Source of the DNA: Polytrichum commune
Lineage: Eukaryota > Streptophyta > Polytrichopsida > Polytrichales > Polytrichaceae
Reading direction: 5' to 3'
DNA: 64,000 nucleotides
Assembly: GCA_950295325.1 (NCBI GenBank)
Contig: OX485803.1
Location: 76,151,554-76,215,553 of the forward strand
The notes under the pieces are model-generated. The model was not told where the DNA came from. It searched no databases and saw only the letters and a program-made list of their open reading frames with translations. Numbering within the stretch: the stretch's first letter is position 1; every line of letters starts with the position of its first letter. Made by a program: the position numbers and the translations under genes. This document shows, in pieces, positions 1 through 64,000 of this stretch.

Positions 1-1018
1 TTACTAAATATAGTAATTTTAAAATATCGTGATCAAAACATGAACTTCACATGGAAAATAACAATCAAACCTCCCAAAAAATAGTTTTATATCATTATAG
101 AGTCTAGGATGCGCATCCCATATGGAAAGGTCTTATTGAATTAGATGGCATATCCCAAACTTATTTAAAATAAGTTTGAATGTAGCCGCAATACAACCAA
201 GACTATATAATGCCCCTATTTTCACACTAATTCCAACCTATGTTATGTCCACCAAAAGATGTATCCACAAACACACCCACCACGATTGTCCCGTCAATAT
301 TGTCAGCCGATCGGGAAGAGAGTTCACATTCATTATCTAAAGACGATGCATATGTCGACAACACAAAGGCACTATCTACTACATCCACTACCATCACACC
401 TAAAAAACAACCATGGAATGGACAACCGCATAACCGATGCTATGCAAATAAGAGTGGACACACTATATGTGAGTATATATGACCTGAAATACATACATTT
501 TCCAACTAAAGAGACAATAGTGACTAGCAAACCAAAGACACGCTCGCATTGTGGACATTAAAAAGTAGGTGTTGGGATACCATTGGAGAACCTCATAAAT
601 AAACACGAACATGTGTTCCAAAACAATCCATGGTCAAGTGCAAATAATCCTTATTTTTCCATTCCAATAAACATGGGCATCACATGGTGTTATTTATTAT
701 CTTTAGAAGGCGTTGAAATGATTTGTTAAGTAACCATGGGCATGGTTCTACATCAATACAAGACATGATTTTCACATATGTTCACGAACGCGCGGTCGTA
801 AAGCACATCCCATTTCATGATCAAATGTGCATGGGACAAACAACACATGATGTTAAAGATCACACGATACATATATTCACATTGGTGTCAAAGAACATTA
901 TACATGCATATGAAAAAAATTGAATGATATGGATTTAAAAAATATTAGTCGCATACACAGTCGACACGATGTATGTCGTCGATTATAGGCCCAAAATACA
1001 AAAAAATACGACTTGAGA
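1..1018. other. AT-rich stretch without recognised gene
   Basis: No ORF here resembles a known family; the short open frames at 240-561 are in simple AT-rich DNA and lack recognisable motifs. A degenerate palindrome half-site (around 784-806, ACGAACGCGCGGTCGT) marks where the palindrome-bearing repeat zone begins. Confidence 0.5.
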
Positions 1019-1850
1019 TATACGAATGGGCGTTCGTATACCTCCCTATACATATTCCAGGAGGGTATCTTTATGAACGGCCGCGTGTATGTCACATGTT
1101 GTATTTTTTATGGCAGATAAAATTTAGATTGTAATAATTGTGGTATTTTACGGATGTACTTTCGCAAAACGTATGCCATCATACGGGTATTTGGGGCAAT
1201 TGGATTGGTATACTCCATACGAATGGCCGTTCGTAAAGCTTTGGTAGGTATCTTTATGAATGTCCATTCGTATATCATCATGACAGACTTGTATCATATA
1301 TCATCATCATATTTGGGTCGATGCATAGATGTGTCTATGTATGGATGTTGTTTGGATACATAGACCATATTCACAGGTGGTATTTACAAACGACCGTTCA
1401 TAAGGCTTTGGGTCATATCTTTACGAACGTGCGTTCGTATATCACCATGACATATTGTTTGGGTCTATGCATAGATGTATGTCCATCTATGGATGTTCCT
1501 AGACACATAGACCATACTCACAGGTGGTATTTACGAACGCACGTTCGTATATCACTATGATATATTGTTTGGGTCTATGCATAGATGTATGTCTATCTAT
1601 GGATATTGCTAGATAAATAGACCATACTCACAGGTGATATTTACGAACGCACGTTCGTAAACTCTTAGCCATCACATGTGATTGAATCATTAATACAAAT
1701 GCGTTCATTTGTGATTTACGAACGCGCGTTTGTAAACTCTCAATCACCATATATGTTTCAACCAATACTACAAATGCGTTGATTTGTGATTTACAAACGT
1801 GCGTTTGTAAACTCTCAACCATCATCTATGTTTGAACCAATACTACAAAT
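1019..1850. repeat. Tandem repeat zone carrying palindrome variants
   Basis: Units of roughly 110-130 bp recur between about 1200 and 1660 and share a stretch reading TTTGGGTCTATGCATAGATG followed by a variant of the palindrome ACGAACG-NN-CGTTCGT. From about 1640 to 1850 a shorter unit of about 75-80 bp (containing ACAAATGCGTT) repeats three times, again with one palindrome variant each. The palindromes here are more mutated than those at 5.8-7.5 kb, suggesting an older array. No coding sense is visible. Confidence 0.75.
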
Positions 1851-1874
1851 GCATTGATTTGTGATTTGTGATTT

Positions 1875-2265
1875 ATATTTGTACCATAGGTTGGTTGAAG
1901 CTTAGAAACGTTGGATCTGGATTTGGTTTGCGAAAACCACCTTTGATAAAAAACGTTAGCTAGTCATAAGGACCCGAAAACTACACTATAGGTTGTAGAA
2001 GGTTACAAATGCCAGCTCTAAGCTTATATTATGGAAACAACATCTAAAAGTTGGCCATACAGAACAAAAACGTGAGCTCGTAGGTAGTGTCCAAGACATA
2101 TTTTTTAGCCTTAAACGGAAGTTTAAGGCGATCATACGTCAAAGGAGTTTTCTAGAGATGCACTAGGTTGGGAGGTGTTTTTGCAAGGCTTGGAAATTAC
2201 TAGCAACAAAAGAATTAATGTAGCAAGGAAGGACTGCAAACACCCATTAACAATGGGCTTTCATA
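1875..2265. repeat. Left outer arm of large inverted repeat
   Basis: About 390 bp match, in reverse complement and with few differences, the stretch at about 7782-8180. Shared landmarks are GTACCATAGGTTGGTTGAAG at the outer end, CTAGCTAGTCATAAGG-like sequence in the middle and CCCATTAACAATGGGC at the inner end. Inside both arms lies an array of palindromes, so the structure from 1875 to 8180 is a foldback-type repeat. It may be two oppositely oriented copies of one element rather than a single transposable unit. Confidence 0.8.
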
Positions 2266-2284
2266 TATACGTACTATGCAGCAT

Positions 2285-2850
2285 TTGGTTGCTGCGCAGA
2301 AGTTTACGAAAATGTGGGCCGATGTTTACGAACGCCCGTTCGTAAATGTGCATCGAGGTTTACGAACGTCCGTTCGTAAATGTGGGCCGAGATTTACGAA
2401 CGCACGTTCGTAATTGTGCAGCACTTAGTTTCTGCGCAGAAGCTTACGAAAATGTGGGCCGATGTTTACGAACGCCCGTTCGTAAATGTGGGCCAAGGTT
2501 TACGGCCCGTTCGTAAATGTACGCTGATGTTTACGAACGCACGTTCGTAACTATGCAGCACTTGGTTGCTGCAAAGAAATGTACGAAAATGTGGGCCGAG
2601 GTTTACGAACGCCCGTTCGTAAATGTGCGCTGACGTTTACGAACGCACGTTCGTAACTATGCAGCACTTGGTTGCTGCAAAGAAGTGTACAAAAATGTGG
2701 GCTGAGGTTTACGAACGCCCGTTCGTAAATGTGGGCCGACGTTTACGAACGGGCGTTCGTAAATGTGGGCCGACGTTTACGAACGGGCGTTCGTAAATGT
2801 GCGCCGACGTTTACGAACGGGCGTTCGTAAAACTCCGGAATACGCGGCGG
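2285..2850. repeat. Palindrome array, left arm (about 12 copies)
   Basis: About a dozen copies of the palindrome ACGAACG-NN-CGTTCGT, mostly flanked by TTT and AAA, are separated by short spacers reading GTGGGCCGA or GTGCGCTGA and by longer spacers containing GCAGCACTTGGTTGCTGC. The array corresponds in reverse complement to the larger array at 5820-7620. At its inner end (about 2840) the sequence AACTCCGGAATACG mirrors AATACCGGAGCAT near 5808, showing where the inverted repeat stops. Confidence 0.85.
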
Positions 2851-2860
2851 TATATGCGGT

Positions 2861-4870
2861 GGATATACGTTGTACGTACATGAAGTGTGTAGTGTGGACG
2901 CATAGAAATGTGATATGCGCGCACTCCTACAAGTCTCTAGAGCAGTCTCTAGAGCATGCCGCAAAAAAGAGCTATGGTGTGGGGGGGAAGACCTTTAAGT
3001 ACTGCTCTAGGGCGATTCAAAATCCCTTGGATGCTCTTTAAAAAGCGGATTCCCGCCGCCTACCTTAACCTAACAATATGTCATTCTATCCATGCGAAAC
3101 ATGTATGACGCTATGTATGGAACATGTATGGCATGCATGCAACATATTGAAAATATTAATATCGCTCGCACACCTTAGGTGTTACCAAGGCCTCAGGATA
3201 AAAACATAAATACTATAATAGTCAAATGTTATTGAAATATGATGATGCTTAACATTAAATAAATGATTTGCGACCAAGTTATGAAATCCAAGTTTTTGGG
3301 CAATTCATACCTATATGTTACCAAGGTCTAAGTGATATATATATACACACATACATACAATGAGGTAGGAGTGGGTCAAAATTAGTTATGGAGGTCCCTA
3401 AAATTGTATATATTATATGATTCACATCAAAACATGTCCAGAATATGCTCACTAAGTGTGTGGACACCAATAAAAAGTCGGATTAATTTGGAATGGCTTG
3501 TAAGGTAGAGGAAGGATATGATATGAAACCATACCTAGGTATAATGTAGGTCTTAATTTAAGTGTAAACCTAGATGTGGAAAGATTGAATTAATCCGGAA
3601 TGTGTGGCAAGACTGAAATTAATTTGGAATGGTACATAAGGTAGAGTAAGCATATGAATTCAAAACATACCTAGGTCGAGTCACACTAATTGCATGTTTT
3701 TGCATCCTACGAGAAGTAGGTGCATAACTAAAAGTATTCATTTAAAGTTGAGTCTTAAGACATGCATGTTAGAATAAGATTAAGTATGGACTGTGTGATC
3801 AAAATGCACTCAACATTATTAAGGTGAACGAGGAAGAATTCCAAACTTCACTTTTGACATAAACCAAAGTTGTATCTCAAATCCAATTTTGAATCTTGAA
3901 ATGACAATCGGCATGATTCTCAATAGTTGTTATTAACCGGATGAAGCAATATCCAATCCAACCAACATTGGTAGACCAGTTGGACATGCCCACATACCAC
4001 AACATGGCCACATATTTTGAATATTGGTAAGATTAAAAGATTTAGGGATGTAGGGTTTAGGGTTTGGGGTTAGGGTTTGTGAAAGTTGTGCATGTCCGAC
4101 AGTTAATACAATAGATTACACACACAAACGATATTGACTACTCAATAGCCCATATTGCACTCACTTAATTATGTAGAATGCACATTTTATACTTGCCAAA
4201 TATCCGATCACATGGCTCAAATACACTTAGTTCAAGTTGAAGTTAAAGTTCAATGCACTATACAAATGTTAGTTCAAGTTGACACCTAATTATATGAATT
4301 GATGACATGTTCGAAATTGAATTTCCCTCCACCTCTACTAAAATTAAGTTCACCCCCTCCCCTTAATTTCAAATTGTGTATTTTATGAAGCTAATAATGA
4401 TTAGAGGAACTAATGAACAACTTGAAAGATATTTCATTCTTGAAAATATTATATTTCAAAACACCATATGAGCATCCTTGTGGTTGGATTCTTCATCAAA
4501 TTTCTACTAAATGATGTGCATTGTTCACTACAAATTTATACTCCCTATGTACCTAATGTTTACAAAAGAACCAAATGTATAGGGACTAATAGAATGGGGA
4601 GAAAAAATTCATTTGTATTTATACTAAGCTATTCAAATCAATATGATAAACACCTATACTACATATACATAATACAAAACATGAATTAAGCATGCCTTCA
4701 TTTACTTACAAATTCTACTTTTATTTTCATGCAAGAGAGTCATCGAACGTTCTTCCATCCTAACAAGTATGGACAAGGTAGTCATATGACTGCCTCCATA
4801 ATATGACAACAAGTCATGTATCGTAACTTGGATGAAACTAACACATTTCAATGGTACCAAATTCCCTCCC
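2861..4870. other. AT-rich interior of the inverted repeat, no gene seen
   Basis: About 2 kb without a convincing ORF on either strand. The only distinctive element is a degenerate telomere-like run at about 4044-4080 (repeats of TTTAGGG with variants). Confidence 0.5.
4044..4080 (+). repeat. Short interstitial telomere-like repeat
   Basis: A few imperfect copies of TTTAGGG (Arabidopsis-type telomere repeat), including GTAGGGTTTAGGGTTTGGGG. Supports a plant-lineage genome. Confidence 0.6.
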
Positions 4871-4877
4871 CACCCCT

Positions 4878-4985
4878 ATCCCATCCCAACCCATCCCATC
4901 CCATCCCATCCCAATCCATCCCATCCCATCCCATCCCATCCCATCCCATCCCCTCCCCACACCCCATCCCAGCACATCCCAACCC
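4878..4985 (+). repeat. (CCATC)n microsatellite
   Basis: About twenty near-perfect pentanucleotide repeats of CCATC, with interruptions at the ends. It makes spurious proline/serine-rich open frames. Confidence 0.95.
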
Positions 4986-4999
4986 TTCCAACGTGGAGG

Positions 5000-5805
5000 A
5001 AGCCACGTAGCAACGATAGGGAAACCCTAGCGGCGTTGGCTACCTCCCCGCACCCCTTCTTCTCCTTTCATTGTCATTTGGAGCATAGAAAGGAGAAGCG
5101 GAACGCTGAGCACATGCGGAGCGGAGCTCTTGTCATTTCTTTACTCATATCTTTTCTTTGTTTTGTTGGTGCGCGTGTTTGAGAGTCGCAGATTTCTTTT
5201 GAGAGTTGCAAGTTTGCTAGTAGAGAGCTTGAGAGCTACAAACTTGAAAGTTGCATACACATAAGAGTTGTTGCAAGGGTTTGTATGTAACGTGCGAGGG
5301 CTTAAGAGTGTGAGGGAGGAATGACTAATGTGAGGGTGCAGTAGATTGAATTTACAATTTTGAGGTTTTCGAAGTTTTTCACTAAATGAGGAAGCACAAG
5401 TTTTGGATGTATACCAATTCAACGTGCATAGTGTAATCCCCCTGAACTCACTTCCTTCACATTTTGAAATTTTTTTCATTGTTGAATTCCATGTGTTTTT
5501 TTCCATGTATGTTGAGCTTTGGCATGTTTTGTTTGCAAGCTTCCCCATATTTTTCGATTTAGTGTTCTCTCACAACCTGAAACTCAATTATGTTTTCATT
5601 CGGTTGTTTCAATTTTTATCGTTCTCAAGTTTTATCTTCACTTGCAGTATGCAAAGGCACCAATTCAAGATTGATAGGTATCAATCACAAACCAAAAGTC
5701 GCAAGATGCAATGGACAAATTACTGATACATATCAACCACTCCATTATAGACCAATGCATATTTATATTTGTTTATATATGAATATAAAAACATATGTAC
5801 ATGCG
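5000..5805 (+). other. Leader-like region of a palindrome element
   Basis: This stretch parallels the leader of element B (about 17.0-17.7 kb) in order and sequence style: GAGAGCTTGAGAG-type runs, then GGCTTAAGAGTGTGAGGGAGG, then a T-rich stretch with CACTTCCTTCACATTTTGAAAT and CTCACAACCTGAAACT, ending in a likely splice acceptor TTCACTTGCAG near 5646. In element B the corresponding sequence is an untranslated exon followed by an intron. As in B, palindromes begin downstream. I infer a diverged 5' end of the same element family; no protein start is evident. Confidence 0.5.
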
Positions 5806-5819
5806 TAAATACCGGAGCA

Positions 5820-7640
5820 TGTTTACGAACGGGCGTTCGTAAACTTTAGCGCAACAACCAAGTGCTGCACAGTTACGAACGTGCGTTCGTAAACGTCGGC
5901 GCACGTTTACGAACGGGCGTTCGTAAATCTCGGCCCACATTTACGAACGTGCGTTCGTAAACTTCTTCGCAGCAACCAAGTGCTGCATAGTTACGAACGT
6001 GCGTTCGTAAACGTCGGTGCACATTTACGAACGGGCGTTCGTAAACCTCGGCCCACATTTACGAACGGGCGTTCGTAAATCTCCGCCACATTTACGAACG
6101 AGTGTTCGTAAACCTCGGCCCACATTTTCGTAAAATTATGCGCAGCAACTGAGTGCTGCATAGTTAGTAAATGTACGCCGACTTTTACGAACGGGCGTTC
6201 GTAAACCTCGGCCCACATTTACGAACGGGCGTTCGTAAATCTCCGCCACATTTACGAACGAGTGTTCGTAAACCTCGGCCCACATTTTCGTAAAATTCTG
6301 CGCAGCAACTGAGTGCTGCATAGTTAGTAAATGTACGCCGACTTTTACGAACGGGCGTTCGTAAACCTCGGCCCACATTTACGAACGGGCGTTCGTAAAT
6401 CTCCGCCACATTTACGAACGAGCGTTCGTAAACCTCGGCCCACATTTTCGTAAAATTCTGCGCAGCAACCGAGTGCTGCATAGTTAGTAAATGTGCGCCG
6501 ACTTTTACGAACGGGCATTCGTAAACCTCGGCCCACATTTACGAACGGGCGTTCGTAAATCTCCGCCACATTTACGAACGGGCGTTCGTAAACCTCGGCC
6601 CACATTTTCGTAAAATTCTGCGCAGCAACCGAGTGCTGCATAGTTAGTAAATGTGCGCCGACTTTTACGAACGGGCGTTCGTAAACGTCGGCCCACATTT
6701 ACAAACGGGCGTTCGTAAACCTCGGCCACATTTACGAACGAGCGTTCGTAAACCTCGGCCCATATTTTCGTAAAATTCTGCGCAGCAACCGAGTGCTGCA
6801 TAGTTAGTAAATGTGCGCCGACTTTTACGAACGGGCGTTCGTAAACCTCGGCCCACATTTACGAACGGGCGTTCATAAATCTCCGCCACATTTACGAACG
6901 GGCGTTCGTAAACCTCGGCCCACATTTTCGTAAAATTCTGCGCTGCAACCGAGTGCTGCATAGTTAGTAAATGTGCGCCGACTTTTACGAACGGGCGTTC
7001 GTAAACGTCGGCCCACATTTACGAACGGGCGTTCGTAAACCTCGGCCACATTTACGAACGAGCGTTCGTAAACCTCGGCCCATATTTTCGCAAAATTCTG
7101 CGCAGCAACCGAGTGCTGCATAGTTAGTAAATGTGCGCCGACTTTTACGAACGGGCGTTCGTAAACCTCGGCCCACATTTACGAACGGGCGTTCGTAAAT
7201 CTCCGCCACATTTACGAACGGGCGTTCGTAAATCTCCGCCACATTTACGAACGGGCGTTCGTAAACCTCGGCCCACATTTTCGTAAAATTCTGCGCAGCA
7301 ACCAAGTGCTGCATAGTTAGTAAATGTGCGCCGACTTTTACGAACGGGCGTTCGTAAACCTTGGCCCACATTTACGAACGGGCGTTCGTAAATCTCCGCC
7401 ACATTTATGAACGGGCGTTCGTAAACCTCGGCCCACATTTTCATAAAATTCTGCGCAGCAACCAAGTGCTGCATAGTTAGTAATTGTGCGCCGACTTTTA
7501 CGAACGGGCGTTCGTAAACGTCGGCCCACATTTTCGTAAACTTCTGCTCATCAACCAAGTGTTGCACTGTTACGAATGTGCGTTCGTAAACCTCGACGAG
7601 TATTTACAAATGCGCGTTTGTAAACCTTGGCCAACAACAA
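5820..7640. repeat. Expanded palindrome array in 160-bp units (about 36 palindromes)
   Basis: About three dozen copies of the palindrome ACGAACG-NN-CGTTCGT. Between about 6020 and 7540 they are organised in 160-bp tandem units (starts near 6181, 6341, 6501, 6661, 6821, 6981, 7141). Each unit holds three palindromes spaced 32 bp apart and one non-palindromic spacer with CGCAGCAACCGAGTGCTGC. One unit (near 7205) has an extra 33-bp palindrome step. The long open frames across the array on the minus strand (repeats of YERPFV and LRTPVRK) arise because the palindrome lacks stops in four of six frames and the unit length does not disrupt them; they are not genes. Confidence 0.93.
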
Positions 7641-7781
7641 AGGTTGCATATTTACGAACATGCAATTGTGATCTTCGGCGTAATAACCAAGGGCTGCATG
7701 TTTACGAATGCATACTCATAAACCTTGGCTACATACAATGAAAATGTGCACCACCCCCCTGCTACAATAATCAATAGGGAA

Positions 7782-8180
7782 TAGGAGTACGTATATATGA
7801 AAGCCCATTGTTAATGGGTGTTTGCAGTCCTTCCTTGCTACATTAACTCTTTTGTTGCTAGTCATTTCCAAGCCTTGCAAAAACACCTCCCAACCTAGTG
7901 CATCTCTAGAAAAAACCTTTGACGTATGATCGCCTTAAACTTATGTTTAAGGCTAAAAAATATGTCTTGGACACTACCTACGAGCTCACGTTTTTGGTCT
8001 GAATGGCCAACTTTTAGATGTTGTTTCCATAATATAAGCTTAGAGCTGGCATCTCTAATCTTCTACAACCTATAGTGGAGTTTTCGGGTCCTTATGACTA
8101 GCTAACGTTTTTGGTCAAAGGTGGTTTTCGCAAACCGAATTGAGATCCAACGTTTCTAAGCTTCAACCAACCTATGGTAC
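7782..8180. repeat. Right outer arm of large inverted repeat
   Basis: Reverse complement of 1875-2265 with scattered differences and small indels; begins near GCCCATTGTTAATGGGTG and ends near CCAACCTATGGTAC. Together the arms enclose about 5.5 kb. Confidence 0.8.
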
Positions 8181-8189
8181 ATTTTTCAA

Positions 8190-9225
8190 GTCATTCTAAC
8201 TACTTGCTCTAGACGTCTCCTATGAGTGTCACATTCGCACATACCCACCCTTTCTACTTTCTAATGCATTCTTTGTTCCTACATGACAAGTTGTGCAATG
8301 CACATTTTCAATAACGACTTCAACACCTTTGTCTTGCCAACACTAAGGACTATGTTATCTTAGAAGGAGAGCAGTAATAGGAGAATGCCAACAATGAATC
8401 TACTCTTCAAATCCCTCTTTCAACACTTTGTTGCTTGTTTTCCAAGACTGTTGTCCGTCTGGACTGCCTCACATTTCTAGGTCTAAACTTACAAGCATAC
8501 ACACCTTCTCTAAGAGTCTAAGCTATCTTCACATATGTGTACTAAGAGAGCCAAAAGGTTCTAGGACAATCTTTATATACCTCAAAACAACTACCTACTA
8601 GGTGGGTCAACTTGGTAGGTTCCCACCCTGTCAAAACACTGCAACTACCTGTCCTCACGCGTTTTTGCCCTTTGTCCAGTACATGACCAACTGGCACACT
8701 GAGGTCATAAAAAATGATCAACTAGTCAAAGAAATGCAATGCTATTTAATAACTTTGGACCAACAAGTCATTATCTGACCAACTAAATTATTAACACCAA
8801 ATAATTACTACTACTGAATAAATTGCTCAGTAGTAAAACAGTAAAAACCAATTAGTGGACGTTTTAACAACTAATTGCATTAGGGACAAATTTGACGTCA
8901 ACTAGTAAACTAGCATTCTTTTGCCCTTTCGACAATTCGCGACCAACTAGTCAGTTTTTGATGGGTTGGTTTACTATGAACATTTTATGTTCTTAAAACA
9001 CGGTGCTAACTTCTACCTTAACTTCTATCTTATCTATGTTTGTGCAAATAAACGAAACCACTATACATATTTGCAAACACACATTCGTAAAAATAAGTAA
9101 TGTTGATTTATAGATTACACATTACACTGATTTACGAACGGTTGTTCGTAAATATGCTACCAAAATCTACTTTAACAATTGAGTGTGGATATACTTTATA
9201 TTGTGCATAAAGTATGGTCTTGGAG
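8190..9225. other. No recognised gene; one isolated palindrome
   Basis: About 1 kb without a recognisable ORF. A single palindrome variant is present at about 9131-9153 (ACGAACGGTTGTTCGT). The stretch joins the inverted-repeat arm to the phosphatase-gene fragment. Confidence 0.5.
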
Positions 9226-9521
9226 AACACGGTGCCCATTTTCAAGTTCCTCATCTGTGATCTCCCAAGCCCTTGCCTCGTTCTCGCCAAGAAGTATGCG
9301 ATGAGCTAATTGACGAGAATGGTGTGCCAATGCCCAAGTTTGGTGGTCGAGGCGGAGGGCAACATTTCCTCAAGGTCTTGAGGTCCAGGTTGTGGCTAGA
9401 AGTCCCCCTATTGGAGGGAGTCCCCCACGGGAGCTGGCACATATTGAAGAACGACACATATTCGAGGCCAGTCAACAAACTTGGCTATAGTTGCAGGCCG
9501 GAGATTTTCAAAGCTATATAG
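9221..9521 (+). pseudogene. Truncated HAD/FCP1-like phosphatase fragment
   Basis: Nucleotides 9230-9430 align closely with 23678-23890 of element B, covering the middle of its FCP1-like domain; the shared motif KFGGRGGGQ is intact. Immediately after the shared PHG motif the sequence jumps to what in element B lies at about 25146 (KNDTYS ... RPEIF), so about 1.25 kb including the DDSP catalytic motif is missing. The upstream DLNGV motif is also absent. The frame stays open for about 80 codons but cannot make a phosphatase. Best read as a piece of an internally deleted, non-autonomous copy. Confidence 0.8.
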
Positions 9522-9935
9522 GCCATTGGAGCATTACAGAGAGAAGCCACCGTAAAAGATAAGGACATGGCCGCGAGAAAAAATATAGTGGGACGTACTA
9601 GTGGGACTATAAACGCCTACAGACTCCCTAAATGTGTGTAGGGGTAGAGCATAGTGCTTGGTTATCCATTCTATTTGAAGGTCTTCAAGACATTAATGGT
9701 ATTTCCATTATGTTTGTATTTCAAACCCGTTGAATAGATTCAATTTCCAATCATTCTCCACATCTTCCTTTCCATTAGCAACAATTTGTCATTTTATACA
9801 CATATGTTTTCATGTATGGTTCATTTTTTTGTTCACTTTGATGCATTTATGTTGATGATTATATCCAATGTTATACGTATGGTATTTTAATGTTGTTAAC
9901 ATTGGCTCAAATTTGAAAACCACGTCCTTGAATAG

Positions 9936-9976
9936 TCTCAAAATCATCAAAAAGTCTCCGATTACCGAATATAGTG
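9936..9976 (+). repeat. Shared element right terminus, copy 1
   Basis: About 40 bp ending AAAGTCTCCG...CGAATATAGTG also occur at 25618-25661 (end of B) and, more diverged, at 16890-16929 (end of A). Homology stops just after TAGTG followed by TTT or TTC. The CACTA-like tip (TAGTG is the reverse complement of CACTA) suggests, but does not prove, a terminal inverted repeat of a CACTA-type element; no matching CACTA left end was found by eye. Confidence 0.65.
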
Positions 9977-9979
9977 TTT

Positions 9980-11640
9980 AGTAGCAAACTTGTTTACACT
10001 GGAGTTTTTGTTTCAGTGGTAAGTTGTGTTAAGTACTCGATTATAGAATACCAATATATGATCTTGAAAACCTTTAATCAAAAGTAAAGGTTTAAAGCAA
10101 ATGGTAAAATATGGCTTACAACATAAATCCATCTATGTGATGTAATGTTTGGACAATTTAACAATGACATCATATTAATAATGTAGGTGGATTTTTCCAT
10201 TCATAACATTATTGAAGTCCATAACATGATTGTTTTCTGGGATTCATAGTATCCCACAAAATATTCCTTCATATTCCCACATTCACTCTTAATATAGGAA
10301 TATAAAGGAATATTTTATAAAATACTATCAATCCCACAAAACATTGTTATGGATTTGAATAATGCTATCTTAAGCTCACATCAAAGGATAACAAGTATCA
10401 GCCAAATCTTGTACTTGCCTCTAAGGGGTAGATTTTACCCAGCCAAAGAAAGATTGAAAAAAATGAAAGGTAAGGTTACCCATAAATTTGCTTCACTTTT
10501 GAAATGTTTATGATTTTATTTTACAAAATTTAAAGGTAGTCATATATTAGTTTTGAATTACTTCCACTTAAGCCTTGACATGTATTGGGAGTTATTCAGT
10601 TAACCATGCTTGCACTATGTCCTCGTGTTTGTTTAGGGTTGGGCGATTATAGGGTTTAGGGTTTAGGGTTTAGGGTACCACGTATGAACTACTGAGAGTA
10701 TCCCCCTTCTGTCACCTACTTAATATTGCTTGCCTTAATAATATTTGGATACCCCACCCTCCCCTTCTTTCCATTATGCTTTGTTGGGCTCATAATGGTA
10801 CTTGGAACAACAATTGCTATTGTTTGAGTCATTATTGTAGATAATGTACATGGGGTACGAAAATTGGTTTTTTTCTCACGTATAGTACATGAAGAAGGCT
10901 AGTATTAGTTTTTTTGAAATAAATGTTGATGTATTGAAGGGGGCCCTAAGGTTAAGAGAGGTAATTGACAATATTGATTTTAATGCAACCCATAGTATCT
11001 ATGACAATAGATGTGCTACTTTCATGGCCTCTAGGCGCTCAAAATTTGTGTACGTATTAATACAATAATATATAGGTGTGTAAAGGTGGGTAAATTAAAC
11101 GGGTTGGATGGTAGGGTGGTGGCCAATGTAATTACGATATTAAATGCAAGATGAGAGGAGATAACATGATATTGGAGTGAATATCATTACATCGTATGCA
11201 AAACAATAAAATAGAGGCTAGTTTAATTTTGAATGACATGTATTTTTATTCTCCATGTACTATTGTTGTTGTTGTGGTTAATGTTTTACACGATACTATA
11301 ATTTTTTGTCTACTAATTCTACAATGAACTTTCAATATTAGGTACTTCAATATTAAAACCCCCCCTCAACAATGTTCAATGTTCATATCTTATTAGCCAA
11401 TTTTCTTTGTTGTCCACCATAAATATGTAGATGCCTTTTGCTTTGTCATTATGTGGACTCATGGTCTATGCATGTTGTCTACTATGAATACACATTCCAT
11501 TGTAAGGCTGGCACACGGAATGTAGTAATGTTAGGTTTTTATTTATAGGACGTAGTTGGTGGCTAGTATCCTATGTTGGAAAACGGATCCAAGGGAAAAC
11601 GATGAGTACTTAAGGGGACATCCCCCCCACCAAGGGACTC
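9980..11640. other. AT-rich stretch without recognised gene
   Basis: No convincing ORF. Contains a short interstitial telomere repeat at 10651-10676. The left end of element A must lie somewhere in or just after this stretch but I could not place it. Confidence 0.45.
10651..10676 (+). repeat. Interstitial telomere repeat (TTTAGGG)n
   Basis: About three and a half perfect copies of TTTAGGG in a row. The heptamer is the Arabidopsis-type telomere repeat, supporting a plant-lineage genome. Confidence 0.9.
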
Positions 11641-11880
11641 TTTTTGCATCTCAGATGTGGGTTGCGCTGCTTGGACCCTTGTAGCGTGCTGGATGTTTAT
11701 TTTGTGCAGGTACAGATCCTATTGCAATGGACCTTTTATACCCCAAATACTAAATTCCAAGCTCTAAACCCATTAGTGGAGCCAATTTTTATGTGGATTG
11801 CACTTAGTATGATTGATTTTTTTTGTTTATGGCAGGTATCGTTCCTGGTGCAAGGTTCCTATTATGGCGCCGCAAATCGC

Positions 11881-12300
11881 GGAGGTTTACGGACGCGCGT
11901 CTGTAAACCTTAAACCTGTTGGTTAACTTGATATCTATTTCTTTGAGAATTGTACTTGAGGTATTACTCATGTACACTGAGGTTTACGGACGCGCGTCCG
12001 TAAACCTTAAACCTGTTGGTTAATTGGATATCTATTGCTTTGAGAATTGTACTTGAGGTATTACTCATGTACACTGAGGTTTACGGACGCGCATCCGTAA
12101 ACCTTAAACCTGTTGGTTAATTGGATATCTATTGCTTTGAGAATTGTACTTGAGGTATTACTCATGTACACTGAGGTTTACGGACGCGCGTCCGTAAACC
12201 TTAAACCTGTTGGTTAATTGGATATCTATTGCTTTGAGAATTGTACTTTAGGTATTACTCATGTACAATGAGGTTTACGGACGCGCGTCCATAAGCCTAC
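11881..12300. repeat. 96-bp tandem repeat, each with an ACGGACG palindrome
   Basis: Palindromes of the form ACGGACG-CG-CGTCCGT flanked by TTT and AAACC start near 11885, 11981, 12077, 12173 and 12269, giving a 96-bp period. The spacer (ACCTGTTGGTTAATTGGATA...) is nearly identical between units; the last unit diverges after its palindrome. Confidence 0.93.
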
Positions 12301-13168
12301 GTACCTTATGGAACCATAGTTCGGCATTGCACCTGAACTGACATCATGACCACTTGCTATGTGAGTCTGCCAACGAGACTGTATTGTCCTGAAAATTTAT
12401 GGACGCGCGTCCATAAACCTTAAACCTCCGGGCGCATTAATCCTTTCTTGCCTTGATCGTTTACGGGTTTAGTGGTAATAATGACGTCCAGAGAGATTTA
12501 CGGACGCGCTTCCGTAAACCTGCAAACCTCTTGTGCCATAATTTCGACCATGTGCCATATAGAATATTACATTGAGACTGTACGGTCAATGGAGGTATAA
12601 GATCCTTAAATCCTAAACTTACATCACCCTATGTGTCATAGTATAATATTTTGACATTGATAAAACACAGTAGGAAGCGCGTATGTTAACCTCTTCAAAT
12701 GCATAATCGTCAGGCCTGGGTATACGTGTCCGTGGCACATGGACATCTTGGTTCCCTAAACCTCTGTGTGTCTTGGACACCACTGACTTTTGACATTGGG
12801 ATGTTTGCGGACGCGCGTCCGTATACCTATTTTGTATAGTTTGCGAAACCATTTGCGCATGTTACTGACCTCTTTGAGCACGAAGAGTTTTACGGGTGCG
12901 CGTCCATAAACATGTCATGTTTTTGTTGTCTGGACCTGTCCGCCGACTATGAACAAATAAAGGAATTTGTATACGCGTGTGCTTGCACTAATAATGTTGT
13001 TATATGGAAGTATACGAACGCGCGTTCGTATATCAATGTGTCTTTGTTTCCAGGCCATGAAATCCATTATTGTTCACATTGTGTTTCATTGACAATAAGC
13101 ATTATGACTATCCATGACATTTATTGAATGGGATATTTTGACATACTCTTCATTTGGATCACTTGTAG
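12301..13168 (+). other. Putative leader intron of element A with scattered palindromes
   Basis: Further palindromes of the ACGGACG class, some mutated, lie near 12396, 12496, 12803 and 12890, and one of the ACGAACG class (TATACGAACGCGCGTTCGTA) near 13011-13033. The stretch ends with a plausible acceptor, CACTTGTAG, at 13168, six bases before the likely start codon. No ORF of note. Confidence 0.55.
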
Positions 13169-13173
13169 TGGCC

Positions 13174-16100
13174 ATGGATTCCAACGTCGGTGATAGTGCA
13201 TTTGAGTTCTCTTCGGAATCGTCAAGCTATGGTAGCGAATTTGAAGGTGTCATGGAACGGGAAACTACAATTGATGTCGCAAATGCAGAGGATGATTTCA
13301 TACCACCATGTGAGGGTTATTCGCGGGAACAGTGGATTGATCTTGATGTTGTCCTAGTCAATGGATGTGGCGTCCCCGTGGCCGATGGTGTTTGTCGGAA
13401 CTCGAATCCTACGGATTGTATTGATGCAAATCCCCTTGGGGAGGAAGATGTTGGGGTGTGCATTTTGAACTCCTTGAATCCTTTAGAAGTACCTCCTGGT
13501 TGGAGATTCTCTCTTCGTCGATGGCCGTTGCGAAGTGTTCTTCACGATGGTGTGAACTTGTGGAATCATGCCCGTCGTTTTGAGGAAATACAAAAGGATT
13601 TGTTCGCCACAATGCGTCCTAGACAAGGTCGGCGTAAATATGATTCCGTTCGCGTGCCCCGTGAACCCACGCAACGTCGTCGAGATCTAACATTGGGAGA
13701 CACATCTATTAGGTCCGTAGCAACAAAGGATTGTTGTGCAAAGAGGTGTTGCCAACTATTTCCCCGTGACAAAATCAAATCTTTGAGACAAGAGATGTGG
13801 CTTGCGGACTTTCGTATGCGATCTGCAAAGAAACTTGAAGTCCATCGCAACATGCACTTTGATGCCGAAGGTCGTAAGGTTGTGACCTTGGAAAATATAG
13901 AGGTATGTTGCACGGCATGGTACATTATACATGCTATTTCAAAGGCAGATTTTTATAGGTTCCGGAACTACTCGCTGCAAGGACGGCGTTCTCGGTTCCA
14001 TGGCAACTCTGGTACAAAGAAGCCCAGGGAGGTAACACTCCAAGCGGCTGCAACACTATCAACCATCATTATGCCATTAGCGGATGCGATGCCACACAAG
14101 ACACGGACTCTGCCGTCGGGGGAAAATGTTGTCTAGATGGTTTTGCCTACAGGGACAAAATGGAAGAACATACTTATGGATGTTAATGAGGTTGGCGAAA
14201 AGGCTGGATGTGGGCCGATTTCGTTGTCAAAATTGAGTGTGATCAAGAATCAACAATTTGCAGAGTACATTACGAAGAGGCCTGGGGATAAGTTTGCTAG
14301 GTGTTCTGCTTGTGAGAAATATAAGGGCCTTCGAGATGCACATCCAATAGGGACTGAGTCGCACAATAGACATCAACGAAAATACATTGAGCATGTCAAC
14401 AACTAGGAGGCACACCGTCAAGACTACTACAAGAATCGCGCATTATCGATAATGAGGCCGAATGAGGTTTTGACAATCATTAATGACAAAATGGACCATG
14501 CGAAGACTGCGTGCCCTTGTTATGCACGGAAAATAAAGGCTATAGATGGATATTTCAAGCTCCCAATATCTGTCACAGGTTCGTTGGTTTTCACATTTTT
14601 TTTGCGCACCCACATACTCATTATGAAGAGTTACGGATGTACGTCCGTAAATGTTTGTTCATTTTCTTGGCCTGCTTGCGAAAAAATTGAATTTCCTTAT
14701 CATATATGATATTAGAATGTACTTCTCATTTGTATGTCTTAATTCAGGTATGATTGCACATGGCCATGTGGACGTCAAGTATGCACATTATGGCTTGGAT
14801 TTCTATCCAGGCGACGCCAATCATACCGTAGGGTCTTTTGTAAAACTTCTACGAGATCTTGAGAGTCCGCCAACATCATCCTCCCGCGCTCTTTTTGTTG
14901 GATGTGGAACAACACCGATTTATGAGGCTGTGCTAGAGGGGAAAGAAGTTTGTCTATCGTCACTGCAAGAACCGCCTGAACAAACCGTTCTTGCTAAACC
15001 TTTGCCTCCAACTCTACATGTGCAACTGGACAATTGTGCCAAAGACAACAAATGTCGATACGTGTTTTGTTTTTGGTCATTGCTCGTAGCCAAGGGCATT
15101 TTCAAAGAAGTGTTTGTGTCTTTTTTGATGGTTGGCCACACGCATGATGACATTGACGCTTCATTTGGACGTTGGAGTATGAAGTTGCACGAGGAGGATT
15201 TTCCGACGATTCCTCTTCTCATGAAATCATACATGGATTTGGATAATGTGCCAGTCATCCCGCATTTGATTGAAGAAGTGCCCGATTTCAAAGCGTTTAT
15301 CAAACCATTCATTCTTAAGGGAGGTGACCGCTTAGTGGGCCATACCAAGGCTCAACAATTCCGATTCTATATGCGTGATGATGGTCTGCCGGCCATGCAA
15401 TTCAAAGTTTTGTGCACTTCCCCGGATTGGGGTCCAGAAGAAGGGATACTCGTCTGGCGCCAAAACAAAGAGGGCAAATGTATGCTACCTGATGGGGAGC
15501 CGAAGCCTTGCAAACCCAACCCCATGAGGAATGGACCAGAAATCATCAAAGGTATATCCGGATTCATCCAATATTGGAAAGAATTGTGCGAGGAAGACAT
15601 CACAAGGCGTGTTCGGGATACCCACGAACCATTGATTACGTACTGGGATCGCATTCGCTCAGCATTGCTAGCACCCGATGTCGAAACACATTCATGTTTG
15701 ACACAAGGTTTTTGGCCACAAAGCCGAGTGACAATCGTGGAATCTGAGGCCATGTTCTTCGACAATGGGGACATCCGTGAAGAGTTCGTAGTGGACGACC
15801 ATTATGTTGGCCCAGCTCGTAATCGTCCGGCTCCATCATTTCGTGTGGCTGTTGATTGCTACGAAGGGTATATGATCCTCGTACGTCCTGGAGATGAGGA
15901 GCACCCTAAACCGATTTGGTTGGTAAAAGCATTGTCATCACCAAATTTTGTTCCAACTAGCCCAAATTTTCATCAAATTGAGGTGGAATATTGCCGTCCC
16001 AGCACCAAAGATCAAAATGTGCTCCGCACATATTTAGGGTGGGACACCAAAAAAGGTTTCAAATGGACAATGGACTCAGCATACGAACCAATATGGATAA

Positions 16101-16282
16101 ACACAGATACCATACTTTGTGCTTGGAAACCACGCAAAGGTTCCAAATCAGAGACAATGACCATTCCCCAAAAACATATAGATTTTGCCAAAGACAATTT
16201 GGCACGTATTGCTGCTGCAGAAAACGATGTCGAGAATGGAAATGAAGCTGAAGATGAAGCTGAAGATGAAGAGGGAGAATGA
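13174..16282 (+). pseudogene. Broken DUF7869-type protein of element A (putative transposase)
   Basis: Start chosen at 13174 (good context GCCATGG, just after an acceptor). Exon 1 runs to 14578 (donor CACAG/GTTCGT), exon 2 from 14748 (acceptor AATTCAG) to 16282; phase 1 matches on both sides, giving about 979 codons. Two in-frame TAG stops interrupt exon 1, at codons about 321 (14134) and 411 (14404), each where the frame otherwise continues sensibly. Near residue 560 is QLDNC followed by K/RYVF, and near 598 GHTHDDID; this pair is the hallmark of the DUF7869 domain found in multicopy proteins of many eukaryotes. The C-terminus is acidic (runs of E and D). I infer a nuclease-like or transposase role from the Asp-rich motifs and multicopy nature; no function is established here. 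The intron carries an ACGGACG-type palindrome (about 14632-14653). Confidence 0.7.
14579..14747 (+). other. Intron of the element A gene with one palindrome
   Basis: GT..AG intron of 169 bp between the exons, phase 1. It contains GTTACGGATGTACGTCCGTA, a copy of the A-class palindrome with two mismatches. Confidence 0.7.
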
Positions 16283-16889
16283 TATTGACGTAGGGTTGGA
16301 CCACAACTATTTGAAATGTGTCTTGGTTTTTCATGAAATATATGACATTGGGGTCGAATACTATATTAGACACATTTTATAGCAATTTTATAGATTACAA
16401 TTATATATCATGATTGTATTGATTTACGGATGTGGAATCCAACTTCACATGCGCTATCAAATGTTTTTTATATGTTTGTGTTTACGGATGTGGAGTCCAA
16501 ACTATATAATTATATTGCAGATGCATTTTCTTATACACACTGTCAAATTATTTTAATATTGTTGCGTTTGGGATGTGCCGTTCAATTCACCCACAATTGG
16601 CTAAGATGTTATGTTTGGGATACGCATCCAAGAGTCCCTAGATATAAAATCAGATGGCTATTTATAGATTCGTTAATTTTGTTCAATACAAAATAAAAAA
16701 TAAAAAATATTTGTGAATTTGTGACATTGGAATATTGTGTTGGCGTAGTTTTGATTATACCCCAAATAATTACTATATTTAGAAACATATATATTCATCA
16801 CATATGGATCTTTCGAACATTATGTTGCCATTGTTCCCCATGTTCCCTACGTTCACAATATTCGCATCCGAAACTACGGGTCCAATTTA
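16283..16889. other. AT-rich 3' region of element A
   Basis: No ORF of note. Contains two short repeats of TTACGGATGTGGA (about 16422 and 16479) that resemble half-palindromes of the A class. Confidence 0.5.
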
Positions 16890-16929
16890 TTTTGAGACTT
16901 TCCAAAGTCTCCAATTAACAAATATAGTG
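16890..16929 (+). repeat. Shared element right terminus, copy 2 (end of A)
   Basis: GAGACTTTCCAAAGTCTCC followed by AATTAACAAATATAGTG. Diverged from the other two termini but aligns over about 30-40 bp and stops at the same point. Here the sequence forms a perfect 8-bp-stem hairpin (GAGACTTT/AAAGTCTC) not present in the other copies. Confidence 0.6.
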
Positions 16930-16984
16930 TTCCTTGCCAATTTTAGAGCCTCATTGTGAATGTTGTTTTGTTGTGTTGTCAGAA

Positions 16985-17345
16985 CCTTGAGAATAGGAAA
17001 GCTTGAGAGTAGGAAAGGTTGAGAGGTTGAGAGTTATAGAAAGGTTGAGAGGTTGAGAGTTATAGAAAGCTTGAGAGGTTTAGAGTTTTAGAAAGCTTGA
17101 GAGGTTGAGAGTTATAGAAAGCTTGAGAGGTTTAGAGTTTTAGAAAGCTTGAGAGGTTGAGAGTTATAGAAAGCTTGAGAGGTAGAGAGTTTTAGAAAGC
17201 TTGAGAGGTTTAGAGTTTTAGAAAGCTTGAGAGCTTGAGTTTTAGAAAGCTTGAGTTTTAGAAAGCTTGAGAGCTTGAGTTTGAGGTTGAGAGGTTGAGA
17301 GTTTCAGAAAGGTTGAGAGCTTGAGAGCTTGAGAGCTTCAGAAAG
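16985..17345 (+). repeat. Purine-rich tandem repeat in the element B leader
   Basis: About a dozen units of 25-32 bp built on AAGCTTGAGAGGTTGAGAG and TTTAGAGTTTTAG. A related, more decayed tract is present near 5180-5290 in the leader-like region of the left element. Confidence 0.9.
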
Positions 17346-18410
17346 CTTGAGTTTTGTGAAGCTTGTGAGTTGTGTACATCAGGGTTTGTGTAGGATTTGC
17401 ATATAAGTTGTGAAGGCTTGAGAGTGTGACAAAGTGAAGGCAGGAGGATTTGTGTGCAACAATTCAATGTGAGTACAAGTTTCCTTTACAAATCACTCCT
17501 TCACAATCTGAAATTGTTGTTTGATGAATTCCTTGTGATTTGTTTTCTGCATTATGAGGTATGTCATGTTTTGTATGAAATAACACTTTCCTCTTCATTC
17601 TGAACTATCAATCATTGACTCGCAATTTTGTTCTGATTCCATTTTTCACTTGTGTTTCATCAATCTGATCACGAGTTGCAGGATCATGAACAATGCCAGA
17701 TTGCAACATTCATACCAACATTCATACGTATATGTACATATACGTATACGTATATGTACGGATATATATATACATAAATAAATATACCATTTCCTAATCC
17801 CAGATGACCACATTTACGAACGTTCGTTCGTAAATGTGGCGTGAATACATGCCTTACCCCACAAACATATACGAATGTGCGTTCGTAAATACGCACCTCA
17901 CCCTCCATTTTTACGAACGCACGTTCGTATATTCGTCTATACCCTGTACATCAGAAAATCCTCAAATCCAATTACACATACAAAAATACGAACGAACGTT
18001 CGTAATCACAAACTATAACAATATACCAAACCCTTCATGGTAATTGTCTGCATTTCCAAGTAGCATTATTTACGAACGCACGTTCGTAAATAAGAACTAA
18101 AATATTAATTCACCTATTTAGAAGATGCTCATGGAAATTCGAACAACCCTCGTGGAAATTAGATAACCCTGGACAACTCGTGGACTTGTTTAGAAACAAT
18201 ACGAACGCACGTTCGTAAACTTGTGTCAAATACACCTTAGCAACCACATTCTTTACGAACGATCGTTCGTAAATGAAATCAGCGAAGACATCATTACAAC
18301 TTCTCACGGGTATCCATAGCCAGAGTTCAATGATTAGTGTATATGATTTGCTTTGTCAATTACGAACACTCGTTCGTAAACACAATACTAAATGTTTATG
18401 TGCTCTGCAG
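17346..18410 (+). other. Leader introns of element B with eight palindromes
   Basis: A likely untranslated exon ends at the donor CAATTCAAT/GTGAGTAC (17468) and resumes after GAGTTGCAG near 17682. From there to the acceptor CTCTGCAG (18410) the DNA contains eight copies of ACGAACG-NN-CGTTCGT, near 17812, 17867, 17909, 17985, 18069, 18198, 18251 and 18360. The centre dinucleotide differs from copy to copy. Spacings are irregular, unlike the phased arrays at 6-7.5 kb. Confidence 0.7.
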
Positions 18411-21400
18411 ATGGCCAGACCGAGCAGAAGCGCCATTGAGATGTTCGCAGTGCAGATAGATCAACTACCAGAGTCAGTGTCCGACCCCAACGGAAACGAT
18501 AATTATGTCCCCAAGGAGGACTTCATAGGGGAATGGACGGCACTGCCAGAGAAGACATCAGACGGTCTTTTCTGTCTTCGCTTCACATACGAGCTGGAAA
18601 CGACGCCGGACCAGCCAGAGCAATGGGTGCAGATGAAGACTTGGGAAGTAGAATCAATTGAGGCACAAGGAGATTATGTGATTCTAGACATGAAAAACAA
18701 GAAGGATCACATTAACCTATTGTTAGAGTACAGGAGACATAGTTTCTCCTACACATACGCGGAAAATAACGTAGTGGCTGATGCCAAACACTTCCTCAAG
18801 GACCTCTTCACGAAGTACGCCCTGAGCTCGTAGTGGACAGCAAGGAAGTTGGCCGCGCTCTCCTTGAATATCTCCAAGTACAATAGCGCGGTCGCGGAAG
18901 CCAACAAGAAGAAGAAGAGCCCACGGAAACCATCCGCATCCGGGGCAGGAGGATCGAGAAGTGCACCCAAGCCGGTGCCTTCCGCGAGCAGGGTGACGGA
19001 GGGTCCCAGCCGTCATTCCACGCCATCGAAGAGGTCCCGGGACGAAATGGAGAGGTCTGGGGTAACAGAGGGCGCTGAGGTGAGCTCTCCTCCCGTGATG
19101 CCAACCCCTTTAAAGAAGGGTGAGAATCCAGATGCGGTGAAGGCAACGAAGATCCTACGAGATTTCAATAATTACTCGAAGGATTGCTGGCCCATGGGGC
19201 GCCACTTCACGTTCAACGTGGACTGCTTCAAGTGCGAAAAGTCACCCAACAAGTGGGTGGTAAGGTCTCGCGAGAGCGGTGGGGTGAAGTGGCAGATAAA
19301 CAACCTCATGAATAACGTCAAGTGGGATAGACAGACAGTCTGCGTCATGTCCAAGGGGCTGACATCCCGACCGACAGAGGTGGATTGGCCGCGAATCCAG
19401 AATGGAGAATTCTGGATTATAGATGGTCAGCACAGCTTGGAGGCGTCGCAACAGATCCTCAAGGACGACAACTTCCAGCACGAGCTAAAGGCTGACCTGC
19501 GGTACTGGAAGGCGTTCTTGGTCTGGTCGGACGATTGGGACAAGCTGCGCAAGATTTCAACCTTCCTGAACTCGGGGAACAAAATCAAGGCGTTCGAGGC
19601 TTCGTGGGCGGCTAACATAGTGGCTGCCAGAGACGTCTGGGTGGCACACGGATGCCCACCAAAGGAAAGGGAGAACGCCAAGAACCAGTCTCCCCAATGG
19701 AAGGTGAGTTTACGAACGAACGTTCGTAAAGTGTTAGATTCATGAAAACTTCAATTACATACTCAATTTACGAACGTGCGTTCGTATTATGTGCAACACT
19801 GACATCTTGTTTTGTGCAGGCATTTTGCGACGCGATGGTAGACAAGTTCTCTTCCATCGATATGAAGTCCACCACCACCAAGTCAGTGCTTGAGCTGAAG
19901 GGTGAGCTCAGACTGATCTGCTGCAACAGGGACACCTGGGACTTGTGGACACAGTTTTTTGATGCACACAGCTCGGGCGATTTGGTCAATCCCGACACCG
20001 AGGAGAAGTACAGCACGGAGAAAACCGGTGAGGCGTCCCCACTACTGAGGGAGTTCTTTAGACACCTCCAGGGATTGACGGAGTCAGAGCTGAAGAGGTG
20101 TGCGATTCATGTTCTTGGGAACACCGTGGGAAGAAACCTTCCCTATCCCAAGATCTTTTTGAAGAGGCCAAAGCACAAGCCCGGCACGTACTCTATCAAG
20201 GAGTGGTGTGACCACCGGAAGCTGAAGACTGCTGCCATGAGAGAATTGAGCGTACTCGCACCAGAGTACAAAATCTTTGAAGTCGACGGCGACATCAACT
20301 GGCCGCAATGGCAATTGTTAAAGGTCGACTACAACATCAACGGAGCCTCCATGCGCAGTCTGGTCAAGGAGCACGCCTCGGTTTTGAAGTTGAAGGGGAA
20401 CAAAAGGACTAAGAAAACCGACACGGATCCCCACGAGGTAATGTTGTACATACAATTTTTGGAGAGGAAGAGGAACGCCACATTCGAAGGGGTGGCAAGG
20501 TTTTGCGTGATGACCTCCGGCGTGGAGAGGGTCACATTTTCCAAGTGGGACGGCACCATAAGCAGGGCCGAGGTGAGGGAGGATCGACGGGGTTGCCCTT
20601 TTGCCCTGATCGATTTCAGGGGGATCCCGGGTGCGTCAAGGCAGGGGGGGAAGGACATTCCCTTCTACAACCCCTTCATGGCCAAGTTCATGGAGTTCAA
20701 ATCGCCGGCCATGAGGGAGCCACACGTTTGGCTGTGGATAGTCGAACAGGAGAAGCTGTCGGTCGTCACAGAGCTGTACGAGCAGAATATCAAATTCGAG
20801 TACAGCATCTTCCACAGCACGTACGTGCCAGCGAAGACGAAGGGGATCGTGGCCATCAACGAGGCCAGGGGCAACAAGCAAGTGGGAGCGGTCAGCCTGA
20901 TTTTCTTGACGTACAATGAGCTTAGGGATGGGCGACCGCCTATCAAGGCGAACAACACGTTCAAGAAAATCTACAGCATCCCGCATCCCCCTCCCAAGGA
21001 TCTGCTGCAAGAGACCCTCTACACCATCTTCCCCGCCATGGAACTCAGGATGGAGTTCTACGTCTCTATATTGCAGAGTCTGGTTATAAGTGGAGAGACG
21101 GTATACAACGTATGTGGAGGCTCCAAATTCATGTATGCGGCCATGGTAAGTTGTCCAGACTCCATTTACGAACGCTCGTTCGTAAAGTTAACCAACTTCT
21201 CAACGCATTGTTTCAAAGTCGCTGCACGTGACGCATTGATGTTTACGAACGCTCGTTCGTAAACATAACCCCCTTCGTAATGTAATGCTTGAAACTCGTT
21301 GCACGCCACGCTTTGATGTTTACGAACGTGCGTTCGTATTTTCTGACCTTATTGCTCTCTTCTCACAGATGATGGGTCTCGTAGTCAACACCTTCGTTGA

Positions 21401-24163
21401 CGCTATCGACGAAGAAGACTTCAAGATCCACCGTGCGAAGGCGTCGACGATGGACCTCAAGGACATGTCTGTCCCAAGGATGGACTTCAGTATGCCCGCC
21501 GACGAGGGCATACCACTCCACGATTCAGAGGACGACGAGCCCGCCCCCTCCGCCAACGTGGACGCCATTCTGCAGTCCTTCGACGTACCCCCGCTTCGGA
21601 TCTTGCCGCCAACGACAGATCTTCCCGACCCTCAAGGGACTCCGGGTGGCTATACAGGATCATCCGCGGGGACAACCCTGGACCTCCTCCCCGCGCGAAC
21701 GTCTCTTGCGGAGCCTTTCGGAACGCCAGGCGGATGCTCGACGTCACAGTCTCCAAGGCCCGCCGTGGTTCCGAAGATGGAAACCCTGGACATCCTCGGC
21801 CAACGCTCGCGTCCATCTTTGGACCTCTTCCGCAACACGAGGAGGAGGATGAAGAAGACTCCCTACGTGGAGTTGCCGCCGGGAGCAATCATCGAGGTCT
21901 CCGACGAGGACGAGGGGGACATGGACATCATGGCCGAGCTTGGGGTGGACTACGACAAGAACAAGCGGGTGAAGGAGGAGGCGCTTACCGTCTCTGAGCT
22001 CAACGCCAAGCTGGAGGCGAAGATGAAGGAGGAGATGGCTGCAGCCCAGGAGGAGAGCGCCAAGCATCTGGCCAGGCTGCAAGAGCAGCTGAGGGAATCA
22101 GCGGCCAAAACTGACGCCATCTTCGAGATGCTCAGAAACATGCAGAGCTTCTCTGCGCCGGTCCAGCAACCTTACCCCTTCCCCCCTGGAGGATACCCCT
22201 CACAGCCCCCACCTCCAGTCATGTACCAAGGAGGGCCTTCCCACCAAACAACGCCACACCCAACGCCGGCGGGAAGTCCATTGCCCCCGGAGGTGACGGC
22301 GACCGCCTCAACCTCCCACGATGCAATCACGGCGGCGCTAAGGGAGGATGAAGATTTACGAACGCGCGTTCGTGAATCTTCAGGTCCGGCAGTCCTCACC
22401 CCTCCCCCTTCAAGGGTAGGACTGCCCACAGACACGGACACGACCTCTTTCACCGTCGTCCCAAGGGTTGTAGATAGGAGGGGCGATGACACTGCGCAAC
22501 ACACTGACATGGTCATTGTGGAGGAAACGCAGGGGAGCCCCAATGACTCGGCAGGTCCGCGTGGGATGGTCGTGGAGAGCCCTGAACAGGAACGACATCC
22601 ATCCGCGCACATGGAGGATGTCCGCATGGAGAGACTCGACCTGGGCGGGGACGACGACGTGGAGCTCATCCAACAGACCCAGTCGTCTCAGGCGGAGCGT
22701 CCGGCGGAGGTCATGGATCCAGAGGCTGCTGCCCCAATGGATATTACGAACGCGCGTTCGTTAACCAAAGAGGTAAATCATCTCTGAGAATGCCAAATGT
22801 TTTACGAACGCGCGTTCGTAACATCACTAACCCCCGCGTTGTGTTCTTGGCGCTTCAACTCCATCGACATCACGTTGCCCGCGCGCGCCTTTTTCTACGT
22901 GATCCCTTGGGCCGATCAATTTTGTAGGACACTGAATTTTTTCCTTAGGAAATTTTGATAGATTATCACGCGAGACAATTGTACATATTCACCGAATTAA
23001 TATATGAGCAGACGATCTCTGCTCGCATCACCACAACTTATTGCATATTCTCGCGTCTTGTGTTGTCTGTGCTCTTGCGCGTCTTTGCATTCCTTGCATA
23101 CACACCTCACTCACGAACGCTCGTTCGTAAAACTGTGCGACCCCCTCTCGACTTCCTTCGCGAACGAGCGTTCGTATATGTATGCATCCGCGCTCACGAA
23201 CGAGCGTTCGTAAATGATGCGCACCGCCCCCGCAGCCTTCATTCACGAACGCTCGTTCGCAATTGTGCCCTTGTGCATATTTCCTTGAACCCTCCTTACT
23301 TCCTCCTCTTTTCCCATAATGCATCGTCTTTATTTTGAACGCAAAAATTTCATTATTGGATCATAGAATTAAACTAGTCGCGTTGTTCATCACAGGACCC
23401 CCCGGAGATAGGTCGCAACCCCTCGACCAGTGGACCTCGAACCCGGAACAAACCTTTCATAGTTTTTGACCTCAACGGGGTCTTGTGTCACACCCAACAC
23501 ATCCCCAGGGTTCCCACGCGTCCCTTCCGTCACCCCGACGAAAGGGACTATGACAGCGAGCTCGACACCCTCATAAACCGCAAGGCTGTCCGCGCCCGTC
23601 CCGGCCTACGCGACTTCCTTCGCGAGGTGGTCGAGTTCGCCCACGTCGTTGTGTGGAGCTCCATGGTCATGGAGAACACGGAGCCCATCGTCGACTTCTT
23701 GTTCCGTGATCTCCCACGCCCTTGCCTCGTCCTCGGCCAAGAGGAATGCGACGAGCTGCTCGACGAGAAGGGCCAACCGGTGCCCAAGTTTGGCGGTCGA
23801 GGCGGAGGACAACAGTTCCTCAAGGTCCTCCGCTCAAGACTCTGGCAAGGCGTCCCCCGTCTGCAGGGGACGCCCCACGGGTGGTGGCCGACTCCTGAGA
23901 ACACCCTCCTCATCGACGACAGTCCCACCAAGAGCGTGTTGAACCCCCCGGGCAACGTCATCTTCCCGGACACTTGGACCGGCGATAGGCAAGACACCTT
24001 TTTGGTCGATAGGCTAGCCCCCTACCTTAGAAGGCTCGTGCTCCACGCCGGTAGCATCCCATTTTTTGTTAGGTCCAACCCCTTCGGCAATGCGGCGCTA
24101 AGCCCCCGCGATAATGTATATAAGAGCATCATGAGGCTCGCCAAACTCAATAAATTGATTTGA
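18411..24163 (+). CDS. ParB-like / methyltransferase-like / HAD-phosphatase fusion protein of element B
   Basis: Four exons (18411-19703, 19820-21145, 21369-22772, 23396-24163) all join in phase 0 with GT..AG borders, giving about 1,596 residues. The start ATG is the first triplet of its exon. Exon 1 has a basic Ser/Pro-rich stretch (residues about 150-240) and IIDGQHSLEAS near 338, the active loop pattern of ParB/sulfiredoxin-like domains. The end of exon 2 and start of exon 3 (about 780-890) hold SLIFLTYNEL, where a DPPY-type motif would sit, then GETVYNVCGGSKFMYAAM, resembling the SAM-binding loop of N4/N6 DNA methyltransferases; both look degenerate. Residues about 1077-1130 form a coiled coil, then a proline-rich linker. 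Exon 4 is an FCP1/SCP-like HAD domain: FDLNGV (about 1364), WSS (about 1428), DDSP (about 1515). An in-frame TAG sits at codon 141. I infer a transposon-encoded DNA-acting protein; function unproven. Confidence 0.65.
19704..19819 (+). other. Intron 1 of the fusion gene, two palindromes
   Basis: GT..AG, phase 0. Palindromes at 19709-19730 (perfect, centre AA) and about 19767-19787. The first begins five bases after the donor. Confidence 0.8.
21146..21368 (+). other. Intron 2 of the fusion gene, three palindromes
   Basis: GT..AG, phase 0, splitting the putative SAM-binding loop. Palindromes at about 21164-21186, 21241-21264 (perfect 24 bp) and 21319-21340. Confidence 0.8.
22773..23395 (+). other. 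Intron 3 of the fusion gene, five palindromes
   Basis: GT..AG, phase 0, 623 bp. Palindromes near 22800-22820, 23111-23131, 23158-23178, 23193-23215 and 23242-23262; the last four have the first T of the core replaced (CACGAACG or CGCGAACG), a sub-variant confined to this intron. Confidence 0.75.
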
Positions 24164-25261
24164 AATGCCTCCATGTCTTTGCTTGTTATCATGTGGTTCA
24201 CATATCTAATGCTTGCCCCGTTTTTGGATGTCTTTTGTTGTTGTGATTGTTGTTGTTCTTGTTCTTGCCCATAGTCTGCCCCCATATGCGACGCCCCTGT
24301 GGTCGATGGCTCTTCCCGTCCCCTCTCGCTCCCCGCATCCCCTTCCCGCGACGTCACGGACTTCCAAATGCCATCCCTTTACCACTTCTCGGCGGTCGAC
24401 GCGGCCTCGGCCGTGGATTACTCCCGCGACGTCGGCATCGACGACGGCGTCGTCAACAGCCCGCCCCCAGCACTTGTCCCCCGCGCGTACGCCCCGTCGC
24501 CCTCCCCCCTCTCCAAGGAGAAACGGACGCTCGTTCGTTTGGGACACCTCTCGCCCTCGAGGGACGACGCCGTCGCTCGTCGCGGGCCGAGCCGCCGTCT
24601 CCGCATGGAAGGCCCCCGTTGCCACACCTCCCCCGCCGACTCCGTTCCTCCCCCCGCAACGTCCTCCGCGATCGTGGGCCCTCCACGCCTCGACTCCCCC
24701 CCCGCCATCCAACATTGCAATAGTTCCATCGGCTCCGGATGCTCCCGTCGACGCCCCCCTCGTTCCCACCGTTCCCCGCATGGACGTCCCCAAATCCAAG
24801 GTGCCCTCCTCAACCCTAAACCCCTTTCCCGCTTTTGCTTTCCTTGTCTTCCGTTTGTGTGCCGTTCTCTTTACGAGCGCCCATCCCAAACCGCCCTCAT
24901 TATTTTCCCCACTCCATTCCTATTCTTATCTTCCTATGACGTTGTTTCGCAGGTGGCTACCCGCTCGCTTGGTGCCCGGCCCTCCTCCACGTCCTCCTTG
25001 GATAGGCACGCCCTCAAGGCCGCATCTTCCGAGTCCGATCGTTGTCTGGCCCTCCGGAGAAGCGCAAGACGTTCCCTTTCGCAAACGCCCTCGTATTCTA
25101 CTTATAATACCACCTCGTACAATTCGGGAGCGCGTCCTGAAACATGCAAGAACGACACATATTCCTATCCAGGCAACACACAAGGATTCAGTCGTGGGCC
25201 TGAGATTTTTAGAGCCATGGAGGCCGCCAAAAAAAAGGACTTAGCCGCAAAAAAAAAATAG
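24164..25261 (+). CDS. Possible alternative 3' exons of element B, partly frame-shifted
   Basis: A GC-rich stretch with coding character follows the phosphatase stop. An alternative donor at 24115 (GATAAT/GTATAT) and an acceptor at 24274 (CTTGCCCATAG) join in phase 0 and replace the last 15 codons by a Ser/Pro/Asp-rich extension. The protein-like frame appears to shift by about 24545-24620 (a damaged palindrome, ACGGACGCTCGTTCGT, sits at about 24525). It then reaches a donor at 24800 and an acceptor at 24952, and continues in phase 0 to a stop at 25261 with KNDTYS, RGPEIFRAM and a lysine-rich tail. That tail is the part retained in the deleted copy at 9.4 kb. Alternatively this is a separate small gene or a decayed 3' region. 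No domain recognised. Confidence 0.35.
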
Positions 25262-25661
25262 TGGGTCGGACTAGTGTGACTAGAAGCGTACTAGTGGGAC
25301 GGACTCCCTAAATGGGCTTAGGTGTAGAACATATTTAAGTGCTTACTTTCTATGCTATTCCAAGTTACTCAAGACATTGATGGTATTTCCATTATAATTG
25401 TATTTCTATCCCAATTAATTCATTCAACTTCCATTCATTCTTCGCATCTTCCCTTCCATTCATAATGAGTTGTCATTTCATACGCAACTATTTTCATGTG
25501 TGCCTCACATTTTTGTTCACTTCCATGCCTTTATGTATAATAATAGTAGCATACCATTATACATATGGGATTTTTAGTCGTCATTACTGGTCCATTTTTG
25601 AAATGTGCATCCTTATATAGTCTCATAATCAACAAAAAGTCTCCAAATACCGAATATAGTG
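25262..25661 (+). other. 3' untranslated region and terminus of element B
   Basis: Aligns throughout with 9580-9976 of the deleted copy, including GACTCCCTAAATG, AAGACATTGATGGTATTTCC and the terminal CGAATATAGTG. Homology ends at 25661, defining the element boundary. Confidence 0.75.
25618..25661 (+). repeat. Shared element right terminus, copy 3 (end of B)
   Basis: AGTCTCATAATCAACAAAAA followed by GTCTCC...CGAATATAGTG, nearly identical to 9936-9976. Confidence 0.7.
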
Positions 25662-27520
25662 TTTCTAATGGTTTGTTCTTATTTTTTCTCGACCTGGCTG
25701 ATGTTTTTTCCCCCTTCTTCCATTCTCATGACACACGGTTTTTTTTATTTTTTTTAATTTTAATTTAAAAAAGAGAATGGCCAATCCATCTTGTTCGGAT
25801 GTTGAAGGTGTATTTTGAGGTACCCGGCCCAATTTCTTATGACCGTATTGATGCCAATGTTCATTAAGTTTAAGTATGTGGTAAATGTGAGATAAAATAA
25901 GCACCCTTTAGGTTTCCAAGCCAAAGGCTTAGTTTGTGCTTAATTTTAGTTAACAAATAATATTTTCTAAAATTTGGAAGTCTTGGGAATGAAAAATCTC
26001 TACTTAGTCCTCCTAAACATCTAATTAATTCAATACAAGTTTATTTGTTGTAAAATAAACAACTTAGATTCTTTTAATATAACTATCTTTTGCTAAATTC
26101 AATACAAAGTGGCCTAAAAGCTAATATGACATTTAAAGATTTCTAATTATTTGAAAAAAATGATAAGGAGATAAGGCTTTTGTAAGATGTTTCACAGAAA
26201 TGCTCATAACTTTTAGTCAAATTTTTAGATTAGAACAAAAGTAATTGAACTAAGAAAATAACTTTAATATCTATATAAAAATATATATTAAAAAATAGAC
26301 ATTATAGCAAGTTGGGGTGAAGTTACAAAATCATCAATGTCAAAACAAAATCTGTCTCACAAAAATGCCTATAATTTCTAGAATAAGTTGTTAATTTTTA
26401 TTAGACTAATTTTATTGAAAAGAAAACTTTAAGAGCTATTCATGCATATAAAATATATTAGAATTGAACCTTAGATCAAGATGTTGTAAGGTTTTGGAGT
26501 CTGCTGTCCATTTCAACCCAAAATCATTAACTAATGTTACATTCTATAAAAACTAATTATGTTTTATCAATAAAAAATGAATTAAAATGCAACTTTTACA
26601 TTAAAAAAAGAAATAAATGAACTTTAACAAAATACTTTTATTAAGTGATAAAAACACCTTGCGCCCATTTTAGGGTACTTTCTAAAGTCAAGCCGGGGCC
26701 GAAAGTTGCAGCTATGATCAAGAAATGTGAAAAGAAAACTCAAGGGTGGTCAATGCAAAAGAGATGAATTTCAAAGCTATATCAAATTCATTGAAGCGAG
26801 CGAGAAAAAAAAATTCTGCAAAAAATCCAAGCAATGGGAGGTAAGAACAAAGGTAACATGGAAGAAATTAGAAGCTAAAAACATTGACAACTAACACATC
26901 GATTCTTAATCTACACTCTTAACTCTCATTCAAAAGTCTCATAAACTTGAAAAACTTTTAGGGATTGTGTCTTTGGGCAAGGGTGTAATTTATGTGACTA
27001 AATTTGAGAAGTAATCGATGTGACCAAATTTTAGCTACTTTAGTTCGTGATTGTTCTTCTTTAAACAAGAAAATCACCAAGACATTCATGAGGACTTCAT
27101 TTCTACCTAACGATTGGACCAAAATGAAAATGCAAGGGTAAAATTCGTGGCTCCAATTTTGACATATCATCATGCTAATTTTTCCTCTAACATGTAAGTA
27201 TCTTCATATTCATTTGAGTTATCTTATTCATTTGTAATGCTTACTTCTTAACTTTCTATTTTTTATTGTTCTTTAATATTTATATTTCAATTTGTTTTTT
27301 TAAAATTTTGTATCTAATGTTTAAATTTTTTTGCTAATAAGACTATGTTAGGGAAAAACAAATGGATTTCTCAATACATAAATTTTCACAAGAAAATTTA
27401 CGAAATGAAGAATGTCATTACGATGGACATAATAGAGGTAGTGTGTGAGAATTACAAATCAAATTGGCTTAATGATAATTGTAAAGAAACTTTTTGATAT
27501 GTAGTTGTTCAACAATATTT
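25662..27520. other. AT-rich stretch without recognised gene
   Basis: No ORF with recognisable motifs on either strand. The palindrome family is absent from here to the end of the window. Confidence 0.5.
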
Positions 27521-27540
27521 TTTAATAATTTTATAATTTA

Positions 27541-27900
27541 CAATGTCCATCGCGTACAAAATAGTGATAGAATTTCAAATGGTTTTTGGTTCATGATGGG
27601 TAATGCCTCTACTTTTGAAAAGTAAGTCAAATATGCTATACCTATCACGAACAAGACAGTGATACAATTCTTATAAAAAATTTGGTTGGTGATGAATATT
27701 GCCTCTACTTTTGAAAAGTAAGTCAAATATGCAATATTCATAAAAAACAAGATAGTGATACAATTTCTAAAAAAATCCGATTGATAATGGGTATTGCATT
27801 TACTTTTGAAAAGTATGGCAAATATGCAATACCCTTCGCAAACCAGATAGTAATACAATTTTATTTAAATTCTAGTTCGTAATGGGTATTGCTTAAATAA
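27541..27900. repeat. Left subterminal repeats of the MULE-related element
   Basis: Three to four units of about 110 bp containing ATGGGTATTGC-like and GCAATAC..CACGAAC-like halves and AGTGATACAATT. The same motifs occur in the opposite orientation at 34840-35130, so the two clusters flank the MULE remnant as subterminal inverted repeats. Confidence 0.65.
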
Positions 27901-27999
27901 AAAATATTTATACATTTTATTGGCGGGCAAAAAATACATTTGAAAAAAAACCTACTAATATGGTTTTATACAGTTTACATTGTCCTTACATATTTTTAG

Positions 28000-29340
28000 A
28001 AAGAAAATTAGGATTATCACATTCATAGTTTGCATGTATACTATTATAATTCATTCCAATAATATCTAATACATAACAATGTAGACAATAACGAAAAATA
28101 TTGAAAGACATACCATCTTTATAAATATAAATTTTATAATAAACACTAAAATCATCTCATTTCTAATCCAATATATTTTTTCATAAGACAATGAAAATCT
28201 ATCCATCCAAAGCACTCCGGTTTCTCTTTCTCTGAGAAGACATTGCAAACATTGTTTGTTTACGACTTTTTTTCTTATAATGAAATTTTCTAAATCATCA
28301 GTAACTACATCAAACACTCATTAAGGATGTAAGTTGTCATCTTCTAATTAATCCCGAATTTGTTTGATATCAGTAATAATCTTTGTCATCATTATTTGTA
28401 ATTGTTGTACAAGTAGAAGACCACCTCCCATTGCTTCTTCTCTAGCATTATCTTATAAGTTTTCAATAGCCAAAAGACATTCCTCTATAAATTGTTGAAT
28501 TTATCTAAAAGGTTGGAAAAAAATATTATCGATATCTCTACCAACGATTGTGATATCCACCATGTCTTCTTCTGTGTCCTTCATAAAATTTGTGTTATCT
28601 ATGTTATTTTTACAATCATAAATATGAACATTTTCAAGTGGATTAATTGATACACTTAATAAGTCAAATATAGCTTCAATTCCACCACAAAGATATCCAT
28701 AATATGTACCAAATAACTTTAATATCACACCTCATTGAATGTTTGTGAATGGCTTAATAATAGCAAATTGGTGTTTGCACATATTTTTCTCTAATACACC
28801 ACTCATAAGAGCAAGATGCATACAATATATATGGATCAATAACATCATACCAACGTCTCATAGTACTTTGTGATAAAACTTGTCATCCTTTCATAGGTGT
28901 TTTTTGGCGACGGATGTGCTCCAACAGAATGTTTTTTGCTTTTGTAATGTCATCAGCCACAATCTTTTCCACCCGCTTGTTAAGAACAAAGCCATTTAAT
29001 TTTCTTCTGTGGTTGTACATGTAGTGTGTAACTATAGGAGTAGTTAAACGCCACACTAAGAAATTCATTTTTCAACCTTGAAGTTGATGGTTGTCAATCT
29101 TCATCCATTGTTTCAGAGCTGCATGATAAGACTCAATGCTTGCTTGGGTGTCTTGATTTTAATGTGGGTTCCAATGGTGGCCCATAAAATACATCATTAT
29201 AGAATACAAATAACAAGAAACCATGATTAAAGATATGTGAGAAAAAATCACCATCAACTTTTAATTGCATTCTAATCCAAGTGGAGGATTCCTTTTCAGA
29301 AGCCCAAGTCACCATTTACATGTGCACTTCATTTCAATTA
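28000..29340 (-). pseudogene. C-terminal part of a MULE-type transposase, broken
   Basis: Read on the minus strand. The fragment shows IESYHAALKQWMK (about 29080-29145) and, after a frame break, LVWRLTTPIVTHYMYNH and GFVLNKRVEKIVADDI (28920-29060). Such segments (a YH..LK motif, then a helix ending ...KQEKIV) are typical of the region after the third catalytic residue in plant MULE-like transposases. Further downstream the frames are interrupted by stops, with only patches such as RRWYDVIDPY. The N-terminal and catalytic part of the same protein lies at 33250-34740, so the gene is split by an insertion of about 3.9 kb. Confidence 0.6.
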
Positions 29341-29349
29341 ATGTAGAAG

Positions 29350-32300
29350 ACGTGGTGTGTGTATAATATTTTTTATTAAACATATAAACATTCAGAAATG
29401 CTTGGTTCCACACCATGTCAATCATGAATGGACCATTTGAGTCCATCCCACCTCCTAGCCTAATTGCAATATTCCTCCACAAACGGAGAATCCGGCTAGT
29501 TATCTACCTCCCACCTCATGCAACTTACGAGCTCACGCCTAATTCTACTTCAGTGGCCCTCCATCCACACCCCGTGGCAGCTCAACACCTCCTAATCAAT
29601 CAAAAACTTCCCCATTGAACTAAGCAACAACATCTATTAAAGGCCTTGGCATCCCTTCCTCCAATTACAACCTCGTCGCTCACACCTCGGCCGCCTAACT
29701 GCACTCTCGGTAAGGTTCCACTTCGAGTTGGTCATTGTTAGCTCCAGCACCTGCTTGTGTGGCTGCTGTCTCTAGGAATCGGCGTTGAGCAACCAAAAGG
29801 AAACAACGGCACATGAGCACCCACTGATCAAGTCCACTTCTTCCATGCCTAGCCAATTCGGTGCATTCTGAGCGCCCTGAGGAGACTACCCCACCCGAGA
29901 ATCCCACTCCATCGAAGAATTGCTCGTCTTCGAGATTCGTTGGCCAGGTCCAATATGAGGGCACATTGTTGCCTTCAGTAACGACACGCGGGGCAATGGC
30001 CTAACTGAATACCCAGAGTTGCACCACAACACCAGAACCCTCTACGACTACAATCTAATTCATGCCAGCGGCAAGGTCAGACCACAAGTCATAATGAGGA
30101 GAAAAACCTGATGACAAAAGCCTTATTGCATTACCCACCCAACGGCTCAGCCAAATCGATGGAAAGAGGAGATTCAAGAAACATTGGACAAAAATGCCGA
30201 ACAAGTTTCAGAGATCTGAGGATGAGTTATACCAGTGCCGCGTCTTTCTTCCCTTTCGCACTCAAATACCCAACCGGTGGTGCGATCACCGCGATTGGGG
30301 ATGGTCGATCCATCCTCGGCTTGGGTGCATGATGCCGCTTGCTGCATCATACAAATCTTGCACTTGCTCCTTGCTCCGATCAGCCTGCTACTCACTGGCA
30401 TCGTTGCCGTTCTCCAAGTTAAGTTGGCATCCTCTCGGCGATGTTAGCCCGCCTCTTACTCCCATGATCATTCGACCACCCTTTGCGCCACCGTGTGCCG
30501 ATCTGCATCCTTTGCCACTTGCTGGGAAACCTCGGTGACCGAACCCCGGTTCCCAACTTTCCCCCGATGCCACCCGATGTGCATTCAACTAGCGAGGAAA
30601 AGAAAAAAGAAAAAACAGAAAAACAACTAGTGCACACACATTCTAGATTGGAGCATCGTTTCCGCCTCCTCATGCCCAACTCACTTTTTTCCCCCTTCTT
30701 CTACCTAATGAGCCTCTCCTCCCTTGCCTCCCGAGACCCCTCCAACTCCTTCTTTTTTTTCTCACGTTGCCCGGACTCTTCCAGGCCACCCGGAGAAAAA
30801 AACGGTTATTGGTGTCGCGCACCTCTCCATGAGGAGTGCCCGAAACACCATGGGCACAAGGGGGACCCCGGAGTGACACCCGGGACTTGTGGCGCCGTTG
30901 GTGAGAGGGCCCACGTGATCCTAGTGTGGGCGAGGGCCCTGGGCGTTGGGAACGCGTCCCACCCACGGAGACTAGGAGGCATGAGGGTAAGGCCATGAGC
31001 TTTGCGTAGCTCATGACGTGTAGATTCCATAATGGTCAAGAATACCTTAATTGGAGGTGTGAGCTAGGAGTTATGGCCATTTGAGTGGGGCGCTGTCCCG
31101 GGAGAGCGCCCTGGTACACCAGTGCCTGGGAGTGATTCCCATGACTGCCAACGTTTGAACAGGCATAACTTCCTCAATACTTGTCTGAATGGAGCAAATG
31201 AAGAGTCCATTGGCATCTACGTGAAGCGTAGATGAAGATGAAGTGGTTGCTTGTTAGCATCAAACATCATACAAGGAAGTTATGATGGTCTGAAGCTGCT
31301 GGGGGCTTGTAGGCCTAGTAGCTAAGGGAAAATGTCTACTTGGCCCCAACTCTTGGTAGAGAGATATGAGCCCAAAATGGTTGCTCATATTTGTTTTATG
31401 TTTAGAATTTACTTAGGATTGCAATTGTTGTCGTTATTGAAACAACTAAAAGTATTAAAAAGAGTGAGGCTTGGTGTGGAGTTATGTTTTAGGCCTTAGG
31501 CTTATTTTGTGTGGTTATTTAGAAGCTTAGCAGCATTAGTGGGTTGGTTGAATTAAGTTAAAAGTGTGTGTGTTAAGAAAGGGGAAGGGCCTTGGGTTTA
31601 ATTGTTTGAATTGAGGCCTTCCCTTGTTGCTTTAGGGGTGGAGGGTTTAGTGAATAGGCTTGATCTAATTTTAGTTGGGTAAGGTTTAAGGGGTGTGTGG
31701 CTTTGGGTGTCCCTCTCCTTTCACTCTCCTTCACTCCTTTCACTCTCCCTCACTCCTTTCACCTTCCTTCACTATTTTCACCTTCCTTCACTCCTCTCTC
31801 CCCCCTCTTACTCTCTCCTCTCTCCATCTTGGAACCAGCTGCTAGAGAACTGGTGCGGCAGCAAGGAGGCAGTTTATATCAGCTGCTAGAGAACTGTAGG
31901 CAGCAAGGTTGGGCAGTTTATATCAGCTGCTAGAGAACTGTAGGCAGCAAGGTTGGGCAATTTATATCAGCTGCTAGAGAACTGTAGGCAGCAAGGTTGG
32001 GCAGTTTATATCAGTTGCTAGCGAACTAGTAGGCAGCATGGAGGCAGTTTATATCAGCTGCTAGAGAACTGTAGGCAGCAAGGTTGGGCAGTTTATATCA
32101 GCTGCTAGAGAACTGGCGGCAACAAGGAGGCAGTTTATATCAGCTTCTAGAGAACTGGTGCGGCAGCAAAGGGGCAGTTTATATCAGCTGCTAGAGAACT
32201 GGTGGGCAGCAAGGAAGGTAGCTTAGACTCAGCTTACATTAGTGGTTGGGGTTGGCCTAATTGATTAGTTAATAACTAAGTAGGCAAACCACGTAATGCT

Positions 32301-33240
32301 AGGTGGTGGTATTGAATATTCATTAGATTTAGGGGTTTTAAGATTGGATGTAGTACGGGGGTGACATTAGAGAATAGCGTTCTTCAACGCTTGTATCCTC
32401 GCCATGGAATAAATCGGTGTGCCAAGGTTGATAGAAGATGTGATGGATTTTTACGACGTTGGGAAGAGGGAGTTATTTTGAACATGAATGTGATACCCAT
32501 TCCCCCACCTGGACTAGGACGCATAAGGGTGGGTGGTTTGGCCTCACAAGAGACAAAAGGTCTCTTGACGGTCGGGTAGGGGCCCCGCCTAGAATGCTAG
32601 AGGCTTATATGGGTGAGGTGGTGTGGCCTCACTCACCCGAAGCCAAACGGCACGGCCTCCATGGGCATTGGCCCAATGTGAGGCCATAGTTGCCTAGTAT
32701 GGTTCAGGTTGTTGTAGTGTTGCTCCGGCAATGTGATGATCAACATAAGATTGATCTTCCATGGATGGAAGTCCACATCTAAGGATTGGTTACCGATCAA
32801 AAGGTGAGTCCCTAAAGCAAAGTAGGAGGGTTGGTTCCCCTCCTATGAACTATAAGGTCCGGGGCAGAAGGAGCTAATCATTAGCATGGCGGAATGCGAA
32901 GGGTAGGCACTCGTAACCTCTGCTAGAAATGGAAATTGGCAAGATTGTAAAGGGGGCTAGCAAGGGTTGCAACAATTGGCCTCCCCCTTGGCCTTCCCCC
33001 TCTAAGATTCTCCTCTCCTAGTCACATTAATTGCGCTTATTCCTTTTATTTTACCTTATTTCCTCATCTCTCATTTTTCATTTGTTTTTTCACCTTTCAA
33101 TATTTATTTTATAGTTAATTAACATGTGAGCGTATCCTTAGGGCTCACAAGATATAACTATAAATAATTCATACAAATAATTTATCATTTCGATAGAAGT
33201 GTACTTTAATGAGAATTATGATAGAATGGAAGAGAATACA
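29350..33240. mobile_element. Unidentified insertion of about 3.9 kb inside the MULE transposase
   Basis: Its limits are set only by where MULE-like coding stops on each side; target duplications were not found. Contents: several short open frames with no known motif (29.4-31.0 kb), a pyrimidine-rich tract (31.71-31.83 kb), a 44-bp tandem array (31836-32229), and a GC-richer stretch (30.8-33.0 kb) reminiscent of plant LTR-retrotransposon non-coding DNA. No gag, protease, reverse transcriptase or integrase was recognised, so it could be a non-autonomous retroelement. Confidence 0.4.
31836..32229 (+). repeat. 44-bp tandem repeat, nine units
   Basis: Nine units of 42-45 bp, each beginning CAGCTGCTAGAGAACTG, followed by GGCAGCAAGG and ending GGCAGTTTATAT; the last unit is partial. 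Preceded by a CT-rich tract (31710-31830). Confidence 0.93.
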
Positions 33241-33249
33241 TCTTCAAAC

Positions 33250-34740
33250 GAATAAATGTATGTGACTTGAAATTAAAGGAGATAAGCAATAATAGTGGAA
33301 ACTAATCTTAATGTTTGAAGTGCACTTCAATAAACTCTTCCATTTTCTTCACGTATAGGAACATCATTTTTTTTAATAGTACAAGCACGTTTCAAAAAAT
33401 CTTCTTCACTCTCCTTATACTCAATAGGAAGGTACATGAAATAATGCAATTGTTTATAAACAAGGTCCCTCAAAACACCCAAGTTAGAGACTTTCATCTA
33501 AATGTAATTTTTCCAATTCTTCAAAATATGGAAGAAATACAAGTAAATGGGGATCTTGTCTTCAAGCCACACTTGCTTGATTGTATTCATTTAATAATTT
33601 GCATCATCAAGAATGAAGCTGGAAGGAAGATAATCCTCCTTATCTCTATGGAGGTGCCTTTGTAGTGGCTTTAGCCACATGACTAAATATTTTTCTATCA
33701 TTCGACTAGTGAGTACCCAAGCTACGAGAATACCATTTCTCTAATCATCGAACACCAACAACGAAAACAATGGATATTTTGAAACATTAGTTTCAAATGT
33801 TATATCCATTGCAATGGCTTCATTGTAACCATACATGAGCACCATCCCTTTTTGCCAAAGTGTTTCTATACCTAAAATGAAAGACAAATCTGTGATATCA
33901 AATTTTTTGTACCATATGAAGACGTCATTTGGGTGCTCCAAAGTCCATATCTTCACATTGTCAAAGTTATTATTGAGGCAACACCATACTCCCATTTTCA
34001 ATCTACTTTCATAATAAACAATATCCTTAAACTGAACAAAATCATCACGTATGTCCAGGCATTTCATCTTCCTCCTTAGAATCCAATTCTGCCTATGCTC
34101 TTCATAAACTTGTTTAGCAATGAATCCCTTACCCAATTGTGCCTTCACCTATGCCTTCAATTCTTTTTATATATAGGGCTGATAAGCCGGCTTCCTCCCT
34201 ATAAAAAATTTGTCTTCGAATCCATAGGCAGATAATCCATCTTTCTTTGTATGATGAACATGATAGTAGGCAACCTCAACTACATCTAAAAACAAAAGAA
34301 GTTTTTTGATGAAAAATTTAGCAATGCATCTACGTTTCTTTGAGTGAGGGTGTTGAGGATCTCATGTATGGTCTTTCGGTCCAAATGCACATTCATAATA
34401 AACATGCTCAAAGTACGAATCAATTTGAGGTCTTCCCATTTGTACCCCATGAACTCTAGTATCTGCAATCAATTCAACAACATATCGATCTACACAGGTT
34501 TGGCCATCTGTGAAGTTTTCAACTCTATTGAAAGAAAGATATGCTGCCATGATAATTAACATCCTCCCAAACCCCTTCCTTATTTTTGGCGCCCATTAAA
34601 TATCTTGAAAAGATTTTGGCGCTAGCCTGGATTGTTGTGCAGTGATGAAAGGTTTCGGCTTCCTCGGCATATTGGCCTCTGCATACTCCAGAAAAAATAC
34701 ATAAGACAATATGCATTACATACCGAATATGTAACATATA
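33250..34740 (-). pseudogene. N-terminal and catalytic part of a MULE-type transposase, broken
   Basis: Minus strand. From the N-terminal side: IKKLLLFLDVVEVAYYHVHH near 34250-34320, KAQLGKGFIAKQVYEEH at about 34100-34148, then FILGIETLWQKGMVLMYG and AIAMDITFETN...YPLFSLLVFDD at 33741-33870. The Asp in AMDITF corresponds to the first catalytic Asp of MULE transposases, where plant copies usually read MDATFGTN. After a stop the frame resumes with NGILVAW (about 33720), and SFILDDA with FFHILKNWK (33520-33610) marks the second catalytic Asp and a W/HxxxxW-type helix. At least three stops lie in the reading frame, so this is a relic. Confidence 0.75.
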
Positions 34741-34839
34741 TTTTGCGTATGTAAAGCAAGAACATCCTGAAAATAATGAAATTACAAGTGCAATACTATT
34801 TTCTCTTAAATATTAAATTCATAATGGATTGAATATTTG

Positions 34840-35130
34840 GTTGGAATTGAATAAGTTGGAATTGTATCACTGTTTGGTTCGTGATGGATATTGCATATTT
34901 GACTTATTTTTCAAAGTAGAGGCAATACCCATTACACACCGTAAAAATGCATCACAAATTTTTATTGATGCAATACCCATTACAAGCTAATTTGTTTTTT
35001 GAATTATATCACTGTTCGTTTCGCGATGGGTATTGCATTTTTGATTTTTTTTTGAAAATAGAGGCAATTTCCATCACACACCGAAAGTAATTTAGAATTG
35101 TATCTATGTTTGTTTCGTGAAATATGTCAT
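34840..35130. repeat. Right subterminal repeats of the MULE-related element
   Basis: Units containing AATTGTATCACTGTTTGGTT, CGTGATGGGTATTGCA and GAGGCAATACCCATTAC, inverted relative to 27541-27900. With that cluster they bracket about 7.6 kb holding the split transposase. Confidence 0.65.
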
Positions 35131-35548
35131 CACTTTTGAAAGAACGTAGTTTTAATAAAGATAGTACATAACACAAACTACATGTTAATGAATGATTAGA
35201 ATTTCAAAGTTATAGTTAATAAAGCATACCTTGTCAAAAGCTTGAATGAAGCTACAATTGACAATCTCATTTGCAATTGCAATGCACATCTTCTCATTGT
35301 TATGTGTACTCTTAAATCCTAAAGACTTAGTGTATAGGATTTCCACACTATAAAAAATGAGCACATTAATATATTCTAAAGTAAAAGCATGGACACCACC
35401 TATTTTGAAATTTCAAACCCTAACCCATTAATTTCTTTTCAATATATAGTAATTATAGTTGGCGTGTGGCATTCCTTCCTATTTATAAGTTATAATAATA
35501 AGAGCCGGCATCATGGGAGTGGAGCCAAAAGTGATGCTAAAAAATAGT

Positions 35549-36080
35549 GGGGGACGTTAAAGTTCCCCCAAGGAACTTATAGGGGAGGTAGATTCAAGCA
35601 GGGGCAGCCGCCCACCCAAAAATTTTAGATTTTCTGGACCCGACCGAAAACTGCTGCCCGCCCACCCGACTTCAAAAAAATCATTGCCCTTGCATTCTTG
35701 AAGAACACTTATCCACAAATCCCATATTGAGTGCATTTCACCTTCAAGGTCCAAAATCCAATATATATGTTCACTTCCATTGAGTAAATAAACGATTGAC
35801 TAGGATTTCATTTTCAAAATGAAACCGCCAATGAATTATGTAAATAACTAGGAAGTCAAAAATATTATAAAACCCTCATTAGCACCGAGGTTATGATTTT
35901 TGTGAGTTGCCATTGCAAGGGTCTTTGTCATTCTAAAATGGAACTAAATTTTGCAGCTTTATTTTTAGTATGTTTAGTATTATAGTCGAGTTAATACCTT
36001 CTACTTTCACAAAGTTTCCATACACATTTAAACTAATTAAGTGTGATTAATACCAGTAAGTCTATTACCAAATTAATAAA
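35549..36080. repeat. Solo arm of the hairpin repeat found at 48.8-50.05 kb
   Basis: Begins GGGGGACGTTAAAGTTCCCC and continues with the same landmarks as 48800-49330 (GACCGAAAACTGCTGCC, ATCATTGCCCTTGCATTC, GGTTATGATTTTTGTG, TTTAAACTAATTAAGTGTGA). Only one arm is present, so no hairpin can form. Confidence 0.85.
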
Positions 36081-36099
36081 AACTTGGTATAAATATATA

Positions 36100-36838
36100 T
36101 GATACTCTTATGTAGTGCACCATTTATATATATTCATACCTTTTTTTCTCTATGATTTTCTTGCATATACGAGGTTTTATATTGTAGTCACAACAACAAC
36201 GTCATTTGCAATTGGACAATGAAGACTGAGCCCTTGGGGGTTGATAGTCAATTTCATGTACATATCAACACCTTCCTAATGGTTACCTTCACATGAGGAT
36301 ATTCAAAATGTAGCCAGGCTTTCTTTTTCCACATGAAGAAACTATATTATTTCTGTATCTTTCGATGGATCTACAGGAGCAACATTTCATCAAGCCTAGT
36401 AAAGAATGAACTATCTGTTTTGGAAATTATTTGCAAATAGATGGAACTTTTATTGTGGATTATAAAGATATCAGGGAATTTTGAGCTACCAACTGTGTTC
36501 ACAAGCGTGACAACCGATCTATTCTTGAATTATTTCCATTCTCTTTCCGCTACCTCCTTTCAATCCCACTCCTCCTTTTTCCCCTTCCTCCTCACAACTT
36601 CCTCATTTCCCTTTCCTTAAAAAAATAAAATTAACAGTATCTCTCCTCCCCCAGGAATTGTTTCATAACACCTACTGAGGGGGAACTGTAAAAATCTACC
36701 CTTTATATTTGTTGTTATTTCATCCCCAATAGGCTAATTTGGGATCTTTGATCGTGAATTAAAGCTCAAGTTTGATAAACATCAGTTATTTTCGGGCTAT
36801 GCACTAATAATAAGCATATTCCCCCCCTTCTCTACACA
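36100..36838. other. No recognised gene
   Basis: AT-rich DNA with only short open frames and no recognisable motif. Confidence 0.5.
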
Positions 36839-36846
36839 CGCAATAC

Positions 36847-37385
36847 CCCGGGTACGCAACTCCCGTATTATATGGTCCTGATTATAATCACTTATAATGC
36901 GTTTTAGTCCAATATTGAGTGATACAATTTGTTTTAATGTAGGAAACCCTTGTAGCCCTTCTAACAAGGAATCCAAAAATGTAATTATATATAGGAAATG
37001 AATATATTTTGAAGCATATAATTGCATTAAAAACCCAATTATATGATTTTTTTTAATACATGTACCATAGGTCAAACTACCCAACTTTTTGGACTTTTTA
37101 ATAAAATTTTAACATTGTGAATGACTTATAATTTTAATGGGAGGCAACTTTTTTTTCATCTCATTTATTTAATTTGGTCTTCACCCAACTTTTTTTGCAT
37201 CTCATTTTATTTAATTTGGTCTTTACCCAACTTTTTTTCCATCTCATTATATTTAATTTCGTCTTCACCCAACTTTTTGATCATTTTAATTTGATATAAT
37301 TTGATATAATTTTTACAAAAGCCGTCCTCTAAGCCGTTTTCAATACGATGCCCCCTGCGTATACTATGGGAGTTGCGTACCCAGG
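36847..37385. mobile_element. Non-autonomous DNA transposon, copy 1 (8-bp target duplication)
   Basis: A 539-bp unit with terminal inverted repeats CCCGGGTACGCAACTCCC (left) and, reading inward from the right, CCTGGGTACGCAACTCCC. It is flanked by a perfect 8-bp duplication, CGCAATAC, at 36839-36846 and 37386-37393. A related 573-bp copy lies at 60239-60811 with a different 8-bp duplication. Eight-base duplications are typical of hAT and a few other superfamilies; the termini do not match a family I know. No coding capacity. Confidence 0.9.
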
Positions 37386-37393
37386 CGCAATAC

Positions 37394-38146
37394 TCTCTCC
37401 CTTCAATAGGTATTGTAAACATTCACCCCTCCTCCCTCCCCCTTCATATTCCTTCCATACACCCCTATGTTTAGACTTGCCCAAAGAAGTTAAATTCACA
37501 TTGTCTACATATTAAATGGAAAAATATTCAAATGACAATGACGTTTATTAAATATGAGATATTTCAAATCTTATGAATGGCTACAACCAATTCCACCACA
37601 CTGCTTGGATTGAATTTATTATGGAATACATAATGTTTTCACGTTGTGTTAGCAGCTCTAACACTTTAGTTTAGATTTATTTTCCTTACAAACATTGCAC
37701 GAATAGGTGCATATTCAATTTACAAATATTCATCTAAGCTTGGAAACGGTATGTGCTCCAGATACAACAATGAATCTCTATCTAGGTTCAAATTCCATGC
37801 TATGTATTTATGTAAAAAATGTGTGTTCAAGCCAAGCCATTGAACGCCGGTCATATAGTTGCCAAGCAAATTTTAATATATTATAATGCAAACATATGTA
37901 ATTCTACAAAATGTATTGACTTATAGCTTGGGTCATTTTCTATCTCTGTTGTTGCGAGAGAGAACCAAGTTTAGGTTGGTGTGAATGAGAGACCATATTT
38001 ACTTGATTACTTCAACCTTGATCATATCTACAAATCTGTATCTAAGTGTGCAACAAATATTCTGAGCACATTGGTTATGGGACAAGCGCTACCACCTCCT
38101 ATGATCTTTATCTCTAATTTCACAATAATACTATGTCTACACGTGT
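37394..38146. other. No recognised gene
   Basis: AT-rich, only short open frames. The polyadenylation region of the minus-strand gene starting at 41025 should lie here. Confidence 0.45.
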
Positions 38147-41025
38147 TTATATGGAGCATCCATTGGCTTGAAGTTCATGTGGACTAGTGGCTTCAAGCTT
38201 TTTATCTAGAATAATCAACAAATACAGTAACGCTGATGGAAGGCTCCCGTCAAGTAACAAAGGCAAGTTGATCAGCTTTAGGTCATTTTCAAAGATGTTT
38301 TCGATAATTTTTTCTTTTGCATCCCTGGCATACTCCTTTGCTTTTCCTTTGGGTATGTTGTCCGTGGGGCCACAACACTTGATTAAAATCTCATAGGCAT
38401 GCTCTTTCTCTTCGTCACTTGGTTTGGCCCTGCTCAACCATTCTTCGAAATTAAGCCTCTTGTCAGTGTTGGAGTGCAACATCTTACTGAAAGTGCACAG
38501 CACCTTGAGTATGCAAAAACTGAAACTTCTGATGACCACGCTGGGCATATAGCATAGCAAATCAACCACAAGTTGAAGTTTGCACACTGTGTGCCCTATG
38601 TATTTGTCAGCAAGCTTCTCAAAATCTGCGTTGGATTCTGATTCCACATACAAAGAATTCCGTCCCAACATGTAGGCAACAGTCGCCTTGATAAAATCAT
38701 CTGGTGAAGGCCCTCTATCGAACAAAAAGAGTGCCCTAAAGTCTGTCCAAGATCCTCGCATTTCAAGACCTGAAAAAAAAAAAAAAAAACAGTCAAAGAA
38801 ACGCAACAACTGTTCTATTACTTAGAAATTACATGAATGAGAAGGCAACATCTGGCATGGCATGATAAAGACCTCTTATAGATAGGTTATTGTTCTTATT
38901 TAACAATTTAAGAACGCAATGAGAGTTCAGTAGTAGAAAATAATCGAACTAATCTGAACTAAAAACTTAAATATGGTGGGAACTTCAAGTTTCATCAAGA
39001 ACCATATAAGCAACCACACAACTGTAATACTGCTAAAATAAGTGAAAATTGAAGGAAATAAAGAAGCATACTACTGAATGCAACCTTAAATTTTCAAAAT
39101 GGTCAAAATTAACAAACCTGGACTAGACCCACATTCTTTGATCAGCCCAACCAACTGACATCTCCTTACTTGACATTTTGTTTTGTTAATTTATGTCACT
39201 GAGTTATTCTAAATGTTGTACATAACCCACCAATAAAAGGTAACTCACATAGCTTACAAAGAAAAAGGTTTATTCGATCATATTTGCTTCTAAATGGAGC
39301 TTAGTCACGTCAGTTATGGCTAGCCCATGTTGCAAGCTATCAAATTACAACTGAATAATATTTATTAGTTGTTGAAATTCAATCATTCGGTACCCGGCAC
39401 TTGTAAGTTAAAAAGTGCTTCAATGGGCACATGGAAGTCCAAAGTGATATTTAAGTAAACTAGACTAAGTTGAGAATTGCAACATGTTGAATTCTATCAT
39501 AGGATCCTATGATAGGATTGTATTATAAGATCCTTAGATAGAAAATGCAAAGTTGATTATGATAATATCATAGCAGTTGTGTTGATTGTATTTTCACTAC
39601 GCAACATTAATATAATTTATACGGATTTATCAAAAATATACACTTGAATTTTTATCATCATATTTTAATCGCATAACATTTAGATCATCACTAAGAATTC
39701 ACATATCTCCCATAAAATTTCGGTGTTGTCAGAAATGTGAGCGGACCCGTCCATAGACGTGAAACAACGAAAAAGTCACAGTCTTGAAAATTTGTCCAGA
39801 TTTACTTAAATGTGAGTTTCTAGCGGCCCATCTCCACGGCCCTCCATAGTCTAGTAAGCTACCAGAATGTGGTCAGTCGGCTGAAAACTTGTGCTTATCT
39901 GCATGGGAACACCTCCAACCCACAACTATTATGTAAAATGTGGTGGGCGAGCGGCCTACATGGAAGGAAAGTCCGTCCGCCGCAGTAAGGCGCAGGCTAT
40001 AGAAGACAGTACTACTTACCTCCGGTGGTCATGGAATCGAAGCCTGTGAAGCGCAGCAGGTGGATCTCCGTCGACAGCACCGCCAGTGTCAACAAGACGG
40101 GGGGCACATACAACATGATGCGGAACACGATGAAGTCGTCTGTGCAATGTATATTCAGGAACTGCCGGCACTGCACTACAATGGTCCACGCCAAGATGAG
40201 CATGAGAAGGCCGACGCTGCGGCCAACGCTCGTGTGCCAAGTTGGGTGGCCTTTCCCCGCGGCCAGAAACCACAAACTACTCATGTGATGTTTCCTCGTT
40301 GGAGGGTTTTCAGGCGAGTCTGCAGCTGTCTGTTTCTTCCACGCTGCGATCCAGTGCGCTCTGTAGCTGATGGTTCTGTATACGGCCGAATGGAGTGCCC
40401 ATATCAATGCCATCAACAACATCGCCAAAGCCTCCCTACGGATCGCGTATGGGTCTGGGTCCCATTGAGAGAGGTATGGGACGACATTCTCAGGCACGGA
40501 GAGGATGTGGTATAAGGGGAATATCGTAAACGAGAGCAAGACCACGGCGGCCGCCTCTGTTCCCATTCTGATGGCGTACTGGAAGCCGGAGAAGAAGTAG
40601 CTCAAGATGGCGAAATCCATCGCGGCGACAATTGGGTACAAAATCGTGTCCACGTCTTGGCCGCTGAATATGACCAGGAAATAGGAAGTTAACCCCGTTT
40701 TCAGAGCCAAGCTCCCCATCGTCGTGATCCTGAGCTTCAGCGACAGGCCCGGCCAGATGCCGCCCAGGAGGTGAAGGAAAGCGAGAACTATAACACCTAT
40801 GAGGCAGATCCAGATGTTGATGGCTCCCGATGCGGACGCTCCCTGGCATTGGAGTGCATCGAGCGCGGCGTTCGATGTCTTACAATAAATCTTGCAACAA
40901 AATGTCGTGCTTACCTGAGTGGAGCCATTTTGAGTGAGAAATGAGCTCAAGTTCATGCACTGGGCGGCGTTAGGATAAAGACCGTTATCGTCAAGGCAGA
41001 AACGGCCATGGCACGAAGAATCCAT
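38147..41025 (-). CDS. Unrecognised multi-pass membrane protein, two exons
   Basis: Minus strand. Exon 1 runs from the ATG at 41025 to 40020 (donor CCGGAG/GTAAGT); exon 2 from 38769 (acceptor after a long T tract, TTTTCAG) to the stop at 38147. Both borders are phase 1 and rejoin one frame of about 542 residues. Residues about 1-75 are Cys-rich (eight Cys, likely luminal or extracellular). About seven hydrophobic segments follow between residues 80 and 325 (for example IWICLIGVIVLAFLHLL, FAILSYFFSGFQYAI, LLMLILAWTIVV), and a charged KK/PENPP loop near 235. The exon 2 part, about 200 residues, looks cytosolic and helical with a charged stretch (KGKAKEYARDAKEK) and ends without a membrane anchor. 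I do not recognise the family. No stops or frameshifts, GC-richer exon 1 and good splice sites suggest a live host gene. Confidence 0.75.
38770..40019 (-). other. Intron of the membrane-protein gene
   Basis: A GT..AG intron of 1,250 bp with an uninterrupted polypyrimidine tract of about 17 T before the acceptor. It contains AT-rich DNA and no recognised element; a short palindrome TCATAGGATCCTATGA lies near 39498. Confidence 0.75.
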
Positions 41026-42680
41026 CGAATCTTAGTCGCCTTCTGCAGATTTGGGAATTTTCTTAGAAATGAATTGCACTGTGAAAACCCAAAAATTAGA
41101 AACTTGACAAGAAGCGAAACCATGGCAATTATTTACAGGCGTGCACCCTTAGTAGATGGATCGTATTTTAATGTGTTTCTATAGCCATTTCCCATCTATC
41201 TTATCTAAACAATATACAGAAACGGTCGTGGCACCCATATTTCAGCCTGTTGTCTTGGCCTTCTGCATCGACAAATTTTCAGAAATGAATTGTACTCTGA
41301 TGAACAAACTAGACACTGGACAAGAAGCGAAACCATGGGATTTACAGACGCACACGCCTCCGTAGATGCTCTTGTTTTGAATCTGATTTTATTATTATTT
41401 TAAAGCTATTCTCTTCCATGATCTTATGTAATCAATACACAGATTTCTACAAACATGAGCAGCAAAGATATATGGAAGAGCTGGGAGGTATTTAAACGGT
41501 ATGTCCTCACGTATACCTCTGCACCTAGAAGAGCTAGAAATTTATGATACTTACAGCTAATGCCTCATGTTGATACGAGCCGATACAAGTTGAACATCGA
41601 GAATTCAGATTATGGTGAGAGCGAGTACTCAAGTGGTGTTTTTTGATTCGAGACGCTCGTAAGGGTGAAAACCTTACAAAGACACAGCTTTGCAGGTTTT
41701 TGAAACCATCGTACTAGACAGACATCTGACTCGAGGCCTCAAATATAAATTGCATGTGGATCGAGCGGGCGTCATAATTCCTCCACCCACCACTTTGCCC
41801 GATGGCTCAAAACAAGAATTAACAGCAAGAAGTTCAACTGGAAGCTGAATCTGTCAACCTGACAAGTCATGTACCTGCTTGCCGACGAGACCACAAGCTG
41901 ATATGCCACTCCAACGTTGAAACTTGAAATGACAAACCAAGTTATATCGGGTTCGCAATGTCATTGCTGAGCGGAGGAAACAATTCCCGATACGAACCGA
42001 TCCAACAGCCTTCGTAGTCGACCGAGTGCTCCACAAGTTGAAAATAATTAATAATGGTTGGTGGCCGAATAAGTTTTGTAAAAGCAGAGTGTCCACTGGT
42101 GCTAACATTTTTATTTTATTTTTCCTGAAATCAGTTATTTGAGGTTTATAATGTAAGGTCGCATGCCTATTTGAGGGTATCTGTTGTTGGAGCTGCAAAG
42201 GGACCTCTATCATTTCTTCGTAACAACTCTTACTACGTCCCACCTCCAAAAGTCCCCTTACCAAAAACTTGAAGCTTCAAGAATCAAGATTTGTCCCTTT
42301 TTAATTTTTGAAACAAATTGTTGGGAACTAACAAATCCCAATTGACATATAAGTGCCGAAAGTCACAAGAATCTGAACCTTCCACCTCAAATTTTACAAT
42401 GCAAGGACTTAGCACAGTCTACTAGAATGTGAAATTCCCCCTTGGGTCAGAAAACATAAGGCCAACAAGCTAATCTCTTGCAGGAGTTCGTCCACCTTTT
42501 GGATGATAAGGTTTGTGAAGAGGCCAATGTTGGCTTGGAGACTGTCTTAAGTGTTTAGCGATCCTCCCGTAAGCCTAATTTGATCATAGGTGTCATTTCT
42601 TGCTTGAGAACTATCTCCGAGGGTGACTATAAGCCCCTGGCTTAACATATGTAATATGAGAAATGACATTAATTGGTTTA
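41026..42680. other. No recognised gene; upstream region of the membrane-protein gene
   Basis: Short open frames only. The stretch at about 41040-41090 and a partly similar one at about 41215-41350 (AGAAATGAATTG..., GACAAGAAGCGAAACCATGG) form an imperfect direct duplication just upstream of the start codon, possibly promoter or 5' leader sequence. Confidence 0.45.
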
Positions 42681-42908
42681 CTACACAGATTATCCCGTTT
42701 AGTGCGTGTGGTACTAATTCCCTAAACACACACTATTTTTTCAAATTCTAAAACTAATGAGGGCTGAAATTTCACTAGTGATACTAAATTCATGAATATC
42801 AAATATGCTCATTTACCATACATTTCAAGAAAAACAGTGCATATTCTAAGGTGTTAGTAGAGTGCATTTATTTTTGGTGAGTCTGAAAGTGGTTTTCCAA
42901 AAATATTG

Positions 42909-42964
42909 TTATTATTATTATCATCATTATCATCATTATCATCATTATTATTATTATTATTATC
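42909..42964 (+). repeat. (ATT/ATC)n microsatellite
   Basis: Trinucleotide run of TTA with interspersed TCA units, about 18 repeats. Confidence 0.95.
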
Positions 42965-44550
42965 CTATAACCAACTTTTCACCCAATATATTAAGCTCTT
43001 ATGACATTTACATGTGGGATCTTAATAAGTAAGCTACCCTTAGCTATGTTCCGATGATTGCTGAATTCCAATCCCAGTTTTGCCCCTCGGGGGGTTCACT
43101 CCCTCTTATATTTTGCATACACGTGCATTCGGGACCTATTTATTGGGGTGCTATTTACCTTGCAGAAAAGATTATAAGGTATGGTATTTTACATGTGATG
43201 GTATTTTACATGTAATCCTTTTTCATTATTTATATGTGATGGTATTTTACATGTAATCATTTTTCACTATTTTAAAACCCCCTATATTATATGTAAGTTT
43301 TTTACAAAATTTATCTACAATGAATATATTAGACCCTATTTTTTATCGCACGTTGTTCTACGATTTTTCGCTAGTGAACCCCCCGAGTTTTGCCCAAAAC
43401 TATTCCCGCAGTTTTTCAATACCGCGTGACCCTTTTTTCACCCAAATCTGCCTCCACTTTGCTCCGGAGACATTCAATTGGTTTAAGGTGTGTTTAGGGA
43501 ATGGGGGTAGGAAACGTATATAGATGTTGCTTTCGGGAGGGGTGTTGGTTATAGCACCCTCTACCTTAGTGTCAATGCACTCTAAGTTAGTGACATTTGC
43601 TTAATATATGTAAGCATAGAAATGTAGCTGATGATATTTGGTCTGACACTTTTTCATACTAATATGATATAGCTTACTTATAGATACAGGGGTTTTCACC
43701 GTTAATTGTTGAGTTAATTTTTTCACATAGCCTATAGAATTTTATATCTTTACCATATTGATTCAAAACTTATAGGCTGCCCACACATATTGCTAGTGGG
43801 CAATAATGAACAGGTGAACTTCATTCACTGCCGCCAGTAAGAGTGGGTGAGTTTTTGGCCAATGATGACTTATTTTTTCCTTGATTGAAAAAATGACTAC
43901 TATTATCACACACCATCCAAATAACTACACAAACATAGTTACAAGTTAATCGACTCTAGTTGTGTTGCTCAATACTAGTGGTAAACCAACATAGTAGTAT
44001 TATAAACACTCAACAAGAACCTCACATTACATGTAATTTTAAGTACACAAATTTGGGTATTATAGATTAACAATGATGTAGTTACTTTAACTTATCAAGT
44101 GGCTTTTCATCCAACTTTAAATTATCTACGACAATATTTCATTACATAATATTAGAAATAACAAAAAAAACTCAATTACACCAAAATAAATAACAAAGAA
44201 CTAAGGATAGTGACCGAGTTGGCTCAAAATTCTCCAGATATTTACTATGATATTTAGGGCAAATATAATCTAGCAAACAATAATAGGACACAATCAGTCA
44301 ATTTTTTCATTTTAAAAATACCTAATTAAAATATTTTTATTATCATAGAAATATTTCATAAAATAGAATCATGGTGGCCGAATAGTAGATATTATGACAA
44401 AAATGCTATTGTTAAGTAATACATCAATTTTTTTTTAAACTCTAAAGTTGTGTTGATTATCCTAGAAAACTAAACATTCAATCTTAAAGCTTGTATATAA
44501 ATTGTTTCTAGAATAGGGTCCTCTGGGTCCACTTTTAAGTGCCTTTAACT

Positions 44551-45400
44551 TTAAAGTTGAAAGTTAATGTTATGTGCTGCTATTCTCTCATCACTATCTC
44601 TCTCCTCTTTAGCAATCATTTCTTGTATCTCCAACTTGAATTTCATCATTGCAAACTCCCTATCGGCTTGATTTGCTTCAAATTTAAGCATTGTTTGAGA
44701 TCTAGTTTCTTCCGTCTTCAAAAAATTTTGAGCAATTTCATCCAATCTTTTAAATACAATCTCCACGGTTGTATAATCTGTTTTTTTTTGTTTTTTGAAT
44801 TGCTTTCCGTCTTGATACATTAAAAAAATGATATTTTTTGTTCTCGGTGTTAGTTTTTGTGGAGGTATTTGTTCAACGTTAATCTTTCGTCTTAGAGATT
44901 TTCTTGGTGGAGTTTTGTATGTATCAATTTCAATTGATTTGTTTAAATCCAATCCAACTGGCTACTAGGCCCTCCAACATCAACCACCTCAACATCTTCT
45001 TTTGGATCTATAACATCAATCGCACCTTGGATTTTTTGACATTTGGGTGTTGGCCACCATATTCTGTCACATTCATCAAACCAAATCTATGTTGATGAAG
45101 TACCACCTGTTGTGTTTCTTTTTTTCTCTGCTTTCATTTTTTTTAAACTTTTAATTTTGAAAATTAAATTATCTCTTGAGAATTGCGTATTTTTCATTTC
45201 GTTGAACACAAGCATGATTACATGCCATTGATGCTATGCTACGGCATTCTAGTTTTGACCTTTGTATTTTTTTTAAATACATAGACAATATAATCTCTAT
45301 CAATGGGTCAGACCAAACTTAAAGCATCCAGATCATTGGAGTTGCCGACCTTCACATCAACCACCTCTACCTCTACCACTTTTAGCCATGTCTAGACAAT
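44551..45400 (-). pseudogene. Harbinger ORF1-like (Myb/SANT-type) protein, broken
   Basis: Minus strand. The upstream part reads KKMKAEKKRNTTGGTSS, a stop, then IWFDECDRIWWPTPKCQKI, matching the usual end of the SANT/trihelix domain in plant Harbinger accessory proteins (a basic run, TGG, then W/F-FD). A second stop near 44965 separates it from an intact 133-codon frame (44551-44952) that is rich in K, E and Q, predicted to form long helices (for example FKRLDEIAQNFLKTEETRS), as expected for the C-terminal part. Such proteins help the transposase bind the element ends. Confidence 0.6.
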
Positions 45401-46179
45401 AATATTTTTCAATAACAATATTTGTTTAGGTTGCTTTATATACATAAGTGTGAAGATAAAAAAATTCAAGCATTATTTTAAAATAAAAGTTAATAAAAAA
45501 ATTCGTGAATAAATTTTAAAATATATATCAAGTATAAAAATTTAAGTAGTGCAAAATAATCAGAATTAGGCAATCCATAAAAATAATTGGTTTATATAAA
45601 TCAATTTATATGCATGTTTATGACCTTTTTTAAAGATTTTTACATTTGAATGATAAGGGCCAACTCAAATAATGGATCTTAATAATCGTGAATTTTACAA
45701 TGGCAATGAAATATATCCGATATTATACATAATTTGGGTAGTTGCATATGTCAAAAATTTAAGACAAAAGCTAGAATCCTATATCTGCCAAGGGAATGGT
45801 GGGTTTTCCCAAGACATTACATCAATGGTTTGCAATATATAACAATGTTTATGATATGAATGAAGACGTGAAATAGATTATGAATTCATAATTTTTGAAT
45901 GCAGATTATGCAGTATTATACTTTCTTGGAGTTAGTCAAGCTTTTGAGGCCATACATTTAACAATAAGATACAAGATACAGAGAAGCACATCCTATCATG
46001 AAAGCTATAGCTATCATATCACATAAGTTGGCAAAAGGTCTTGATAATGTGAAGGTAGGTGAAAGCGTTGCATGTGAAAATTCTATTGTGTACAAATATA
46101 CTTTTATTGATATCTTATACCTTTGCCGTTAGGGATCAATTTTCAAATAATTATATTAGCATAGCTTAAGGTGCTAGGC

Positions 46180-47470
46180 TTGCCAATATTATGCAACTTG
46201 TGCTGTGAGTTGGGTTGAGCCAAAATCTGATGTCAAAAATGTCACTAGGCTACCAAATATGTGCAAGGCAATAGACGGAACACATTGCAAATTAAATTGC
46301 AACCATCACAATCATTTATCCCATGTGATTATTGGTATAGACATGATATTTATATTATTCTACTGCAAGGTGTATGTGACAGTGAGAAGATTATCTGGAA
46401 TGTATGTGTGAGATATTTAGGGATGACTTATCACGTGGCACACTTAAGACAATCTATTCTTTACAAGAATAAAAATATTGCAAGAACCATAACATTAAGT
46501 AGCTAGCCTGAAATGACCTTACAAAAAGAGCATCATGCCAATTTGATGTTCTTTCAAGAGCAAAGGTAGCACTTCTTTGAGTTATACTTAGGCTATTTTT
46601 AACTTTTTTGAGTAGTTACTTTGAATGCTTAGAATTAATTAGGTTAGAGTCTAGGACAAAACTAGTGCCAAATGATAATAAAGGTTATAATCTAGGCTAA
46701 ATTACGATCTAAAAAAATCTAAATAGCTATAGAGCAACAAGTAAGTTGGTGAGGTCAAAAAAGTAGTTGTACTTTTTGGAAAAGTCTCCTGACAGCCACA
46801 TTGGAAACCTCTTTGATATTTTTTTGAAGCTACTATACTTGATTAATTATCCATTCTTTCATTCTTGCTTTGCAAGCTTTTCCTTTCTTGTTAAGATGAA
46901 ATTGCGGGTATTCAAAGAGTACCTCCCTAGCATCGCTGCTTAATGCAATGAACACGTTGTCACAATTGGGGAAACAACAAATCTTATCATATGCAGTGAT
47001 TGACTTTGCTTATCCTATTTTGACACAAATTCAAAAGTCTTTCACTGCAAAAACAACATGAAGTGTTGATCAAAACGAATATGACAAGAATACGAAGAAA
47101 GGATGAGTACGCATTGAGATTGCATTTGGAATATTGAAAAATAGATGGTTTATTCTAAAAAACATGAATGTGGGGGTCCAATATGCACCTCTTATAATGG
47201 TTGTTTGTTGTAATCTACACAATTTCTATCGTATTAAAAACGATACTAGAGCTGTGAAAAAACAAGAATTAGAAGATGTAACATTAAACGACATCAATTT
47301 AAATAGACTTAGACAACTAATATCTGAGCAAGGTACATCTAGTGTGGGCAATAGGATAAGAGACACTTTGTTTAGTTGTTGGGAAAAAAATTTGAAACGG
47401 ATTTTATTTTATTTTTGTATACAACATTGGCTAGAAAATACATACAAGTTTTATTTTACCTTGTGTTTAT
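46180..47470 (+). pseudogene. PIF/Harbinger transposase (DDE_Tnp_4 type), broken
   Basis: CKAIDGTHCKLN at about 46262-46300 marks the first catalytic Asp. After a frameshift the frame continues with ILLQGVCDSEKIIWNVCV and TYHVAHLRQS (46350-46460), the strand with the D/N of the second site. Near 46995-47020 VIDFAYP stands where GDxAYP is expected, and at 47110-47200 RIEIAFGILKNRWFILKN and VVCCNLHNF form the third catalytic (Glu) block and the conserved C-terminal helix. Stops and frameshifts separate the blocks; not functional. The ORF1-like partner is encoded divergently just upstream. Confidence 0.8.
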
Positions 47471-47935
47471 GAATTTTAATTTTTTTAATAATATTATATG
47501 AAAATTTGATTGATGTTATTAGTGGCAGTTTGTATTTTTCATTTTAGCATTAATGTTTTTGGTAACTATTGATTTAATTATGGATATTTATAATTTGTAG
47601 TGTGTGATACTATTTATAATGATGCAGTGCACGTATTTATTACATATGAGTTCTAGAAATTGAATATTTATTTATTTTGAGTTAAATAATTTTTAAAAAT
47701 TTTAAGTTGCTTAGCTCCATAATTATGTAATATTTAAACAGGTTTAACATTGCATAACTCTGCATAGTAGCACGCACAAATTGGGACAATCAAAGCAATT
47801 GAGTATTTATTTACTATGAGTTAGATTATTATTTAATTGAAGAATTACTTAGAAGAATATTACATTTTCATTAAATAATTATAATATTGCGTAACTCTGA
47901 ATAATAACACGCACGAATTGGGAAAATCATCGTGC

Positions 47936-48794
47936 ATCCTTTTTTGTTTTGGTAGTGCAAAATTACGAAAGTATCAACAAACAACCGAGTGGCAAGACAA
48001 ATACACCCAGTCGCTACCACTGCTGAAAAGTGACTAAAAAGTTGGGCCACACTGGTGGGAGTCATGAACTGGCCTAACCACCATTAGGTGTGGGGGGCTA
48101 TTAGCTAATAATGAACTCAACCTTTATTTAGCTCCCCTTTCATCTTTAAGACCTTGCAACTATCTAGTATATAACTATTTTAGAAAATGTAACCATACGT
48201 TTGGTGCACATTGATTAGCGTTGTAGTTTAATGCACCTAGACCAATGTGAAATTAATTTTGATGTAGGGACTTAGAAATATGTGATTTAAGTTGAATACT
48301 CAACATAATTGGGAAGCCCTATATGGTCAATTAATGAGCACGAGAATCTACACTTCTACAGTGAACAAGATATTCATATGAGCTCGAAAAATTATGAGAA
48401 AAATGGCTAAGACTTTGATTTGAATTTGCTAACCATCTTGTACTAATCGCATGCTTCATTTCCTAGGAGAATTAAGCTAGTGGAACAAAAGTAACCATTC
48501 AACACCCATCTACCTTAGAAGGAGAGAAAATCAAATTAAAATAAGAAGCATTTTGGCAAATTCTCCCGTGGCCACCAGAACATTACATAGAGTGGTCCTT
48601 CTTGTCGAGAGAGAAAGAAAAGGGGCTCATCTGACCAGGCATTATCCACTGGTCGGTAAGAGGGAGGTAGCTATAGCCAGGTCACAATAACACACGAAAG
48701 TAGGTACCCAAAGCTCACTACCCAAAAGGTAAAGGCAAGTTGCATGCCAAAAACCAGCCTCAAAATGGGGATTTGGGCGAACCAACCCATACAC
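47936..48794. other. No recognised gene
   Basis: Short open frames without recognisable motifs. Confidence 0.5.
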
Positions 48795-48799
48795 TTAAT

Positions 48800-50052
48800 A
48801 GTCGGCCGGGGACGTTAAGTTCTCCCCGCGAACTTTTCGGGGGAGGAATATTCGGGCAAGGGCAGCCACCCGTCGGATTTTTTGGACTCGACCGAAAACT
48901 GCTGCCTGCCCGCCCGACTTCAAAAAAATCATTGTCCTTGCATTCTTGAAGGCCACTTATCCACAAATCCCATATTGGGTGCACTTCATCTTCAAGGTCC
49001 CAAATCCAATATATATGTTCACTTCCATTGAGTAAGTAAGCAATTGACTTGGATTTCATTTTCAAAGTGAAACCGCCAATAAAGCATGTAATTAACTTGG
49101 AAGTCAAAAATATTACAAAATCCTCATTAGCACTGAGGTTATGATTTTTGTGGCTTACCATTGCAAGGGACTCTGTCATCCTAAAATGGAACTAAAATTA
49201 ATGACCTATTCTTAAATTTTATTAAATTTTATATTTTATATTTAGTACCTTCTACTATCATAAAGTTTTCATACGCATTTAAACTAATTAAGTGTGATTG
49301 AATGCAACTAAGTCTAATAAATTCTAATTAATTCTAATTAAGCCCAATTAAATCAGAAAGCATGCTAACCAAAATAATTAAGCCTAATTAACTATAAAAT
49401 GTACTTACTGGAATTAATCATGACTTAATGGAATTAACTCCAGTAAGTATAATTTATAATTAATTAGGCTTAATTAATTTGGTAAGCATATTTTCTGATT
49501 TAATTGGGCTTAATTAGGATTAATCAGAATTAATTAGACTTAGTTACATTCAATCACACTTACTTAGTTTAAATGTATGTGAATCTTCGTGAAATTAGAA
49601 GGTATTACCTAGACTATAATATTTAATAGATTAAAAATAAATCACTGATTTTAGTTCCATTTTAGAATGACAAAGACCCTTTCAATGGTTAGTCACAAAA
49701 ATTATAACCTCAGTGTTAATGAGCATTTTGCAATATTTTTGACTTCCAAATAAATTACAAGCTTTATTGGCGATTTCACTTTGAAACTGAAATCCCAATC
49801 AATTACTTACTTACTCAATGGAAGTGAACGTATATATTGGATTTGGAACATTGAAGATGAAGTGCACACAATATGGGACTTGTGGATAAGTGACTTTCAC
49901 GAATGCAAGGGCAATGGTTTTTTTGAAGTCGAGCGAATGGGCAACAATTTTTGGTTGGGTCCAGAAAATCTTGATTTTCTAGACAGGCGGCTGCCCTTGC
50001 CCGAATATTCCTCCCACGAAAAGTTCGTGGGGGGGGGATTTAACTTCCTCTG
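48800..50052. repeat. Large hairpin (foldback) repeat, about 1.25 kb
   Basis: The left arm (about 48800-49421) and right arm (about 49437-50052) are reverse complements over about 615 bp with scattered differences, separated by about 15 bp (TCATGACTTAATG). The tips read GGGGACGTTAAGTTC and, inverted, GAACGGGGG...TTTAAC-like sequence. The open frames at 48760-49179 (minus) and 49781-50146 (plus) are the two mirror copies of one non-coding sequence, not genes. A solo arm lies at 35549. Confidence 0.92.
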
Positions 50053-50274
50053 TGCCCATGCTCAGAATGCAGCAGATCCTATGGGCCAAAGGTTTAAGTC
50101 AACAACTCTATTTAATATTTTGAAAAGAAAACATTTAACTCAATAGAAAGCTATATTCATGTCTATTTTGAATTTTGATTTGATGATTTTATTCCCAAAA
50201 TAGAATTGTACTCCTAGTCTTCCGAGCTTCAAGTATGTTCCTCAATCTACATGTACAACGCCATCTAAATAGTA

Positions 50275-50661
50275 TTGCTTGGCATGTGGGAGTGTTGGAT
50301 GACCGTTGGTACATCAAACCTAGGTCCACTTGTTGGTTTGACGAGTTCATTTTTTAGAGCTTATCCATTGGACCATTTCTATTATATTATGCACACGAAG
50401 AGACGTATATCCCACCGTTTGTGGGAAGACTTGAGACCATGCATCCAAGGGCAAGCATCTATATGGAGAAATCCTATATGTGTGGAGAAGAAGGCAGTTG
50501 TGATAATGTATGAATTCACTCATGACACGCTTTTTCCACTTGTGGTTGACAAGGCGGTAGGGGGGGGGGGGGGGGGAGGGGGATCAATGGTGTGTGACAA
50601 ACTACTTCTAGTGTGCTCTGCAATTTGCAACAACCATGGCCATCTATTGCTCGGCCTGTAG
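50275..50661 (+). pseudogene. N-terminal fragment of a second PIF/Harbinger transposase
   Basis: The frame contains FYYIMHTKRRISHRLWEDLR, PCIQGQASIWRNPICVEKK and, after an interrupting G run, SMVCDKLLLVCSAI. This matches the N-terminal helix-turn-helix region of plant PIF/Harbinger transposases (RP.I.GQ.T..R.P...EK.., then GVGKSTV...L..VC.AI). A homopolymer of about 17 G at 50560-50576 replaces the GVGKST-coding part. No catalytic domain follows, so this is a fragment. Confidence 0.7.
50560..50576 (+). repeat. Poly-G run
   Basis: About 17 consecutive G inside the transposase fragment; may be a sequencing or assembly artefact or a true homopolymer expansion. Confidence 0.9.
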
Positions 50662-51336
50662 CTAGGTCGAAGACTTGCAAGAATCAACTGGGCGTTTCAA
50701 GTCAAACAATAGTTTCCTAATTGTACTGGAAGTGACAGCGGGTCACCGGAATAGGAATAAGTCATTCTCCATATTGCTACAAGTTGTTGTGATGCTAAGT
50801 GCTACTTCACATCCATCAATACAAGATACTTCATGTCCATCAATACCAATGATCGGGGAGAACCAACAATTAGTTACAGATGAACCTGTTGAGTTTGAGA
50901 AATAACCGATTGAAGTGCAAGACTTCAGAAGAATTACCGATCGCTTTAAAGGAATTTATGGAATATACCTCAAAATAATATAGAAATACCGAAGGATGTC
51001 CACATGTACCCGTTTGGACTTGCAAACATTAGGATCTCGACCGATTATGCCCAAATTTCTCCCCAATGAGTGATCAATACTAACTCAATATAGCTTTATT
51101 CACTTAAGACTGTCACTGCATCCGTGTTCAACTTTCGTTGCTATCTTAGGGAAGCAAATTGCTTAATAAGTATGAGAAGTCTGATCTTAGTGGGAACAAA
51201 GAATTTTCTCCCTAGCCAATACATGTTGATGGCCCTTTATCCGAGCAATCTACAAATTCATTCAATGGTAACAGGAGAGCCACATGCACTGCAGTTAACT
51301 ACTGTAGTGATCCATAGTTACCTACAATAATAGGGG
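50662..51336. other. No recognised gene
   Basis: Short open frames only; possibly the decayed remainder of the transposase fragment upstream. Confidence 0.4.
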
Positions 51337-51337
51337 G

Positions 51338-51543
51338 AACTTAACACTGATTATCCCAATTAGTGCGTAGTGCAATTATGTCTTCCTCGGGAGTTTATTT
51401 TTTACTAATGAAAGTTCAAAAGTTTGTTCGGATATTATAGAACATAGATGACTTTGTTTGGTACATTATTATATGCTCATCAAATAATTATGGCTTTGCA
51501 TAACTTCGAATACTAACATGCACTAATTGGGATCATCAGTGTA
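51338..51543. mobile_element. Harbinger-related MITE, about 205 bp
   Basis: The left end reads ACTGATTATCCCAATTAGTG and the right end, in reverse complement, ACTGATGATCCCAATTAGTG. The same terminus is found at both ends of the 42.7-47.9 kb Harbinger remnant, so this looks like a deletion derivative of that family. Alternatively the right copy is the terminus of the element to which the fragment at 50.3 kb belonged. Confidence 0.6.
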
Positions 51544-54240
51544 GTGACTTTGGAGAGTAGGGGCATCGATCTCCCATATAACAAAGTGGAAGTGAGTGTC
51601 AAGGGTGTGAGCAGAAGTAGAAGATGTCTAGGTGCAAAAGACCTCACACTAGACCTAAGAGGGAGGGGTAGCTTGTGTTCATTGCCACCCCATTCTAGGA
51701 GTAAGCTAAAGGCCACTTCACACACAAGCCAAGGGCCATGAACATGACCATGGAATTGTGAGAGTCCTTGATTCTCATCCAAAGGCCACACCACTCACAT
51801 GGTTTGTCAGAATTTGCATCAGGCCTACCTCTTGGAGGTGGACCTGAAGCAAAATTTGGCAAACCATGAAACATTATCTATAGTCTGTTCTATAAGGAAT
51901 TTACATTTATGAATATTTTTTGGGGCCCTTAGGCCTTCACCTTCTAGTGTGAAGTGAACTCAGATGATCTCGGCCTTTTCAACCAATGAGAGATCTTAGT
52001 ATGCAATGGTCAAGGGCCTTCAATCTCATGTGTGAAGCAACTTCATTAGTAATTATATTGATGGGGGGCTCCACAAGCTACCCTAATCTATGGATCATGT
52101 TAGTTTCTTAAAAGAGTATGCCAATCACATTTTGGAGTTGTTCCGTCGAGCATGACATGGTGGCTGTAGAATGTGGACATGCTCTGCTAGAAAGGCCTTG
52201 CCTTGTTTGTGAAGTAAAAATCATGTCCTAATTGGGGAATGGGACTCCATCATCATAGTAGATGTTGTTGTTGGTTTAAACTTTGCAAAAATGAGTCTCC
52301 ATTGAAGCCTTAGCCTCCACCACCATAGTTGGGCAATTATGCCAAGGCCTCCATTCTTGCATGGATGGTGTGTTGACAAGCCTTGGGGAGGACCACTTCA
52401 ATCTGGAAATGTTTGTCATGGAGAGCAAGGGCTCTTGAGAAGGTAGAGGTTTTTCCCCCACCCCACCCCAAACCAACCCTCAATCCAACCTTGAAGCACT
52501 ACTATATTGGGCACTCATGGTAGCACTGTAAGGAGACCTTCAAACCCTTACAAAAGTCCTCCCACACAAAGACTAGTCGGATACTAGAATCCTCTTACAT
52601 TCAACATCACATGGAACTATTATTTAGTCTAAATTTTTTTTTTGACTCACCTTCCCAAAAAAGAGCGCCCCCCCCCCCCTCTTCTCTTGACTCTTGGATA
52701 AAGGTAAAATAAAAATAAAAACATGGAAAACAATCCATCCTGATTACATGCAAAATTTTCTTAAACAAATTGAATCAATTTGAGCTTGTTCAAACCCATG
52801 GAAGTCACTCCAAGTCAATTTTGAAGGCATGTATGACCCACTATATTTGGGAGTCTTTTTTTTTAAAACAAAAGTCTTCTCTCTCTCTCTAGTAACTTTT
52901 ACATTTCAACTCCAATCTTAAAACTTGACATGACCACCATGGTTGTGAAATTTGCAATTGCTACCTTTGTAAATGAAGCAATTCCCAATCCAATCCAATG
53001 GCCTAAATTGTGGAGCTGGATGTGTCTACGATAGGATCACTCACAGACCTTACCGACTATGTAGAGAAGCTGCACTTATTCAATCATATTTGTTGATCAT
53101 ATTCGTCGGCGGTTGTAACAGCTCTTGTAGTTACCTTAATTAACTTAGTTGACATCATGTTTGATCACCATTCCCAATCCCCAACCCAGCATGCTTCTGG
53201 GCCTGAATCTTGGCTTTGTTTCTCTCCATGACTGTCATCGTCAATATACCAGCTTATATGTACTTGACTTGACGTATTTCAACTTAAACCTATTGGGCCC
53301 AAATAACAATAAGTTGTGCAGTGGAAAACCGGGTCTCATGCCCCGATTTCCACACCAAAGTTTTCGTTCAGTTCCAGCCGTGAAATTGTTGGGGATTATG
53401 TTCAGAAATAGATGTTGGCCCACCACTTTTCACACTATTACAACCTGAAATGCCGACGGATGGTATCAAAATTGGCGGGTGTGATGAGCCCCTGACAAGC
53501 ATCGGTGTAATGTCCAGGGAGACTTTTGGGCATAAGCAAACTGGTGATACTTCAAAAAAATGTTGGAACTAGAAGATATACTATGTTATATAGGCCTTTC
53601 ACATGTTTTCATAGGACTGGGTTTGGGAACCATTATCTCAAATCTCCATTAATTATTTTCTTTCATTTTCCCTCATGAAACTCAGACTTTATGCCAATCT
53701 TGGAATCTCCATTGTGTTTTTTTGTTTTTTTGTTTTTTTCCATTTTTCCTTCTCCTGCTGTAGCTCTTTGCAGTGGATGTTTAGCCTGTCTAGGGATTAT
53801 GATGGGTTGCATATGAGCTTTGAAATGTATGCTGCCATATGGATTCCATGTTTATGCAGAAGCCTAATATACATACATTCCAATTCACGTGTTGAGAAAA
53901 CTACACTAAATATGAAATTTTCTGTCACCAATTCTAATTGTCTTGCTCAATACTATTTGTAGACTGCAGTGCAGTTTCATTAAACACTAAACCCAACATT
54001 GTTTGTCGTTCCTTGTAAATTTTGGGGGGATTATAGATTTAAAGCGCTACAATTATTGTCACTTATCAAGTGATTTTTCATCCAAGTTTCAATTATCCAT
54101 GACAATGTTTGATCACAAGTTGCTGACAATAGAAGGTAGGGTTTTGGCTGATGGATGAACTCATCCATCATCATGACAATTTTTGTTCACTTATTCATAA
54201 GAAGTTCCATCCGAAAAGTTATCATAGTGACATAAAATAC
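51544..54240. other. No recognised gene
   Basis: Several short open frames without recognisable motifs. A C-rich homopolymer (about 52667-52679) and an (CT)n stretch near 52876 are present. Confidence 0.5.
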
Positions 54241-54241
54241 C

Positions 54242-54540
54242 AAACCCAATATTCATTAAAATGAGAGTATTCTAGTGAATTGTGGGTACATAAAGCAAAC
54301 TATCAATCCAAGAATGAAGTGAAAATCACTAGAGAGTTGTAGAGGTTTATTTACATGTGATTGATCATTGCTTTCTGGTGTTGTTGAATAACGCAGTGAA
54401 ACTCTAAAATTATGCATTATCTGGTTTCTTGACTTGACCTCTACAACTCTCTAATGGTTTTCACTTCATTCTTGGATTAATAGTTTGCTTTATGTACTCC
54501 CAATTCACTAGAAAACTCTCATTTTGATGAATATTGGGTC
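54242..54540. mobile_element. Hairpin MITE, about 300 bp
   Basis: Arms of about 105 bp (54242-54346 and 54437-54540) are reverse complements with few mismatches, separated by about 90 bp. Landmarks are ACCCAATATTCAT at the outer end and AGAGAGTTGTAGAGGT at the inner end. No target duplication resolved by eye. No coding capacity. Confidence 0.85.
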
Positions 54541-55723
54541 CTCATTGAGGTCGACTCAATCTAAATGTATAAATTGCAAGTTTTGATAATGAGAATGCTT
54601 TAGGCGCATAGTAGTATTTCAATATATTGTCGATCGAAATGGTCTCATCAAACTAATGATCATTCATACTCATCCTGACGACTGCTAAAAAACTTTGCTC
54701 ATTTAGGTCGACTCAACCTAAATGAGTCGATTTCCCCAGTTCAACATACTCTCATTTGAATGGAAATTACACGTTTGAAGTGTAATCTAGTATTTATCAA
54801 ACTAAATTGGCTACAAATATAACATGACTTTCAAGTGTCTAAATGGACAATATTATTTTGAAAGGATCCCACTCTCTCATAATATTGAATATAAGGTTAC
54901 CATATGAAACTAAATATCATATTTAGTGTACCATTTGCATTCAAGCTTGCAAAATCCACATCATGTTGCCAGCCAATCAAACCTTCATCTCTTGTTATGT
55001 TTCTTTTCACTTCTGTTGTTATAGTGTAGTTATGTATGCCTAACTTCACATAACATTACTAAGAAATGGGACCATCTCCTTCTTTCTTCTAATATTGGGT
55101 ACGTCCTTCATGCTCTACAATGTTTGAGTTATATCATTTGTCAATATCTCTCTACTTCAATAGGATCGAGCCCTATGCATCAAGAGCAGACATTCGGAAC
55201 TCATATTCAAACTAAAGACTCTATTTTGTTAGGGATCTGAACGTTTATTCATGAATCTCTCACTTTCTTTGCATGTCTGGCCCACATAACATGCTCAACC
55301 TATTATATAGTATTATGGGTGTCTCAACTAAAAACCTTATATAAAAACATGCCAATCAAGACATATGGGCTTTACGTTTGTAAATCGTTAGTAATGGATT
55401 AAATTAGGACTTCGGTCATCAAGTTATGCCTCCTTGCAACAATTTGAGCATTTAATCAAGGAATGGACTCTTGAAATAGTAGGAATCACACTTCATATTT
55501 GCAAGATTTCAAACCATCTAAAGCAAAACAACTTTAGTGTGTGCATGTGTCGAGGTCACCTTCAAACCCTCAGCAAACTTAGACGGTGTAACCCGCTGCT
55601 GACCGGTTTACATGGAAGTTACTCCCACCAAAATTAGACCTTCATTAGGTTTCCCATTTCTGGTGAAGGTGTTTGCACTCATATAATCTTAATTTTGTGA
55701 TACATAATCTTAATGCTCTTTTG

Positions 55724-55945
55724 AATCCTCAAGGACAAATTGACCTAAGTTTTCAAGTTTATGTCCCCCGAAATCTAATGTCAAGGTTAGGTGTTCCTAA
55801 ACCTTTATTAGATTTTGCATCTTATATGGATTTAGTAACATAATCCTTTTTCTAATCAAGAGCCCTTTATAAATCTCTAAGGATAAAGTGTCCAAGTCTT
55901 TAAGTTTATGTTCCCCGAAATCTAATGTCAAGGTTAGGTGTTTTA
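55724..55945 (+). repeat. Direct repeat pair of about 80 bp
   Basis: CCGAAATCTAATGTCAAGGT with TTAGGTGTT and flanking AAGTTTATGT occurs at about 55755-55800 and again at about 55900-55945, spaced about 145 bp. Confidence 0.85.
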
Positions 55946-56699
55946 GGGAGAACATCGTTCACACATACAATATCTTTCATGGTTTGAATGATCGTAAAAG
56001 ATTCTTATTCCATTCAAGAACATGCATTTATGAAAAGGTTACAACTCTTTTGAAAGTCAAATCATACTCCCTCACTAAAGTTTCATCTCAAGATTTCATT
56101 CCATATCCAAGTTCTAGTATCCACATAATTTCTCATAAAGTGCTTTCATCTAATGTTTGTTCCGTATTCAAGTAATATTCCTCATGATTTTTAGAGTTTT
56201 CTTTAAATCTTCGAGATAGAGTTTTTAACGAGTTGAAATCCTAAACTTGAGTTGATATGTTGACGGGGTCCAATTTGCCGGCCGCATTCCGATGCATCAA
56301 GTTGAAATGATTCCGTGGTTGATAATCTCCACGTCGCGTCCAACTCGTTCTCTAAGTCATGATTCTACTTCACCACTTTAACTCAAACTATCCCTAATCA
56401 ATCTCAAGTGGCTTTAGATGTCCCTTTCGGCCTTGCCTCATGTTAATCCTTTGATTATTTCCAAATTGGCCTTCAAACTAAATAATTTCCATGTTTCACC
56501 AATGTTTCAAAGTCCTTCCGAGTATTGAATTTCCAAAAATCCTAAATACATATGGATCTTTTGATCCTCTCCGTGTTGAAGAGACACTATGATTATCTAT
56601 TCTTCAAGTCCGAAATCTTTCTAAGGATTTTCAATTCCTTTAAGCCTTTGAGTTCCGGGGATAATATTTCAATCCCTAATCCCGTTGTGCCTTCAAATG

Positions 56700-56830
56700 C
56701 GAGGATTATAATCCTTTAAGTTTCCGAACGTGAGGATATGTTTGATCCTTTAAGTTATTCGAGCACGAGGATATGTTTGATCCTTTAAGTCTTCGAGAGC
56801 TAGGATATGTTTGATCCTTTAGGTCTTCAA
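56700..56830 (+). repeat. 35-bp tandem repeat
   Basis: Three to four copies of a unit with GAGGATATGTTTGATCCTTT at about 56732, 56767 and 56801; a diverged copy precedes at 56701. Confidence 0.9.
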
Positions 56831-57711
56831 GCTCGTCGTCCTCCACCTCAGATAGTTCGCTTTATAATGAGGTGCTTTAGGGGCCATATGTGGCCCCTTT
56901 ATATAGGCTTGGAAATCAAAGGATTTAAAGATGTGGCGGTTAAGCCTCTAAATGTCTGTATTTACTAATTTTAGCCCTATATATCCTCTCAGTCTAAATA
57001 CATCCCTGACAGATGTGAGGCCAAACCCCCCACCCTTAAGCGTCCGTAGTCCGAGTAGTGGGTTTGGGCTCACATTCCTCCGCGGTATTGGATTTGGACT
57101 TGGATGAGTCCATAGTGTAATGTTCACCCTTCAAGTGGTCTTGGATTTAACTGGAATTTCACTTTTAACAACTCAATGTACGATTTCAATACGTATGTGG
57201 AGAATGCACAAGTTAACTATGTTATTTTAACCTCCTTATGCTCGGGTGCTATTTTGTCTTTGTTTGCTTCTAACGTCCATCCGGCTACTTTAGCTACACA
57301 AGCCCTTAAGGATATCCCTCTCCTAAATGGAGTCCGTGCCGTTGACTCTATACTACCACTTGAACTATCACTTGTGTATTCCGTATCGCTACTATAAGAG
57401 GTCTCACTTGGTGTCTCCATACCGTACATAAGCCTTTAAGTATTAAGAAATACTTATGTGACTTATGTCAATCTCTCCCTCGCACCTTTGGTCTTTGCTT
57501 CCTTTGTCTTGCCATCGCGAGAGTGCTCCACATTCTCCATTAAGTTGTGCACGTGGTTTATTTTTAAAGAGAGGATGCAAGTGTTAAAAAAAACACTATT
57601 CTCTATAGTCAATCTCAAATACATTTACTTGTGAAAGCCACACATAACACTAACTAGCATAATGTAACTAACTACTTGTCTATGAGCTAATTAGGTAGGC
57701 TATCTACTAAG

Positions 57712-58035
57712 CTCCTTCATGAACCCATCTCTTTACTTTCTAATTACATAAACCTAGCTCCTTCATAAACCCAGCTTCTTAGCTTCTAACTAAACAAACC
57801 CAGCTCCTTCATAAACCCAGCTCCTTCATGAACCCAGCTCCTTAGCTTCTAACTAAACAAACCCAGGTCCTTCATAAACCCAGCTCTTTACTTTTTAACT
57901 AAACAAACCCAGCTCCTTCATAAACCCAGCTCCTTCATAAACCCAGCTCCTTCATAAACCCAGTTCTTTACTTTCTAACTAAACAAACCCAGCTCCTTCA
58001 TAAACCCAGCTCCTTCATGAACCCACAACTTTGTA
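57712..58035 (+). repeat. Tandem repeat built on ACCCAGCTCCTTCATAA
   Basis: About a dozen copies of an 18-bp unit interspersed with TTTCTAACTAAACAA spacers. Followed by a purine-rich tract at about 58165. Confidence 0.92.
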
Positions 58036-60230
58036 GTTGTAATCCCCAACTACCTCACTAATTATTCAAGCCCTTAACTAATCTTCCTACCTAATTTCCC
58101 TAATTCTACTAACAACCCCTTTCTAATCACACAATTCTTCTCTAATCCTAAAATCCTAAAATCCTAGAGAGGAGAGGGGGAGAGAGAATTTCCTAACTTC
58201 ACTAAGACTAACTAATCCACACAAGTATATTTTTGCACTCATCACAACATCAAGTGCTCAACTCTTAAACATGGAACTTGCAACCACGTGTATTCAAAAC
58301 ATGAACTTTAAGTACCACAAATTGGAATCATGAATTAACTTTAAAATCCTTCACGTCAACACTAATTCTACCAAGAGGTCAAGCCCTCTTCAAGGCTAAC
58401 AAGCCTTGGCTCTCAAACTAAAAACTAAGCACACACATGTGCTCCAATATGGCTTCCCACACCCACACTTATAACTCGTGGGGTGCCTTGGAGCACAAAG
58501 GAAAGAGAGGATGAGTGAGGGAAGAATGAGGGATTATATAGTAAGCTTGAGGGGGTGAGCACCCTCAAGGCTCACGATAAGCCCTTGAGATTTCCTCCTA
58601 CTTAGTAGGCGCCAATCCTATCTTCTAAGCCTTCCTCCCTCAAATGATCAACAAGGATCCTAATTCGAACATTTAACTAGCCTTGGCTTTCTACCTACCA
58701 CACTTTACCAAACTTGGGATGCTTCAACCCAAACTTAGCCTCCTTCGCTTTCCGCCGCCATAACTTTCTCCCCTTACTTTCCCAAATCGTCGCTCACCAC
58801 TTAATTCAAACCACGATGCTTAACTCGTGATTTGATTGGTGCTTTGAGAATTTGCTTATCCTCCACCTTGCATTCTTCCTTGGGCCTTCCCCATTAAGTG
58901 GCCATGATGAGGTGGTCCACTTGTGCGCTCCATGTGATCCTCCATTCATCCCAATTCGAATGCACTTGCCTCTTGAGTCACTTTGGTTGTCTCCATCCAT
59001 TTGTACTAGCCTACTCACTAACTACTCAATCCAAGTTCTCCTTACCTATCCTCATTCACTCAAATCCTTCCGAAGGTAAAAACACAATAACAACTCACAT
59101 CCTAGCCTCTTACAACATGGTACTTCTAAGACTAACATTTCACTCTTTTTATATTTTTGTGAAGTAACATGCTACTTCAAAGTGCATCAACTAACGTTTC
59201 AAGGGTCTAAGACTAAATGTGGGCACCCTTTTGGGCTCACAACAGATCTATAATTAGACTGTCACGTGCTTAAAATAGATCTACCCAAGAAGTACATACG
59301 AGCATGTCTCATCCGCTTAGATGTGTCAATTGGTAGTTATACCCCTTTCATCCATTCATCCTAAAGTTTCTTCCTCATTCATTTACGGTTAGCTATAGTC
59401 ATCCAAAATTGGTCATCAATGATGTCCTTTCATCTGCCCTTCGGGTTCATGCTCTCCCGACCCCTTACTAATCCTACTCACGGTCCCACTAAGTAGTATA
59501 ATGCCCTCGGCCACCTCACCTACTAGTGGCCTCCCTTCTACTAATAGTCCTTCCTTTCACTAATAGCCTATCTCTCTCACTAATGGCTAAGCTTAGCTGG
59601 AGGCCCATGTATAAAGTTACTGTTTCCACCTTCTCACTCAAAGCCGAGCTGGCTCCTTCTCTCGGGCTGGCAGCTCCTCCTTCCACGTGGCACGTCCGAC
59701 CAGCTCCTCTCCTCGCTCGGCTCCCGGTCACCTCCTTGCGTCCGCCGGCCTCCAGTCTCGTCGCTCCAACTGCTCTCCTGTTTTCGCTGTCTGTTTGGTC
59801 GAATTACTCCTTCTCCTCAGATCTCAGTCCTCCCTTTGCTCCTGTTGCAGCTTCAATGGCGAGTTCTGTGACCCTACAGCATGCTTACTAATAATAATAA
59901 ATAACACGTTTGCTTAGTTGGCTTAGGTGACCATGTTTAGGTTGTTTATCCTTCTTTGCGTTATGTAGTTTCTTGGGGTGCACCCAAGAGAATTTTTATA
60001 ATTTTTTTCCAAGTCCCACTAGTCCCGTATGGTCTTGTATGACAATAAAATCAACTCGTTACATTATTTTTCAAAGGAAAGAAATTAAAATAACTACATG
60101 AATCTAATCAATATGGTCTAGTTCCCTTTCAAAGTGATATGCCAAGACCTTGGACAAGGCTCCCCTAAAATCCTAAAAGTGGTAGGCATAGCATAACATG
60201 TTCTTATACTCCATAAGTACACCACAACTA
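58036..60230. other. No recognised gene
   Basis: Short open frames only. The 59.55-59.88 kb stretch is GC-richer with overlapping open frames on both strands and no known motif. Confidence 0.45.
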
Positions 60231-60238
60231 TTGCATGG

Positions 60239-60811
60239 CCCGGGTACACAACTCCCGTATTATATGGCCCTAATTGTAATCACTTATAATGCATTTTAGT
60301 CCAATCTTGAGTGGTATAATTTGTTTAAATCTAGGAAACTTTTGTAGCCCCTGTACCAAGGAATCCAAAAATTTAATTCTATATAAGAAATGAATATTCC
60401 TTGAAACATATAATTGCTTAAAAAACCTAATTACATGAGTTTTTAAAATATATGTACCATTGGCCAAACACCCAACTTTTTGGGCTTTTAATGAAATTTT
60501 ATTATTTTTATTATAACATTAACAATGAATTTTTAATTATAATTAGAGGCACTACTCATGTGGATCTTCTAAAATTATGCATAGGCATCAGTTAAAAAAA
60601 AAGTGCTTCATTTAGTTATATATGTTGTGTGGTTTAAAAAAAAATACACAACCCAACTTTTTCTCCATCTCATTTTATTTAATTTGGTCTTTACCCAAAA
60701 TTTTGGTCCTTCAATTTTTGTATAATTTGATATAATTTTTACAAAAGCCGCCCTTTAAGCCGTTTCAAGGATGATGCTCCTTGTGTATAATATGGGAGTT
60801 GCATAGCCGGG
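60239..60811. mobile_element. Non-autonomous DNA transposon, copy 2 (8-bp target duplication)
   Basis: A 573-bp unit beginning CCCGGGTACACAACTCCC and ending GGGAGTTGCATAGCCGGG, related throughout to copy 1 at 36847-37385 and in the same orientation. Flanked by a perfect 8-bp duplication, TTGCATGG, at 60231-60238 and 60812-60819. The open frames inside both copies on the minus strand are shared non-coding sequence. Confidence 0.9.
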
Positions 60812-60999
60812 TTGCATGGGGGGGGGGAGTGCTATCTTGTGAGCGGTGAGCAATGAGAGGTAACTTGTAAGCAGTGAGGAAGATGAAATATTTGGTAATA
60901 GGGCCACTAGTATCTTATAGCCGTGGAATTTTGGATTAGAGAATTGTGATTTTTGGGTTTAGTAATATGAGGGGTGGGAAGGATAAACGACATGAAATC

Positions 61000-63950
61000 C
61001 AATGAATACCAAATTTATTCATCGCTAGTAGCATTGGACATGTTACTATCTTTTGCCTCATCATCTATATATAATTGGATACCTATATATTGCGAATTGA
61101 TTTTGGAACTATAGCAAGATTCTTCATTTGGATCCCAATCTTCGACATTTAAGATTGTAATTACAACATTCTTGGCATATGATGGGAGACGCAGGCTACG
61201 GCTTGGACTTTGTAGGAATTTTCTATGTGCCCAAAATGAGAGACATTTCCTCTTTCTAGTCGTATTCCCGAAATCAAATCGACAAACATGAAAAATAAAA
61301 ATTGAAGAAATAAAAATCAACTAATGAATTTAATGAAACATATGAATTGAATCAACAATTATTGTATTAAAATTTACTTACATTCAAATTCAAGCATCTC
61401 CTCATCTAGTAGGTCGTCATCTTCTCCTGTAAAAACTTGAATATTCTCCTTAGATGACGCCTATTTTGGAATCTTTTCCAAAAGTGGTTTCAATATGTGC
61501 TCAAACATGTTATTATCACCCTCAAATGCAAAAAGATGTCTGCCACATGCGCATGTTGCTAGAATAGAAGCTCCAGTGGAACATATCAAATAAATAACGT
61601 GTCCATTTGTTGGTGTAATCAATTTGATAAGGTCTTGAAAAAATGTAGCGATTTTTTATATGGCCCCCTCCAAGGTCTTCTTGATTCTTGAAGAAACATG
61701 TTTTTTCATCCACATAATTGAAAAGAAAGTTTTTTGTTTTTCAATCAAGTACTAAAAAACGTGGATTTTGATTGTCTCGTTGATTTTATGGTAGTAAAAT
61801 TCCTTATCAACACATGAGCCATAAATGCCGGAGTCTGCATAAAAATATAATTGTGTTTAGACTTTATATAATAAAAATAACATAAAAATAAATACATAAA
61901 AACTATTGTGATGTGTAATATTAACAGTGTAGGTTGGACACTTTGGATACTTGAAAATAATTTATGAATTTAGGAAAATAAAAATCCTAAAATCTTTCAT
62001 GTTATCGTTGTTTAAGATTGAATTCAAAACCTCTTCATTTGCATATCGATAACATAAAATACTATGAGGACACCATCGTCATACAAGATGGACTTGCATA
62101 AAGACATTGTTGTAATCATCCGGTTCTTATCATATTTATTCCATAGAGGAATTTCAGTAGGTTTATTTGAAAGGTTGAAGTCAAGACTGTCGGGGAATTG
62201 GAGAAACACCAAGTCAACACTGAAGGGGGTCGGACTTTCCATCACATAAAATTTCCACTTGTTGTTGAACTAGAATATCACAACACATCACAAAATAGAA
62301 ATTAGAAACAAAACCAAATCCAAATGGAAGTAACATTAATAGAATATATAAAAATTTAAGATTACATACGTTTTTAATAAATACCCACTCTTGGATCGAC
62401 TCAGAACGGCTTACATCCACCCTTTTAGACTTGTTCCAGATAACAGTAGATCAAGCAAAAGAGAATATGAAAAAATTCTTCAGTGAAATAATGATTTTCT
62501 CAAAATATTCATTGTTGCACGATGAATAGCATCATAGATACTCGAGTAATGAAATTCCAATTAATTGCACCCATAATTTTTAAAATTTTGTTTCCAAGTG
62601 TACAAGTGTATTCTTATCCAAATCATTAAAAAAAACAATCAGTTCTTCAGGTTGTGAAATTTTTGATTGAATTTGTCTTTTTTTTCATTAATTTTTTTTT
62701 CTTTACGACGTTTTGTCTTTTTTGGTTCTAGCTCTCGAAGTTTGAGCTATACAATTTGCGCTTGTAAAATGAAGCTCTGTTGTAACGCACTTGTGCGGAA
62801 TAAAAATACAATAAAAATATATACACACAAAAATATTAAGAGCCAAATTTTGGATAACCATTTAACAAATGTAATGAAAAAAATTAAAAAATAAATAAAT
62901 AGTAGGTTGTCCATGTATAGTGCATGTTTCATAGCAAGATCAATATTGGGTTGCTCATGCCAAACATTATGTTTTTTACTTTCCCACTTTTAAATTCATA
63001 ATAAAATATTGAATTGAAAGCTGCAAACTTTCAAGTATAGATTTACTTAGAGAGAGTACGGATATATGTTGGCAATTGAAAATGATATGAAATAATATTG
63101 TGAAGCTCTACAATAATAAAATTTTCTAACTGTATTCAATATGTAGATTTTAATAACCAATCATCAAGTGCAAAATCAAAGAGGAACGATTTCGGAAAAT
63201 GCAATGCATCTTTGTGAAATCTATTGTCATTCCCAAATTTGAGCCATCTAACTTTGATATCTGCATCAAAATTACTGATGGCAACACAATGAAATTCATG
63301 TTATAACATTTCAGGCACCGAAAATAATCCCTAGTGGTGTTTAACTTCTTCAAGGAAAACATGTGTGAGATTGATATCGGCAATCGCTAGTTGTTTAGTA
63401 AAACCAAAAAACAACATTTTCATGTTTTTTGTTGACAGCTATGGACATTGCTTTTGAAATTCCTTCTAACATTTTTTCAAGGGAATAAATTTAATTATAA
63501 TGGTTGAGAGCATTATCGCTAGCCTCAGCAAGTTTTTACTGAATAATGAAACAAAAAATCCCACAAATTATGGATACATATATATATATGTGATGTGAAT
63601 ATGAATAAATATACAGTACATAGTCGGGACAATTTTGTGAACTTACACTATACATGTAATCCAAAAAAATTGGTTGTGTTAAATATTACCACGTTTTGAC
63701 AAACTTCTTTTCATATCATTATAATTTTTTTGATTTAATTTTTTTCTTAAAATTGTTAAAGGCATGTTGCCAATGTTTTGCATCCGATGTAAAGTGTGCA
63801 CCAAATTGGTAGAAACGTAAGAATTCTCTGTAGACTTGAAAAATTATTAGATTGATCATATTTAAGATGACATAATTTAACAAATATAATGTAATATAAT
63901 AAATAAATAAATAAAACCAATAATTGAAAATCATATTTATTAATATCGTG
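61000..63950 (-). pseudogene. Multi-exon N4/N6 DNA-methyltransferase-like gene, decayed
   Basis: Minus strand, read as exon remnants from right to left. Near 63730-63840: FYQFGAHFTSDAKHWQHAF. At 63135-63400 an open stretch with two stops contains FHCVAISNFDADIKVRWLKF and ALHFPKSFLFDFALDDWLL. At 62365-62450 IQEWVFIKN ends at a donor (AAC/GTATGT). At 62025-62270, after the acceptor TTCTAG, come FYVMESPTPFSVDLVFLQFP (where a DPPW-type catalytic motif would be expected) and LYDDGVLIVFY. At 61440-61850 lies an open stretch with two stops: FFQDLIKLITPTNGHVIYL, then STGASILATCACGRHLFAFE, resembling the SAM-binding loop and following acidic residue of permuted (catalytic motif first) DNA methyltransferases. 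A last segment lies at 61015-61260. Stops and the degenerate DPPW position say it is inactive. Likely from a mobile element; a host relic is possible. Confidence 0.5.
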
Positions 63951-64000
63951 CATAGTATTTAATAACCTTGGAATGTTGTCAGGCTGGAGGCTAAAATGAT

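Follow-up and report, generated by a model that had tools for sequence, protein, structure and literature searches.

A four-exon gene in a large DNA transposon of the moss Polytrichum commune lies among mostly conserved, largely element-confined palindromes that suggest a self-recognition system

In a stretch of 64,000 nucleotides of the Polytrichum commune genome (the window) a gene of four exons is surrounded and interrupted by short palindromes, and the question raised by this locus is what carries the gene and what its protein does at these sites. The initial annotation, made from the sequence alone, described a transposon-borne fusion of ParB-like, methyltransferase-like and HAD-phosphatase domains that could bind, modify or nick the palindromes. 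Our analysis suggests that the palindromes, which in the places sampled are almost confined to the element, and the selected second gene beside them make up a self-recognition system; the palindromes were the strongest surprise of the analysis.

As first annotated, the four exons joined in phase 0 into one long frame, with GT..AG at the borders and 1,596 codons ahead of the stop, and IIDGQHSLEAS, a GGSKF segment and FDLNGV...DDSP were all found in its translation. The same exons and splice sites recurred in other copies. A 2-kb gene probe matched at least 43 places in the 408-Mb source genome (40 of 258 candidates were scored); at least 33 of these, the window included, were full length at 95-100% identity, at least one was full length at 82% and at least nine were partial. 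A search for the LEAFY domain gave four matches, which, with seven chromosome-size contigs (C1-C7), fit a moss-like land plant. Copies free of the TAG at codon 141, the search for which had been proposed with the annotation, were found. Exon 1 kept its length and lacked this TAG in all nine same-family copies compared; all four exons were open in two of them (L011 and L017), and a stop or frameshift was present somewhere in six. In L009 exon 2 has a stop and the gene is interrupted after about 22001, and its scoring covers exons 1 and 2 only. The four exons were also open in copy C, which belongs to a diverged family and has its exon-3 donor somewhat further downstream.

Between the window and copy C, dN/dS was 0.062, 0.127, 0.244 and 0.085 for exons 1 to 4, with dS of 1.08, 0.69, 0.72 and 0.18, respectively. 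Ratios of 0.06-0.24 therefore indicate purifying selection at the protein level on all four exons. That these belong to one fused gene, as had been claimed, agrees with this selection and with the conserved splice sites; a single mRNA appears well supported by the latter and by the common phase. NIF-type HAD domains, such as that of exon 4, are common in eukaryotes, and the gene might consist of host gene pieces captured by chance and without a role for the element. This explanation is largely refuted by the comparison of two diverged families, in which dN/dS was well under 1 for each exon, and with the many copies in addition we consider it to have next to no probability.

Single exons were scored at still more places: the exon-1 part at 135 or more (among 996 candidates; 33 with stops), exon 2 at 95 or more (among 1,170; 18 with stops) and exon 4 at 149 or more (among 1,269; six with stops). 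At least 23 exon-4 matches had an identical score (576.4 bits, 96%), which suggests a very recent burst of one subfamily. At C1:63035836-63068915 two copies in opposite orientation have their exon-4 ends about 2 kb apart, perhaps through a palindromic duplication. Divergence between the families was mosaic, with dS of 0.7-1.1 in exons 1-3 against 0.18 in exon 4 for the window and copy C, and 0.18 in the DUF7869 gene (see below) for copies A and C; behind exon 4 the window and copy C were 97.5% identical. It looks as if the middle module had been swapped between families. The GC-rich segment 24213-25261, with two overlapping open frames behind exon 4, was considered as an extra exon or gene and rejected, as single-base indels between the window and copy C shift the frames; it had no match in a Pfam search.

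Comparison of full copies revealed a DNA transposon of 16-17 kb with terminal inverted repeats (TIRs; AACACTA...TAGTGTT), in which the gene is the right-hand one. Copies A, B and C measured 16,946, 16,187 and 16,063 bp, began with AACACTATATTCG and ended with CGAATATAGTGTT, and the left and right repeats were identical at 25 of 28 positions. A 26-mer of the left TIR had 250 exact copies in the genome and its reversed control none. The 4-bp target site duplication (TSD) was identical in 11 of the 15 copies with both ends located, including the left neighbour of the focal copy in the window, and absent in C, C1_5.76, C2_1.86 and L013; L009 and L017, in each of which an end could not be located, are left out of this count. 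The TIRs, the TSDs and the near-identical full-length places (33 of the 43) bear out the claim that the gene is transposon-borne.

In the left half of full copies A and C a DUF7869 gene was found, transcribed divergently from the four-exon gene, and no further long sense frame of note was present in these left halves. The DUF7869 region was aligned in seven of the eight other same-family copies and partly in the eighth. The relative of this gene in the window matched the Pfam family with E=2.3e-40, and besides NIF it was the only family over cut-off found in the element. It was scored at no fewer than 150 places (among 1,491 candidates) and is under selection (dN/dS 0.055-0.117). We infer that the DUF7869 gene probably encodes the transposase; no mention of DUF7869 was found in the open-licence literature searched.

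En/Spm elements have a second gene and repeated motifs, and in these features as well as in CACTA...TAGTG within the termini the element resembles the CACTA group. However, in the part of the source available, EnSpm elements are given 5'-CAC..GTG ends and 3-bp TSDs (PMC12730594), whereas the present element has AACACTA ends, 4-bp TSDs, a DUF7869 gene and palindromes that are not subterminal. The EnSpm/CACTA superfamily was excluded on the length of the TSD (4 bp against 3 bp) and on the AACACTA...TAGTGTT termini.

The window holds only part of the focal copy. Other copies run on upstream of the point at which it ends (16932), and its left half was searched for within the window and not found. 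The junction with an inverted half-element falls exactly at a terminal repeat, and CCTT, the first four internal bases at the junction, could be one side of a nested insertion. The left end of the shortened neighbour lies about 155 bp before the window, and its TSD is perfect. Features of the locus are collected in the table. A 26-bp minisatellite (16987-17400), whose aligned length varies among copies, lies in the 5' region of the focal copy, and on the reverse strand at 30810-31370 a segment of 561 bp is 90% identical to the part of copy A between its two genes.

Table. Positions in the window of the focal gene, its palindromes and the neighbouring elements.
Feature	Position	Strand	Remarks
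Neighbouring deleted derivative of same kind	1..9978	+	TSD TAGT; palindrome arrays; HAD fragment 9211-9452
DUF7869 gene of related inverted half-element	13114..16282	+	74-82% DNA identity to copies A and C
Left-type terminal repeat of inverted DUF7869 half-element	16904..16931	-	Abuts focal element at 16931/16932
Focal element copy, right-hand part	16932..25663	+	98.97% identity with copy A over 17091-25667; lacks left half
Eight palindromes ACGAACGNNCGTTCGT (up to 1 mismatch)	17816..18377	.	Upstream of four-exon gene
Exon 1	18411..19703	+	431 codons; TAG at 18831-18833 private to window copy
DGQHS motif (residues 338-342)	19422..19436	+	Sub-threshold TIGR03187 and GmrSD_N matches around motif
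Two palindromes	19712..19785	.	Intron 1
Exon 2	19820..21145	+	442 codons; strongly conserved; family not recognisable; at its end the GGSKF segment, first annotated as SAM-loop-like
Three palindromes	21168..21337	.	Intron 2; one absent from copy C
Exon 3	21369..22772	+	468 codons; acidic/proline-rich and charged stretch; dN/dS highest among four exons
Palindrome	22358..22373	.	Within coding exon 3; identical in copy C
Palindrome	22746..22761	.	Within coding exon 3; identical in copy C
Five palindromes	22804..23260	.	Intron 3; two degraded in copy C
Exon 4	23396..24163	+	FCP/SCP-type HAD domain (Pfam NIF, exon residues 22-215); DLNGV and DDSP motifs
Palindrome (1 mismatch)	24523..24538	.	Downstream of four-exon gene
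Right terminal inverted repeat AAAGTCTCCAAATACCGAATATAGTGTT	25636..25663	-	

Each of the three domains of the initial annotation was compared with sequence libraries. The HAD domain was recovered: exon 4 matched Pfam NIF over cut-off (E=2e-16), TIGR02251 under its cut-off (3.7e-10) and SCP1-like PDB chains with E of about 0.001. In an alignment with two SCP chains, however, DLNGV stands opposite their DLD and Asn replaces the second catalytic Asp, as it does in copies A and C, and the DxDx(T/V) catalytic pair of active FCP/SCP phosphatases was not found in exon 4. For this reason docking by the HAD tail seems more likely than dephosphorylation.

The ParB likeness is only suggestive, and comes from the agreement of two sub-threshold matches on one motif. 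In the IIDGQHSLEAS region NCBIfam DGQHR (TIGR03187; E=0.29 and 0.12) and Pfam GmrSD_N (E=0.049) both scored under cut-off, the unrelated family Vac_ImportDeg scored alike (E=0.13 and 0.2), and Pfam ParB_N did not match the protein. DGQHR and GmrSD_N are members of what we take to be ParB-like superfamilies; the Arg that presumably is expected after DGQH in the family is Ser in this protein. Single-sequence AlphaFold models of exon 2 and the C-terminal part of exon 1 had mean pLDDT values of 34.8 and 37.2, too low for a reading of the ParB/DGQHR fold.

The methyltransferase-like domain was not borne out. No match was obtained in Pfam, PHROGs, NCBIfam, PADLOC or PDB sequences, no methyltransferase model or catalytic motif was found in exon 2 or across the exon 2/exon 3 junction, and the [DNS]PP[YFWH] motif was absent from the window copy and copies A and C. 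Searches for relatives were likewise negative. None was confirmed in viral contigs scanned with the exon-1 part and exon 2, or in prokaryotic genomes scanned with alignment A1; tblastn against phages gave nothing for the exon-1 part and three chance-level matches (E=7) for exon 2. PADLOC gave nothing, and when PDB sequences were searched with A1, exon 2 and the exon-1 part, the only matches were weak and fell on unrelated chains. Should the domains be those first proposed, the active-site signature of each of the three has changed, and this favours a role in binding or docking.

Like the element studied here, Sola elements produce TSDs of 4 bp. In the 21.5-kb Ectocarpus element Sola1-1_Ec32, as described in the available part of its source, a gene for a protein of 1,104 aa with ParB-like and N4/N6-methyltransferase domains lies opposite the transposase gene, and the authors, citing similar proteins of red and green algal transposons, suggest that accessory proteins of this sort may form a class (PMC12477816). 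Going by that text, transposon-borne ParB and methyltransferase accessory proteins are already known. The two elements share the form of a giant DNA transposon, an accessory gene opposite a (putative) transposase gene and the 4-bp TSD, and the ParB-like domain reported in Sola1-1_Ec32 has a counterpart in the DGQH motif. Compared by description only, ours differs in the length of the protein (1,590-1,596 aa), the lack of a detectable methyltransferase, the added HAD tail and the conserved palindromes. The initial statement that no described element unites all three domains thus holds in part: a ParB and methyltransferase gene exists in Ectocarpus, and in the accessible text of PMC12477816 we found no report of a HAD tail, an absent methyltransferase or conserved palindromes. 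Nothing relevant was found in the open-licence literature searched, either for ParB with DNA transposon and moss or for NLI interacting factor with transposase and transposable element.

The Ectocarpus gene would also give some ground for the idea that the protein is an enzymatically active ParB-methyltransferase-phosphatase, by which the palindromes are modified or nicked and host targets dephosphorylated. However, the lack of a methyltransferase match in the libraries searched and of [DNS]PP[YFWH], the DGQHS motif without Arg and the Asn in place of the second HAD Asp make this very improbable. From the proposal that the protein binds, modifies or nicks the palindromes, only binding seems plausible on the sequence data; modifying and nicking were not supported.

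That palindromes fill the gene was confirmed by counting. With up to two mismatches, the window held 80 occurrences of the 16-bp palindrome core, where 0.06 would be expected. TTTACGAACGNNCGTTCGTAAA had 2,909 exact sites genome-wide and its reversed control 0; among the matches listed, 84 of 86 distinct sites lay in five clusters adjoining TIR or exon-1 matches, and two were isolated. When up to one mismatch was allowed, ACGAACGNNCGTTCGT was confined to the elements in copies A (30/30), B (30/30) and C (29/29) and was not found in their flanks (17,155, 17,914 and 3,438 bp; about 38.5 kb). Each element copy has about 24-30 palindromic sites. Similar arrays were seen in the shortened derivative at 1423-2828 and 5825-7587, the latter with tandem units of about 160 bp, and an array of similar layout stands behind another left TIR at C1:640864-646099.

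Most palindromes are conserved as DNA, judging from the alignment of the two families. In the diverged part (17816-22804), 15 of the 16 window palindromes aligned in copy C and one was deleted there; the arms differed at 11 of 210 positions and the flanks at 229 of 561. Over the whole gene 17 of the 21 window sites had a palindrome at the same position in C, with differences at 4 of 238 arm and 219 of 640 flank positions, but this set was chosen as palindromic on both sides and includes three right-hand sites of low divergence, and the 16 sites of the diverged part give the fairer count. Two of the five right-hand sites (23113-24538, low divergence), at 23160 and 23196, were degraded in C to about the same degree as their flanks (arms 3/28, flanks 12/80 for these two). 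Altogether one window palindrome was deleted and three were degraded in C.

We also looked at the substitution spectra of the sampled copies. CpG transitions amounted to 1.01% within palindromes (17 of 1,679 cells), 1.01% in exons and 1.37% in noncoding DNA. CpG and CHG sites had 0.9-1.4% transitions, as compared to 0.33-0.36% at other C/G sites, as expected of methylated copies. In these spectra there was no sign that palindrome CpGs are locally protected from methylation, although an anti-silencing role would predict hypomethylation there.

Palindromes occur upstream of each of the two genes, within exon 3 and the three introns, and downstream, and not at the element ends: in copies A, B and C, 3.7-3.9 kb separate the left end from the first palindrome and about 1.1 kb the last one from the right end. 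Because of these positions we rejected the idea that they are ordinary subterminal CACTA repeats. They also bear on whether the protein is a transposition cofactor, with TnpA of En/Spm as the model, which binds the palindromes to join the element ends or aid excision and has no role in silencing. The two-gene layout, the CACTA-containing termini, the conservation of the palindromes as DNA and the shortened neighbour, which retains palindrome arrays and has a perfect TSD, would all fit such a cofactor. Sites that are far from subterminal and are placed in promoter regions and introns speak against it, and we regard it as unlikely.

The palindromes could instead be read by the DUF7869 protein or a host factor, the accessory protein acting otherwise, for example on RNA polymerase II by way of its HAD tail. 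Palindromes also occur just upstream of the DUF7869 gene, and one (13014) lies beside the DUF7869 half-element of the window. Most sites, however, are in or around the accessory gene, its introns and coding exon 3 included (21 of 30 in copy A, rather than near DUF7869), and we give this explanation a rather low probability.

A known system with a comparable layout is that of the Arabidopsis VANDAL elements. In the parts of the sources available, VANC21 binds YAGTATTAY motifs, which are crowded into the introns of VANC/VANB and the region upstream of VANA; DNA methylation is lost through VANC, and VANC targets evolve by tandem repetition (PMC5735166; PMC10398659). As far as these texts go, both systems have a second protein encoded by the element, short motifs packed into introns and the stretch upstream of the transposase gene, tandem repetition of the motif regions (here the 5825-7587 array) and a motif highly enriched in elements. 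In the same texts DUF1985/DUF287 is given for VANC, together with a non-palindromic motif of 9 bp and with no HAD domain mentioned, whereas a HAD tail and palindromes are found here. VANC binding and demethylation were shown experimentally, while the moss element is known from sequence alone. It is this layout, a selected second gene with dense conserved palindromes in the promoter region and introns, that leads us to think that the protein may bind the palindromes and control the expression or silencing of its own element.

The reading that we prefer is as follows. The gene would be the accessory (second) gene of a 16-17 kb DNA transposon of the cut-and-paste type, with the transposase presumably provided by the divergent DUF7869 gene. 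The accessory protein most likely recognises the palindromes TTTACGAACGNNCGTTCGTAAA of its own element, the positions of which were observed directly, and may sit on them as a dimeric DNA-bound regulator that, by analogy with VANC, keeps the element expressed or counters silencing. Exons 1 and 2 probably encode, as the core of the protein, a DNA-binding module of the ParB/DGQHR-like kind that has lost the conserved Arg of the family, as hinted at by the weak matches, and its HAD tail may dock on RNA polymerase II or chromatin. The element would then carry a self-recognition system of one protein and about 24-30 cis sites per copy. This reading is supported by the TIR and TSD data, the divergent DUF7869 gene, the low dN/dS, the largely element-confined and mostly conserved palindromes and the likeness to the VANC21 layout. 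It is weakened by the sub-threshold ParB link, the lack of CpG protection, the degraded or deleted sites and the two isolated sites among the 86. As a whole, with recognition, regulation or de-silencing, a DUF7869 transposase, a ParB/DGQHR-like core and a docking tail, we give it about an even chance.

In ParB/parS partition systems many palindromic sites lie near the gene of the protein. The accessory gene resembles these in its DGQH-type motif and in the many palindromes close by, and differs in the lack of a Pfam ParB_N match, the absent Arg and its place in a eukaryotic transposon; no partner ATPase was present among the matches found. More speculatively, and we are doubtful of it, a ParB-derived protein without enzymatic residues may spread from the 24-30 or so sites per copy (about 2,900 genome-wide), its pseudo-phosphatase FCP/SCP tail recruiting or releasing RNA polymerase II and in this way marking copies as self and keeping them expressed.

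The preferred reading, that of an accessory protein which recognises the palindromes of its own element, offers a concrete, testable pair of protein and site through which self-recognition of a high-copy plant transposon may work. If true, transposon-borne ParB-like accessory proteins would extend from algae to a land plant, and the seeming loss of modification activity and the addition of a polymerase-directed domain would point to binding over DNA modification as the selected function. A confirmed pair of palindrome and protein would be a second, independently built case of the VANC type of sequence-specific element control.

Some other repeats were seen in the window. A large inverted repeat at 48824-50032, with arms 84% alike, is related to a copy at 35550-36067 and has no bearing on the finding, and short runs of TTTAGGG-like telomere-type repeats occur at 4020-4080 and 10640-10680.
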